Assembly: GCA_963930775.1 (NCBI GenBank)
Contig: OZ005706.1
Span: 4,020,545 to 4,084,544 of the forward strand
DNA from: Cliona cf. orientalis
Taxonomy: Eukaryota; Porifera; Demospongiae; Clionaida; Clionaidae
Direction of reading: 5' to 3'
Length of the DNA stretch: 64,000 nt
The notes beneath the pieces are model-generated. The model was not told the origin of the DNA, searched no databases, and was given only the letters and a program-made list of their open reading frames with translations. Of this stretch, positions 1 through 64,000 are shown piece after piece. Position numbers and translations under genes: made by a program. Within the stretch, counting starts at the first letter, position 1. Every line of letters begins with the position of its first letter.

Positions 1-680
1 CCACTTTGATGTCTTTCTGGAGTTAGAGACAATCGTTCCGATGGCTACGGTACCGACAACTCGAGAATAATTCAGTGATCAGAGTGAAATTTCCAAAAAG
101 AATTGAAACTAGAACCATATTTTTGTTGTTCTCGCCACTGTCATATTCACTGCCACTAAAAAGGACCGGTTAGTGATAGCGCTTGTGCTCTGGCAAAACT
201 TCCAGAACCATTCTAATTGCAGCTCTTAGGTGCCTCCCTAATTTAGGCGTCCTTTGACCTGCTCGTGAATTTTTCGATTCTAATTGGAGGCGCCTGCACG
301 ATCTGTAATTTTTTTTGGGGGCGCCTATATTAGAAAGTATACGGTATGAACTGTATATACCAAAATATCATGCAAAGAATTACAAATGCACAATGTCATG
401 TACACATGTACAATGAGGCATTCATCAAGCTACATAATATTATATATAACACATTCCATGCCATGTATATGCCACAGATATTGATTGTTAAACACATGCA
501 TATGTAAACGGACATTTGCTTAACACTCATTTACTGTGGACTCCCACAGATACTACCTTTCTCTGGCTTACAATGTATATGATTGCATAGAGGATGCAGG
601 AGTCAATTCAACCTTTACCATAGTGGCGAAAATATGCTCCACAAATAATTTTGGGATAACATAATAAATAAAAATTATAC

Positions 681-3600
681 CTCATCCTCATCAGTACTGA
701 TAGGCTGGCTGGAACGTGAGATAGCATTCTTCTCAATCCTCAACAACACCCGTTCACTTGTTGCCTTCAAGATGGATACTGCTTTATCATGACTAATATC
801 AACCATGCTCTCACCATTCACCTACAGTGGATGAGAAATATCTTAGGGTGGCACATATGTGAAAATGTATACAAACTCCAAGCAAAAATTTAATGTACAA
901 AAATTGGGGTAGCAAGATGCACCTAACTAACTAGAGCTCTGTAGAGCACATACCCCATGCGCACATTGCATCTGCATCTACATAGCTGCAGCAGCAATTG
1001 TGCGCCTGTACAGTAGACGCCCCTTACCTACGTATTGTGCAGGTTGTGTGCATGAGCAGAAAGAGTCAATAGACATGGCCAACAAAAACACAGCACTTGC
1101 GATGTATGTAGGCCTTGCAAACCGATTCGAAGCATAATGAAGCCAGTTTCTCGACAATTTCGACTGATATGTTGTGCTTATGAGTCGCTCAGATGCCTAG
1201 ATCTCCAATCTGGCTTTTTTGTGCTGACAAACAAACAGACAGACGAACAAAACTGATTACTTTACCCCTTGTGCTCGTGCGCGGGGTAAAAATACCTACA
1301 TCCAAGTAAGCCCATGCGTTTGCAGGCATATTTAAGGGTATGGTCAGTCGCTCACTTGCTCTACTCGTTGTTGCATTCTGACCAGTTAGAAATGGCACCC
1401 ACTGCTTAAAAAATCAAGAATCAACGGTGGTTGTCATAATTTTGACTAAAGTTATAATCAAAAAGGCTCACATACAGATTTTGAGGTCAAGGGTATGGTC
1501 AGTCGCTCACTTGCTCTACCATAGTGTCCCGGGTAAATGCCCACTCCCAATGTAGCACATTCAAGGGGTCAATATAACAGCTTCTATACAAACATATGGA
1601 AAGTATATCATGGGTACTGGCGTACTTACCTGGGATACTATGGTACACTGTACATGCGAAATGTGCCCAATAACGAGTACTTACATGTAGGCCAGCAAAA
1701 TGGCATGCAATTATTAGTGAATATGAGCCTGGATTGTTATTACAGAGGTTCAACAGTATCCACAGTGGGGTGGGGGGGGAGTCCCCCCTCCCAAACGGAA
1801 AGAGTGAAAGAAGAAAAGAAGGAAAGGAGAAAGAGAATTGGTGGGAAAGGGGAGTATGTATAATTTTGTGTCGTGGTGGAAGTGATCAGTATGGTGCTCT
1901 AGTTTATGACTTCATAATTATTTAAGAGCACTAGATAAAATTGCACAGTACCTCAGCGACATCCAAAAACACATACTAATCCATATCAATGGTATTTGGG
2001 GGGGGGGGGGGGGGGGGGGAACACAGTGCATGAAAGTGCCATGCCCACTTCTCCCCCAAAATTTATCAAACCCTGGTATCTACAAGTCCACTAATATACA
2101 ATGTATGCACAGTCTATCACCAAATTTGCCAATAAAAAAAGGTTACTAGCCTAAGCCATAGGCAATAGCCAACAATGCTGTGCTACATGTATGTGAAAGA
2201 ATACTCTTAGGTTGTGGACAAGATTGTACCCCTAATGAGCATAAGAAATGAGCACAATAGATATGTTACATGTACATGTAAAAAATACCTGCAAAATTCT
2301 GTCTCCAACTGATAGAGTACCCTCCTCTTCGGCTGGGCCATCAGGAATAATTTTGGTGATGAAGATCCCATCATCTCCCAACACATGTTGATTGCCACGC
2401 CCTCCGGCAATACTAAACCCTAAGCCTGAATTAAAAATAATTACTGTACGTAGAATCCTGCGATTATGCCACTCCCTCCCCCTGCTGTTTCGTGCATGCA
2501 CTTAATAACATGAGAGTTGGGCTACAATAAGCATGTGCATGCAAGTAATATGTAATTATAATAGCAGGGTGAACTTCATAACCACAGTTGTTTGTGTTGT
2601 GTTGTTTATGTAGTAACTATGTTGACAATCTTGTGCACATAGAATGTTTACAGGTAGCACAATGTACATGTACTACTGTAGAATCCCACGATTACGCTCC
2701 CCCTTTGTGCATGCTAGCATAGGGCAAAAGTGGGGAGGGGGCTTATATGCGGGATCATTACATTTCCGTGTTACAACCATTACCAACTGTCGAATGCCAC
2801 ATGGGCACACAATCTCTGTACTTTCTCTGGCTGTTTGGTGGGATAAAAACAACCAAGTAAGGCATAACATGACACAGATACATGTACACGTAGCTAGTTT
2901 GCTAGCTGTAGCTACTGTTTTTATTGGCTTATGGACTCTATTTTACAGTCGGGGGGCTTATATGAGAGACAAACCTACCTATGAAGGAACTTGAGCAAAA
3001 ATGCAACGGGGGTTCCCAAAGCTATGAAAATATTGTAGCCAAATTTGCTACTAGATCATTTCTTTTATAGCCAAACTACATTGTATATATTCGATAGCCA
3101 TAGCCATAGTATACATGCTGCCTTTTGCTTAAATTAGGTTTGTCTACGCAGGCAGTGGGATGGTTTCCCCTTAGGTTTGGATTGGTAGTAGAAGATAAAC
3201 CTACTGAAATTTCATGTACGTGTTATCTTGCACAAAACCGACTACTTTACTCCTGCGTGTGTGCACGGGGATGGAGATAATAATGACACCACATTAGTCC
3301 TCTATAGAACATACACTCAGGGCGATGCAAACTGTATACTGTTTGCACAGAGATGGCAAAGGCTGTTGATGACCCTTTACCTGTATATTGTACTAGTGTG
3401 CACGAGCAGGCCAGCAGTGGATGCAGTTGGCGTGGCCAATAAAATGCAATGTTTACGCTTGTTAGCCTTACCAAAACAATTCAAAGCATAATATAGCAGG
3501 TTTTTCAACAATTCAAACAAATCATTGTACTTAGGAATCGCCTTAATGTCTAGATCTCGGGATCTGGCGATTTTCATACTGACAACGACGAGAGATGACA

Positions 3601-6600
3601 GATAAACTGATTGGTTTATCTCTTGCTGCACATATGCACGTGGGGTAAAAATTATTATAATTATACCACACCCACGTGAAAGAGGGCCCACTACGAAATA
3701 TGAGTCCACCTCCCACTTCAGGCTCAATTTCCTCAAATCAGGCTCAATTTCCTAATGATATTTCAAATATCGAATCACCCCCCCCCCCCCCCCCCCCCCG
3801 TCTAGGCCCAATATACGCTGCACCACCTATTTCACAAGGGTATGGTATATACAACGAAAAATAATTTTCAGATGGATGTTTTTCTTACATGTATATGATC
3901 CATGTCCTCCTTACCTGGAGGGCATAAAAGATGCACTCTGCTACAAGTTCAGAAGGCTCAAGATTGGTCACAATTGCAGTGCCATGTGCACAAATGAGGG
4001 TGGCCATAGAGACGTATTCTCGAGCAAACGGCACGAAGCACTGCGTATTTCAAGAGGCCTGTTCAGCAGGCCACCAAGCCTCGAGCAAAGCGAGAGGCAA
4101 GGTCTATTCTTGTCATAGTCTGGTTGTAGATTCAACATTCGAGCAGAGCGAGAATGTCACCATTATACGGGGAGTTCGAGCAGCTGCTCTTGGTCTATGG
4201 AGTGTGGGGTCTACGCCACGATAGCGCAGATTCAATGTTCAGTGCAGCTTTCATCTGTGCATGCACAGTGTACTAATTGGCAATCTTGATTATATTAGTA
4301 CATGCATATTAGCCACATTGTTATGCATTTATATATACATGTACATGTACCCTTATGGTTCTTGATGAGGACAATATCAATGATCCTTGTTGGAGTACCA
4401 GTGTTAATAACAACAGGAGAGGCAGAGTGTTCAACTATATACAATAATAATAATAATTACAGTTAAGGTAAATGAACTATCATGTATCTCAAATTCATGA
4501 ATGCCAACCTCGAAGCCTTTTCTCCAGAGTACCATGATCAGATATGGGGGTCCACATACGACCCTGCTTTCGACGTACAACCTACAATATATTATCACAG
4601 ATTGGGTGTGTCACCCTAAATAGAATATGGCTAGTAGTCACAAAATTTGAGTAAAATGGCCTTTGTGGCCATGCACTCCCCAGGAAAATTTTGGAGAGCG
4701 TTTCTGGTTCATTAAGTCTTGAGCGGTACAGAAGTCGTTCTGTGTGTGTCTCTAGATGTCTGCTACCACATTAGCTGCTACATACATGTACATGTACTGT
4801 ATACATATAATTTTCTGTCCTGTGTAAATTGTGTAGAGGATATGATGGCCTTTACCACATTGGTGAAGTATCTTTTTTTTCAATACAAAGGTAGCTCGGC
4901 TTAGTAAATTTTTATCCAGTGAAGTTATACATACAAGGTACCTGTTGAAAGCCATTAGGCTTTTCTGGTACGCATTGCGTGGATTTCGTTTAAAATGCTT
5001 TGTTAAAATTTTGGCTACATTTGCTGACTGCTGATCTGGCATGCACGTGGTACTAGTGTGTAATCATTAACCCTCGGCACTTGCATGAGGGTTACAGAAG
5101 TCATTCTGTGTGTCTGTCTGTGTGTTATCAAGCTAGCAGCTACATATCTCGTTTTCAAGTACAAAATGCGGTGTCATAAGGTTCCGTACAGTGATCCAAA
5201 TGTATGTATTGTCTGGATTTCGCTGACTCCGCTTTCTTTGCCAGTTTTGGCGTCATTTGGTGGTTCTAAGCTTTAAGATCTTGACTTGACCTTACGTATA
5301 AATAGAACATTGAGTGTCACGCACTATATACGGTAAGCTTAAACCTCTGTGCATGCGTTGTAGGGTAGAGTATGTTGCAATCCATGAGAAAGAGAGATCG
5401 AGTGCCATTCTCCACCCATCCACCCATAAGAATCATGCATTTGTCAACTGCAGCAGATCATTTCATCACAATAACTGCAAAAGTTGCAGCTTCAGCCTTG
5501 CATTCTTCTTCTGAATGCGTAGCTGGCATATGCACATAACAAGGTATTGTGACAGCAACCTAAAATTATCCCACCTTCTCTGCTTATGTACTTACACTAT
5601 GCATAGTATATGTAAGTGAAATGGAAAGCCACTAGTTCAGTCCTGACACAAGTATACTATACATGTACACATATGTACATAACATACCAGAATAACATTT
5701 TTGCCAGAATCCTTGAGTGCCTGCACTGCATCAGCATGTTGAACTGTCATCAAAGTTATCCCATTGACAGAAATTATTTGGTCACCAAGCCTGAACATAA
5801 TAATATTACTAGTAAAAGAAATTCTCTGGTCAGTACTACTAAGGAAGTCTATGGTTGGACTACAAGTGTCAAAGGCCTACAACATACGACATAGAGGACA
5901 AAATACGGTGATCATTTGAGGTATTCAAGGTATTCTGTTGAATTGATTGACCTATCTAGTGCTGCTGAGATCCAGCAATTTTGCCGAAACAGCTATCAGC
6001 AGTCGCACTTTTGGGACCTACTTTTTGAAATTTCATGCTAGTACTGGTAGTGGAGCTTTGTGCTTTGGTAATTTCACTATCCCAGCATACTCGTTAACTG
6101 CCAATTGGGTTTGCATGTTTTATGTAAGCTTAGATCTTATTTGTAGTAAATACTGTGATCTGATTGGTTAAAGTACATGTACATGTACATGTACCTATCC
6201 TTCATAGAAAATAATGTATATCATGTAAAATTTCTTGCCTATGGTTAGGGTTGCTATATAAAAGCGTTCTTACTACCATGTACGCCAAGTACCCAAACAA
6301 AGTATGTATGCCAAAGAGCACTTGTGTCAATAAACACATTCATGGAACATGCACAGTCGACCGTTAGCATCGACCCTATTCAACATCAACAGCTGACTCA
6401 TATTATCAAAAGACTCTGTGCTGTATAGTTTTAGTAACCACCTTGGCCATTTTCTTGAGTTCCTTTTGTAACACGAGGCGTTTAACTGACTAAGAGATAC
6501 GTATGATCGTGGGCTATCAATATAACATTCACAACAATGCAATTGGCTCTATTAAGAGCTACTAGAATGAATTATTGAACATAACATACATGTACGTAGC

Positions 6601-9600
6601 ATAAAAGCTTTACCACTAACACAGAGGATGTTTCAATTCATGGATAGGCTCTTCTCTTCCAGTAGCTTGGTTCACATTGTTGAATGTTCATGGTTCTCAT
6701 ACATTGACCAATAAAAATTTTCATAGTGTTAAAGTTTTATGCTATGTTATGCTCAATACTTTGTTTTCTTCTTAATAAGTTAACCATAGCAATGAGCCTC
6801 TATAATCTAACTGGCTCTAATTTATCGAAGGCCACCCTGCTCGAAATGTGACGTTGTCTACAATAATATTCCACGTCTTCTTCATTACATCCCAAGTCCC
6901 AATCCACAAAAGAGAATTCGGTAAACGGATGAGGTAATTAATGATGAAAGTTATGATGTAATTGCTGTGAACACTGCTTCAAAATGTTTAGCTCGCACGA
7001 TAGGGTGTTGAGATCCAGAACTCGAACCTAGCGTAGAAGAGATAGTGGACTATCGATGATACATGGCGATTTTCTCAGTTCGCTTTCTTTTGCAAGTTCG
7101 CACTCAGGGGGGTGGATTTCCCTATTCAGTCCACATTGCCGGTGGAGGTCACGTCCGGGTTAAAGGCATTGTGTCACAATATAAGCAGTGATTGTTACTA
7201 AATTTAGATCTAGTATACGGACTCGTGTTGTCAAAAGTCGCGCACATACGAAATATTGTCGCGCACTCCTTGTGGACGCCAGAACACCATCGAACGGCAA
7301 GGCAAGCACTTAGCTACTCGTGGCGCTGCTAAAGGACTGGTATCTCTGTCTGCTTGCCGACCTACTCTCACTCGCTAAAGGTAAATCTATTCGTGGTTTA
7401 CTACCTTGCATGTGGTAGATCTAGCTAGACATAAATACTGCTACTCTGACATAGCCGACTCTCGCCCGTCCTTCTGATAGATCTCTTACCTTCCTCCGCT
7501 AGCTGGAGACCTTCCAGCTCCAATACTTGAGCCTTTCTTGGACTGATCGCGTTCTGCTACCGCGAACTACAACCGTTGATTGAAAAGTGGCTGCCAGATT
7601 TCAATCTAATGGGCGCAGTTACATCACGTGTGAATACTAATTTTACTAAAAATAGCCCTTATATCGTGGCACAATGCCTTTAACTGGCTCAAGCCACGCG
7701 CCCCAATATACCGTAGGTCGGGTTTTAATTGCGAGTAGCTATTAATTGCGAATTGCGAGTTTTAGTACGTTTTGCAATTAATAGATTCGCAAACCTAAAC
7801 GTACACGTATACTACAGTACAGGGTCATTATCCCGCGCGCATGCGCAAGGGGTAAAGTAATCGGTTGTGTCGTTGTCGTCGTCGTCGTCGTGAGCACAAA
7901 AATCTCCATATCTCAAGATGTAGGCATCTAAGCGACTCGTAAGCACAACGAATCAATCGAATTCGGCGAAAAACTAGCTTCAGTGCGCGTCAAATCAATG
8001 GATACGATCCACGGGCATCACAAATAGTGCCTTTTTGTTGGCTAACGTAGCCACGCCTATCGACAGTGCCCACTCAATACATAATACATGCCTATTGTGT
8101 TTTCTGCTCATGCGCACAACTAAGTACCCAGAATATGACTGGTAAAGGTCGAAATTAATAATGCTCTTATAGTTCATCCGCATCCGCTGATGGAGCTGAA
8201 ATCTGCAGCCCTATGGCTATACTATTACAATAAAATATTGGAAGTATCAATTCATATCTCCTAGTAGTCTATAGATCTGATCATAGATATTATCTATGAT
8301 CTGATGCAGAGAGAGTACTTTTTGTCACCGGGACCTCTGGTAGCTACTCACAGCAGCACTTCCACTAATTTTCTGAAGCTCACAAAATTATAGCCATGCA
8401 CACAAAAGCAATTCTATAGCTCTTTTGCAATTATTGGATTCGCAATTTGCCTTGACTTGACTAGAACACAATTATTAAACTACGCAATTAAAACCTGTGC
8501 TACGGTACGTGTATACGGAGCATGCGCAGTTTATTGATGTGTTCTAGTTCAAATTATGGCGGCGTACTGTAGCGCAGTGTAATACTTTTCATGAGGGACT
8601 CGGGATGTAGTCTAAGTTCTTCGGTACATCCCAAAGTCCCAATCCACAAAAAAGAATTCGGCCGACCGATGAGGTAATTAATGACGAAAGTAATGATGAA
8701 ATGATGATGAAATTTGTGATGAAACCTATGAAGTAATTGCTGTGAAGACTGTTTCAAAATATTTAACACGCATGATAGCTTGTTGGGGCCCCAGAATTCG
8801 AACCTAGCATAGAAGAGATCGTGGACTATCGATGAAATATGGCGATTCTCTCAGTTCGTTACTTTCTTTGGCGAGCTCGCACTCGGGGGGATTTCCCTAT
8901 TCAGTCTAGCACATGGCAAGTGGAAGTCACGTCCTGGTCAACCGGCTCAAGCAGCGTGCCCCAATATACGCATATACAGAGCATGCGCAATTTGTCGATG
9001 TGTCCTAGTTCGAATTATGGCGGTGTACAGTAGCGCGGTGTAATACTTTTCATGAGGGACGAGAGATGTAGTCTAAAATTTTCATTATATCCCGAGTCCC
9101 AATCAACAAAAAACAACTCGACCAACTGATGAGGTAATTATGATCAAATGACAATGAAATTGCTATGAAACTGTTTCAAAATGTTTAGCAAGCATGAAAG
9201 GCTGTTGGGATCCAGAATTCTAACCTAGCGTAGAAGAGATTGTGGACTATGGATGATATATGGCGATTCCCTCAGTTCGCTTTCTTTGGCGAGCTCGAAT
9301 TCAGGGGGGTTTCCCTATTCAGTCTAGCACGCGCACATGGCAGGGGTCAACCGGCTCAAGCCACGTGCCCCAGTATATGCGTATATGGAGCATGCACAGT
9401 TTATCGATGTGCGCTAGTTCGAATTATGGCGGCATACAGTAGTGCGGTGTAATACTTTTCATGAGAGACGAGGGATGTAGTCTAAGTTTTTCATTATGTC
9501 CTTAGTAGCAATTTACTTTCTTGCAGCTATTAGGCAATTATGATGAAATGATGATGTAACCCATGAGGTAATCATGCAAAAATTCAGGGCCTTGGTGGAG

Positions 9601-12600
9601 CCTTTCTGAGACTTAAAAATCGGTAAGTATGCAGAGTATCAAACGCCTGTAATCCAGCAAATACATTATAAGCTGCGTGCTGCTTTCTCTGACAAGTAGC
9701 GATGGCCGAACTTTACGCGTTCTCTTGGCTGACTTAATCCGGTGGATACATATATAGCACGCACCATGAGCAGCGTGCCACCGGACCGAACTGAAACTGT
9801 ACTGCACTATCAAGTTCTTCTCTGTGATTGAAGCTTCAAAACTTGTCACTATTGAGGTCGAGAGCCATTTTCAGACTCCCGATGTAGGCTGTGTACCCAC
9901 TATAATGATGACCTTTACCACATACACCACCGCCCTATGCAACTTCTACTGAGGACACTGTCAAGTTTCATACACAAACAACTTACTGGAGCCTTCCATC
10001 TCTTTCAGCTGGGGTATCGGGAATTAATTTGGTAATGTATATGCCAGGGTCTCCATTTTCCATATGAGGATTATCGACCCCTCCAGCAATACTGATACCA
10101 AGCCCGCCAGTTTCACCCTAGATGATCGAAATGACACAATAGCAACACTAGCAGAACTTCTGGTTACATACCCGTTGCAATTCAATACTTTCAGTAATCC
10201 AATCCAAATCACCATCCTGATGAAAAACGATATCAAGTTTCAATCATTGATCATTATTGATCGCTCACGGCTGAGACACTATAGACACTGGCTACAAATG
10301 CATGTACATGTACTTACACATTGTACCTGTAAAAATTTATATTCAGCAAAAATGCACTGAGCGCTGACTATTGATTTTAAGGTTTAGCACTCATGTTAGG
10401 CATAATAATTATGCTAGTAAAGTAACGCGTCAAATATAAGATAAGTACAGTACATGGAACAGTTGTGCCAAGTACAGAAATGGTACAACTAGAGCCTTTT
10501 TGTTGGCCATCATAGCCACGCCTATTGACAGTGCCTACTCAATACATAACGCAGGCAAGATGTGTGCTCAAGTGCACCACTAAGATAATAATCATTATTA
10601 TGTAGTATGAACTGGTAAAGATCATCAAAATATTCTAAATACAATGTGCTCGTGACATAATAGCGCTATATATACCTATACTGTTTGGCTGCTAGCTATC
10701 TGCTGACTGAAATGTGATGCCGTACGGAATCGAATCAGAATTGGAATCGTGGATTTTTGGCTGACCGTGGCATCATCATCACAACTATTAAAGCAGCATT
10801 TCTGCTATTTTTCCTAAACTCACTGTGGCAAATGTTAATCATGCACACAAAAGAAGATCTACAGATTGCGCAGTGTGAGCGTGGGTGTCTGTGCTCTACA
10901 AAGCTCTAGTATATTTCAGCCTTGTTCAAGCACGGGTACCAATTAAGAGAGGACAGCCGGCTATTGGGCCAATACTTCACAGTGCCATTGACAGCAGCCA
11001 TAACTCAAATGGCTGGTTCATGAGGACTATACTTCAAACAATCATGTATTGCATTGAAAACATTTAGTTTGGGAGATAGTGTTTTTTATTAGCGTGCCAA
11101 TGGTAACCTGGCTTTTTCCTGACAGAAATACACCAACGCAGTTACAAATGGCACAGTATGTTGATAGAAAATGGGTATGGCCAATCTTTCACAGTGTTAG
11201 CAAGCAACAGTAGCTACTGTCATCTGGCTAATGCATACTCAACACTAATATTCTTCTATCTCATGCTATTTATCCAAGTCTCTGTAGATGCAGCTTTGTA
11301 ATAAGGAAAATTATTATGGAGCATGTGTATCGACTATATCATCATTTGTGTAGTGCCACGCCCCTGGACTGGGTTGCTATCACAAAATTTAACAGCACGA
11401 AAATTATTCTGAGGACCGTAATTCTCTGGCTTTCCTAGCACCCTGAAAATTACCCGCCATACTGTAAATAAATGAAAAATCTCGATTGACTCACTTGTGC
11501 GGGGCTCACTTTGGCTCACCCCAATATGTACATGTACGGACATCTTTAGGTATACGAGTACTCATACATCACATGAACTCTATGCGTTTGATTCTATACC
11601 AAACTATATATACATACCATTCCATCTAATGATTTCTGTGCCAAATCTGTAATTTCAGATGGAACAGGAGGAGGGTGACTCTGCCATCGTTCAGCCAATT
11701 TCAGAGTCTCCTCTGTCTTATTTTCTGCTGATTTACTGTCATCAACCAAAGTGTACCTATAGAACTCTTGGATGTCTGCAAATGAAAAAAACATTGATTC
11801 CAGCACATGACTAAGGATTAATATTCATAGCTTAAACACCACATTCCACACTGACCACAATATAACCACAGTAAACTGTAGGAGTTAACAGTGTCGCAAG
11901 CCCGTTCTCAATGTTATATACAGTAAAGAATAGCATGAGCGATGTACTGTAGATACAGAATTTGCACACACCATTATGCAATAATGGTGTCTCATATTTA
12001 ATTTGTGCCTTGTGCCACGGTTGAAACATAAGACGGCAGTATAGGAGGTCACTAGCCTCGTCCCCAGGCCTTCTGATTGACCTAACATATATTCACCTCC
12101 TCTGAGGCTAAGCAATTTTACATGATCAGAGGCATGAGGCTGTGAAAATCATATGGTGAATGCAATCTCCTATATAAAGCACCTCCTCTGCTGCTTAGAG
12201 GGAAGGAGTGGGTTCAATTTCAGCCCAGATTTGAATGGGTCAGTAATAGCCTATTTATGGACATACTGATACTGATGACTTTTGTATTAATTTGTATAAT
12301 GTTGAATACCTTTAATAATATCTATACACTACACCTTACCAAGCAAAGCCTGAAAGAGCCGTGACCTGATCGCAACAATGGCTTTAGACAGAGCCTCTCG
12401 CAACTCTTCATTTTCAGTGCCACCAAGTTTCTTCCGGTATTCTTCTAATAGCTCAAGAGCCTTGTGTGCATCTATAAGGTAATCCAGGGTAATTTCACAT
12501 GTGGGGCAATTCTGTATCCTCACTTTCCCCATTCCACACGCGAGTATTCACGGAACAAACCAGCGGCATACCCTGGGGCTATTGGTATAGCCATGTAGGA

Positions 12601-13103
12601 CACCTGCTAGCACAGCGATTACTCACGTTGTGTAGTAGAAATCACGAAGATACAAAATTGCCCCGGTTTATCTTGCAGAAGTTATTAAAATAATTTTGGA
12701 TAACTGCTCATGCAAGTCAGATTATTAAACATGTGGGTGTGGCTAATAGTTGACACAATCATGATGGCACCTATGTCCAGTACTCTCCTTAAAACCATTT
12801 ATGTGTGTACAATTATTCTGTATATACAGCCTTCCTACTCGTGATAAAATGGTACAATGAGAACTTGAATAAAACACCTGTAACTGAAGGGCAAACATGC
12901 TCGTACATATAAAATATTTGATATTGCTTGTAGCTCGGGGCCACACCCATCTAGGCTCTTGACAACATAAACTTTAGGCCTATAAATACACCTGCACTCG
13001 CCACCAGGTATGAAAATGCTATGTACATGTAAGACTGGAAGCTATATCGTACTATGATGCAATATGACAAATAATATTGCCTACCTTGTTTCCTGACTGG
13101 CAT
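681..13103 (-). CDS. DLG1: Discs-large (DLG/SAP97-type MAGUK) scaffold, 5' half: L27-PDZ1-PDZ2
   Basis: Ten exons chain with GT-AG borders and matching phases: 13085-13103, 12340-12471, 11618-11775, 10172-10216, 9987-10117, 5688-5790, 4509-4581, 4351-4434, 2289-2425 and 681-821 (1023 nt, 341 codons, still open). The start MPVRKQ is the same as in vertebrate SAP97, and the ATG follows a purine-rich leader. Residues about 7-62 are an L27 domain ([11 protein letters not shown], then LFQALLDIQEFY). A PPPVP linker follows. PDZ1 spans about 110-200 ([28 protein letters not shown]). PDZ2 spans about 240-327 ([23 protein letters not shown]). Known family role: membrane-associated scaffold at junctions and synapses; L27 pairs with other MAGUKs, and the PDZ domains bind C-terminal peptides of receptors and channels. 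PDZ3, SH3 and guanylate kinase would lie left of position 1. The exons look undamaged. The assignment as a single DLG-family orthologue is inference; paralogue number cannot be judged here. Confidence 0.93.
1030..1290 (+). repeat. Dispersed repeat R1, copy 1 (DLG intron)
   Basis: About 260 bp shared with 3395-3650 (plus) and, inverted, with 7826-8140 and part of 10490-10610. Shared marks are the stretch around ATGCCTAGATCTC, the GACAAACAAACAGAC-like run and the ending GGGGTAAA. No coding potential is evident; probably a short non-autonomous element. Confidence 0.6.
1996..2020 (+). repeat. Poly-G tract
   Basis: An uninterrupted G run of more than 20 bases in an otherwise AT-rich intron. Similar G or C runs occur at 3778-3800, 15244-15266, 15437-15482, 16056-16079 and 31519-31557. 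Exact lengths in such runs are often unreliable. Confidence 0.85.
2680..2996 (+). mobile_element. AGAATCCC MITE, copy 1 (right end missing)
   Basis: Begins GTAGAATCCCACGATTACG and stays alignable for about 300 bp with the copy at 15705-16116, including the GCTAGTTTGCTAGCTGTA core. The second copy ends in the inverted terminus, and this one does not. Non-coding; lies in a DLG intron. Confidence 0.6.
3395..3650 (+). repeat. Dispersed repeat R1, copy 2
   Basis: Same family as 1030-1290; shares the ATGTCTAGATCTCGGGATC block and the terminal GGGGTAAAAATTAT. Lies in a DLG intron directly left of a second short element. Confidence 0.6.
3662..3850 (+). mobile_element. Small MITE with ATACCATACCC ends
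   Basis: The left end ATACCACACCCACGTGAAAG and the right end (read inverted, ATACCATACCCTTGTGAAAT) match as imperfect inverted repeats of about 25 bp around a poly-C tract. End fragments of the same family sit at 29624-29700 and about 50460-50545. Confidence 0.5.
3880..4245 (+). repeat. Dispersed repeat R2, copy 1
   Basis: About 360 bp aligned in the same direction with 22190-22565. Shared marks are CTGGAGGCATAAAAGATGC, GCCATAGAGAYGYATTCTCG, GCCTCGAGCRAAGCGAGAGG and GAGCRGAGYGAGAA. No open frame is conserved between the copies, so it is a non-coding, SINE-sized repeat. Confidence 0.65.
4716..5260 (+). repeat. Diverged direct duplication in a DLG intron
   Basis: 4716-4880 and 5070-5240 share the order TACAGAAGTCRTTCTGTGTG, then TTAGCTGCTACAT or a similar block, then a GTA-rich stretch. 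They look like two copies of one repeat rather than coding sequence. Confidence 0.45.
7444..7682 (+). repeat. Dispersed repeat R3, copy 1
   Basis: About 235 bp shared in the same direction with 29022-29227. Common blocks are CATAGCCGACTCTC or CATGGCCGACTCTC, GACCTTCCAG, ACTACAACC, ATCACGTGTGA and the end GCACAATGCCTTTAA. Confidence 0.6.
7711..8505 (+). mobile_element. CCGTA-type MITE with TA target duplication, carrying an inserted R1 repeat
   Basis: The left end CCGTAGGTCGGGTTTTAATT and the right end (read inverted, CCGTAGCACAGGTTTTAATT) match and are flanked by TA on both sides (7709-7710, 8506-8507), as in Tc1/mariner-type insertions. The subterminal GCGAATTGCGAATT-like motifs are shared with the elements at 39981-40179 and 52048-52254. 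About 350 bp near 7826-8170 is an inverted R1 repeat, which makes this copy much longer than its relatives. Confidence 0.65.
8513..9510 (+). repeat. Tandem array of a 400-470 bp unit (two full units and a partial)
   Basis: Units start near 8513, 8984 and 9388 with GAGCATGCRCARTTTRTCGA, followed by TATGGCGG and TAATACTTTTCATGAG. The unit also contains CCCAATCMACAAAAAA and CTCAGTTCG. A diverged older copy lies at about 6830-7190. Small open frames recur between units but show no recognisable protein. Confidence 0.7.
10490..10610 (-). repeat. Fragment of repeat R1
   Basis: Shares CCTTTTTGTTGGC, TAGCCACGCCTAT and CAGTGCCYACTCAATACATA with the inverted R1 copy at 8026-8110. It sits between the PDZ1 exons and the L27 exons of the DLG gene. 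Confidence 0.5.
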
Positions 13104-13676
13104 GTTGTTAGCTTTCACGCTATTTTCTCGCAAGCGACCACAGCTCACGGCGGCGAATACTCAATGTTTCGTTAGTGTCGCCCTTTTCCGTGTGTTGAAC
13201 TTCAATTCGGTGTTCAATCTACAGTCACAACTTTCAGTATATCCTGCAAGGTTACGAAAGTGCGAAGATATTAATTAACAGGGTCACAACACGGATATAA
13301 TTATAGTATACATTGTAACAGCAACTATAGTAAGTCACATGATCGATCACATGCACATGCACATGCATTGCACAGTATTGTAATATATAATTATTACCGT
13401 ATATACGTGCACGGTGCTGCACTGCTATAGCATCCTTGATCCTATATTACCCCGGCCTATCAGTCGATCCCTCTCTGGAGTCGCGACTATGGTGAGTTGT
13501 TTAAATTAGTGTCATGCAGGGCCTGTGTGGGGCGAGTTTGAGCTCTTTCGCTGTCAGAGCAGATAAATTATACGCACACCGAAGCAGTGCACAAACCAGG
13601 GTGGCCTCCCTTTGAATCCAGCATTGTGCCCGTCTATTCTAGATTTGTCTACGAGCTAGTCACTTCCAGTCTAGTT

Positions 13677-14460
13677 GACACAAACAGTCTGCGGGTAGAC
13701 CCCAAAATTTAATTCCTGCTGACGTCAGCAAAAATGTGCTGAGTGTGCACAGCATATAGCTAGCACTAGCCTCGTCCCCAGGCGCTAGGCCTTCTGAGGA
13801 GGGAGGGGGAAGGAAGGCCTGGTATCCACTGCATGCGCATAATCCGATTATGTACAGATACTGCCTAGTATACTTGCCCTTTGACCTTAAAGCATCATGC
13901 TCAATGCACCTAGAAATGGCAGGCTTAGACAGTTCGAAATTTGAGCAAGATTTCAAGGTAGCCCGAGCGATGTTGACAATTGATTGACAAAGTCCCCTGA
14001 ACAGCGTTTAGCGTGATTGCTAGTACAAAGGTCAGGAGATCATTCCGTATTCTTTAGACACATGGACCGTTTCACTTGTTAGCACGTGGTAGGAATTAGT
14101 GTACGGACACGTTTACGATATTATATTATACGGAAAATGTAGCGCATGTGCATGCAGTGGATACCAGGCCTTCCTTTCCCCCTCCCCCTTAGAAGGCCTG
14201 GGGACGAGGCTAGCACAGCACATTCCGGGTCACTGTATGCTGACCTTCATACAGCCAAAAGAAAGTTTCCAGATAAGCGGTTTAGAGGTTTTGCAGCCAG
14301 AGGAAGGATAGATATTTATAATGAGTCACTCGTAAGTTCTGAATAGTGTTGTTGATCAGGCTACAAGGAGGCAAACATACACAAATGAAGGTGTCTGGGG
14401 CCAACTTGAATTGTACGATTTTGGGGTGGCAGTTTATGCCACGCCAGTGTGAATGAACGT
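13677..14460 (+). repeat. Left arm of a large inverted repeat (pair at 16700-17040)
   Basis: Outside an inserted foldback (13756-14212), this arm matches the reverse complement of 16700-17040: TTAATTCCTGCTGACGTCAG, GGGTCACTGTATGCTG, GGTTTAGAGG, GAATAGTGT and TTTTGGGGTGGCAGT, in the same order. Either the arms are the long TIRs of a roughly 3.4-kb element, or they are two repeat copies in opposite directions. No transposase is visible between them. Confidence 0.6.
13756..14212 (+). mobile_element. TAGCCTCGTCCCC foldback element
   Basis: The ends match inverted (TAGCCTCGTCCCCAGGC at the left, GCCTGGGGACGAGGCTA at the right). Inner blocks around AAGGCCTGGTATCCACTGCA also pair. The flanks read GCACAGCAT and GCACAGCAC, a near-perfect 9-bp duplication. 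The undisrupted paralogous site near 16960-16985 supports this boundary. TSD length and foldback form suggest a Mutator-like non-autonomous element. Confidence 0.6.
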
Positions 14461-14465
14461 ATACT

Positions 14466-15209
14466 TTTCTCTAGAAGTTTCTCTATTATACAAGTGGAGA
14501 ATTATGGCTGTCTGATATGTTCAAAAATTAGGTGAAATCGACCGTTTATACACGATTGCCTTACCAGATGGCTACCCTTCAAATCCAAGAAAACAAACTA
14601 TATCTATCCAGCAGCTGGAATTAAAATTGGCCGAATCCTGGGGCCTTCGTGTAGACTGCGAAGACCCCATGATTTAATTCCAGCTGCTCAGATCGCACAT
14701 CGTGCGATAGTGTTTGCGCTCGCCCACGCACATTTTACATCATCAACATGAACCAATATGCAATATAGTCAATAATATTATTGTTTTACTGGGAAGAAGA
14801 GCCTTCCCGCCATAAAATGGCCACAGAGTCCAGTTTTATCAGTAGTTTGTAAGCTATTTACAAGCCGACTAGATGGAGTTAGCCTTCAACATTCATTTTT
14901 TTGAGGAACTCATTGGGAATGAAGATGCATACCAAGCACCAGAACTCGATGTGTGGACCAGTACAAGAATTAAGAATGAAACAAAAATCGAACAATGGGT
15001 GAATATGACAAAACTATCAAGTACAATTGATATCATAACGGAGATACTGTTTCATGGATACTTATAGCTACATGTAGTTCTCTTGGGCTTGAAGAGTAGA
15101 CATCTGATAAGACAATTATACACAAACGGTTGATTTCACCTAATTTTTTTAAACATTTCAGATGGCCATAATTCTCCACCTGTATAATAGGGAAACTTCT
15201 AGAGAAAAA
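14466..15209 (+). mobile_element. MITE with about 95-bp terminal inverted repeats
   Basis: The left end TTTCTCTAGAAGTTTC and the next 90 bp (TGGAGAATTATGGC, TTAGGTGAAATC, CCGTTTATACACGATTG) recur inverted at 15109-15209. The interior has one short open frame near 14873-15067 that I do not recognise. The element abuts the next MITE at 15225. Confidence 0.6.
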
Positions 15210-15224
15210 TATGAATACCGTATG

Positions 15225-15497
15225 CAGGGTTGCGTTTTTTTCTGGGGGGGGGGGGGGGGGGGGGAGAGGGGCGATCTCACGGATGACTTGCGTATGTATA
15301 TGCGCCGCTGCCATGCGTATATACTAGTAAATAAATCACACAATAATGCTGTGATAACAAACGATTTCTTTTTGCTTGTGTATGTAATCATGTTATTTGT
15401 GCTGTATATATTACATGTATATTATTATGGAATTCTGGGGGGGGGGGGGGGGGGGAGATCCCAGTGCGCCCCCCCCCCCCCTCTGTATGCAACCCTG
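15225..15497 (+). mobile_element. CAGGGTTGC MITE, copy 1, with CGTATG target duplication
   Basis: The termini CAGGGTTGCG and GCAACCCTG are inverted and flanked by CGTATG on each side (219-224 and 498-503 of kilobase 15). The interior holds a G run near each end and the AGATCTCACGGATGACTT block shared with the copy at 40222-40615. Non-coding. Confidence 0.75.
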
Positions 15498-15704
15498 CGT
15501 ATGGCAGGTTATTTTCGTGCAAAGTCCGAAAAGGCCCTCAAATTAATTTTCATGGTTTTAAATTTCACGGCAGCAACCAGTCCAGGGGCGTGGTACTGCT
15601 GCACAAGCAATGATATAATTGATACACGCGCTTGCAATCTTCTTTATTACTAAGCGATACCTACAGAGACTTCAACAAAATTTAATAGCATGAGATGAAT
15701 AATA

Positions 15705-16116
15705 TTATAGAATCCCGCGATTACGCCCTCCCCCCCTTTGTGCATGCTAGCATTGGGCAAAAGTGGGAAGGGGGCTTATACGCGGGATCCTTGCATTGCC
15801 ATGTGACGACCATTACCAACCGTCGAATGCCACGTGGGTGCATGATCTCCGTACTCTCTCTGGCTATTTGATGGACAAAACTCAAGAAAATCAACTAAGT
15901 AAGGTATACTATGGTTCAAGTAGCTAGTTTGCTAGCTGTACATGTAGCTACTGTTTTATTGGCTTATAGACTCTAATATTTACATTTTACAGTTGGGGGG
16001 AGGCTTATACGCGAGACAAAATTACCTATGCAGGAACCTGAGCTAAAATTGCGGGGGGGGGGGGGGGGGGGGGGGGGGCTTATGCGTGAGGGGGGCGTAT
16101 TTGCAGGATTCTACGG
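15705..16116 (+). mobile_element. AGAATCCC MITE, copy 2 (both ends)
   Basis: Starts TATAGAATCCCGCGATTACG and ends GCAGGATTCTACGG, which is its inverted counterpart. The body aligns with 2680-2996 and includes a G run of more than 20 near 16056. Confidence 0.65.
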
Positions 16117-16596
16117 TAGTGTTAAAGATCTATCAGCTGGATGACAGTGGCTACTGTTGCTTGGAAAGTGTTGGCCGCGCTGCCATGATGTTTGTGGCCA
16201 CGCCCATCATCATGGACTCGCATAGTACCATATCACCGTGGGAATTAATTTTCAGGGGTGGTAAAATTTTTGTGACTACCAAGTCAACCATGAAAATAAC
16301 GAAAATTAGCACCCCATGAAAATTACCTGCCATACAGTATGCGTTCATTCTGAACTATAAACGTTCTAAATGCACTTGATTGGCTTAGATCCAACTTGTA
16401 GTAAAAAGTGTGATCTGATTGGTTAGACTGAAGTATCTATCCTTCACAGAAAATCATGTGAGCTCTGTAGAAAATCATGTAAAATTTCTTGCCTATGGTT
16501 AGGGTTGTTGCTAGGCAGCAGTTTACACATGTACATTTATGTCAAGCTTTTGGGCATAATTGCTAGGATCTAAACATGTTAGTCAGTTACTTTGTG

Positions 16597-16682
16597 ATTT
16601 AGAAGACCTCAGGGCTCAGTAGAACCCTCACTTTGCTTGGGATTTTACACAGAGCCCTTAAGTCTTCTAAATCACGTAGAAA
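16597..16682 (+). repeat. 85-bp hairpin repeat, copy 1
   Basis: GATTTAGAAGACCTCAGGGC pairs with GCCCTTAAGTCTTCTAAATC around an AGAACCCTCACTTTGC loop. The same hairpin plan recurs at 42128-42210 and, partly, at 40431-40500. Confidence 0.55.
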
Positions 16683-16699
16683 CCTCGTAAACAGTAGCT

Positions 16700-17040
16700 A
16701 TAGCTATTGTGTAGAAACTGCCACCCCAAAATCGTACAAAAATTCAAGTTGGCCCAAGACACTTACATGTACATGTACCTTCGTTTATGAGCATTTGCCT
16801 CCTTGTAGCCTAATGGACGACACTATTCAGAACTTAAAACAACTACATGTAATAATAAATATCCATCCTTCCTCTGACGCATAGCCTCTAAACCATTTGA
16901 TCTGGACACTTTCACTTGGCTGTACATGTATGAGGGCCAGTATACAGTGACCCTGAATACGTTGTGCATGCTCAGCACACTTTGCTGACGTCAGCAGGAA
17001 TTAAAGTTTGAGATGTACGTGTAGACTGTTTGTTCCTGCA
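16700..17040 (-). repeat. Right arm of the large inverted repeat
   Basis: Reverse complement of the 13677-14460 arm without the inserted foldback. It shows what the left arm looked like before that insertion. Confidence 0.6.
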
Positions 17041-17670
17041 TAATGTGCTAAGTCAATGACACTGTTGCAAGGATGGGTGCCCCTCTAGCTCTATTGGATC
17101 TTGAGCAGCTGAGAGTCGTCTTCGTACCAAATAACTACATATATTTGCCTTTTCATTTGCGGCCTCAGTTCTCTCAGACCATAAAGTTATGCATCACCTT
17201 TAAAACCTCGCCTTTCTTTGTACAATTCCATGCTCATTTCTTTTCGGTAAACGTCAAACATGCTTGTGAAATTCTCACAGATTCTGAAATGTACGTGGCT
17301 ATAGCATTGCTGAACTGAATCACCCTCAAAAGTCTTTCACAACGTTCAAAATGATAATCTTCTCTTGGTTGGAGACCTCTAGGTCATTTGCTTGCTTCAG
17401 CGGTATTAGACCTTGTGGGCTACCAGTTTGCTAACTTATTTGAGCTGTGCGAGGATGTTTATGCATGAAGTGTACCACAGGACTTCAGTGGTCAGTCGGG
17501 GAGGGACCTTAGCCTAATACCTCAAAGGGCCTGGGTACAAGGCTAGGAGGGACACTTGCTTTTTGAGTAGCTATGTGCATGGGGTGCAAAAAATCAGTAA
17601 TAATATGACTAAATAAAAACTGACTATGATAAGGCAACATGAATTATTTCTCCTACATGCAAGTCAAATA

Positions 17671-18110
17671 CCGTAGGGTGGGTAATTTTCGTGGGGTGCT
17701 AATTTTCGTTACTTTCATGGTTGGCTTGGCAGTCACGAAATTTTCCCACCCACGAAATTAATGCCTACGGTGATATGGTACCATGATGATGGGCGTGGCC
17801 ACAGACATCGTGACAGCACGGCCAACACTTTCCAGTGTTCGCAAACAACAATAGCCACTATCATCCAGCTGATAGCGTCTTCGATACTAATATTCTTCTA
17901 TCTCATGCCTTTTGTCCAAGTCTCTGTAGGTATGGCTTAGTAACAAAGAAGATCGCGAGCGTGTGTATCCATTACATCATCGCTTATGCAGCAGTGCCAC
18001 GCCCCTAGACTGGTTGCTGTCACGAAATTTAAAACCACGAAAATTAATTTTGAGGGCCTTTTCGGACTTTCCACGAAAATTAGACCCCACGAAAATTACC
18101 CACCATACGG
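17671..18110 (+). mobile_element. CCGTA-type MITE with TA target duplication (TTTTCGTGG subfamily)
   Basis: The left end CCGTAGGGTGGGTAATTTTC and the right end GAAAATTACCCACCATACGG are inverted repeats of about 40 bp flanked by TA. Fragments of the same family occur at 11395-11465, 15510-15600 and 16240-16335 (CACGAAAATT motifs). Non-coding. Confidence 0.75.
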
Positions 18111-18179
18111 TACTCCAAGGATAGCACGAACAAATCAACATCAATAGGTGTGTGATAGTCGAGAAAAGCAAGCGTAGGG

Positions 18180-18482
18180 ATGTACATGTGTAGGGATGGC
18201 AGGGTCAAAAAGTACACAAACAAGATTTGTAAGGGATAAGTATCTGCTATACATCCCTACATGACGCTTGCTTTTCTCTATTATTATCGTCTACATATAC
18301 GTGTTTATCGAGTGTGGCATGTGGGAGACATTCAGATTGTTCCCTGGTTGTCACGATTCTTCACCATAGACATAGTCAATTTTATTTTTGCACCCCTCAA
18401 AAAGGCAAGCGTAGGGATGTATAGCAGATGCTTATCCCTTACAAATTTTGTTCATGTACTTTTTGACCCTGCCATCCCTATT
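18180..18482 (+). repeat. Foldback repeat around GCAAGCGTAGGGATGTA
   Basis: Blocks near 18165-18250 (AAGCAAGCGTAGGGATGTAC, GGCAGGGTCAAAAAGTAC, TTTGTAAGGGATAAG) reappear inverted near 18395-18480. A third, shorter inverted copy lies at 18236-18280. Non-coding. Confidence 0.5.
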
Positions 18483-19726
18483 TCATCCTTCAATTTTATT
18501 GTTTTTTATACTTGTTTCTGTACCTTTTTTATTGTTCTTAGTATAATTTATCAATGCCATCTTACATGGTTTGCTCATTTAACTCTCAACTTCTGTCCAG
18601 TGTAATTAAACGGTAGCTAGTAGATGCATAGATTATATACATCTATCCCCCTCCCAGGGAGGGGGATATATAATCTGTGTTAGACGGGAGGTACCGAAGT
18701 TCGCGCTTGCATGCAAAGTCTTAGCCACGCCCTTCAAGATGGCTGACAAAGAAGGCCCAGGTAGTGGTGTGTCTCTCAGTTCTGTTAGCCTGGAGAAAAT
18801 CAAGTTGTGAACTGGCTGTTATGCTGACTGCTGAAGAGCCTCTTGATACCTAGTTAACTAAGCTATAGTTAGCTTGCGTGGAAAAGTCTGGCTCCTGGCT
18901 CGAGGCTAGAACTGAGCGCGAGTATCTGAGCGCCGAGCCAGCATGCATTGTACCGGTAGATGCGGTCCGATTCAGCTTCGCGCACGCTGCTCCCCTGACC
19001 ATAGTTGCTCTAATTATCCGAACGGCCAAAAATAATTATTAATATCGCCGTTCAGTGTTAAATAGAAAGTAAATAAATTCGGGCAATGGCTTGTTAGAGT
19101 GTAAATAGAACGGATCCAGTGCAAATGGAGAAAGTATTATCATAGCGATGAAGAAACAGCAGTCGATGTCCAATTATAGGTTTATCGTCGTCAGCTCTAG
19201 AGCCTGAGCGATCGCAAAATGATCGCCGTCTGTGTAAGCTAAAGTCCATGTTACCTTTCCGCTCTTATATATACTGTCTGAGATATGGTAGCCACACTCT
19301 TCGATGAACGTGGAAGAGTTGTTTCGAGCTCCTGCTGTGTTGTACTGCGTGGCCATTCGGTTGATTTAGAGCGGGTGAGAAAACTTGAAATCAAGACGTT
19401 CGATGAATTAGGAAGGAAAATTATAAAATACTTAAAGCTGCTGTTCGGGCTATTAGAATGTTCGAATAATTACAGCGAGTACGGTAGTCACATAATTTCA
19501 CCATGGCAACACATTCCGAGCATGCACATTGTATGACAAAATGGTGTATCAGACACACCCATTAGTTAGTGCGCCATACACACCCACCTTTACGTAACTG
19601 TCGAGATAACGCCGAACTAACGTGCCATGGACCTGTGCGCTACAAAATAGAGTGGATATATATTAGAACTAAGGTGAGCGGTCCAGACAGTCTTGAGTTA
19701 GCCCTGATAATGAAAAAGAAAGTTAA
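18483..19726. other. Region without a supported gene
   Basis: Contains a short palindrome near 18624-18682 (ATCTATCCCCCTCCC and its inverse). An ATG at 18738 opens 22 codons beginning MADKEGPGSG. Small open frames of about 60-80 codons lie on both strands near 19174-19536. None shows a recognised domain or a convincing splice chain. Confidence 0.4.
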
Positions 19727-20149
19727 ACACTAAGTAGAAAAAAAAATACTTAAATAATTAAATGATTAAATAAATAAATAAATAAATAATCTTATTCATG
19801 GGGGGTTTGGGAGTACTTGGAGACATAATTTTTACATGGGCACGCAGAATGGGTCGAAACTAGAGATTTGACCTGAAAGAATTTTGATTCACGCCTTTGA
19901 ATTGAAGTTACGGCCCTTTGAAATTTTCTCATATGTTTGTATAGGGAAGCCATACATTTGCAATGTTGTCCGCCCACACGCTACGTGAAAAACGAGGGAA
20001 ACTTGTTAGGCACGCGCACACAAACGTGACGACCTTTACCTACTTTGGTCAAAATTGGAGTATAGGGTGCCTGCTTGCATTGTATGGCTCTACTAAGCAT
20101 CCAACTCAACTATGTAGTGGTTTTGGACAATTTTTTTTCTGCTTAGTGT
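19727..20149 (+). mobile_element. ACACTAAG element, isolated copy (423 bp)
   Basis: Starts ACACTAAGTAGAAAAAA and ends TTTTTTCTGCTTAGTGT, an inverted pair. The body carries TTTTTACATGGGCACGCAG, GAATGGGTCGAAAC, GAATTTTGATTC, GTTACGGCCC, CCGCCCAC and GTGACGACCTTTACC, all shared with the large cluster at 53.3-62.9 kb. This copy best defines the unit. Non-autonomous; no transposase seen. Confidence 0.75.
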
Positions 20150-20518
20150 TCTGGTCTCCTTGAAAAAAAGAAAAATTGACAAATGGCCTATTTTTTGAAC
20201 ATCTGGTTCTGATGTGTACAATTGTTTTGATGAATAATCTTGGTCTTGTTAGATGCACAATTTGCTGGAGATTCTGATTTTCACACTTACAAATTTCACA
20301 AAATTACCTATTTTGAGATATTTGGGTATTTGTAATGTATTACATATACGGCATATCCGGGCCATCCCTACTTATTGAGTCTACCAACTCTATGATAGAG
20401 ACATGGCAGGTTTACACCCCCAATTCTGACACCTGTAGTAATCTTTTCCAGATATGATATTGATATAGGCTACTAAATTAAAAATGAAGTATAGAAGACA
20501 CAACAAAGTTTAATAATC

Positions 20519-21178
20519 TGCCATATTTTCCCACTATTAAGCACATGCGCTTACATGTATATCTCCACAGGAAGAAAACCTGCACTTAATAGCGAAGTGC
20601 GCCTAACAGCGAGATGAATCTATCTAAAAATAGCTACATCGATGCACATTCACGGTATCATCTAAGGTGTGTGGCCAATCGATCGAAACATAATGAGTGC
20701 TTAGGCCAACAAAATAGCATGCATGCGCTTAATAACAAATATGCATGTATAAGCGAGATGCACCTAATAACAAGAAAGTACGGTCTTGTTATTGGGCGCA
20801 TCTCGCTTATAAGCACATATTCGTTATTAAGCGCATACCATTTTCCTGATCTAAGTACTTGTTGTTGGAGCATATGTGACCCTTGACCTCGATATCTGCA
20901 TGCTTTCTTGCTAGCCCAAGGTTCCAGCCATTTCAAGTTACTCGAAATCACGATGGCTACTATGAGCACCATTTCGAACTGGGTGGAATGCAGCAACACA
21001 AATGATTGTGGGATCGAGCGATTTGCCATGCCCCTAATGATACTGCGAGCGCGCATGCATTCTTGGATGCAGCTATTCTTTGTTAGGCGTATCTCGCTAT
21101 TAGGCGCACTTCGCTATTTAGCGCAGGTTTCTTCCTATGGAGATAAAAGTGCATGCACTTAATAGCGGGAATACGGTA
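20519..21178 (+). mobile_element. Foldback element with about 120-bp arms
   Basis: The left arm (CACTATTAAGCACATGCGC, TATCTCCACAGGAAGAAA, AATAGCGAAGTGCGCCTAA) pairs with the right arm at 21060-21178. A second inner hairpin near 20705-20835 (GCGCTTAATAACAAATATGC and its inverse) makes most of the element able to fold. The right end is CCCGCTATTAAG read inverted, with an outer TACCGTA. Confidence 0.65.
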
Positions 21179-22189
21179 ATCCAAGTCAAATTTAAGGCTT
21201 TTAGTTACAACACTGTATATTATTGCAAAATTGCACCAATAATTTTAAACTCATAGGCAGGACTGGACACCATTCCAGGACAATGTGGTTTCCTAGTGAT
21301 TACCAGTGATGGCTCAATTCAACATGTAAGTTTAACACTGATTAATATTGGCTTCAGTAACTAGCTTCATAACAAACTGCCATTTATAGATACCATATTT
21401 AGCCACAGCTGCTATCCATTTCAGCTTTTGCTGAAGTACGGCTACTAATCAAGAGCAGCTCTTGTTTGAGGGCGGCTTTAATTAATTTGGGAGCAGTATC
21501 TCTTGGTGTTACTGTGATTCCCACCCTATGCAGTAATATTTCCTCTAGATTTAATTCTATCATTGATGCAGAGCTGTTAAACACGATGGACTAGTTCTCC
21601 GGACTGCAGTCGAGATACATGTACCAGTACGTACATGTACATGTATGATGGAAAAAATAAGTAACTGATGAGTGCTCATGGCTTGCGATCGTACACCACA
21701 CTTAATTTCTCTCACAGAGCTCTAACATGTGTGTATGTGCTTTGAGGGTGGCTACTAATCGGGAGCTGGCCTCTATTTGAATAAATAGTATAGTACTTGT
21801 ATCATAGTATCCCGGTGTGATAGACTAGCCCATTTAAAATTTGGTGGTTCGGTATGGGATCGCCATACGTATATATGCGAGTAGGAAATTTTGGCGGATT
21901 TTAATTTGGTGGTTGTAATATAGACCGCAAAACCGCCAAATTTTCCGGCTATACGGTAAATGATAGACATGCCAAATACCTAAGAGAATTGCACTACTCA
22001 ACACATACATGTACATGCATGGTCACACTTACACAGCAAAATTCATTCACATACACCTAAAGTCCCTAAAGCACAAATCAAGCTTCTAGAAGCTTAACAC
22101 TTTAACTGCACAAATCAGCATAATTACACAAATCAATAAGTAACTAATTATTATTATATAATATTATACAATGAAAAATATTTTTCAGA
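21179..22189. other. Region without a supported gene
   Basis: AT-rich sequence with one end of a CCGTA-type element (inverted TACCGTATAGCCGGAAAATT at 21938-21958) but no clear partner end. ACATGTAC runs lie near 21620 and 22010. No coding signal found. Confidence 0.4.
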
Positions 22190-22565
22190 GCGACAATTTT
22201 CTTATATAGTCCGTGTCCTAACCTGGAGGCATAAAAGATGCGCTCTCCTACAAGTTCAAAAGACTCGTGATTGGTCAGAATTGTTGTGCCGTGTGCACAA
22301 ACGGGGTTGCCAGGGCCTAGGGGCCATAGAGATGCATTCTCGAGCTTGAGCAAGCAGCGCAAGCGCCGCACGTTTCGACAGGCCTGCTCGGCAGGTCACC
22401 GAGCCTCGAGCGAAGCGAGAGGTGATGTCTGCTCTTTGTCATGGTCTGGTGGTAGATTCGACGCCGGTTTGAGCGGAGTGAGAACGTCGCCATTACACGG
22501 TGAGTTTGATCAGCTACTCTTACCTGCAGTGAGGGGTGTGGTCTTCATCTGCGCATGCACGCTAT
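22190..22565 (+). repeat. Dispersed repeat R2, copy 2
   Basis: Direct copy of 3880-4245; see the shared AAGATGCRCTC, GCCTCGAGCRAAGCGAGAGG and GCGCATGCAC-like blocks. It lies just left of the first tyrosine-recombinase retroelement. Confidence 0.65.
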
Positions 22566-22841
22566 ACTAGATTGTACTAGAGCATGCTGTTAGTAGTGTT
22601 CAGTCACATTATCCCATGATTGTGACATCAAACATACTTGTTACAATACACTTTTATGCAAACACTGTCCATGAGATCCCTCCCCCTTCTCCTGCAACAA
22701 CCTTGCTTGCTAGGTTGTTGTTCGAGACGGGGCATCTACATTGCCATTTGCCTTTCTAACTCTGTGCCGAATAGTAAACTGGTATGGTGTAGTCCACATA
22801 ATGGGAATGGAATCTTGAAATCCATGTGAAATATTTGAATT

Positions 22842-23074
22842 AACGCCCTGCACTCAGGCTTGACTATACTACGCTCGTGCAATACGTGGCGCGTATTTTG
22901 GGGAAATATTGAGGGCTTCGGCTTAGGCGGACTGGTGGCCCAGTGGGTACAACCGGAGACTTCTGAGCCGAGGTTATATGTCCATTGACCCTGGCGATGC
23001 TGGGAAAAATAGTGCAGCATAGCGTTTTGGCTATGGGCTCACAGCACAGTGGGCGTAGGGCCAATGGATCCCCC
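22842..23074 (-). repeat. Split direct repeat B2
   Basis: Same 233 bp as 23322-23554, from AACGCCCTGCACTCAGGC to CCAATGGATCCCC, with only a few differences. It forms the 3' end of the element. A 48-bp unmatched spacer separates it from A2. Confidence 0.9.
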
Positions 23075-23122
23075 GACTGTACGTAGGGGTGATAGAAGGA
23101 TTTTAAGTGGTGGGTGTGGTGG

Positions 23123-23321
23123 GAAAGAAGCGTGTGGCTTAACTTTCGGGTCCTCTATTTGACACGTTGTCGCAATAGATGCAGCTATCTTGATTATGCT
23201 ATCACGTGCCATGCATGGCGGGCAGAGGCGTGCCCGTGTGATTGCGCATGCGTCAGCATTACATTTTACTTGGCCTTCCTACAGTAACGTTAACTTCGGT
23301 TTACGCTTGTAAACCCCATTT
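23123..23321 (-). repeat. Split direct repeat A2
   Basis: Same roughly 199 bp as 27652-27851, from GAAAGAAGCGTGTGGC to AAACCCCATTTA. It directly abuts B1, as expected for a circular-junction template in this group. Confidence 0.9.
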
Positions 23322-23554
23322 AACGCCCTGCACTCAGGCTTGACTATACTACGCTCGTGCAATACGTGGCGCGTATTTTGGGGAAATATTGAGGGTTTCG
23401 GCTCAGGCGGACTGGTGGCCCAGTGGGTACAACCGGAGACTTCTGAGCCGAGGTTATATGTCCATTGACCCTGGCGATGCTGGGAAAAGTAGTGCAGCAT
23501 AGCGTTTTGGCTATGGGCTCACAGCACAGTGGGCGTAGGGCCAATGGATCCCCC
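23322..23554 (-). repeat. Split direct repeat B1
   Basis: Partner of B2; lies between the recombinase end and A2. Confidence 0.9.
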
Positions 23555-23675
23555 CAAATTCCCCCAAGTTATGACATGATTAGAATATGATTTGTGTTAG
23601 TGATAGATAATACATACTATAGGAATGATAGCATTAAGGGTGTAGTGAGGACAAAGGTGTATGGGGTGACAATGT

Positions 23676-24470
23676 CTAAAGATGATGATGGTGAGCAATG
23701 AGCTTCGATGCATTGGTAATCGTCTTGGGGGAGGACCGAATGTAGGTCTTATAGGCGGTACTTTGCCATCTCCCAAGGGTTTGGATAAGTGGCTCTGATA
23801 TGCCTGCTGCAGCAGCAGTGGTGGCTGCGTCAATTCTATAGCTGTGGCTGCTATAGAGGGCGGGGTTAGCTCCGGTTAGGCGGAGGAGTGACTTGGTCAG
23901 TGCTGACACATCTCGCCTCGTAAGGTACTTCCCGTTGTGAAAGGTAAAGAGGGGTAAGTGTCTATGGCTTTCGCTTTGCTGTAGAAATTTGCGCATGGCG
24001 TTGATGGGGCAGGTAGACGTGCCAATTTTACCGATAAGAACAACGGCGGTTTGTTGGTACTGATCAGTTTTTGATGCTTTTATATAGACTTTCATTGAGG
24101 TATTAGTCAGTGTGATATCCTTGCGTAGGAGAGTCCGCCTGTGATTGTAGTGATGGTGGGTGGGGGACGTATATTCACTTGCCCGTAAGAAGCCATAAAA
24201 GGCTAGTGTAAATGATGCCCAGTACAATAGTTTATCCTGGGGATGCAAGGATGAATCACGAGAAAGCTCTGTCTTTACGGAACGCAAGAGAGCGATGGTG
24301 ATGGGTTCTCTCTTGAATGTTGACACTTCTGTGGATCGACGTATGCCATTGCAGAGATAGTGGAGTAGAGGTGCTTCCGCAGTTGGATCTGGGAAGTGGT
24401 TCTCTATGTGAAAAAGACGGATACCCGCCAAGTAGACCCTAATGGTAGCATATGAGACTGAACCGCACAA
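23676..24470 (-). CDS. Tyrosine recombinase part of the first retroelement
   Basis: Open for 264 codons. The C-terminal catalytic half of a phage-integrase-type fold is visible: an Arg in YGFLRASE, the HSYR box, then GRWQS and a Tyr in YKTYIR, matching the R...HxxR...W/H...Y order. In DIRS-group elements this enzyme integrates a circular DNA copy. It is the last coding part before B1. Part of a fossil element. Confidence 0.85.
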   Translation of the reverse strand: MCGSVSYATIRVYLAGIRLFHIENHFPDPTAEAPLLHYLCNGIRRSTEVSTFKREPITIALLRSVKTELSRDSSLHPQDKLLYWASFTLAFYGFLRASEYTSPTHHHYNHRRTLLRKDITLTNTSMKVYIKASKTDQYQQTAVVLIGKIGTSTCPINAMRKFLQQSESHRHLPLFTFHNGKYLTRRDVSALTKSLLRLTGANPALYSSHSYRIDAATTAAAAGISEPLIQTLGRWQSTAYKTYIRSSPKTITNASKLIAHHHHL

Positions 24471-24636
24471 GTCTGTGCAAAAACAACGAAGGGTGAGCTG
24501 TGAAGCTGGCAGTGGTTTGATGCCATGTTTTCTACAGAATGCGAGGTAAGAGTTTACACCTGCTTGGTATGTACGTCTTGTTGAGGCTGCTACTCCTAAT
24601 TTTTGGAGTCCGGTGAGCCTTTTGGTTAGGAGAGGG

Positions 24637-26751
24637 TTAAGCGTGCAGGGGTGGGTGTTGGTAGGGGATCTCTGCCATGGGAGCCAGGGATCTGAAGCGT
24701 TGCAGCTGCAGGCGAGAGAGAGAGTCAGCTATGGAATTCTCAATACCCGGTATGTGGGCAATTAGAACGTGAAAGTTGCAGCGGGCTGCAACAAAAAATA
24801 GGGCGCGTACCAGGCACATTAGGCTTGAGCTGCGTGACAAGCCAGATTCCCATACGTCAACTACCGCCCTGTTATCGCAGTGAAACAAGAGCCGTTTGCC
24901 GCTCCACTGTTTGCCCCAAACTTCGCAGGCCATAACGATGGCGTACAACTCCTTCCATTCTATGGAACAGTCTGCCAGAGAGTGGGGCCATGGGTGGCTA
25001 AACCATGCCCCATTCCAGTAGGCACCAAAGCCCCGTGTGCTGGATGCGTCAGTGTACAGGTGCCAATTGTGGGCAGGAGTCCATGTTGGCTCAAGGAAGA
25101 ATGCTTTACCATTCCAGTCTGCTGAGAATTTCAGCCACCAGTCGATATCATGGACAGCTTCATTGTCGATGGGGAACGGGACGTCCAGGTCATCCACTGA
25201 GTGGGCGGTGTCCAAGAGTCGACGGAGAAATATTCGTCCCGCAGGGATAACTTTGCATGAAAAGGCGAGCTTCCCTATTAGTGATAGCAACTGTCGCTTG
25301 GAACATTGCTTGTGTGTTATTGCCAAAGAATGAAATTCGTCAAGCTCCTGTTTCAATGCTGCGAGTTTGTCCTCAGGCAGTCGGGCTTCCCCTTTTTCTG
25401 AGTCGAGCAATATGCCAAGAAAAGGGAGTGTGGTAGATGGTCCGAGGACCTTCTCCGGTTTGACCGGGGCTTGGACGGCTTCACACAGGAGAAGCATGTC
25501 TTGTAAGGAGCGAGCACAGCTAGTCGACATTGGTGGGCCAGCCAGAAAAAAGTCATCGAGGTAGTGAAAACAGTGTTCCACCCTGAAATAATGCATGAGT
25601 ATCCATTCAATAGCATCTGCGACCATATTAAATAGGTACGGGGCAGATCTTAGGCCAAAAGGGAGACACTTGTCGATGTAGTATTGATGGCGCCAGTGAA
25701 TCCCAAGAAGGTGCCAATCCTCTCTCCTAACTGGGCATAGCCGGAAAGCATTTTTCAGATCCACTTTAGCCATGAGTGCGCCTGGACCAAGGGTCTGACA
25801 CATGCGAATTGCATCGTCTACTGTCTTGTATTGCAACGAAAACTCATCTTTATTAATAAAATCATTAATACTGTGGCCTGAGGGGGCTGAGAGGTGATAG
25901 ATTAGACGCCAGCCCCCGTCCTTTTTGGGGACAACACCGATGCCTGAACAATGAAGGTTATTAAAGGGAGGGGCTGAGTAAGGTCCTGCTAATCTATGTT
26001 CTGCAATCTCCTTTTGAAGAGCTTCGTCGACAACTGAGGGATACTGATAAGCAGAGGGGAGGTTAGGGGCAGTTAGCTGCGTGTGCGGGCCAACGTAGCC
26101 TATGTCAAAACCATTAGTGAGTGAGTGGATCGGCCTAGAGACGAAGGTTTCGTTTGGATGGGAAGCAAGAAATCGCGCAAATACTTGCGGTCGTAGGGGT
26201 GTGCAAGTTGTTTGGGAGTTGATATCATTGTGCCTGCCTGGGGCAGGTACGTCGCGGGTGGCCTCCCCGACAGGCTGTGCAAATGTGCAGGTATGGGCAT
26301 TTTGCACCTCGAAAACAAAAGGCTCGTTTGTTGTACACGCGACAGATATTGTCATCATTGGTGGGCTGACTAACAGAGGGCTGGCTAGCAACGTTTGAAA
26401 CGTTCTCCCGTGGAAGCAGAGAGCAGTCACGGGCGGTGTGACCGACATGATTGCAAATGGGACAGCGGAGGCCAGGCGCTGCGACCTGCGCTTTGAGCGG
26501 GCAGTGAGGGGCAAGGTGATCCGGGCTACCACACGAAAAGCAAGGTTGCTTAGCCTTGGTGGCATCAGTGGAGAGCCACGTGGCAGTGAGCTCTGGATCG
26601 GCTGCTGACCAGCGCATAAACTTGTCGGCTGCCAGCTTGAGGCGGAATTGAGAATCATATTGCAGCCAAGCATAGGGCTGGAACCTTTGGCTGGTTTTGG
26701 TGATAAAAGCCTGGTATTTAAAAAGCTCCGGTGCAAGCTGAGGCTTTGCAT
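24637..26751 (-). CDS. Reverse transcriptase-RNase H part of the first retroelement
   Basis: Open for 704 codons. Reverse transcriptase signs: GGWRLIYHLS, KVDLKNAF, LPFGLRSAPYLFN and the YLDDFF catalytic box in the middle. RNase H follows, with YTDASS, EWKELYAI, FHCDNRAVV and ADSLSRL. The frame overlaps the end of the zinc-knuckle gag segment, a usual layout in the DIRS group. Known role: makes the DNA copy of the element. Part of a fossil element. Confidence 0.9.
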   Translation of the reverse strand: MQSLSLHRSFLNTRLLSPKPAKGSSPMLGCNMILNSASSWQPTSLCAGQQPIQSSLPRGSPLMPPRLSNLAFRVVARITLPLTARSKRRSQRLASAVPFAIMSVTPPVTALCFHGRTFQTLLASPLLVSPPMMTISVACTTNEPFVFEVQNAHTCTFAQPVGEATRDVPAPGRHNDINSQTTCTPLRPQVFARFLASHPNETFVSRPIHSLTNGFDIGYVGPHTQLTAPNLPSAYQYPSVVDEALQKEIAEHRLAGPYSAPPFNNLHCSGIGVVPKKDGGWRLIYHLSAPSGHSINDFINKDEFSLQYKTVDDAIRMCQTLGPGALMAKVDLKNAFRLCPVRREDWHLLGIHWRHQYYIDKCLPFGLRSAPYLFNMVADAIEWILMHYFRVEHCFHYLDDFFLAGPPMSTSCARSLQDMLLLCEAVQAPVKPEKVLGPSTTLPFLGILLDSEKGEARLPEDKLAALKQELDEFHSLAITHKQCSKRQLLSLIGKLAFSCKVIPAGRIFLRRLLDTAHSVDDLDVPFPIDNEAVHDIDWWLKFSADWNGKAFFLEPTWTPAHNWHLYTDASSTRGFGAYWNGAWFSHPWPHSLADCSIEWKELYAIVMACEVWGKQWSGKRLLFHCDNRAVVDVWESGLSRSSSLMCLVRALFFVAARCNFHVLIAHIPGIENSIADSLSRLQLQRFRSLAPMAEIPYQHPPLHA

Positions 26752-26923
26752 TGGTTAGTACTGTAGCATAGAGGGTCCATGCTTCGAGCCACGTGTCAAG
26801 GCTAGCAATGTGCCTGGTTTGAGTGGCTTTTTTGGTTTTGGCTGACTTGCCGGCCCTAGTGAGATGTTCAGCCAACAAGTCAGAGAAATCAATAAACTCA
26901 CCACGTTCAATGGCGCGCTGCAC
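26225..26923 (-). CDS. Gag-like zinc-knuckle segment of the first retroelement
   Basis: 232 codons with CFSCGSPDHLAPHC, CPICNHVGHTARDC and a CCCH-like cluster ending CTACRGGHPRRTC. These are nucleic-acid-binding knuckles typical of the first open region in these elements. It overlaps the start of the reverse transcriptase frame. Part of a fossil element. Confidence 0.75.
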   Translation of the reverse strand: MQRAIERGEFIDFSDLLAEHLTRAGKSAKTKKATQTRHIASLDTWLEAWTLYATVLTNAKPQLAPELFKYQAFITKTSQRFQPYAWLQYDSQFRLKLAADKFMRWSAADPELTATWLSTDATKAKQPCFSCGSPDHLAPHCPLKAQVAAPGLRCPICNHVGHTARDCSLLPRENVSNVASQPSVSQPTNDDNICRVYNKRAFCFRGAKCPYLHICTACRGGHPRRTCPRQAQ

Positions 26924-27129
26924 CCTGTGTGGTAGAGGTACAGTTGCCGATTCACGTCGTCTTTGATGTAGACGGTGCTTATGAGTTGAGCGCCCGTGGT
27001 GGGTATGGCTGTGACTGGTGCGTCGACGGTGAAAGCGGTGCCGGCGGATTGGACTTCGGCTTGGAGAGGTACTGGAGCTGGATGTAGAGGAGGAGCTACG
27101 AGAGACACTACTGCCGCTGGAGGAGCTGC

Positions 27130-27741
27130 TTAATGAGTCGGATGAGCTGGGTGAGCGTCTACTACGGCAGTGCCTCCTTTTGTGTGGCGTTTGTGTGTCC
27201 TGTCGGAGTGATCGGATGGTGGGGAGATAGTTAGGGTACGATTACGTTGTTTGTGACGGCGTGTGCGTTCAGCTCGGATAGACTGACGCTTACGCTCACG
27301 CCTCGGTCTCGAGGGGGTGCACTCGCCCTCGGGTGAACTGGAGCTACTGCTCGAAGATGGGCTGTCTTTGTCGCCTTCTGAAGTTGTTTCTTGGCTGTTC
27401 TCCTCACTATTGCTGGGCTCAGAGTCCCCGCTGTCGGTGTGGAGGTAATCGTGGAGTCTTTGAGCCAGTGTAGACTTATTTCCCTCTCCGGGTAAATTGT
27501 ACCGTTTGGCGTATCGCTTGAGAGCAGCGGCAGGGAGCTGACGAATGGCCGATACCGACATGTTCGTCGCCAGGTCGGGCAGGGACGCTGACGAGGCGGC
27601 TTTGTTTGCCGAGCCCTTACGTTTTCGGCTGGCCATTTTGACGAGGTTCTCGAAAGAAGCGTGTGGCTTAACTTTCGGGTCCTCTATTTGACACGTTGTC
27701 GCAATAGATGCAGCTATCTTGATTATGCTATCACGTGCCAT
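27130..27741 (-). CDS. N-terminal gag-like segment with SAP-like motif (first retroelement)
   Basis: 203 codons. The middle part (LPAAALKRYAKRYNLPGEG, then LAQRLHDYL) resembles a SAP DNA-binding motif. It is followed by an acidic Ser-rich stretch and an Arg-rich stretch with paired basic residues. The first codons lie inside repeat A1. Function beyond nucleic-acid binding is unknown. Part of a fossil element. Confidence 0.65.
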   Translation of the reverse strand: MARDSIIKIAASIATTCQIEDPKVKPHASFENLVKMASRKRKGSANKAASSASLPDLATNMSVSAIRQLPAAALKRYAKRYNLPGEGNKSTLAQRLHDYLHTDSGDSEPSNSEENSQETTSEGDKDSPSSSSSSSSPEGECTPSRPRRERKRQSIRAERTRRHKQRNRTLTISPPSDHSDRTHKRHTKGGTAVVDAHPAHPTH

Positions 27742-27851
27742 GCATGGCGGGCAGAGGCGTGCCCGTGTGATTGCGCATGCGTCAGCATTACATTTTACTT
27801 GGCCTTCCTACGGTAACGTTAACTTCGGTTTACGCTTGTAAACCCCATTTA
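27652..27851 (-). repeat. Split direct repeat A1
   Basis: 5' end of the element, matching A2. It contains the ATG at 27741 from which the first open region begins, so A2 carries the same start. Confidence 0.9.
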
Positions 27852-29021
27852 AACGAAAATTTGAATTACAGAGATCCATATAAACCACTGTATTGAGACC
27901 CTGCAATACTTATTTATGGAGCATTCAGCCACATATGAAGCTTTAGTATTGTTCTGAGAATGATTTAAGGTTATGGAATAGTATTCAACGCGCTATTTAT
28001 AAATGATTGCGAACGGACACAATTCACGTATGTTTTAATGCGATTTAGTCGGAAACGCGAATGAACGTCGACCATTTCCAGATGTAAACAAAGTCCAAGT
28101 TTCTGCGTCAAGTTTTGAAAACCAGAGACTCGAACGAACTGACTTCGCTGTCGTTCACGATAGTCCATCGATCGGAGCAGGGCCAAGTATAGCGCTTTTT
28201 CGAAAACTCTAAGATGGTGAGTCGTCAGACAAGGTTTTGTCCTGGAGGGCCGCCATTAAGCGAGTCATATGGCAGCTGAGCAGTAAGTTTTTATGTTCAC
28301 TTTCTGTTCGTATAACTCGACAGAGTTCAAACACTATACCTGGCCCTATAGTGACTCGTAAGCTATCATTTTGTTTGTATGTCATTACATAGAAGCTGTT
28401 TACCTTGGCAAAACTGACGCAGAAATTGCAAAACTTACCCGCGTTTGCAGACTGACAGTGGCAGGTTTACGTTTCGTTTTTGTGAACCATGGGGCAGGCG
28501 TCAGGAGAGCTACTTACCTGTGTCTTGACTGTGCAAAGAACGTGGACAAAAACTGGAAAATAACTGTCTCATTTATTATTCATGTGAACCTTGACCATGC
28601 GTGGGCGGAACACTATACCGTAGCCTTAAGTAACAGATACTTACATATCTCAAGCAGGATAATAGTGATCTGCATGTGATCTACATTTTGTATTTATATG
28701 AATACATGTATGTGTACTTTTATATGCTAAAGCTGGCTGTATTTTTCTAATTAAGCGAAAAAACCAGTTCAAATTTATGTATTAGCTCTATGTGGGAATC
28801 TGAAAGAATTTGAATTAGACGAAAATTCGTCTTAAAGGCATGGCCAAGATTTTGCACATGTGCAGTTAGTCGATTGTCAACAGGTCAAGAGCAAAAATTC
28901 CCCATGGTCAAGCGGTCAAGGCCATTTTTAGTCAGTCAAGGCCATTTTTAGGCGGTCAAAACTCTTGTCCACGGTTACAGCTCTAGACACAGCGCCTATG
29001 GTAGCGAATCCCCCCTTGCTT
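27852..29021. other. Region between the two retroelements, no supported gene
   Basis: Low-complexity AT-rich sequence. A plus-strand open frame of 102 codons (28371-28679) and a minus-strand frame of 71 codons (27971-28186) have no recognisable domains. A short triplicate of GGTCAAGGCCATTTTTAG-like units lies near 28910-28960. Confidence 0.4.
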
Positions 29022-29227
29022 CAGCATGGCCGACTCTCACCCTTCCCCTGTTTTTAGCTAAAGACCTTCCAGTTCCAATCCTGGAGCCTATCTTGGACCG
29101 ATTGTGTTCTACCACCGCGGACTACAACCATTGTGGCTGCAGATTTTTATCTGAGTGTGGTTACATGTATATCACGTGTGACACTAATTTACTGAAAAAA
29201 AACTATATCATAGCACAATGCCTTTAA
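29022..29227 (+). repeat. Dispersed repeat R3, copy 2
   Basis: Direct copy of 7444-7682; ends GCACAATGCCTTTAA in both. Confidence 0.6.
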
Positions 29228-29952
29228 TATACATGTACATGTACATGTACAATACAATAACTTTGTAGTCTTCGACACGCAAAAAAATGAAAGGCCAGCT
29301 GGTTCACTCACCAACTAGAATCAATAGTTTTACACTGCTACGGTCTTCTAAACTGTCCTGGAGCAGTTACATGTAACTACTGCCACTCTGATTTTGAGCG
29401 AGTCATGGCTCGACTGGATTTGAAGTCAGCTATCGATGATTGATCGACCTCACGTTGCCAATCAACTCTAATTTACTCCAAACGTAATTGCTTGGATAGA
29501 TCGATGCTTCTCTTGGCTTTCTTATACTCTTGAGGCATCATTTCGTGCTAGCTATGATTGGAATAGTCAACTGGACATTCCATTGTTGATCCTGCAAGCA
29601 ATTGACTGTTACATATACCATACCCTCACGAAAGAGGGCCCACTACGGAATATCTGCCCACCCTCCTCCCCCCACTTTAGGCTTAATTTCCTGCTAATTA
29701 AGGTCTAATGTGTACTCATATGCGCCCTTGTGTAACTACCATTGAAAACAGCTCATTTATGAGGACTGAGCTTCGAATAGTCTATGTAAGATCAACAAAT
29801 AACCGGCCAAACAGCCGTAAAACTAAGCCTAGCTACATGTAGCTTTATATGACGTTTAACTCGTTAAGCGAAGTTAACACGCGAGGGTTGAGTTGGGTGC
29901 TGCAATTGCGCAAGCGCACCTCGCCCCCCACTTTCACATCTCTTTTTCTCTA

Positions 29953-29992
<40 letters not shown>

Positions 29993-30423
29993 CCCCTCCC
30001 CACCCCCATAGTCACACTGGGGGCCATTCCCAAATCAGCTGATCTGCCCATCTTGCCGGCCAGCACAGACCCCCCCCCCCCAACCGACTCGGGCACATCC
30101 GCCACCCTAGCCATACCTGACCCATCCGATTCTGCCTCTGCCCTACTCAATTTGCTTCTCCCCAAGCAAGGGCCCGGCACTTGAGAGAATAAAATTTGGA
30201 TCGGGGACGGCCTGCCCGCCATACCTAAGAAGGTTTACGAAAAATTGCAAATTGGGAGTTGTTGATCTGGCCGAACTCAAACCAGCAGGAGCACTGGACG
30301 CCATAAATCCCGACCCAGATCCTCAAAAGTACATCATCCTTCCCGGTCTTGAGATAACACGGGCTCGCCACAAACCAATTAGAGATATAATCACATGAGT
30401 GCAGCTAGTGCTTTGCCGTTTTC

Positions 30424-30944
30424 ATGGCAGCTGTCCACAAGCAGGACCCACCAGCCATCAAAGAGCTGCTAGCGTATATGTTCACTATCATCAGGGCAGC
30501 CCAGGAGTTCGAAGACCCTGCTTGGAAAAATTATGATGAGGCTTTCCGCGAGAAGGCAGCGGCCACGGGGAACCGCAAATGGTCAGCAATAGACACCCTT
30601 ATCTATAATGAGTCTTTACTGGCCATGCCAAGAAAATCCAGATAGCTCCAAGCAGCGGTTCCCATAATGCAATCACCGCCCCTGCCCGCAGCCTCCCAGC
30701 CATCACTTCAATGCCACAAGGATCCTATGCAGACTCACCCCCAACTAAGTGCCCTGCATTGTCGCCATCCACACCTGCTAGGAGTGACATATGCTATCTG
30801 TTTAACCGGGGATCATGCCACTATGGAAATGTATGCAAGTTCAGGCTCATGTGCTCTGCCTGCTCAGGCCGTCATCCCAGAATAGCCTGTAAAGCAGGGA
30901 AACCAACACCAGGTCCAAAGGATCAAGGCATAGCAAAACCGTGA
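30424..30944 (+). pseudogene. Gag-like zinc-binding segment (second retroelement)
   Basis: Includes a helical stretch around AIKELLAYMFTIIRAAQEF and, nearer the end, a cysteine cluster CYLFNRGSCHYGNVCKF followed by CSACSGRHPRIAC. This resembles the CCCH-plus-knuckle end of the first element's gag-like segment. Fossil. Confidence 0.55.
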
Positions 30945-31226
30945 CGTCATACTGACCATTAATGCTGCATTAACTTCCTATACTGATTCTGGCGATGTCT
31001 ATTCATTCATGACATATGATTATAATAATAATATTAATATGCTCCTTCCCCCAAACCCAACCGGTACATATGACTGCTTTCTCCACTCCACATAAGGAGA
31101 GTGTGACATACATTCTTATAAGCAGCAGTCATCCCCTCCTCTTATAATTATTTCCACAATGCATGTTGCCATGCAGGTCCCACCCATCACCCTACCTCAG
31201 AGGCTAACCAATACACTCATGACCTC

Positions 31227-31525
31227 ATGCACCTAGATAGGTGCCATTCAAATGAAGCGGCAACTCTCTCAGGAGCCATTACTGAAATACGGACCCCGTT
31301 AATAGCAAAGGCATGGGAGAATGCTCTACAGTGCCACCCGGACTCAGACTTTAAACATTACATGCTGTCAGGGATAACTAACGGGTTCAGAATCGGCTTC
31401 AACTGTAGACAGCAGCTGCGCTCTTCCCGCAGGAATATGCTATCTGCCCTGAATAACCCAGAGATCGTAGAGCAGTACCTGGGGAAAGAATGCTCCTTGG
31501 GCCATATTGCGGGGCCACTCCCCCG

Positions 31526-31558
<33 letters not shown>

Positions 31559-32120
31559 ATATGCTCCCCAATGCCCAAATAAATCCATTCGGGGTAATTC
31601 CCAAATCAAAGCCAACCAGGGAAGTGGTGGCTGATTGTTAATCTTTCAGCCCCAGATAACTTTAGCCTCAATGATGGCATAGATGGGGGCCTTACTTCTC
31701 TGACTTACATCACCGTAGATGACATGGTGGCTCTTGGGAAGGGAGCTCAATTAACCAAAATGGATGTTGAGTCAGCCTTCCGCATCATTCCGGTCCACCC
31801 AGAGGATCGGCCGCTATTGGGCATGAAGTGGAAGGGTCTGCTCTACATTGACCAAACACTCTCATTCGGCCTTAGGTCAGCCCCAAAAATATTCAACTCG
31901 GTTGCTGACGCCCTAGAGGGGATTGTGAGAGCTAGAGGAGCTAAGCTAACCTGGATGACTTCGTCGTAATCGGCACGCCAGCATCAAGCGAATGTGCACG
32001 TAGTCTAGAAACTCTCCTCGATGCCTGCAAGGAGCTCGGTATCCCGGTAGCAGCTCACAAATGCACTGGCCCAACAACATGCCTGGTTTTCCTGGGCATA
32101 CGGATCGATACGGTGAGCAT
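31227..32120 (+). pseudogene. Reverse transcriptase remains (second retroelement)
   Basis: Recognisable by KMDVESAFRIIPVHPEDRP, LSFGLRSAPKIFN and the downstream LVFLGI-like box. Fossil; not a working gene as it stands. Confidence 0.75.
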
Positions 32121-32429
32121 GGAAGTCACCTTGCCAGAAGAAAAGCTGGATCAACTTAAAAGTCTTCTCACAGCCTGGAAGGGAAGAAAAGACTGCACCC
32201 GCAGAGAGGTCCAATCACTAATTGAGCACCTCCAACATGCCGCAAAAGTGGTGCGTCCAGGGAGAAGGTTTATTCGGGGCATGCTTTCATTGCTCCAAGG
32301 ACTCGAAAAGCCACATCATTACATCAGGCTCAACACATCTTTCCGGGCAGACCTGCACTGGTGGCAGACATTCATCTCATCTTGGAACGGGGTATCGATC
32401 TTATATCGCCTCAACCGGCAAGCCCCAGA

Positions 32430-32950
32430 CTCAGAATTCCACACAGACGCTTCGGGTTCATGGGGTTGCGCAGCACTGTGGGAAGGACACTACTTTCAAC
32501 TCCCATGGGCGTCCTGCCCCTCTTTTGCCTCAGCATCAATTGCCCCTAAAGAATTATTTCCAGTTGTGATTGCCGCCCGGTACATGGGGCCATTATTGGT
32601 CGGGGAAAACGATCCTGTGCCATTTGGATAACAAAGCTGTGGTTAATGTGATTAACACAGGCTCATGTAAGGAATCTCATCTGGCTCATATGATGCGCTG
32701 CCTATTCTTTATCGAGGCGACGCTAAATTTCACTCTTACTGCAAGACACATTCCAGGAAAATGCAACTCGGATGCCGACACGCTCTCAAGAAATGGCATG
32801 CATTCATTTCTCTCCTCCCACCCACAGGCAAACCATCTCCCCACACCTCTAAGGCCAGCCCTGGTGCAGAACCTTACATCAGTGACCCCAGACTGGATGT
32901 CACCAGACTGGATCAAATCGTTCAGCACTTCCTTCATCGAGCTCTAGCCC
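32430..32950 (+). pseudogene. RNase H remains (second retroelement)
   Basis: Shows FHTDASGSWGCAAL, APKELFPVVIAARY, CHLDNKAVV and a DADTLSRNG end box, the RNase H order expected after a DIRS-type reverse transcriptase. Fossil. Confidence 0.75.
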
Positions 32951-33876
32951 CTTCTACCCGTCGTTCTTATGAGGCTGCCCACAAACGCTTCCCATCATTC
33001 TGTACAGAAACCCAATCAACCCCGCTCCCACTCACAGTAACATTATTATGCCGGTATGTGGCTAGCCTCGCGGATCAGATATTAAAATATCAAACTATCA
33101 AATGCTACCTATCGGCTGTGCGATTTTTGCAGATTATGTCTGGCTTTGGTGATCCCAACATGTCCTCCATGCCCATATTGGAGTGTCTACTTCGTGGCGT
33201 AAAACTGGAGCAAGCCAAGCAACAATCAGAGGCAGCTCGCACTCGGTTGCCAGTCACCCCTACTATTCTTCGTAGGTTATAGAGAGAGCTCGATATAGAG
33301 CCTTCCAAATGGGAAAATGTTATACTGTGGGCAGCTTGTTGTACCTGTTTATTCAGGTTCCTTCGGTCGGGGGAAATAACTGTCCCTACTCAAACAGACT
33401 ACGATAGCTCCACTCATCTCTCGTATGGTGGTGATATTATGTTCGATTCAAAGGCTTCTCCTACATTTGTCCAGGTGAACATCAAAGCTTCGAAAACTGA
33501 CCCATTTAGAAAAGGGGTCGCCATTTGCATGGGTCGTACCAATAACGATCTCTGCCCTGTAGCAGCCTTGGCAGCCTATGTCACTCTCAGGGTCTCCGGA
33601 GAAGGCCCATTGTTCATGCTTAAAAACCAGACTCCCTTAACTCGAGATCGCTTCATCAAAATGACAAGAGATAAGTTGTCAACAGCCGGCATAGAGGCAA
33701 GCCACTACTCTGGACATAGTTTTAGAATCGGGGCGGCAACAACCGCCTCAGCCTATGGTGTTGAAGACTCTCTGATTCAAACTCTGCGTCGCTGGAAGAG
33801 CGCAGCCTACCTGCTATATATTCGGGTCCCTAGAGAGAAATTAGCAAATTTATCTTCGTTACTAGCAAAAGAATAG
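32890..33876 (+). pseudogene. Tyrosine recombinase remains (second retroelement)
   Basis: The N-terminal core-binding part reads APSTRRSYEAAHKRF and LLCRYVASLAD. The catalytic part has HSFRIGAATTAS, LRRWKSAAY and a terminal YIRVPREKL. Same enzyme class as the recombinase at 23676-24470. Fossil. Confidence 0.8.
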
Positions 33877-34006
33877 CTTTATTATCTAGTCTTAAGCTCT
33901 GTATAATTTCATGTATGCTTTATCAGAATCTAATGAAAAGTTAAAAAGAAAGGAGAATTAAGAGATTGCTTGGGAGGAAAACTCCATCGAGTTCCTTGGG
34001 CCTCGT

Positions 34007-34044
34007 GGAGGCGGGGCGCCAATGCCGATGCCAGCCCCGCCTCC
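34007..34044 (+). repeat. GC-rich perfect hairpin after the second retroelement
   Basis: GGAGGCGGGGC (34007-34017) pairs perfectly with GCCCCGCCTCC (34034-34044) over a 16-base loop in an AT-rich setting, about 130 bp past the recombinase stop. It may be a 3' structure of the element. Confidence 0.5.
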
Positions 34045-34049
34045 ATTAT

Positions 34050-35998
34050 CTCCACTCAAGCAAAATGAAAGGAATAAGTGATAATATTATTGCGCATTCA
34101 CCGCGGCCACTTTCGCTTGCACCTGGCTCACCCTCCAAACACACCATGATACCCTGTTATCGCGTTGTGGTATGGAACCTGAGGGGTGTTAAACTGCATT
34201 TCAGCACAAATGAATGATCGTGCATGGCCAGAAGAGGTTGGACATAACGCACATTTACGCTATAGTTACATGACTATGGTATGCAATTATGCTGCCACGC
34301 ATTCAAAGGAATACCATTTGCAAGTGTACATGTAGCTGGTTGCTATAATGTTTGTGTTGGTGAGCTATGGCCAAATCTGAAGCTGGAACAGAGGTGTATC
34401 ATGTGGATCTAATGTAACAGCAAAAGAAGCTGACTGTGATCGATAAATGCTATTTTGGTGTTGCCCAGTGTACACTACAACTGCAATTTTATCTGAAAAG
34501 CGGAAGAGGATGCATAGTAGTGGTTTACAGCACACCTGGCATCGTGAATATCATTATCTAGTGGGGTCATGACCGTGTGGTTGACCAATACTCCGTGTTT
34601 GCGCCCACAAAGTCAGTAATCTATGCAACACTAGGACCGTGCTACTGATGAGCAACTAGCTAGGCTTCATTTTTTGAGATTTTAGGGCCTTGGTTCTCCA
34701 TACTTATAGTAGGTACTGGTTCCATTCCAAGGCTTCTAAAGGAGCTATATGGAAGGATTGTAAATCTCGAGTTTGAGAGTCTGGGGATGTCTGTTACTGA
34801 AATGTACCACTTTTGAAGTTGACCTCAGACACAAGCGATCGAGATAGTGGCTATACTGCGAAGGCCACAGAAGTTTTGTTACTAGAGCTGGAGTCTTTCG
34901 AGTTGGGTAGTAGCTAGCGCTATGGTAGAGCTTCTATTTGCCGTTTACTAGACAAAATTACAACATTCTGGACAAAAGTTACGCGCTGTTGAATTGTATT
35001 ATCTTCGATGTTGATGTCTCTGTAACTCTGAAGATACTCGAGCAAAATCATTCTCGATTGTTGTACAAATAGTTCAAGGGTTCTTCTATGCCAGGTTAAA
35101 GCCGGTAAGCCTAAGCTTTACTGTTACTAAAATGTACCACTTAAAACCATACCCATATACAGTGAGAGGTGGTATGCCTCAGGCGCTGTTAGCTCGCTTG
35201 TTTGTCATCTGATGGCCTTGAAATGTATACCATCGTTTAGTACTACCTTCGAGCTACATTTTGAGCTCAAGAACAGCCTTCTTGGATGAACAGAAAAGTT
35301 GGTGGAGTTACATAAAAGTTGACACTAATTTTGTATGCAGGCGCAATTTGCGCATATCATTATCTCCCATACATACTGTACAAACCATAAAATTCCGATA
35401 AACGTATGGACTTCCGGCAGTTGTAGCGTACACTGTGCCATTCTGAGAATGGATTTTCTCAATTTCCAAGAAGTATGAGGGGTGGACAGGTGGGGTATGG
35501 CACTGAATCTTCTTTTCTCATGGATTTCAACTTGCTTTCACATTTTAAGGTTTTAGATCGTAACTTAAATGTACATTTTGTTCAGTGTTATATATCAGTG
35601 TTTCCGCTACTATACTTGAAAGGGGCATCCCGCCCTGTTTATGAGTGGCTTATTGCAAAAATGCTGACAGCTGCAACAGTGATCTGCAGTACAGTAGTAG
35701 TTCCCAAGTGTTGTGGGTATCTTTGGCTTCCTACACTCAGCTCAGAGGCACACAACTAGTGGTTGAAATGTACTCTCTAGTGGTTGTACTAGTGTAAACA
35801 ACACATGCACACGTATAACAAATTATAGTACATATAGATTGTACATACACTATGATGATCCAAGCCTGCAAAAGCAAATTATTCCCTCTTCATGGCCAGT
35901 ATCCCATAATAATATTCAATGATAGTAATGTTAACCACCCTGTTTGAATTCAGTCCTAGAGGAAACACTGATATATGGGGCAACACGCCCATTTTTTG
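34050..35998. other. Region without a supported gene, left flank of the giant transposon
   Basis: AT-rich. A 94-codon plus-strand frame at 35475-35759 and an 83-codon frame at 33966-34217 have no recognisable motif. The phrase TGTTACTRAAATGTACCAC occurs twice (about 34790 and 35122). Confidence 0.4.
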
Positions 35999-36058
35999 GG
36001 TAGCTACTTGGTGTTGCAAGCACCAAACTATTACATTCATGTGGTTAATTAATTAAAT
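35999..36058 (+). repeat. Left outer terminal inverted repeat of the giant transposon
   Basis: Contains the palindrome TTGGTGTTGCAAGCACCAA and ends in TGGTTAATTAATTAA. Its inverse is at 50132-50189. Confidence 0.8.
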
Positions 36059-36106
36059 TAGCAATGTATTAATGCCCCTCGGGTGTATTACTGTTGCCTC
36101 TCCCTA

Positions 36107-37775
36107 CTGTGCACCTCCCCTGGTCTCCTAGGTCTCTGTAGTCTCCCCAGTCCCTTACTGTCTCCGTTAGTCTCCCACTCTTTTCTCTGCCTGCTCCCCA
36201 GGTCTCCTAGGTCTCTCTAGTCTCCCCAGTCCCTCACTGTCTCTCGGAGTCTCCCACGCTTTTCTCTGCCTGCTCTGCACCTCCCCCAGTCTCCTAGGTC
36301 TCTGTAGTCTCCCCAGTCCCTCGCTGTCTCTGTTAGTCCCCCACTCTTTTCTCTGCCTGCTCCCTAGGTCTCTCTAGTCTCCCCAGTCCCTCACTGTCTC
36401 TCGGAGTCTCCCACTCTTTTCTCTGCTTGCTCTGCACCTCCCCCAGTCTCCTAGGTCTCTGTAGTCTCCCCAGTCCTTCACTGTCTCCGTTAGTCTCCCA
36501 CTCTTTTCTCTGCCTGCTCCCCAGGTCTCCTAGGTCTCTCTAGTCTCCCCAGTCCCTCACTGTCTCTCGGAGTCTCCCACTCTTTTCTCTGCTTGCTCTG
36601 CACCTCCCCCAGTCTCCTAGGTCTCTGTAGTCTCCCCAGTCCTTCACTGTCTCCGTTAGTCTCCCACTCTTTTCTCTGCCTGCTCCCCAGGTCTCCTTGC
36701 TCTCTGTAGTCTCCCCAGTCTCTCACGTTAGTCTCCCTCTGCCTGCTCTGCACCTCCCCCAGTCTCCTAGGTCTCTGTAGTCTCCCCAGTCCCTCACTGT
36801 CTCTGTTAGTCCCACACTCTTTTCTCTGCCTGCTCCCCAGGTCTCCTAGGTCTCTCTAGTCTCCCCAGTCCCTTACTGTCTCTCGGAGTCTCCCACTCTT
36901 TTTTCTGCCTGCTCTGCACCTCCCCCAGTCTCCTAGGTCTCTGTAGTCTCCCCAGTCCCTCACTGTCTCTGTTAGTCTCCCACTCTTTTCTCTGCCTGCT
37001 CCCCAGGTCTCCTAAGTCTCTCTAGTCTCCCCAGTCCCTCACTGTTTCTTGTATAGTCTCCTACTCTTTCTCATATCTCCCTGGTCTCCTTGGTGTCTCC
37101 AGTCTCTCACTGTCTCCATTGGTCTCCCACTCTTTCCTCTGCCTGCTCAGCACCTCCCCCGGTCTCGTTGGTCTCTCTAGTCTCCCCAGTCCCTCACTGT
37201 CTCTTGTAGTCTCCCACTCCTTTCCTGTACCTCCCATGGTGTCGTTGGCCGCTCTAGTCTCCCAAGTCCCTCTCTGTCTCCATAAGTCTCCTACTCTTTC
37301 CTCTCCCTGCCTTGGTGTCCTTGGTCTCTCTAGTTTCCCCAGTCCCCCACTGTTTCTTGTATAGTCTCCTACTCTTTCTCATATCTCCCCGGTCTCCTTG
37401 GTGTCTCCAGTCTCTCACTGTCTCCATTGGTCTCCCACTCTTTCCTCTGCCTGCTCAGCACCTCCCCTGGTCTCTTAGGTCTCTGTAGTCTCCCCAGCCC
37501 CTCACTGTCTCTCAGATTCTTACACTGTATTCTTTTCCCTGCTCCGGTCTCGTTGGTCTCTCTAGTCTCCCTGTCTCCCTAATCCTACTCTTTCCTCCCA
37601 CTCCCTGGTCTCCTTGGCCTCTCTAGTCTCCCCAGTCCCCAACTGTCTCTTGTATACAGTCTCCCACTCTTTCCTTCGCTGTGCTCTGTTCTCGTTGGTC
37701 TCTCTAGTCCTCCCAGTCTCTCACTGTCTCCTAACTCCTTGCCTCTCTAGTTTGCCCAGTCCCTCACTGTCAGAA
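36107..37775 (+). repeat. Left minisatellite array (CT-rich strand)
   Basis: About 20 imperfect units of 80-90 bp built from GTCTCCCCAGTCCCTCACTG, TAGTCTCCCACTCTTTTCTC and CTGCCTGCTCTGCACCTCCC. Reads through as Ser/Leu-rich frames that are shadows of the repeat, not proteins. Inverse of the array at 48478-50042. Confidence 0.9.
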
Positions 37776-37995
37776 TTGCACTCTAAAGTTGTTGCATGAT
37801 GATAATAAACTGAATGTAAAATCACAGTATTAGAATCATTGGGATATTTAAATAATTGGAGTCGAAAAACAAGGGTAATTGAATAACAATATAGGAAATC
37901 AAGAATTAATGGACTTTGGTTGAATAATAGTTGAGGAAAATGATTATCATATGGTGTGATTGATCATGATGTCAGTGAGAGTATGTAGGTCATTA

Positions 37996-40900
37996 TTAAA
38001 GTAGAGGGTTGTCTCGATCCAGTTGTTTGTTCCAATTTGGCAACAGTGTGTTGCTCCTCGTAGACCTCTTCGCTTTGGGAGTCTCACCCTTGTAGCCTTT
38101 CCTTTTGCGTCCAGTGGTATACATGAGACTAGACTGTTGAGTGCCCGGAGCAGCAGGCATAGGTTGGACGTCAATAGGTGGCTGTTCCTGTTGAGTGCCC
38201 GGAGCAGCAGGCCTAGGTTGGACGTCAATAGGCTGGTTTGGTGGCTGTTCGTGTTGAGTGCCCGGAGCAGCAGGTTGGACGTCAATAGGCTGGTTTGGTG
38301 GCTGTTCGTGTTGAGTGCCCGGAGCAGCAGGTTGGACGTCAATAGGCTGGTTTGGTGGCTGTTCGTGTTGAGTGCCCGGAGCAGCAGGTTGGACGTCAAT
38401 AGGCTGGTTTGGTGGCTGTTTGTGTTGAGTGCCCGGAGCAGCAGGTTGGACGTCAATAGGCTGGTTTGGTGGCTGTTCGTGTTGAGTGCCTGGAGCAGCA
38501 GGTTGTGTGGTGTTCATCTGGTTGTATGAAATTTCCTGTGATTGCATATCTGATGCTGTAGTATTTGGCTGGTTGGTGATTACGTCTTCTTGCAAGTCAG
38601 CAGTTATTTGCTCAACCAGAAACATTTGGAATCCTTGATCCGCCATTAAGCCATCCAATGGAGATGTATCTATTTCTTGACTTTCATCTGATGACACTGC
38701 AGTCCATGGTGGATCTGTTTCTGTGTATCCACTGTTGGAATGATTTGTACCTGCATATGTAAAGGCAAGAATGTTACAGAAAACTCAATTATGTGGATAC
38801 TGAAGAAAAGTAGGATAATGTATGACACATCATACGTGAAAGCAGCATGATGCTTATTAACTACAGATGCTTCTTAGAATATGACGAAGTCGTGATGATC
38901 CGAAGGCTCCACATGTTTGACATTATAAAAATGATATTTGTCGAAAACAGAACAGTTTCAAGACTTCCAACCATCAAGATTATGTTGTATGAGTGATTTA
39001 CGTTTAGAGAGATCATCTACACCCAAACAATTACACACCGAACTAGCAAGACGTGATACCACTCATCTACAAAGCGGCCGCTATTCTGCACTATATTATC
39101 CATGGCCTACTACACAAACATTCTGTACTGTTCCAGCTATTCGTATAAGCTCTCTCTACCCTTGTTGCCTGTGTCAACCTCAACAGTGAGCCCATGTACC
39201 ATAGGATCGATCATCACTGAGTACAGAAGGGTATTCTCTGACAATAGGTTGTCATGGGACACCATAGTAAATGCCGTAATTAGCTAGCTATGTAACACCA
39301 GGCTCTGAACAGATTGCGTTACTGGCTTATAGTTGATCAACTCATATGATGCAGAAAACTTTTTTGTTTGCTAAGTGGTGTCTTTCCCCATGATACAAGC
39401 CACTTAAGACCATGTCTACAGCTGACACTATCTAAGTTTAATATCCTCTGTAGTTTTGGGATAGAGCCTTGCTAGGCATAGTTTCAAGTATACTTACCAA
39501 GGTCTCTGTGTGGGTTGTCTTGTGCACATGTGTTGGGAGTTGCTTGTGGTGCACTTTCTGCTTGTGTACGTCCTCCACTGTTGGAACTTGTAGCTGCAAG
39601 GTACAGTGTATACATGCATGAATATTATGTCAGCTTTTCTGAATAGCTTAATCGTATGTGACTTGTGCTCTGCTAGGCAAATAAATATTCATGCACATCA
39701 CTGCTGACATGAGTTGGATGTCGTGTGGGAGCTTGTATGATCGTGTGACTTCAACTGGTCATACTAGCTTGTTTCTGCGGTAGAGTGTATTTCTGTACTG
39801 AACTATATTAGTGGTGTCAAAGTGTTGGTGTGAGTCCCTGGGTATCATCTGTGACAAATGGTATGGCTCTTTAGTTCTGTTTGGTTAATGTTGCAATGTA
39901 TATATGCTGGCATGGAAAAAAGGGGGAAACGTGGACACCATTATTTGTGCATACGTACCTCCAGTTTTTACCCAGGTATACCGTAGGACGGATTTTAAAT
40001 GCGTGGTTTAATGATTGCGCTGTAGGCAAGTCTGGCCAAAGTACGAATCCAATAATTGCAAAGGTCGACCCCGTACCGTATAATAGTATAGGCGCACGTT
40101 TGTGTTTGCGAATCGTGAACGTAGGCAAAACTCGCAATTCGCAATTAATAGATACTCGCAATTAAAACCCGGCATACGGTATTTAGCAATTGCTATTATT
40201 CAGATAATGCTATTGTGTGTACAGGGTTGCATACAGGATTGTTTTTCTGGAAGGGGGAAATCTCGCAGATGACTTACTGTGTACGTGTTTCTATATGCGA
40301 CGCTGCCACTAGTAAACAATCATTTCTAGAGGTCCAGTGAGTCAAATGTGAATAGTGGTAGTGAATAATAGTATATGCACCACCTTACCAACCACATAAT
40401 TAGTTAGACACCGTTTTGGGGATTTCTACTTGATTTAGAAGACCATGTATATGTAGAATCCCGAGCGAAGCGAGGGTTCCACGGAGCCTGAGCTTGTAAA
40501 TCCCATAGAAACTGACTAAAGTACATAATTTGAATAATTAGTGTGGAATTCTGGGGGGACTCAAGCTGGAGGGGGGAAATCCCAGTGCGCCCCCCCCCCT
40601 CTGTATGCAACCCTGGTGTAGCATGTACATGTACCTTTCTGAAGTTTCTCCCGCAGTTCACTAGGGATCCTATCCAGCCACACAACAGTACATTTTCTTG
40701 AGTAGCTGTTCGAGGGTCTTCTCACGACACTGTCGGTACTGCCTCTGGGGACGAAGTCCTTTGAGATGTTGTTATTCCCAAATCCTGTTGCTTTGACGGA
40801 GTCTTTTATTTGCTTTGTTGTCGATGACAGGTGGGAGGCTATGTCGTCAAGAATTATAGCAACAACATCCTTCCCTTGGTACTGCACACCAGTTCTCAAT

Positions 40901-43784
40901 GATTGCAGAACCTACACAAGCATACTTATGATTATGCATGGGTCAATAATGAGCAATATACTACTACTTTATGCCACATATAGACGTGTGTAGGTACGTA
41001 CATAAAGCATAGGAAAGACATTGATTCATAAACTCACTTGGTAAAGTTCCTGATTAGCTGCCCACTTTAAGGCCTCTTCGAGAGCCTGGACGACTCTGCT
41101 GTCATCTGCATTGGCCGACATCTGACTACCAGAAAGTTGAAAGAGTGGTTTTATCTCAGATGAGAGAAAATGCTCCAGCTCCTCGACCGTGAGGCTGAAC
41201 TGAGCCTGTTCAACAAGCTGTGTGTATATGAAGTACATGTTCAAGTTACTGACAAGCATCACTTTGAACAATTAACGAGCCCTAATCATCTTTACAATAT
41301 CAGGGTTCTCCCTACACTGGTCGGTTTTGGTAACTATTAACCACCTCTCACTCCAAAATTATATAGCACCACTAAAGCCAATTTACCAGTACTAAACAAT
41401 ACAAATTTCATGAAATACTCATAAATTTTTGGAGATACTGGAGCAATTTTTACCACTTCTCAATTTTTTTGGGGAGAACCCTGCAATAATTATAGTGATG
41501 CCTGTATGGATGCAGCAGACTAAAGCCAATAAACATAAAGCTAGCAAACTTTAATCAAGCAGCACGGTCTCAGCAACAACAGAAAACTGGCTGTACTTAA
41601 TACTTAACTTAAAATGACAGCACATACCTTCTGAGCAAAATACATCAGTAGAGAATATCCCATGCAGAGACGAGGGTCAACCCCTGGTAGGAGCTCCTTT
41701 ACACGTGACAAAACAGGTCCTGCAACATTACATGCATCCACTTGTGCAAGTGTCTTGCCGAGACTGATATGGCCCATCCAACTGCCCGACTTGCATCTTT
41801 TTGCGCTTCTGTTAGTTGAACAAAAGCCGCCACTTCTTCATCGTTTGCTGGACCGATGGTTGGAGTTTGAAAGGGGATGATCAGTGCTCGAGACCTGTAC
41901 CTGTAATAATGAAATAGAATGTTGAGAGCATCCTATTTATACACACTTAGATCATAGTTGTAACAAAAGCTGTAATGTCGTTGGTCAGAACTGAAGTTTT
42001 AAATACACACATAGACTACTTGTAAACTCTCATAGACCATTGTAAATTCTCATAGACTACTTGTAAACTGGCTGCCATAGCGGGCACTAGCTATAGTATC
42101 TAAATACGTCAGACTGTGATTCATAGGTATTTAGAAGACCTCAGGCACTCCGTAAAACCCTTACTTTGCTATAGTTCTAGGTGAGTCCTTGAGTCTTCTA
42201 AATAACACAAACAATCCTTATACAACGGTCTCACTCTTATATACGTACCTCCCAATGTGTTGCAAATTAAAATTGCAGCACAGAATAGGAATAGATCTCG
42301 GTTTCCTTAGACCCACTTTCATGTTTCCTGAGAGTCCACCATTGCAGAGTTGGATGAGTAGCTCACCGATGTCGTCTGCATTTTTGGGGTCATCTAGGCC
42401 AAATGGAAGCGTTGACTTGACAACTCGTTCCATCACAATGCTGTCAGATGTCCCTTTCGTCTTCATTAGGTGTCCATTGTTGTGCTGTCCGCATATGCTT
42501 AGAGCACAACGCATTGCTGTGGATTTTCCTGAACAATAGCAGTATACAGTGATGTGCACGTTATTTCATACATATGCTCATGCATATGACTGTAGTGTAC
42601 AACCTGTGTACCTGTTTCAATATCTCCATACAACAAAGGTATTGGACACGCACGATAGATATCAATTATCGTCTCATAGTGCATTGCCATAACACAAGAA
42701 GCCAGAGAAAAAACACCTGCAAACAGATAAATCATGCGTTAGATTACACAATGCTTGGCTGAAGATATATTGGCTTGTACTTACCTGCAATGAAGTTGTG
42801 TTTGAGTGTGGCCTGCATAGTAGTAAGTAGGTTCAGTAGAGGCTGGCGAGACTGAAGTGGGGTCGTGATTTCCGACTTGATGTCGATGGTGCCCGCACTT
42901 CCACCTTTTCCATACACTAGTTGAATGCATGGACCACCTATAGGTGTCCAAGAAAATTCGCTTCTACCATGCTGCAGTAGCTCCCCATCTTCATTGACTT
43001 GGACAGTTTCATTAAGCACCCAAGTGCTTGTTGCAGGCTGCCTTCCAACACATGTAACCCCTTTCTTCACCTTGTTCGCATCGCTAAATGGGAAGCCTCG
43101 CTCCAAATAGTTGTGGAAGTCTGCTAGTTCCCTTTCTGAAAACGAGCAGACGAAACCTCCGCTCCCAAAAGTGGATCGAAGTTCGCTCATGAATCTCTGC
43201 TTGAAGAGAAGCGAGTCGCATGTGTAGTAACAGAGCCTGCATAGTATACCAACAAGACATTACTCAGCCACAAAAGAGTACTTGGGAATGACATGGACAA
43301 TGTACCTACTTATGCAAAAAATTAAATTATGCGTTTGGCTTACTTCTTCTCTCTGTTGCTGGCTTTGGTGATCCAGACAAAGAAACCTGTGTTATCGCCA
43401 GCTTCGACATATGTTTCCAATTTCATTAGAAAGTTGGACTTTGCCTTGTACTCGTTTTTGGCCGACACACTTCCAAAATTACATTTTTCAACATCTACCC
43501 GAAAAGCCTGTATCACATAATAGTCACAGTCACATCAGCATTAAAAACAACACCAAGGCAAATGAATGTAGAATTCCTCTGTGAACATGCATGCAGCTGA
43601 GGTGTTTGCATAAGCCTTTAGGCTTGCGTTACTATGTCTATAATTATATTTTATACATCCCATTAGTCAAGGTGAGCATTCATGTAGATTAACTTACTTC
43701 TTTTTCAGCGTTCACTGATTGACCTGCTCCCTCCGGTTGAGCTGCAGCACTCTCTGCAGGCGATTCTGAAGATGCTCTGTCCAT
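37996..43784 (-). CDS. P-loop ATPase (DUF927-like) with PAAPGTQ-repeat tail, transposon cargo
   Basis: Ten exons join by GT-AG introns with matching phases: 43698-43784, 43344-43507, 42785-43236, 42612-42716, 42249-42528, 41628-41900, 41038-41217, 40635-40911, 39498-39593 and 37996-38750, about 889 residues. Exon 6 needs one extra base to stay open. After an N-terminal part (FRVDVEKCNFGSV) comes a Walker A loop split by an intron (GDIETG then KSTAMRCALSICG, about residue 265). Next come a TKGTSDS stretch, a Walker B-like LPFGLDDP (about 312) and an IPILCCNFN sensor-like strand. This order recalls DUF927 ATPases of phages and plasmids; the link is inference. The tail has seven 19-residue repeats and a basic GRKRKGYKG signal, suggesting a nuclear protein. 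It lies downstream of the transposase on the same strand. It may assist transposition, or it may be captured cargo. Confidence 0.75.
38131..38508 (-). repeat. 57-bp coding minisatellite (PAAPGTQHEQPPNQPIDVQ)
   Basis: Seven in-frame units, the last two shortened, inside the final exon of the ATPase gene. Neighbouring units are nearly identical at the DNA level, so the array is recently expanded. The encoded stretch is Pro/Gln-rich and probably disordered. Confidence 0.85.
39981..40179 (+). mobile_element. CCGTA-type MITE (GCAATTAATAGA subfamily), TA flanks
   Basis: 199 bp with ends CCGTAGGACGGATTTTAAAT and, inverted, CCGTATGCCGGGTTTTAATT, flanked by TA. The body matches 52048-52254 closely (CGAATCCAATAATTGC, GACCCCGTACCGTA). 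It sits in an intron of the ATPase gene, so it inserted after that gene was in place. Confidence 0.75.
40222..40615 (+). mobile_element. CAGGGTTGC MITE, copy 2, with GTGTA target duplication
   Basis: The ends CAGGGTTGCATACAG and CTGTATGCAACCCTG are perfect inverses, flanked by GTGTA on both sides. It carries a fragment of the 85-bp hairpin repeat near 40431-40500. It ends only 20 bp from the 3' edge of ATPase exon 8 (40635), so it lies close to that splice donor. Confidence 0.75.
42128..42210 (+). repeat. 85-bp hairpin repeat, copy 2
   Basis: ATTTAGAAGACCTCAGGCAC pairs with GTCCTTGAGTCTTCTAAAT around AAAACCCTTACTTTGC. Same plan as 16597-16682. Lies in an ATPase intron. Confidence 0.55.
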
Positions 43785-44040
43785 AATACAGCACTGCACC
43801 AAATTAGACTGGTGTGCTAGCTGGTAGCTAGGTAGCAGCGAGAGACTTTGGGGACCACAAACGATGAGAGGTAAGAGTCCTGGTTCACCTTGAATGCAGC
43901 ACTGCACCAACTTAGACTGGTGTGCTAGCTAGTAGCTAGGTAACAGCGAGAGACTTTGGAAACCACAATGAGAGGTAAGAGTCCTGGTGTATACTTCAGA
44001 ATCAAAATTCACCTTGAATGCAGTACAACCTGAGTGTGCA
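43785..44040 (+). repeat. Tandem duplication upstream of the ATPase start
   Basis: Two copies of about 115 bp (from GCACTGCACCAAMTTAGACTG through GCGAGAGACTTTGG to AATGAGAGGTAAGAGTCCTG). They immediately precede the ATPase ATG on the minus strand, so they fall in its 5' untranslated or promoter region. Confidence 0.65.
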
Positions 44041-44049
44041 TGCTGTATA

Positions 44050-44256
44050 CCGTATAGCGGGAAATTTTCGAGGGAGAAAACTTTCGCGGATCGGTAGGAA
44101 AGGAGCATTTCGCGGAGAAAACTTTCGCGGAATGTTAAAACTGGTCGAATAATGGGTGTGGCATGCCTAGAATTTCGTGGAGAAAACTTTCGCGGATGGC
44201 GGAAAAATCGCGAAATTCGTGAAAGTTTTCTCCCTCGAAAGTTTCCAGCTATACGG
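44050..44256 (+). mobile_element. CCGTA-type MITE (GAAAACTTTCGCGG subfamily), TA flanks
   Basis: 207 bp; the left end CCGTATAGCGGGAAATTTTC and the inverted right end CCGTATAGCTGGAAACTTTC are flanked by TA. The internal motif GAGAAAACTTTCGCGGA occurs three times. It lies just upstream of the ATPase gene inside the giant transposon. Confidence 0.75.
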
Positions 44257-44794
44257 TATACTGCACATACATGTTGGTATCGCCTGAAACTTGTTAACGA
44301 GGTCTGCTATAGTAGACATCTGTCTGTATATGCCACCTCTGTGGGTGTGTTAGAGACCTGAGAGACCATGGAATTTGCTTTTGCATTTCCTTCCATTCTT
44401 TGTGTGCTTGGAATTATTTTTGTCTACCTTCTTGTATATCCATTTGAACGATATTCAGTGGTGGCAGAAGGTTGTGTGGCAAGCTTGTATAGCTATACTT
44501 GAATAATTACAATATGTCAAGTACATGTATGGCGACGCAACCACCTGACAAGTGAATCCATCAACAGGGCCACCTTCAACGAGTGGTATGCATGAAGAAA
44601 GTGGTATAACAAATGCCACTACCACTTTTGCTGCCCATGATATAATAAATAGTGGTGATCCAGTTTTGGATTCCTTTGCCCAACTTCTAAGCAAAAAGTA
44701 TTATAGTGGATCACTGGCTGCAAAAAGACACGTAGCCTACTCCTACCACTTGACACTCAGGATACTACTTAGCATCTGATTAAGTCAGCATGCA
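44257..44794. other. Intergenic stretch inside the giant transposon
   Basis: A plus-strand frame of 75 codons (44552-44779, beginning MNPSTGPPSTSG) looks composition-wise like coding sequence but has no recognisable domain or splice partners. I leave it as unassigned. Confidence 0.35.
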
Positions 44795-45245
44795 GCAGTC
44801 TGACTTATTCACAATTCAATCAGTACTGACCAGCTAGTGCTATAGAAAGGGTAACCTCCTTTTTTATGTCAGTGTAGAGACCAGAAAATCTGCAGTAGCC
44901 ACAACGTTTTTCAAGTTACAACATATTAAGGTGTTAATCACTTGACAATGAATTACAAATTACCTATATGTGCAGTACTGGAGACTGCAGGAGACCAAAG
45001 ACACCATCATTATTACTATAATCTCAACCATCTGCTTATTCACAATTCAATCAGTACTGACCAGCTAGTGGTATAGAAAGGGTAACCTCCTTTTTCATGT
45101 CAGTGAAGTGACTGTAATTTAAGTGACCATAGAGACCAGAAAATTTGAACAAGCCACAACTTTTTATAAGGTGTTAATCACTTGACAATGAATTACAAAT
45201 TACATATAGTGCAGTACTGGAGACTGCAGGAGACCAACTACATCA
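44795..45245 (+). repeat. Tandem duplication between transposase and ATPase genes (unit about 230 bp)
   Basis: 44801-45025 and 45033-45245 share CACAATTCAATCAGTACTGA, TATAGAAAGGGTAACCTCC, AAGGTGTTAATCACTTGAC and TGGAGACTGCAGGAGACCA in the same order. The block lies between the 3' end of the transposase and the 5' end of the ATPase gene. Confidence 0.75.
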
Positions 45246-45393
45246 TCATTATTACCTAACCCCAACGTCTGCTATTGAAGTTGTTAAAAACTCAGCAGTT
45301 GAAGAACAATGGTTGACCAATCACCAGTTTGAATACAAATTTAGTCATGGACAAAAGCAACAAAGTCACGCATACACTGATCCAAAATGTATA

Positions 45394-47385
45394 CTAATTC
45401 ACTGAAAAATAATTGGTGCCACCACAAACATTTGATACCTGTTCCTCTTTCAAGAAATGATCAAGTTTAGCTTTCACTTGACTTGTTGCCTTTATTGATA
45501 GTATGTCTGACATAAAATCAGTTGTTCTAATGGATTCATACATGTCAGCAATTTCTTCCACCTTTAACGCAGACTGCTGATTTCTGAAATACTCCACAAT
45601 AGACAGAAATACGTAATGTTCGTGAGGTGTCCATATCCCTGACATTGTTTGTTCGTTTTGCACCTTCATAAACTTCCAACCAGAAACTTTTAAACTATCT
45701 TGATCTGGATGACGTGGTCTCTTCTTTCGGGTTACCCTACTGTTCTCTTCAGGGAGCTTCTGATTGGGTCTTACCCCATACTTGTTACCACAATTTTGGC
45801 ATCTACATCTGTCAGAACAACCTGTGTTTGATTTAAGACATGGGCATCTTGATGCATATGCTTGCTCAGCCAAGCAGTTTGTTCGTTCTAAATTCTTTAC
45901 ATTTCTACCACGGCCACATCTACATCCACTGCCAAGTGTCACAGAACTTTGAATTTCACCATCGGAAAATTCGGTGCTTGACACATTTCTTTCTTTCTTC
46001 CTGGCTAGAGAGTAGTGACCACTGCCTTTGTGGAGGTAAGCTAGATACAGAGGGTTTTCAGTGAGTGGTGGGAATCGTGTGTGAACAGGAATATGTGGCC
46101 AACTCACTATTGATGTGAACACAATAAACTGGATATGTAGAACATTAGCGAGTCCAAGAAGCATAGCATCACCTAGTGAGCTAGCGTACATACCTGACTG
46201 ACGGTAGTGTTCAGCCTCTTCATCAAAGGTGCTGATCGGAAAGAAGGGACGGTAATCTGCCTTGTTCTGTAGCCATTCTTGGACCATGGCTCCCCTCAAC
46301 TTCAGGATTATGCTTTGTGTTGTTGAGCTCTCATCAATATCAAGCGATTTCAGATGTTGGACAAAGTCACTGGAAGTCTTTAGACATTCTTTTATGTACA
46401 GAGCGATCGATGTAAACAAGCAGTCACCGTCAGCAGGAACATCAACCAACTCGAGGTCAAAGGAACGTAAGACATTAATAAGCCTTTGTTGATCACTGTC
46501 AGCATATTCCTTCTCTACCAATGAGAGTGCATTTCCAAGCTGACATGGTAGAAGCCTTGATACTTTACAGTGTGTATCGGACAGGTTGTTTAGTACTTCC
46601 TCAGCATATAGTGAACTGAAAGCATGATGTAAAATTCCGTACACTGTTTCACTCAAACCTCCTTTGTCCTTTTCTTTAAATATTTGGTGTAGAGCACCAC
46701 ACGTATTTTTTAATGCTTGTTTTGGTTGGCCAACGTTGTTGTGAGTGTACACACGTTTAGATGAAACTCCGATTCCAAATCCATTTGAATATGAACTCTC
46801 GGAACTTTCTGCCCTACAAATAGTTCCTCTGCCTTTCATGCTTGATGCTAGCTCAGCCAAAAAAGTCGCTGGTGTTGATACTATTTTACATCCTTTGCGT
46901 TTACTGTTCCACGAATGAAAAAACGTTGCCAATAAGGCAACTGCAACTTCCACTCCCAAACAGCTACCTGTAAGTCTCTTATTCAATGACCTATGCAAAT
47001 TCTCATTTCTGTTTGTTCCAAAGTGTGGAGGTATTCCACTTAAACAACCCCGTGCAATATGCACTTTCAATTTGACAAGTTCATCCATCACAGACTTCGT
47101 CATTATTGGCTTTCCATTTTCATCAACTATTTTGTTCCATTTTGAAACGTATTCATCTGCACCAGGTGAAGGGGTATGCTTTGTTCTCTGAAGTCCATTG
47201 TCACCAAGACTTCGAAAAACAAGCCTAAACTCCTGAACTGCGGGGTAGAAATAAGGATGTCTTTTAGAAAAAGCACTGGTTACCCTTTTTACCGCATGAA
47301 AAAGATCAAGTTTGACTTCAGTTTGCGCACCAAATGTACCTGTCAACTTTTTCTGCCACATGCAGCAGTTATCAATTATAACCAT
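45394..47385 (-). CDS. Transposase C-terminal part: DDE second and third acids, OTU protease, CXC, SANT-like
   Basis: 663 codons. Residues 1-150 hold the second acid (VIIDNCC, D5), an LDLFHAVKR stretch and the third acid in GTNRNENLHRSLNKR (E128), the D/E order of DDE enzymes such as MULEs. Residues about 310-460 are an OTU cysteine protease: VPADGDCLFTS with Cys322, ending GSGHYSLARK with His457. Residues 488-541 form a CXC/tesmin-like cysteine cluster (CRCGRGR, CPCLKSNTGC, CRCQNCGNKYG). The end carries a SANT-like WTPHEHYVFLSIVEYF. The first catalytic Asp lies in the adjoining upstream frame (47402-48397), offset by one base, so either one base was gained or the frames are joined by slippage. 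Known for OTU: removal of ubiquitin-like tags. Its role in a transposase is unknown. Confidence 0.8.
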   Translation of the reverse strand: MVIIDNCCMWQKKLTGTFGAQTEVKLDLFHAVKRVTSAFSKRHPYFYPAVQEFRLVFRSLGDNGLQRTKHTPSPGADEYVSKWNKIVDENGKPIMTKSVMDELVKLKVHIARGCLSGIPPHFGTNRNENLHRSLNKRLTGSCLGVEVAVALLATFFHSWNSKRKGCKIVSTPATFLAELASSMKGRGTICRAESSESSYSNGFGIGVSSKRVYTHNNVGQPKQALKNTCGALHQIFKEKDKGGLSETVYGILHHAFSSLYAEEVLNNLSDTHCKVSRLLPCQLGNALSLVEKEYADSDQQRLINVLRSFDLELVDVPADGDCLFTSIALYIKECLKTSSDFVQHLKSLDIDESSTTQSIILKLRGAMVQEWLQNKADYRPFFPISTFDEEAEHYRQSGMYASSLGDAMLLGLANVLHIQFIVFTSIVSWPHIPVHTRFPPLTENPLYLAYLHKGSGHYSLARKKERNVSSTEFSDGEIQSSVTLGSGCRCGRGRNVKNLERTNCLAEQAYASRCPCLKSNTGCSDRCRCQNCGNKYGVRPNQKLPEENSRVTRKKRPRHPDQDSLKVSGWKFMKVQNEQTMSGIWTPHEHYVFLSIVEYFRNQQSALKVEEIADMYESIRTTDFMSDILSIKATSQVKAKLDHFLKEEQVSNVCGGTNYFSVN

Positions 47386-47401
47386 TTTCAGGTTCTTCTC
47401 C

Positions 47402-48391
47402 TTAATACTTGATCATTCGATACTTTAGTGATTCCATTCCATCTTGTATGGAACCATAACTGGTTCCCATAGATAACTGCCAAAACAACACTCGGCCCAC
47501 TTCATCCTGTACGATAAATAGAGAATCGTACTGAGGGACCCACTTCCCACATTTGTGAATTCCTATATGGGCGGCCAGTTTAAAAGTGTGGTCGCAGCTA
47601 ATGACCTCAGAACTAAGATCAGCCATGTCACGAAACATCAAGTGCTTAAATTCATTGAAACTGATGATAAAAATATTACTTATTAGATCATTGCTGATGT
47701 ATGTGGTAGGAAGAGAAGGACAATTGCAATCCGATTGAGTGAGAAAAATAGTTTGGTGTGTGTACACAAGCTGTTGCTGTGCATAATGATCTTGAACAGA
47801 CCACAGAAGTAAAGTCTCAATATCTGAGAAGGACTTTCCTTGTGAGCATAGTTGGAAAACGAGACGTTGCAACTGACGTGTTATTCCACACTTATGCAAT
47901 AGTACAAACGGGATTACTTCTCTTTCAGGAAAGTGGTGCAATATACGTGGATCGCATGCCGTGATCATGTGGCCACGTGAACAGCAATAAATTGGGCAAA
48001 CTAAAACTACACATCCATTAATTCCGTAAAGGCATCTAGGATTGTACCTCTTCGTTGAGCCATCTTGCCATTGCATAAACTTGATGTTACAATCACAACT
48101 CTCTTCTGAACATGATAGTGGCAAACTATCCCTGAACAGTATTGGAAACTGATGGATTGGGTCCCACATTATCACCTCAGGTAGGAAGAAGCGATGAACT
48201 TCATTCTCGTCAATATTCACACTCACTTCAGGTATGGAAAGAATGTTCACTATCATTGGAGGAAGGGTACAGGATTTGTGGTGAGCAATAACCTTGACAA
48301 TATAGGGATGCCATTCGGGTTTGAAACCAAGAGAGAAACAGCTGCTGTACACTTGACTCAACAAAAGAACAATAAGCACTACTTTCATCAT
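47402..48391 (-). CDS. Transposase N-terminal part: cysteine-rich module and first catalytic Asp
   Basis: About 329 codons from the ATG at 48391 (a GTG lies two codons earlier). The text may really begin after a splice acceptor near 48340 (GTGTACAGCAG), because the first 20 residues are hydrophobic and unlike the rest. Residues about 95-150 form a Cys-rich module (SCSEESCDC, CLYGINGC, CPIYCCSRGHM). Next comes HHFPEREVIPFVLLHKCGI, a pattern shared with other animal transposases of this kind in my recollection. The first catalytic Asp is in VISCDHTFKLA (D269 counting from the GTG). It ends 17 bp before the downstream frame; dropping one T in the junction would make the two continuous. Confidence 0.75.
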   Translation of the reverse strand: MMKVVLIVLLLSQVYSSCFSLGFKPEWHPYIVKVIAHHKSCTLPPMIVNILSIPEVSVNIDENEVHRFFLPEVIMWDPIHQFPILFRDSLPLSCSEESCDCNIKFMQWQDGSTKRYNPRCLYGINGCVVLVCPIYCCSRGHMITACDPRILHHFPEREVIPFVLLHKCGITRQLQRLVFQLCSQGKSFSDIETLLLWSVQDHYAQQQLVYTHQTIFLTQSDCNCPSLPTTYISNDLISNIFIISFNEFKHLMFRDMADLSSEVISCDHTFKLAAHIGIHKCGKWVPQYDSLFIVQDEVGRVLFWQLSMGTSYGSIQDGMESLKYRMIKY

Positions 48392-48477
48392 GATCACAGA
48401 TCACTCACAACTACCAACAGTTGCTGAAAGAGATTCTATCAGAGACTCCACGTACGGAAAATGAGTTCAGTAGAAAT

Positions 48478-50042
48478 ACAAATTAGAACCAAGGAGAGAC
48501 AGTGAGAGACTGGGGAGGAAAGAATAGGAGACTACAAGAGACAGTGAGGGACTGGGGAGACTAGAGAGGCCATGGAGACCAAGAGGAAAGAGTAGGAGAC
48601 TTAGGGAGACAGTGATGGACTAGGGAGACCAACGAGACCATGGGAGGTACAGAGAAAGGAGTGGGAGACTCCGAGAGGGAGTGAGGAACTGGGGAGACTA
48701 GAGAGACCCAGGAGACCAGAGCAGGCAGAGGAAAAAGTGGGAGACTAACGGAGATAGTAAGAGACTGGGGTGAGATACGTGCAGACCAGGGAGAAGAAAA
48801 GAGTGGGAGACTACAAGAGACAGTAAGTGACTGGGAAACTAGAGAGACCAAGGAGACCAGAGAGATACATGCAGAGCAGGGAGAGGTAAGAATAGGAGAC
48901 TACAAGAGACAGTTTGGGACTGGAGAGACTAGAGAGGCCAAGGAGACCAGGAGGAAAGAGTAGGAGACTTAGGGAGACATTGCTGGACTAGGGAGACTAA
49001 GAGACCAACGAGACCAGGGGAGGTACAGAGCAGGGAGAAGAAAAGTGTGGGAGACTACAAGAGACAGTGGGGGACTGGGGAGACTACAGAGACCTGTGAG
49101 ACCAGGGGAGGTGCTGAGCAGGCAGAGGAAAGAGTGGGAGACTAACAGAGACAGTGAGAGATTGGGGAGACTAGAGAGACCAACGAGACCGGGGAAGGTG
49201 CACAGCAGGGAGAAGAAAAGAGTGGGAGACTAATGGAGACAGTTAGGGACTGGGGAGACTACAGAGACCTGTGAGACCTGAGCAGGCAGGGGAATGAATG
49301 GGAGACTAACGGAGACAGTGAGAGACTGGGGAGACTATAGAGACCAACGAGACCGGGGGTGGTGCACAGCAGGGAGAAGAAAAGAGTGGGAGACTACAAG
49401 AGACAGTGAGGGACTGGGGAGACTACAGAGACCTAGGAGACCAGGGGAGGTGCTGAGCAGGCAAAGGAAAGAGTGGGAGACTAACGGAGACAGTGAGAGA
49501 CTGGGGAGACAAACGAGACCGGGGGAGGTGCACAGCAGGGAGAAGAAAAGAGTGGGAGACTACAAGAGACAGTGGGAGACTGGGGAAACTACAGAGACCA
49601 GGGGAGGTGCTGAGCAGGCAGAGGAAAGAGTGGGAGACTAAGGGAGACAGTGAGAGACTGGGGAGACTAGAGAGACCAACGAGACCGGGGAAGGTGCACA
49701 GCAGGGAGAAGGAAAGAGTGGGAGACTACAAGAGACAGTGGGGGACTGGGGAGACTACAGAGACATGTGAGACCAGGGGAGGTGCTGAGCAGGCAGAGGG
49801 AGACTAACGTGAGAGACTGGGGAGACTACAGAGAGCAAGGAGACCAGAGGAGGTGCAGAGCAGGGAGAATAAAAGAGTGGGAGACTACAAGACACAGTGG
49901 GGGACTGGGGAGACTACAGAGACCAGGGGAGGTGCTGAGCAGGCAGAGGGAAGAGTGGGAGACTAATGGAGACAGTTAGGGACTAGGGAGACTACAGAGA
50001 CCAGGGAAGTGCACATCAGACAGAAAAAAGAGTGGGAGAGTG
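48478..50042 (-). repeat. Right minisatellite array (GA-rich on the plus strand)
   Basis: Same 80-90 bp unit as 36107-37775 but inverted (GGGACTGGGGAGACTACAGA, AAAGAGTGGGAGACTA, GGGGAGGTGCTGAGCAGGC). With the left array it makes the long arms of the giant transposon. Confidence 0.9.
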
Positions 50043-50131
50043 GAGTACAACACTGGGAGACATATGGGACAAATAACAGTTTAATATAATGAATGAATGA
50101 ATTTAATTAATTAATTAATTAACTAATTTAA

Positions 50132-50189
50132 TTAATTAATTAACCACAAGAATGTAATACTTTGGTGCTTGCAACACCAAGTACCTACC
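50132..50189 (-). repeat. Right outer terminal inverted repeat of the giant transposon
   Basis: Reads TTAACCACAAGAATGTAATA then TTGGTGCTTGCAACACCAAG to GTACCTACC, the inverse of the left end. A run of TTAATTAATT separates it from the array. Confidence 0.8.
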
Positions 50190-50738
50190 TTTATCGTGCG
50201 TACATGATTGTGTCCAACCTCCTCTAGTGCACAGCTAGCGATTGTAACACACCCACTTAATACAGCTGCCGTCAACAATGTACAGTGAAGTACATGTATT
50301 AGCCCAACAGCCAGCCACCCTCACTCTCAGTTGGTAACCATGCTTGAATAAGGCTAAATTATTAAATCTTGAGTAGTTGCTGCTAATGTTCGAATTATGT
50401 AGATAGCATGGGTAACTTATGTGGGTGCTTTTTCGCGTCTAAATGCAACACTGATAATTTGAATATCGGCCCATCCCTCAGTCTTGGACCAGTGTAAGGC
50501 ACACCACCCATGGGCCCCTCTTCGCAAGGGTACAATACTGGTACATTATATGTAAGTGTGTCTTCTGACCAACTTTTAATGATTCGTAATAATTATGAAA
50601 TCTTGACCAGATACTTTCTAGGTAGTAAAATTAATGACCAGTAGGGGGTCGTTAATGCAAGAAGTGTATTTAGTTAAGTGTAAATGCATAATCATGGTAA
50701 GAGAGTAATTATTCTTATTCCATATTCATCATTCTTAG

Positions 50739-50862
50739 TCTTCAGGTGATCTTCAGAATGATGAGCACACAGCAGCTATCATGTTACAAATGGTTCAGAA
50801 TTGTGGCAAGCTAATGAACGCTCTCAACAGTGAGAGAAAAGGAAGTTTTCATCGCCTCTTGG
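50739..50862 (+). CDS. Candidate coding exon of an unidentified host gene
   Basis: Acceptor ATTCTTAG at 50731-50738 and donor GG|GTGAGT at 50863 bracket 124 bp open only in one plus frame, which reads SSGDLQNDEHTAAIMLQMVQ and continues as an amphipathic, helix-like stretch to FHRLL. Composition is that of normal protein, unlike the repeat shadows around it. I do not recognise the family and could not find in-phase partner exons. An ATG at 50408 opens MGNLCGCFFA, which looks like a myristoylation start, but its possible donor is not in phase with this exon. Lies just outside the giant transposon. Confidence 0.4.
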
Positions 50863-51069
50863 GTGAGTTACCCACTAAGATTGCTAAATCCAGGGGTTCA
50901 TTCGGGATATTTGTTGAGGAGGGACAAATGCCATTGCGCTAAAATAAGGGTGAGGATGACCATAGGTAGGTGCACCGTAAGGACATATATACAACGATAC
51001 GGACGGCAGCATGTTTTTTTACCGCTACTGTATATTATGCAAGCAGGCAAGCCTATGCAGCAATTTTGA

Positions 51070-51955
51070 GAAAATTTCTAAATAACACACACTGGAACTC
51101 AAAACATCGCAAATATGTGGCTTCCCTATACAAATATATGTGACCGGATTTGGGAAAACCCTCCGTATGGGATCTGCGCACGATTCACGCAATGCGCGTT
51201 TTTAGTAGCTCGGGTTGAAATTTGTCGAAGTCCAGATTTTGTCATATACATGTCAAACAACCCTTCTTCTAACTGTTGCCGTCTTCTACGGAGACTAGTC
51301 ATGCTATACGATGGCGAAATAAGCCTTCATTTTGACCCACCTAGACCTAGACGGCACAGCCACAGCCACCGTACATGGAGCCCGTTGCTATGGGCGCTAA
51401 TTAGAATTCTCTACCTAGATACAGCTAGTTTCATCGAACTACTGTACGTTCACTCACTTTTTTAGCTTCTCGGGCATCTAAGAACAATCGGCTGTCGTCA
51501 ACAACGAAATTCAACTCTTGCTCGATCTTTACGTTCATTTCAAACGGCTCTGCCCAGGTCCATTTAATTGATTTCCGGGTCACGCGTAGTATGTGGAAAT
51601 GCCATACGCATGCATAGCAATGCCTTTAGACCATAATTTCTTGATTATTGGGGGTGTGGCACGATCGCAAATAAAGCGCTGTATCTCAAAAACGGAGCGC
51701 GCAATCAGCCTAAGACTTGAACACGGGTTAGCTCTATGGTAGAGCTTATCAACCATGCATCAAACTCAGTTTTCTGAAAAAATCCCATACGGAGAATTTT
51801 CCCAAATCCAGTCACATATAGGAATACTTCATAGTGCCATGAGTTTAATCCTAAAGTGTGAATCAAAATTCTTTCAGATCAAATCTCTAGTTTTAGCCTG
51901 TGCCCGTGTAAAAAATTATCTCCAAGTGCTACCAAATCCCCCTGAATTACATTAA
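51070..51955 (-). mobile_element. ACACTAAG element split by another MITE
   Basis: Pieces at 51062-51136 (AAATTTCTAAATAACACACA, TGGCTTCCCTATACAAA) and 51819-51955 (GAATCAAAATTCTTTCAG, ATCAAATCTCTAGTTTT, AAAAATTATCTCC) are contiguous in the normal, inverted element. The MITE at 51137-51818 separates them. Confidence 0.65.
51137..51818 (+). mobile_element. TATGTGACYGGATTTGGG MITE, TA flanks, nested
   Basis: 682 bp with terminal inverted repeats of about 36 bp (TATGTGACCGGATTTGGGAA at the left; TATGTGACTGGATTTGGGAA read inverted at the right), flanked by TA. It lies inside an ACACTAAG element, so it is the younger of the two. A 116-codon frame inside (51115-51465) has no recognisable domain. Confidence 0.75.
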
Positions 51956-52047
51956 ATTTTTCTTAGCGTTAGTGTGATAATTCTACATAGTGTATAATAG
52001 GGTATGTAATAGGGATATAATGGAACTAAATATACATGCACGTAGTA

Positions 52048-52254
52048 CTGTAGGACAGGTTTTAATTGTGTAATTTAATGATTGTGTTCTAGTCGAGTCG
52101 GGCCAAATTGCGAATCCAATAATTGCGATGGACGACCCCGTACCGTACTGTAGTATACATGCACGTTCATGTTTGTGAATCTATTAATTGCGAAACATAG
52201 AAAAACTTGCAATTCGCAATTATTAGATACTCGCAATTAAAACCCGACCTGCGG
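52048..52254 (+). mobile_element. CCGTA-type MITE (GCAATTAATAGA subfamily), TA flanks
   Basis: 207 bp, about the same body as 39981-40179; ends CTGTAGGACAGGTTTTAATT and, inverted, CCGCAGGTCGGGTTTTAATT, flanked by TA. Confidence 0.75.
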
Positions 52255-53265
52255 TATTCATATGAGGATATAATGATGCAATCAGTTGTGTGTTATTTTC
52301 TGTCTGTTACAAGTTATGTACTTGTATTTTATAGGGCATACATTCTTCATCTTTCAATTATTGCTGTCTATTATTATCATACAGTTGTATACCGCCATCA
52401 TACACTAGTTGCCAGTGTTTGGAATCAACGAATCAATGTTGTCAAAAGAATTAACAAAGAAACCTAAGTGACTGTTGGAAGATTGATATTATTCTATGTA
52501 TGATGCTGCTCTGCACAGCTTGTTCTGTGCTTATATAAAGTATAATATTTTTGAACCCACTTTCATCTTCACCAATGTTGAAGCATGTCATAATTATTGT
52601 CTTGATTATATCTGTGTTTCAACAGATTGAGGACAAAATATGCTATGGAGTAGTGATTTGATGAGAGTGGAACTCTACCATATCCCCGGTAACTGCATGG
52701 TCATTGTGTATGTGGTAATAGATCAACATAGTGCGCACATCGATGCCCTAATCGACTAACTCGGGTATGAAATCTCATGCTTCAATCACAGAAATGAACT
52801 TGATACTGAAGTACAGCTTCCAAAGTCAGATGATGGACGGCATGATATATATACCCTAGTGAAAAATATTGCAAGATCTTATCAAGGATATTAATAAGAT
52901 CATGCATGAATCTTGACTGAAATCATGTGGGATCTTGTAATATTTAGGAACAATTATCTCATGTGATCTTTGATATAAGATCATGCAAGATCAAGCAAGA
53001 ATATCGTATGATGTTTCTTGTAATATACTGTAAGATCCTGACTGATCACCAAGCACAGGCTAGCTAAATTTACAGGATTATGTAAGCAAGAAGTTCGACC
53101 AGCTCCACACTTGACTGTACTTGTCAGTAAATACCAAGCAGCTTATAAAGTATTCACTGGATACATAGATATAACTAGCTGAAGTAGCGGCCAACACAAT
53201 TGATCTTTCGCTTTTCTAAAATCTCCCCCACCTCATGTCTCCATGCACACACACATGGGCTAAAC
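52255..53265. other. Region without a supported gene
   Basis: AT-rich. Around 52860-53040 the words AAGATC, GATCATGCA and GATCTTG recur at short spacing, forming a degenerate local repeat. No supported exon. Confidence 0.4.
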
Positions 53266-56200
53266 AAGAGAAAGTTACACACTAAATAGAAAAAAAAAGC
53301 ATATTAATTCTAAATAATTGTGCGTTATTTAGAAACTCTCAAATTGGAGTATAGGTTGTTTCCTTTGTATAGCTCTACTATGCATCCTAGGTGTATTATG
53401 TGGTTTTCTGGACAATTTTTTTTTTTGCTTAGTATGTATGCTAGCTTGTTAAACACTACTAAGTGGGTAGAAAAAGAAATAATTCATAGGGGAACTGGGA
53501 ACACTTAACCTACTTGGGGATGTGATTTTTACATGGGCACGCAGAATGGGTCAAAATACATTTGACGGCGGAAAATTTGATTCACACCTTAGAATTAGGC
53601 ACTTTAAAGTATTCCCATATGTTTGTATAGGGAAGCCATGCAGTTGCAATGTTTCCGCCCACGCTCGCACAGTAACGTGACGACCTTTACCCACTTCAGT
53701 TAAAGTTGATGTATAGGCTGTGATTGTGCACGTTTCAGGACAATTTTTTTCTGCTTAGTGTGTGGTCTCCTTGTTAAACACTAAGTAGAAAAAATAAATA
53801 ATTCATGGAAGAACTGGGAACACTTGGGGATGTAATTTTTACATGGGCATGCAGAATGGGTCAGAATACGAAATTTGATGGCGGGGAATTTTGATTCACA
53901 CCTTAGAATTAAAGTTATGGCACTTTAAAGTATTCCCATGTTTATAATGTTATAGGGAAGCCATGCATTTGCAATGTTTTCCGCCCACGCACTACGTGAG
54001 GGGCTGGGCCATGCGCACACATATTAACGTGACAACCTTTACCCACTTGGTTAAAATTGATGCATAGGCTGTCGGCTTGCATTGTATGGCTCTACTATGC
54101 ATCCAGCTCGACTATGTGGATATTTGTGGACAATTTTTTCTGCTTAGTGTGTGGTCTCCTTGTTATGTGGGTATTTCTGGATAATTTTTTTTCTGCTTAG
54201 TGTGTGGTCTCCTTGTTATACACTACGTAGAAAAAAATTAATTCATGGAGGGATTGGGAGCACTTGGGAATGTAATTTTTACGTGGGCACGCAGAATGGG
54301 TCGAAAAACAAGATTTGACATGAGAAATTTTTGATTCATGCCTTAGAATTAAAGTTACGGCCCTTAAAGTTTACCCATATGATTGTATATAGGGAAGCCA
54401 TGTGCTTGCAATGTTTTGAGTCCCGGTATGCGTTATTTAGAAAATCGCTAGGCCAGTACATGCATAGGCTACCATGCAGCTGGTATTGTATCCAGAGACT
54501 TGCTGAATGAATGAAGAATCAACCACAACAGTAGCTCGCCCATTTTTGGTGAGAGAGGTGGGGTAATACAGCTATAGTTTTACATTTTGCATGCATATGG
54601 ATGTGTGGGAAAGTACATCGAGTTGAGAAATATAACTAAAATTGTTTTGTGCTTTTCCCCTAGCCTTGTATGTGTGCTGTGGTGATCTTGAGTACTAGTA
54701 GGAAGTAACGTGTTGCAGGGGCCACTGGTACTGAACCTCAACACTGATCATATACTCTGAGTTTTCTAGGCTCTACTAGGAGCATAGACGCCTGCTTTCC
54801 GATGATTGTATGGATCTATTAAGCATCCAGCTCAACTATGTGGTAGTTTCTGGACAACTTTTTCTGCTTAGTGCGTGGTCTCCTTGTTATACACTAAGTA
54901 GAAAAAAAAGAAACTATTTAATTACACACTAAGTAGAAAAATAAAATGAAATAAAAATGCAAGGGGGGGGGGGGGGTTTGGGAGCGCATTTCAGGAGATA
55001 ATTTTTACATGGGCACGCAGAATGGGTCGAAACTAGAGATTTGACCCTGGTGAGTTTTGATTAATTAAAGTTACGGCCCTTCAAAGTTTTCCCATGTTTG
55101 TATAGGAAAGCCATGCGTTTGCAATATTTTCCACCCACGCATTACGTGAAAAACGGGGAATACCCGTGGTGTGTGTTATTTAAACATTTCTCAAAATTGG
55201 AGTATAGGTTGTTTACATACTTTGTATGGCTCTACTGTGCATCCTGTGGTTTTCTGGACAATTTTTTTCTGCTTGGTGTGCACGCTAGCTTGATAATTGA
55301 ATAAATAATTAAATAATCTAATTCATGGAGGATTTGGGAGTACTTGGGGGACATAATTTTTACATGGGCACGCAGAATGCGTCGAAACTAGAGATTTGAC
55401 CAAGGGGAATTTTGATTCACACCTTAGAATTAAAGTTATGGCCCTTTGAAGTTTCCCATGTTTGTACAGGGGAGCCACACATTTGCAATGTTTTCTGCCC
55501 ACGCGCTATGTGAGGGGCGGGGCTACGTGCGTACATATACGTGACGACCTTTACCCAATTTGATCAAAATTGGCATACAGGCTGTCTCTTTGCATTGTAT
55601 GGCTGCAGTTTTCGGACAATTCTTTTTTTTCTGCTTAGTGTGTGGTCTTGTTACACACTAATTACACACTAATTACACACTAAGTAGAAAAAAAAGAAAT
55701 AATTCGTGGAGGAATTGGGAGCACCTGGGAACGTAATTTATACACGGGCACACAGAATGGGTCAAAATACGAAATTTGATGGCACGGAATTTTGATTCAC
55801 ACCTTAGAATTAAAGTTATGGCACTTTAAAGTATTCCCATATGTTTGTATATAGGGAAGCCATGCGTTTGCAATGTTTCCCACCCACGCGCTACGTGAGG
55901 GGCGGGGCTTAGCGCACACATAAACGTGACGACCTTCACCAACTTTTGACAAAATTGAAGTTTAGGCTGCCTGGTTGCATTGTATGATTCTACTATGCAT
56001 CCAGCTCGATTGTATGGTGGTTTCTGGACAATTTCTTTTCTCCTTATTGTGTGGTCCCCTTGAAAAAAAGAATTTAAGTAATTAATGTTTGGGGGGGGGG
56101 GGGTTGGGAGCACTTGGGGAGATAATTTTTACATAGGCATGCAGAACGGGTCGAAACTAGATATGGTTTTCGGACAATTTTTTTTTCTGCTTAGTATGTA

Positions 56201-57003
56201 TGTATGTGGTCTGCTTGAAAAAATTATATACTACTAATACACTAAGTAGTTATATACTAATACTAAGAAAAAATCAAAATATAATAATTCGTGGGGGAAC
56301 TGGGAGTAGTTGGGGACATAATATTTACATGTGCACGCAGAATGGGTCGAAATACGAAATTTGATGGCATAGAATTTTGATTCAATTAGTTACGGCCCTT
56401 TGAAGTTTTCCCATAATATTGTTTGTATAGGGAAGCCATGCGTTTGCAATGTTCTCTGCCCACGCGCTACGTGAAAAACGGGGAATACCCGTGGTGTGCA
56501 TTATTTAGAAAAATTTTCAAAATTGGAGTATATAGATTGCTTGCTTTGTATGGCTCTACTGTGCATCCTAGGTGTATTATGTGGCTTTCTGGACATTTTT
56601 TTCTGCTTAGTGTGCATGCTAGCTTGTTACAAAGTAGTTACACAAGAATAAAAATTCACGGGGGGTTTGGGAGCACTTGGGGAGATAATTTTTACATGGG
56701 CACGCAGAATGGGTCGAAACTAGAGATTTGACCTTGGGGGATTTTGATTCACACCATAGAATTAAAGTTACGGCACTTTAAAGTTTCCCCATATGTTTGT
56801 ATAGGAAGCCAAGCATTTGCAATGTTTTGAGTCCCGGTGTGCGTTATTTAGAAAATCGCTAGCTAAGTGCATGTATAGGCTACTATGCAGCTGGTATTGT
56901 ATCCAGAGGCTTGCTGAATGGATGAACAACAGTAGCTCTCCTTTTTTACTGAGAGGTAGGTGGGGTACAAGTACAGCCATAGTTTTACCATGTGTATGCA
57001 TGC

Positions 57004-57565
57004 TAGCCTCGTCCCCAGGCGCCCCAATCTTTTCAACTGCACGCGAGAAAAGAGGGGGAGCCTGGTAAAACTTATCACGTGCGTGACGTCAGGTGGAACC
57101 AACTTCCATATATGGCACAACAGCGAGTTGGCCAAGATCAAGTCGAGAGTTCGAGTTCTTCAATCAGTACGTTACAATCGGCTATGAATCAGCAAGAGGA
57201 GACGCTTCAGCATCTTCGCTATGTGTCAAAAACTGCGATTTGCATGGTAACTCGATCGTGTCCACGCTCAGGTGGAACCGACTTGAACGTTGGCATGATC
57301 GAGTTTACCATGCAAATCGCGGCTTTTGACACCCAGCGAAGGGACTGAAGGGCCCTGGCTTGCTGATTCATAGCTGATTGTAACGTTCAGATCGAAAAGC
57401 TCGAACTTTCGGTGAGAAATTCTGTGCCTCAAGCCGGCCAACTTGCTGTTGTTCCATATATGGAAGTTGGTTCCACCTGACGTCACGCACGTGATAAGTT
57501 TTACCAGGCTCCCCCTCTTTTCTCGCGTGCAGTTGAAAAGATCGGGGCACCTGGGGACGAGGCTA
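57004..57565 (+). mobile_element. Near-palindromic foldback element with perfect 9-bp target duplication
   Basis: 562 bp from TAGCCTCGTCCCCAGG to its inverse. Most of each half pairs with the other (TTTTCAACTGCACGCGAGAA, TAAAACTTATCACGTGCGTG, GTGGAACCAACTTCCATATA). TATGCATGC lies on both sides (56995-57003 and 57566-57574). The homologous unit at 54590-54610 lacks the insertion. The 9-bp duplication and long arms suggest a Mutator-like non-autonomous element related to 13756-14212. Confidence 0.85.
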
Positions 57566-57969
57566 TATGCATGCATGGATGTGTGGGAAAGTACAGGGAG
57601 TTGAGAATTAAACATCTTAAACTAAAATTATTTCATGCTTTTCCCCTAGCCTTGTGTGTGTGCTGTGGTGATCTTGAGTACTGCAGTGGAGTAGGAAGCA
57701 ATCACGTGTTGCTGCATGGTACTGAACCTCAATTATGAAAAATAATACTAATCATGTTTACATGTAGCAATTTTATGTGATACGTGATGAGAGTTGGAAG
57801 AAAACGTACAGAGGGTTATATAATAAGCCTGATAATTGCATGGAGCAAGGGGCCCCCCTTTGAAGTATTGGGGGCCAGTGGCCCTGTTCCTACTGAGAAA
57901 ATGGCCTGATGATAGTCAACAAGAGTGCCGCATTTGCCTCTATGTATTGTGCTTGATAACTATAATACT

Positions 57970-58075
57970 TAGTCTCATGCCCAGCCCCCTTTCACGCAAG
58001 CAGAGAGAAGGGGTCTGGCATTTGGCCAGACCCCTTCTCTCTGCGTGTGTGAAAGGAGGCTGGGCACGAGACTGT
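57970..58075 (+). repeat. About 100-bp near-perfect hairpin element
   Basis: GTCTCATGCCCAGCCCCCTT to its inverse, with arms of about 47 bp (AGAGAGAAGGGGTCTGGC and GCCAGACCCCTTCTCTCT) around a 6-base loop. The flanks ATACTTAG and GTACTCAG are loosely alike. Confidence 0.65.
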
Positions 58076-58545
58076 ACTCAGGATGACTATATTCGTGTGA
58101 ATATTAATTGAACCTACTATTATACATGCATGCTTGTTTCTAATTATGTGACGCTTTTTTCTGCTTAGTGTGCATGGTAGCTTGAAAAAAAACAAAATAT
58201 AATAATTCGTGGGGAACTGCGAGTAGTTGGGGACATAAATTTTACATCGGCACGCAGAATGGGTCGAAACACGAAATTTGATGGCGTAGAAATTTTATTC
58301 ACGCCCTAGAATTAGTTACGGCCCTTAAAGGTTTTCCCATGTTTGTATAGGGAAGCCATGCGTTTGCAATGTTTTCCGCCCACGCGCTACATGAAAAACG
58401 GGGAAAACCCGTGGTGTGCGTTATTTAGAAAATTTCTCAAAATTGGAGTATTGGTTGTTTGCTTGCTTTGTAATATGGCTCTACTGTGCATCCTAGGTGT
58501 ATTGTGGACAATTTTTTCTGCTTAGTGTGCACGCTAGCTTGTTAC

Positions 58546-59189
58546 AACCTAAGATAAAAGAATATGTGAGCGTATAATGTAATGTAATTAATGTAATGTA
58601 ATGTAATATAATGTAATGTAAATAATTCATTCGAAGCACAGGAAAAGGTATTGTGCAATAATTTTTATATCATCATGTAGAATGAAACAAAAATAATAAT
58701 TGAATCGTCTCAGATTTTTGATTTTCACTTTCAGGTTTGAAATACGTGTCGTAGTAGTTTCTGACCACTAAAGCATGAAGGAAATGACTACTGTCCAGAT
58801 GGTGCAATGGTTAAGCTCAGTGTCTGCCAAACAGTGTCAAATGCGTGCACTGGTTCGAATCCCACCCGGGGCCAATGTTTTTTCCATCTTTTTTTTCACT
58901 GCCAGTGATGCTGGGAAGGCAGTCTACATACATCAACAACATTGCATGGACAATGCATGCTCCTTACGTTGGATCTAGACTAGGGGATGATTACATAATA
59001 TACAAGCCCCAAGTCACTCTCAGATATGTTACGCATTAGTATTATGACATTATAGTAATCAATGTTTGCAACTTGAGATTTTCTGCCTTACCACATACCC
59101 AGCTGACCTATTGTAGCACACGTACGATAGAAAACGGTGGCATACCGTTAACCAATTACTGCTTGATAAAATTCTTTTATCTTAGGTTG
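58546..59189. other. Spacer with a TAATG microsatellite and a tRNA-like fragment
   Basis: 58570-58625 is a degenerate TGTAA/TAATG microsatellite. 58798-58876 resembles a decayed tRNA: an A-box-like TGGTGCAATGGTTAAGCTC and a B-box GGTTCGAATCCC are correctly spaced, but the T-stem and acceptor stem do not pair. It is therefore more likely a tRNA-derived SINE head than a tRNA gene. Confidence 0.4.
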
Positions 59190-59535
59190 TGGTAAAAAAA
59201 AGAATTTAATGATGTTTGAGACTCTGGGAAGCCATTCACAACAAACTATTTATGTGACGAGCATGCAGAATAGATCGCACCTGGAAATTTCTTGGAAGCG
59301 GAATTTTGATTCGCACCTTAGAATTAAAGATATATCACACTTTTAGTGTTTCCCCATATGTTTGTATAGGAAAGCCATGCATTGGCAATGCTTTCCGCCC
59401 ACGCGCGCACATAAACTTGACGACCTTTACCCAATTTTATCAAAATTGAAGTATAGGCTTCCTGCTTGCATTGTATGGCTCTACTATATTATGTGGAGGT
59501 TTCTGAACATTTTTTTCTGCGGTCTCCTTGAAAAT
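59190..59535 (+). repeat. Diverged ACACTAAG element
   Basis: Keeps GCATGCAGAATAGATC, GAATTTTGATTCGCACC, TGTATAGGAAAGCCATGC and GACGACCTTTACCC, but lacks clear end motifs. It lies between the plus and minus clusters. Confidence 0.55.
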
Positions 59536-60465
59536 TAAAAGAGCCTGGCCAACCTGCTTAAATGTAAGTACACAACGTCATGCTATTTTTATACCTATGT
59601 GCCCCTACTCTGTACCTGTCATCTCATTGTTAAACCTATCCTTTTAGGGACAAATGTTCCTGTCTCATCACATGCAACTTGAACAAAATTATGATATATC
59701 CCCAATCACACTCCATAACTGCCATGCAAGTTAACAAAACTTGCCTATACTAGCTACATGCAAATACTTTTCGACTATCACATTAATTATCAGATAGTCT
59801 CATACATAACCGGGGCCACCTTTTAGCTAAGTTGTTAAAAAAAGCAAAAGCTATGTGAATAGAATTCAGTAACTACGTTTAGATTTATAAGTCATAGTTG
59901 AATTATTTTTTAGGTATTATCTCCTCAGTGATTCTCTCACAAGGACTTATAGTAACTGTCCATATTAAATATAATTATTTATGGTATGACCCTCTGTTAG
60001 TTTTCATGGTTACGTATCTCCCCTTAGTTATACTGTCACTATCACTGAAGTCGATCCTCTATAGCAGCTGTGATCTTGTTCCTATATCATCATCTATGCA
60101 ACTGGGTATATACTATACCATGGCCAAAACTCAAAAAAGGAAAAGATTCTCTATGAAAAAAATGATAATAATAAAAAATAAGAGAAAAGATTGATCCGAA
60201 AATACACAAAATTATAAAAAATGCCCCTCCCCTGTACCCTATCTCTGCTCTCTAACCTCTCCCGCTCTCTTCTCCCATTTTGCTGATTACATCTTATACA
60301 TCTCTAATAATCTAATGATTATTATTATTGAATACTTGTTGTGTCATAGTGACACCATTAATAATTTTACCTTTGTTTCTACACTACCACAATTATTATC
60401 CATTTCTTATTAATTTAATATCATACTTATTGTATTTGTTTAAACTTTTATTTATTTCAAAGAGA
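59536..60465. other. Centre between the inverted clusters, no supported gene
   Basis: AT-rich. A 98-codon plus frame (59898-60194) is hydrophobic with two or three membrane-like segments, ending in a Lys-rich tail. It has no recognisable family and a composition close to translated AT-rich DNA, so I do not call it a gene. Confidence 0.35.
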
Positions 60466-62905
60466 CCAGAACACTAAGCAGAAAAAAAATTGTCCAAAAC
60501 CACTACATAATTGAGCTGGATGCTTAGTAGAGTCATACAGTGCAAGCAGGCACCCTATTCCAATTTTGACCAAAGTAGGTAAAGGTCGTCACAATTATAT
60601 GCGCGCGTGGCCCCGCCCCTCACGTAGCGCGTGGGCGGAAAACATTGCAAACGCCTATACAAACATATGGGGAAACTTCCTGGGGAATTTTGATTCATGC
60701 CTTAGAATTAGTTACGGCCCTTTGATCAAATCTAATTTCGACCCATTCTGCGTGCCCATGTAAAAATTATCCCAAGTGCTCCCAAATCCCCCATGAATTA
60801 GATTATTTATTTAAATTTGCTTTGTTAATTCAAGCTAGCATGCACACTAAGCAGAAAAAAATTGTCCAGAAAACCACATAATACACCTAGGATGCACAGT
60901 AGAGCCATACAAAGCAAGTAAGCAACCTAGGATGCACAGTAGAGCCATACAAAGCAAGCAAACAACCTATACACCAATTTTGAGAAAATTTCTAAATAAC
61001 GCACACCACGGGTATTCCCCGTTTTTTATGTAGCGCGTGGGCGGAAAATATTGCAAACGTATGGCTTCCCTATACAACCATATGGGAAAACTTTAAAGGG
61101 CCGTAACTTAATTCTAAGGCATGAATCAAAATTCCCCAGGATCAAATCTCTAGTTTTGACCCATTCTGCGTGCCCATGTAAAAATAATCTCCCCAAGTGC
61201 TCCCAAACCCCCCGTGAATTATTATTTTTATTTTTTTTTTTCAAGGAGACCACACAAGCAAAAAAAAAATTGTCCGGAAACCACGACGTAATTGAGCTGG
61301 ATGCTTAGTAGTAGAGCCATACAATGCAAGCAGGCTGCCTATACTCCAATTTTGGCCAAAATTGACAAAGGTCGTCAAGTCTATGTGCGCGCGTAGCCCC
61401 GCCCCTCACGTAGTGCGTGGGCGGAAAACATTGCAAACGTATGGCTTCCTATACAAACGTGGGGAAACTTCAAAGGGCCGTAACTTTAATTGTAAGGTGT
61501 GAATCAAAATTCTGTCTGGTCAAATCTCTAATTTTAACCCATTCTGCGTGCCCATGTAAAAATTGTCCCCCAAAGTGCTCTCAAACCCCCCATGAATTAG
61601 ATTATTTAATTATTTAAGTTTGCTTTTTCAAGCTAGCGTGCACACTAAGCAGAAAAAAATTGTCCAGAAAACCACATAATACACCTAGGATGCATAGTAG
61701 AGCCATACAAAGCAAGGAAACAACCTATACTCCAAATTTGAGAAAGTTTCTAAATAACGCACACCACGGGTATTCCCCGTTTTTCACGTAGCGCGTGGGC
61801 AGAAAACATTGCAAACGCATGGCTTCCCTATACAAACATATGGGAAAACTTTAAAGGACCGTAACTAATTCAAAGGCGTGAATCAAAATTCCCCAGGATC
61901 AAATCTCTAGTTTCAACCCATTCTGCGTGCCCATGTAAAAATTATCCCCTCAAGTGCTCCCAAACCCCCCATGAATTAGATTATTTATTTAATTATTTAA
62001 ATATGCTTTTTTTTCTACTTAGTGTTAGTGTGTAATTTCAAGTAGATCAGAACACTTAGCAGAAAAAAATTGTCCAAAAACCACCATATAATCGAGCTGG
62101 ATGCATAGTGAAACCATACAATACAAGCAGGCAGCCTAAATTTCAATTTTGTCAATAGTTGGTAAAGGTCGTCACGTTTATGTGCGCGCGTGACTCCGCC
62201 CCTCACGTAGCGCGTGGGCGGAAACATTGCAAACACATGGCTTCCCTGTACAAACATATGGGGAAACTTCAAAGGGCCGTAACTTTGATTGTAAGATGTG
62301 AATCAAAAATCTGTCCGGTCAAATCTCTAGTTTCGACCCATTCTGCGTGCCCATGTAAAAATTATCTCCCCAAGTACTCCCAAACCCCCCATGAATTAGA
62401 TTATGTAATTATTTAAATATGCTTTTTTTTCAAGAAGCGGACACACTAAGCAGAAAAAACAGTCCTGACCACCGCATAGTTGAGCTGGATGCATACTAGA
62501 CCCATACAATGCAAGCAGACAGCCTAAACTTCAATTTTGACAAAAGTGGGTAAAGGTCGTCACGTTACTGTGCGCGCGTGGCCACGCCCCTCACGTACCG
62601 CGTGGGCGGAAACATTGCAAATGCATGGCTTCCTATACAAACATGGGGATACTTCAAAGGGCCGTAACTTTAATTCTAATGTGTGAATCAAAATTCCATC
62701 TGGTCAAACCTGTTACTTTGACCCATTCTGCGTGCCCGTATAAAAATTATGTCCGCAAGTGCTCCCAAATCCTCCATGAATTAGATTATTAGAGTTTTTT
62801 TGTTTTTTCCTACTTAGTGTATAACTACTTAGTGTTTAACTACTTGTTGTGTAACTACTTACTGTGTAACAAGCTACCGTGCACACTAAGCAGAAAAAAA
62901 AACTG
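60466..62905 (-). repeat. Inverted cluster of about five to six ACACTAAG elements
   Basis: Same units as 53.3-58.5 kb but reversed: each runs from ACACTAAGCAGAAAAAAATT through GGTCGTCAC, GTAGCGCGTGGGCGGAAA, CATTCTGCGTGCCCATGTAA to a TTTTTYTACTTAGTGT-like end. Starts lie near 60471, 60843, 61642, 62447 and 62889. Confidence 0.8.
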
Positions 62906-63413
62906 CGGCACATAAGTGTACGTACCTGCATTGTATAGATTAATATGCACTTAGGCTTACTTTACATTGATTGATAATTGGGACTAATTACCATTAAGCC
63001 CGATAAAGGCTAGTGTTGTTATAACAGGCAAGAGAGAAGTGAAGTTAGTGGATAGATCGAGAACATTGATTGTTTACCATGCAGATACATACATTGATTG
63101 TTTACCATACATTGATTGTTTACCATGCAGATACATACACTGCAATACTTTATGTACATTTGGTATATATTACTATGGTAACAACATCTAATGTCACTAA
63201 AACCATTCTTCAGTAGAGTAGAGCATCCATAGTCAAGTCATGTTCAAAACAGCTACCCTAGCCCACAATAATTGAATCAGCGTACAGTGCCTGCACGATT
63301 TAGCATTGGTATACCATAGTAACAATACCAAGTACCTTAGATGATTTCCACCCACTCTAACTGTGCCGCAGGCACAGTTAGAGCTTGCTGGAAATCATCT
63401 AAGGAGCTACCAT

Positions 63414-64000
63414 GCACACTAAGCACAAAAAGTTCCACATAATTAGAAACATGCATGTATATAATATTCACACGCTACAGTATAATAATATTATTATAGT
63501 CATCCCGAGTATTACTGTAAAAAAACTGTTCAGAAACCACCACATAGTTGAGCTGGATGCCCATACAATTGGAAACAAGGCCGTCTATGCTCCTAATAGA
63601 GCCAAGAAAACTCAGAGTATATAATCAGTGTTGAGAGGTTCAGTACCAGTGGTCGCTGCAATACTTTACTTCCTACTAGTACTCAAGATCACCACAGCAC
63701 ACACACAAGGCTAGGGGAAGAGGTTCAGTGCCTGTGGCCACTGCAACACGTTACTTTGTACTAGTACTCAAGATCACCACAGCACACACACAAGGCTAGG
63801 GGAAAAGCACAAAACAATTTTAGTTATGTTTCTCAACTAGATGTACTTTCCCACACATCCACACATACGTAATGTAAAACTATAGCTGTATTACCCCAAC
63901 TACCTCTCAGCAAAAACGGGAGTTATAACTGTTGTGGCTGATTCTTCATCCATTCAGCAAGTCTCTGGATACAATAGCTCCATGGTAGCCTATGCATGTA
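63414..64000 (-). repeat. ACACTAAG-linked segment, inverted, tail of the cluster
   Basis: After an ACACTAAGCACAAAAAG start, the sequence from about 63560 is the reverse complement of the extra segment at 54450-54830 (CTCAGAGTATATAATCAGTG, CAAGGCTAGGGGAA, ATTCAGCAAGTCTCTGGATA). The block containing CAAGATCACCACAGCACACA is duplicated at 63684-63720 and 63767-63800. The element continues past the window end. Confidence 0.65.

Follow-up and report, generated by a model that had tools for sequence, protein, structure and literature searches.

The segment between positions 35999 and 50189 of the window (the whole stretch of 64,000 bases that was analysed) is fairly likely to be a large DNA transposon, formerly autonomous and now decayed, that carries two genes and is built on a foldback-like plan. 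A single DNA transposon, as the earlier note had proposed, remains the best reading of this anatomy, in which inverted ends are followed by inverted arrays and then by two genes on one strand. The body plan is already known; the unusual cargo is the two large genes, one of which appears to encode a replication-type ATPase. The present copy probably makes neither protein intact.

The outer ends are terminal inverted repeats located outside the arrays, at 35999..36055 on the plus strand (starting GGTAGCTACTTGGTGTTGCAAGCACCAA..., with a possible start at 36008) and at 50133..50189 on the minus strand (with a possible end at 50180). The match between the ends claimed in the earlier note is borne out: the 45 bases from 35999 are identical at 42/45 positions to the reverse complement from 50189, the runner-up site for these bases in the whole window, on either strand, reaches 26/45, and no second copy of the 45-base end was found within the 64,000 bases on either strand. 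As also claimed, two inverted arrays of a single repeated unit lie inside the ends; the unit measures about 70-90 bp. The left array (36115..37731, plus strand; inner edge uncertain, 37731-37771) is pyrimidine-rich and includes a 166-bp dimer, and the right array (48515..50039, minus strand) is inverted with respect to it. The TRF monomer periods range from 68 to 90 bp, with longer periods of 155, 166, 175 and 234 bp, and the array-to-array inverted BLAST matches span 1.4-1.6 kb at 73-76% identity (among the matches listed, the best 40 of 139). An nhmmer search with one typed consensus yielded 39 unit matches, confined to the two arrays or the outer edge of the left array, all on the plus strand in the left array and all on the minus strand in the right one. 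The base bias is opposite, with a C+T fraction of 0.765 in the left array and a G+A fraction of 0.766 in the right array. The motif AGTCTCCC occurs 28 times in the left array and 29 times in the right one, always pointing inward, and 0 times in the remainder of the window on both strands; 38 of the 55 steps between neighbouring copies measure 29, 49-50 or 58-59 bp.

The earlier note was right in placing two protein genes on one strand, the minus strand. The long ORFs 47402..48400 (332 aa) and 45394..47412 (672 aa) are most simply read not as two genes but as the 5' and 3' parts of one gene, gene 1, the frame of which is broken once, with the change at the overlap 47402-47412; a programmed frame change was considered, but has nothing in its favour besides this single overlap. 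The second gene, gene 2, is spliced. The product of gene 1 is probably a DDE transposase and has both an OTU-like domain and a CXC-like cysteine cluster; its putative catalytic residues were read by eye (possible D1 at 47593-47591 in the 5' part; in the 3' part, possible D2 at 47373-47371 and possible E at 47004-47002). The OTU-like region (46476-46002, minus strand), where DGDC and GHY motifs were spotted by eye, weakly matches Pfam OTU, with E 0.0016 for the excised region (19.4 bits vs the cut-off of 23.3) and E 0.031 for the whole ORF, and the cysteine cluster (45924-45784, minus strand) matches TCR/CXC at E 0.53. The HTH_Tnp_ISL3 match in the 5' part (E 0.12) is not significant, and weak Pfam matches to TFIIE_beta (E 0.095) and Peptidase_C65 (E 0.069), obtained in the searches with the element's proteins, were set aside.

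No Pfam, NCBIfam or PDB match marks gene 1 as a transposase. The Pfam searches covered both ORFs whole at E 1, and three pieces together with the 5' ORF at E 10; the best match in the PDB sequence search was no better than E 1.3, and the single NCBIfam match was to an unrelated enzyme (E 0.043). Pfam includes KDZ transposase models, none of which matched, and membership in Zisupton/KDZ was rejected. The predicted structures of the two ORFs are unusable (mean pLDDT 35.7 and 33.4). Exact degenerate peptide scans gave no confirmed relative of the 3' part or the 5' part in viral_contigs, nor of the 3' part in genome_contigs (neither set contains animal genomes); viral_contigs likewise yielded no confirmed relative for the 22-base end or the degenerate GTNRNE..LHR pattern. 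The single pattern match, in a Bacteroidia MAG (L001), lies opposite a 338-aa ORF, out of frame with the overlying plus-strand ORF, and was attributed to chance.

Gene 2 spans about 43784 to 37996, with exon borders picked by eye. Exons E1-E8 (40635..43784, minus strand), delimited by GT-AG sites and the open frame, are at 43784-43698, 43507-43344, 43236-42785, 42716-42612, 42528-42249, 41900-41628, 41217-41038 and 40911-40635, and the frame is probably broken once, inside E6. Splice sites and frame, again by eye, point to a possible further exon at 39498..39593, and an open frame with an acceptor site points to a likely last exon at 37996..38750, the join of which to the rest is inferred; this exon contains a 57-bp tandem repeat (38177-38505 by TRF), read as 19-aa repeats, and a basic tail. 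The predicted product resembles an ATPase related to phage primase/helicases and DUF927. The E4-E6 region matches the PHROG profile phrog_8841 (phage primase/helicase) at E 6.2e-6 and Pfam DUF927 at E 8.1e-4 (19.6 bits, below the cut-off of 22.6), and none of 4 shuffled or reversed controls matches any PHROG at E 1. The loop GDIETGKST is complete only after E4-E5 splicing. Matches to phrog_35353 (E 0.016), phrog_28681 (E 0.024) and phrog_14646 (E 0.36), all with function unassigned, and the weak match to phrog_1829 (E 0.65) were set aside. For the exon 5 ORF, an exact degenerate peptide scan found no confirmed relative in viral_contigs, and a tblastn search against phages gave no match.

These genes might belong to one or more other elements inserted mid-way into a non-autonomous foldback element that owns only the ends and the arrays, an explanation that we consider unlikely. 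The middles of foldback elements do vary, with three kinds of element described for Tm1 (PMC3169594), and other repeats did enter the interior: segments resembling repeats from other parts of the window lie at 39979-40183, 40410-40615 and 42094-42206, and a 41-bp inverted pair delimits 44045-44261. However, the interval between the arrays is taken up by the genes, with short spacers (124 bp from the right array to the first ATG of gene 1, and about 225-265 bp from the left array to the stop of gene 2), and no inverted pair enclosing the genes was found with BLAST words of 9 at E 1, a search that very short ends could escape. The only interior inverted pairs, 44045-44261 and 40222-40615, are not positioned around the genes.

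The exact outer boundary of the element is uncertain, being either 35999/50189 or 36008/50180. When the ends are taken as TTGGTGTTGC (36008 and 50180), they are flanked by an imperfect 8-bp duplication, GTAGCTAC/GTACCTAC, which matches at 7/8 positions, is near-palindromic and could equally be the inverted repeat continuing outward; the chance of such a match, given the inverted match, is 0.008 for a single position and higher over all the positions and lengths tried. At 35999/50189, the flanking duplication matches at only 5/7 positions. The 6-bp flanks TAGCTA/TACCTA match at 5/6 positions and are part of the 7/8 near-palindrome. No clean or certain target duplication was found around either boundary, and no 9-bp duplication with at least 8/9 matches was found among 23 x 24 boundary positions, although a mutated old one could escape. 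Hairpins at the ends are not counted as evidence, with 32/200 shuffles folding as well as the left end and 9/200 as well as the right one, and Rfam gave no match at gathering scores. That the target duplication is not certain speaks for the quite improbable explanation that nothing here is mobile and that a gene pair derived from a transposon lies by chance between inverted minisatellites of the chromosome or the arms of an inverted duplication, as does the presence in the window of another pair of inverted tandem arrays (53319-56828 and 60447-62901), where no ORF of at least 130 aa is listed. Against this stands the 42/45 match of the unique outer bases, which lie outside the arrays, and the fading of similarity outward of 35999 and 50189.

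The unit content of the two arrays differs, which means that neither array can simply be the other's contig copied. It is very improbable that the structure is an assembly artefact, with the ends of two copies joined or the arrays mis-assembled, even though tandem arrays are error-prone, one frame break and one probable one are what base-calling errors would give, and, for Galileo, copies have been described in which the two inverted repeats differ and the flanks do not match; the authors of that work raised assembly as a possible cause while considering the scaffolds reliable (PMC3573991). The earlier note had suggested that gene conversion keeps the arms similar, which is rejected as the main force because 26/30 units have their nearest relative in their own arm (shuffled-label mean 14.5; 26 reached in 3/10000 shuffles). 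Mean unit identity is 0.828 between the arms, about equal to the 0.825 within the left arm, which counts against the reading proposed here, and in the unit alignment the opposite-arm pairs 36702/49833 and 37171/48707 appear to share deletions, which suggests common descent of the arms. Both arms would derive from a single ancestral arm and would afterwards have grown and homogenised mostly separately, via unequal exchange or slippage within each arm.

Returning to the single-transposon reading, the earlier note's statement that no described family has this plan does not hold: it is shared by Rehavkus-1_TC and by the foldback-like elements Galileo, Tm1 and Tetris, in which the inverted ends are built of tandem repeats (PMC3573991, PMC3169594, PMC4079207). 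Here too, long inverted repeats with tandem units flank a middle domain, which is the structural criterion of the foldback-like group; the target duplications reported for these three are 7-10 bp (PMC3573991, PMC3169594, PMC4079207). Elements with different transposases have come to carry repetitive inverted ends. Rehavkus-1_TC of Tribolium, a MULE-related element, is likewise large (9.5 kb), with a 164-bp unit in its inverted termini (PMC10218199), close to the 166-bp dimer here, and the minisatellite is noted as a feature of Rehavkus, which, unlike our element with its two genes, is described as having a single ORF, together with a PHD finger and duplications of 9 bp (PMC6446971). Membership was rejected: the proteins of the element have no Pfam match to a MULE-type transposase or PHD finger, although HMMER filters discard weak matches and a highly diverged MULE-type domain could escape, and there is no 9-bp duplication with at least 8 matches. 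Galileo (P superfamily, Drosophila) has long, internally repetitive inverted repeats, the arms of which change independently (PMC3573991), whereas here there is no Pfam match to THAP, for which membership was rejected, no clean 7-bp duplication, and 14 kb with two genes. Tm1 (Mutator/Foldback, root-knot nematodes) and Tetris also carry tandem units in their inverted repeats, variable in number in Tm1, but the units are 13-15 bp or about 220 bp (PMC3169594, PMC4079207); Tm1-A encodes a 496-aa MULE/FLYWCH transposase (PMC3169594), and Tetris copies are described as lacking conserved ORFs (PMC4079207). Part of the Ginger1 families have a C-terminal OTU (or Ulp1) domain on the transposase, but Ginger1 elements have an integrase-type core, a size of 2.6-7.1 kb and plain inverted repeats of 44-270 bp (PMC2836005); with no Pfam match to an integrase core, this assignment was rejected as well. 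IS3EU, with 6-bp target duplications and ends TAYGG..CCRTA, the latter stated for fungal TET-bearing families (PMC12730594), was rejected because the terminal bases here, GGTAG, TACTTGG or TTGGTG depending on the boundary, do not fit.

In the transposon that we reconstruct, the DDE-type transposase of gene 1 would recognise the outer ends, and the roughly 28 inward AGTCTCCC-type sites per array would bind the transposase or a helper, bringing the ends together. The suggestion of the earlier note that the arrays hold many transposase-binding sites is plausible by analogy with Galileo, the repeats of which have been shown to carry extra ones (PMC3688188). More tentatively, the ATPase of gene 2 might assist at the ends or take part in DNA synthesis for repair or copying of the element, and the OTU-like domain might deubiquitinate proteins present where transposition takes place. 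It is conceivable, if doubtful, that the element represents an undescribed DNA transposon superfamily combining foldback-like ends, an OTU/CXC DDE transposase and a phage-like primase-helicase ATPase, which would drive self-copying or join the array sites, rather than simple cut-and-paste. If real as a unit, the element extends the set of those with repetitive ends by one whose genes are very different, and it prompts the question of why site arrays at the ends should also be used by a large element that has a helper gene. The presence of a replication-type ATPase in a DDE transposon would be relevant to the way in which large transposons are copied or repaired once they have moved. The DUF927 proteins and phage primase/helicase ATPases, the profiles of which match E4-E6, are bacterial and phage proteins, whereas gene 2 is a spliced gene in a transposon-like element; introns, along with DIRS-like elements, were taken as signs of eukaryotic DNA.

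The matching inverted ends that the earlier note had read in the 14.2-kb candidate DNA transposon at 35999-50189, and the inverted arrays of one unit directly inside them, both hold up, and we regard the anatomy of this region as real. In the window sequence (64,000 bases, N count 0), 42 of the 45 bases from 35999 agree with the reverse complement read from 50189; the next best site, with both strands considered, agrees at 26 of 45, and the inverted similarity dwindles outside both boundaries. Immediately inside the ends lie two tandem arrays (36115-37731, plus strand, and 48515-50039, minus strand) that are mirror images of each other. BLAST pairs 36250-37675 with 50039-48516 over 1580 columns at 75% identity, along with many shifted registers; TRF detects monomers with periods of 68-90 bp as well as longer periods of 155, 166, 175 and 234 bp; and a search with a typed consensus yields 39 unit matches at E ≤0.01, all within 36069-37679 (plus) and 48518-50001 (minus).

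At the boundaries 35999 and 50189, there is no clean target duplication, the best agreement being 5/7. With the alternative ends TTGGTGTTGC at 36008 and 50180, the flanks GTAGCTAC and GTACCTAC agree at 7 of 8 positions and could be considered a candidate 8-bp target duplication; these stretches already match in inverted orientation, with one mismatch, and, given that match, the chance of a direct match as good as 7/8 is 0.008 for one position, with many positions and lengths tried. Among 23 x 24 boundary positions near the ends, no candidate 9-bp duplication agrees at 8 or more of its 9 bases.

The consensus unit contains AGTCTCCC twice, spaced 29 bp. This motif, which was chosen by eye from the consensus so that its count largely restates the array repetition, occurs 28 times in the left array and 29 times in the right, every copy pointing inward, and is absent from both strands of the rest of the 64,000-base window. 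Three lengths, 29 bp, 49-50 bp and 58-59 bp, account for 19, 7 and 12, respectively, of the 55 steps between neighboring copies. These copies are putative protein-binding sites.

The history of the two arms was traced in an alignment of 31 of the 39 unit matches (those of at least 60 model positions; 8 shorter ones were left out). The mean unit identity is 0.825 in the left arm, 0.853 in the right arm and 0.828 between the arms, the last value being close to the first since each arm alternates between different types of unit; these means on their own would not reveal separate evolution of the arms. The closest relative lies in the same arm for 26 of 30 units (the edge unit 36069 was left out), compared with a mean of 14.5 (SD 3.2) for shuffled arm labels; 26 was reached in 3 of 10,000 shuffles, a figure that serves as a guide rather than a probability, units within one arm not being independent. 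Given this pattern, recent conversion between the arms is unlikely to have been frequent, contrary to the proposal that gene conversion may keep them similar. Four units have their closest relative in the opposite arm: the left-arm units 36702, 37171 and 37251, and the right-arm unit 48707. By eye, units 36702 and 49833 share two deletions in the alignment, and 37171 and 48707 share one; the tree joins the same pairs (supports 0.864 and 0.897), suggesting that both arms derive from a single arm. In the left arm, units 36368 and 36534, as well as 36455 and 36621, are identical across the aligned columns, a sign of recent amplification within that arm.

Two minus-strand genes lie between the arrays, as originally claimed, but the two long open reading frames (ORFs) are most simply both parts of gene 1, in overlapping frames. 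The 5' ORF (48400-47402, 332 aa) and the 3' ORF (47412-45394, 672 aa) overlap by 11 bases and differ in frame. Because no transposase profile in Pfam matches gene 1 significantly (the best is HTH_Tnp_ISL3, E 0.12), we infer only from position, motifs and domain company that its product is a transposase. From known motifs, we chose by eye possible catalytic residues: a D at 47593 in the 5' ORF and, 123 residues apart in the 3' ORF, a D (47373) and an E (47004). An OTU-like region carries the DGDC and GHY motifs typical of OTU domains and matches Pfam OTU below the curated cut-off (E 0.031 with the whole 3' ORF as query, 0.0016 with the excised region); a CXC-like cluster reaches E 0.53 in Pfam. 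The frame change falls between the first and second D, and therefore, barring a translational frame shift, the present copy should not produce a whole enzyme. Immediately downstream of gene 1, at 44799-45273, is a direct repeat of ~240 bp (82.6%).

Gene 2 is probably an ATPase, the best supported protein assignment in the element, judging by profile matches. Its exons E1-E8 (43784 to 40635) are separated by seven introns, all GT-AG, a regularity that is partly built in because the borders were selected by eye so as to give GT-AG introns and keep the frame open; a possible further exon (39593-39498) and the likely last exon (38750-37996) were also placed by eye. The E4-E6 region matches phrog_8841 (DNA primase/helicase, E 6.2e-6), phrog_1139 (DNA primase, E 0.0051) and, below cut-off, Pfam DUF927 (E 8.1e-4; 0.0022 for the longer typed protein), and three shuffles and the reversed sequence gave no PHROG match at E 1. 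The loop GDIETGKST becomes complete through the E4-E5 splice. The exon 5 ORF alone had no tblastn match in phages, and a PDB search yielded no convincing match either (best E 1.3). The frame entering E6 is not the one carried on into E7 and E8, so a frame break inside E6 is probable. The likely last exon carries, within its open frame, a 57-bp minisatellite (38177-38505, 5.7 copies, 96% matches) that codes for 19-aa repeats.

The genes fit tightly between the arrays, with 124 bp from the first ATG of gene 1 to the right array and 225-265 bp, depending on the choice of array inner edge, from the end of the last gene 2 exon to the left array, and this favors genes, arrays and ends forming one unit. 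No inverted pair enclosing both genes was found in the interior between the arrays, and no relative was found in viral or genome contig collections, which contain no animal genomes. On balance, we consider it reasonably probable that the element is a single transposon. Dispersed repeats are inserted within it at 39979-40183, 40410-40615 and 42094-42206. Between the genes, at 44045-44261, a 41-bp inverted pair (95%), ~217 bp across, looks like a small nested element.

The foldback-like plan is known; what is new is the size and gene content. The earlier note knew of no family with such a plan, yet published accounts describe foldback-like elements as having composite inverted repeats that include tandem repeats, with transposases of different classes (PMC3169594), and Rehavkus-1_TC as a 9.5-kb element whose inverted termini contain a 164-bp unit (PMC10218199). 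Among the features listed for Rehavkus are a minisatellite, a PHD finger, one ORF and 9-bp duplications (PMC6446971), and Tetris has repeat units of ~220 bp (PMC4079207). The idea that the arrays may hold many transposase-binding sites has a precedent in Galileo, described as carrying extra THAP-binding sites within the tandem repeats of its long ends (PMC3688188). Repeat number is reported to be unequal between the two arms of a Galileo copy (PMC3573991), in agreement with the separate arm evolution observed in this element. In a 2026 survey, complete arthropod MULEs measure up to 9972 bp, and long ends are suggested to provide several sites for binding (PMC13359780); Ginger1 is described with OTU domains at transposase C-termini (PMC2836005). 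There are thus precedents for the tandem-repeat plan (foldback-like elements and Rehavkus), for the binding-site idea (Galileo and MULEs) and for the OTU domain (Ginger1). Large DDE elements that carry replication genes are already known, judging from accounts of Teratorn, in which a piggyBac-like transposon and a herpesvirus are fused, and of Polinton-type elements; in the literature searched, outside Repbase, no foldback-like element or small DDE element was found to carry a gene resembling DUF927 or a primase-helicase.

The window also contains another pair of inverted tandem arrays, with a unit of ~378 bp, at 53319-56828 and 60447-62901, with 70-81% identity between its arms among the matches listed; no ORF of at least 130 aa is listed in this part of the window (53319-62901), and related sequence occurs at ~19775-20165. 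Two further elements are presumably DIRS-like retrotransposons. The first (23676-27807, minus strand) matches RVT_1 (E 9.5e-13) and has a tyrosine-recombinase-like ORF (Phage_integrase, E 6.8e-5, below cut-off); the second (31945-33876, plus strand) is more broken and matches less well (E 0.0091 and 4.9e-4, each below cut-off). The first is flanked by near-identical repeats (22840-23554 and 27652-27852, 98.7-99.5%), possibly its split direct repeats.
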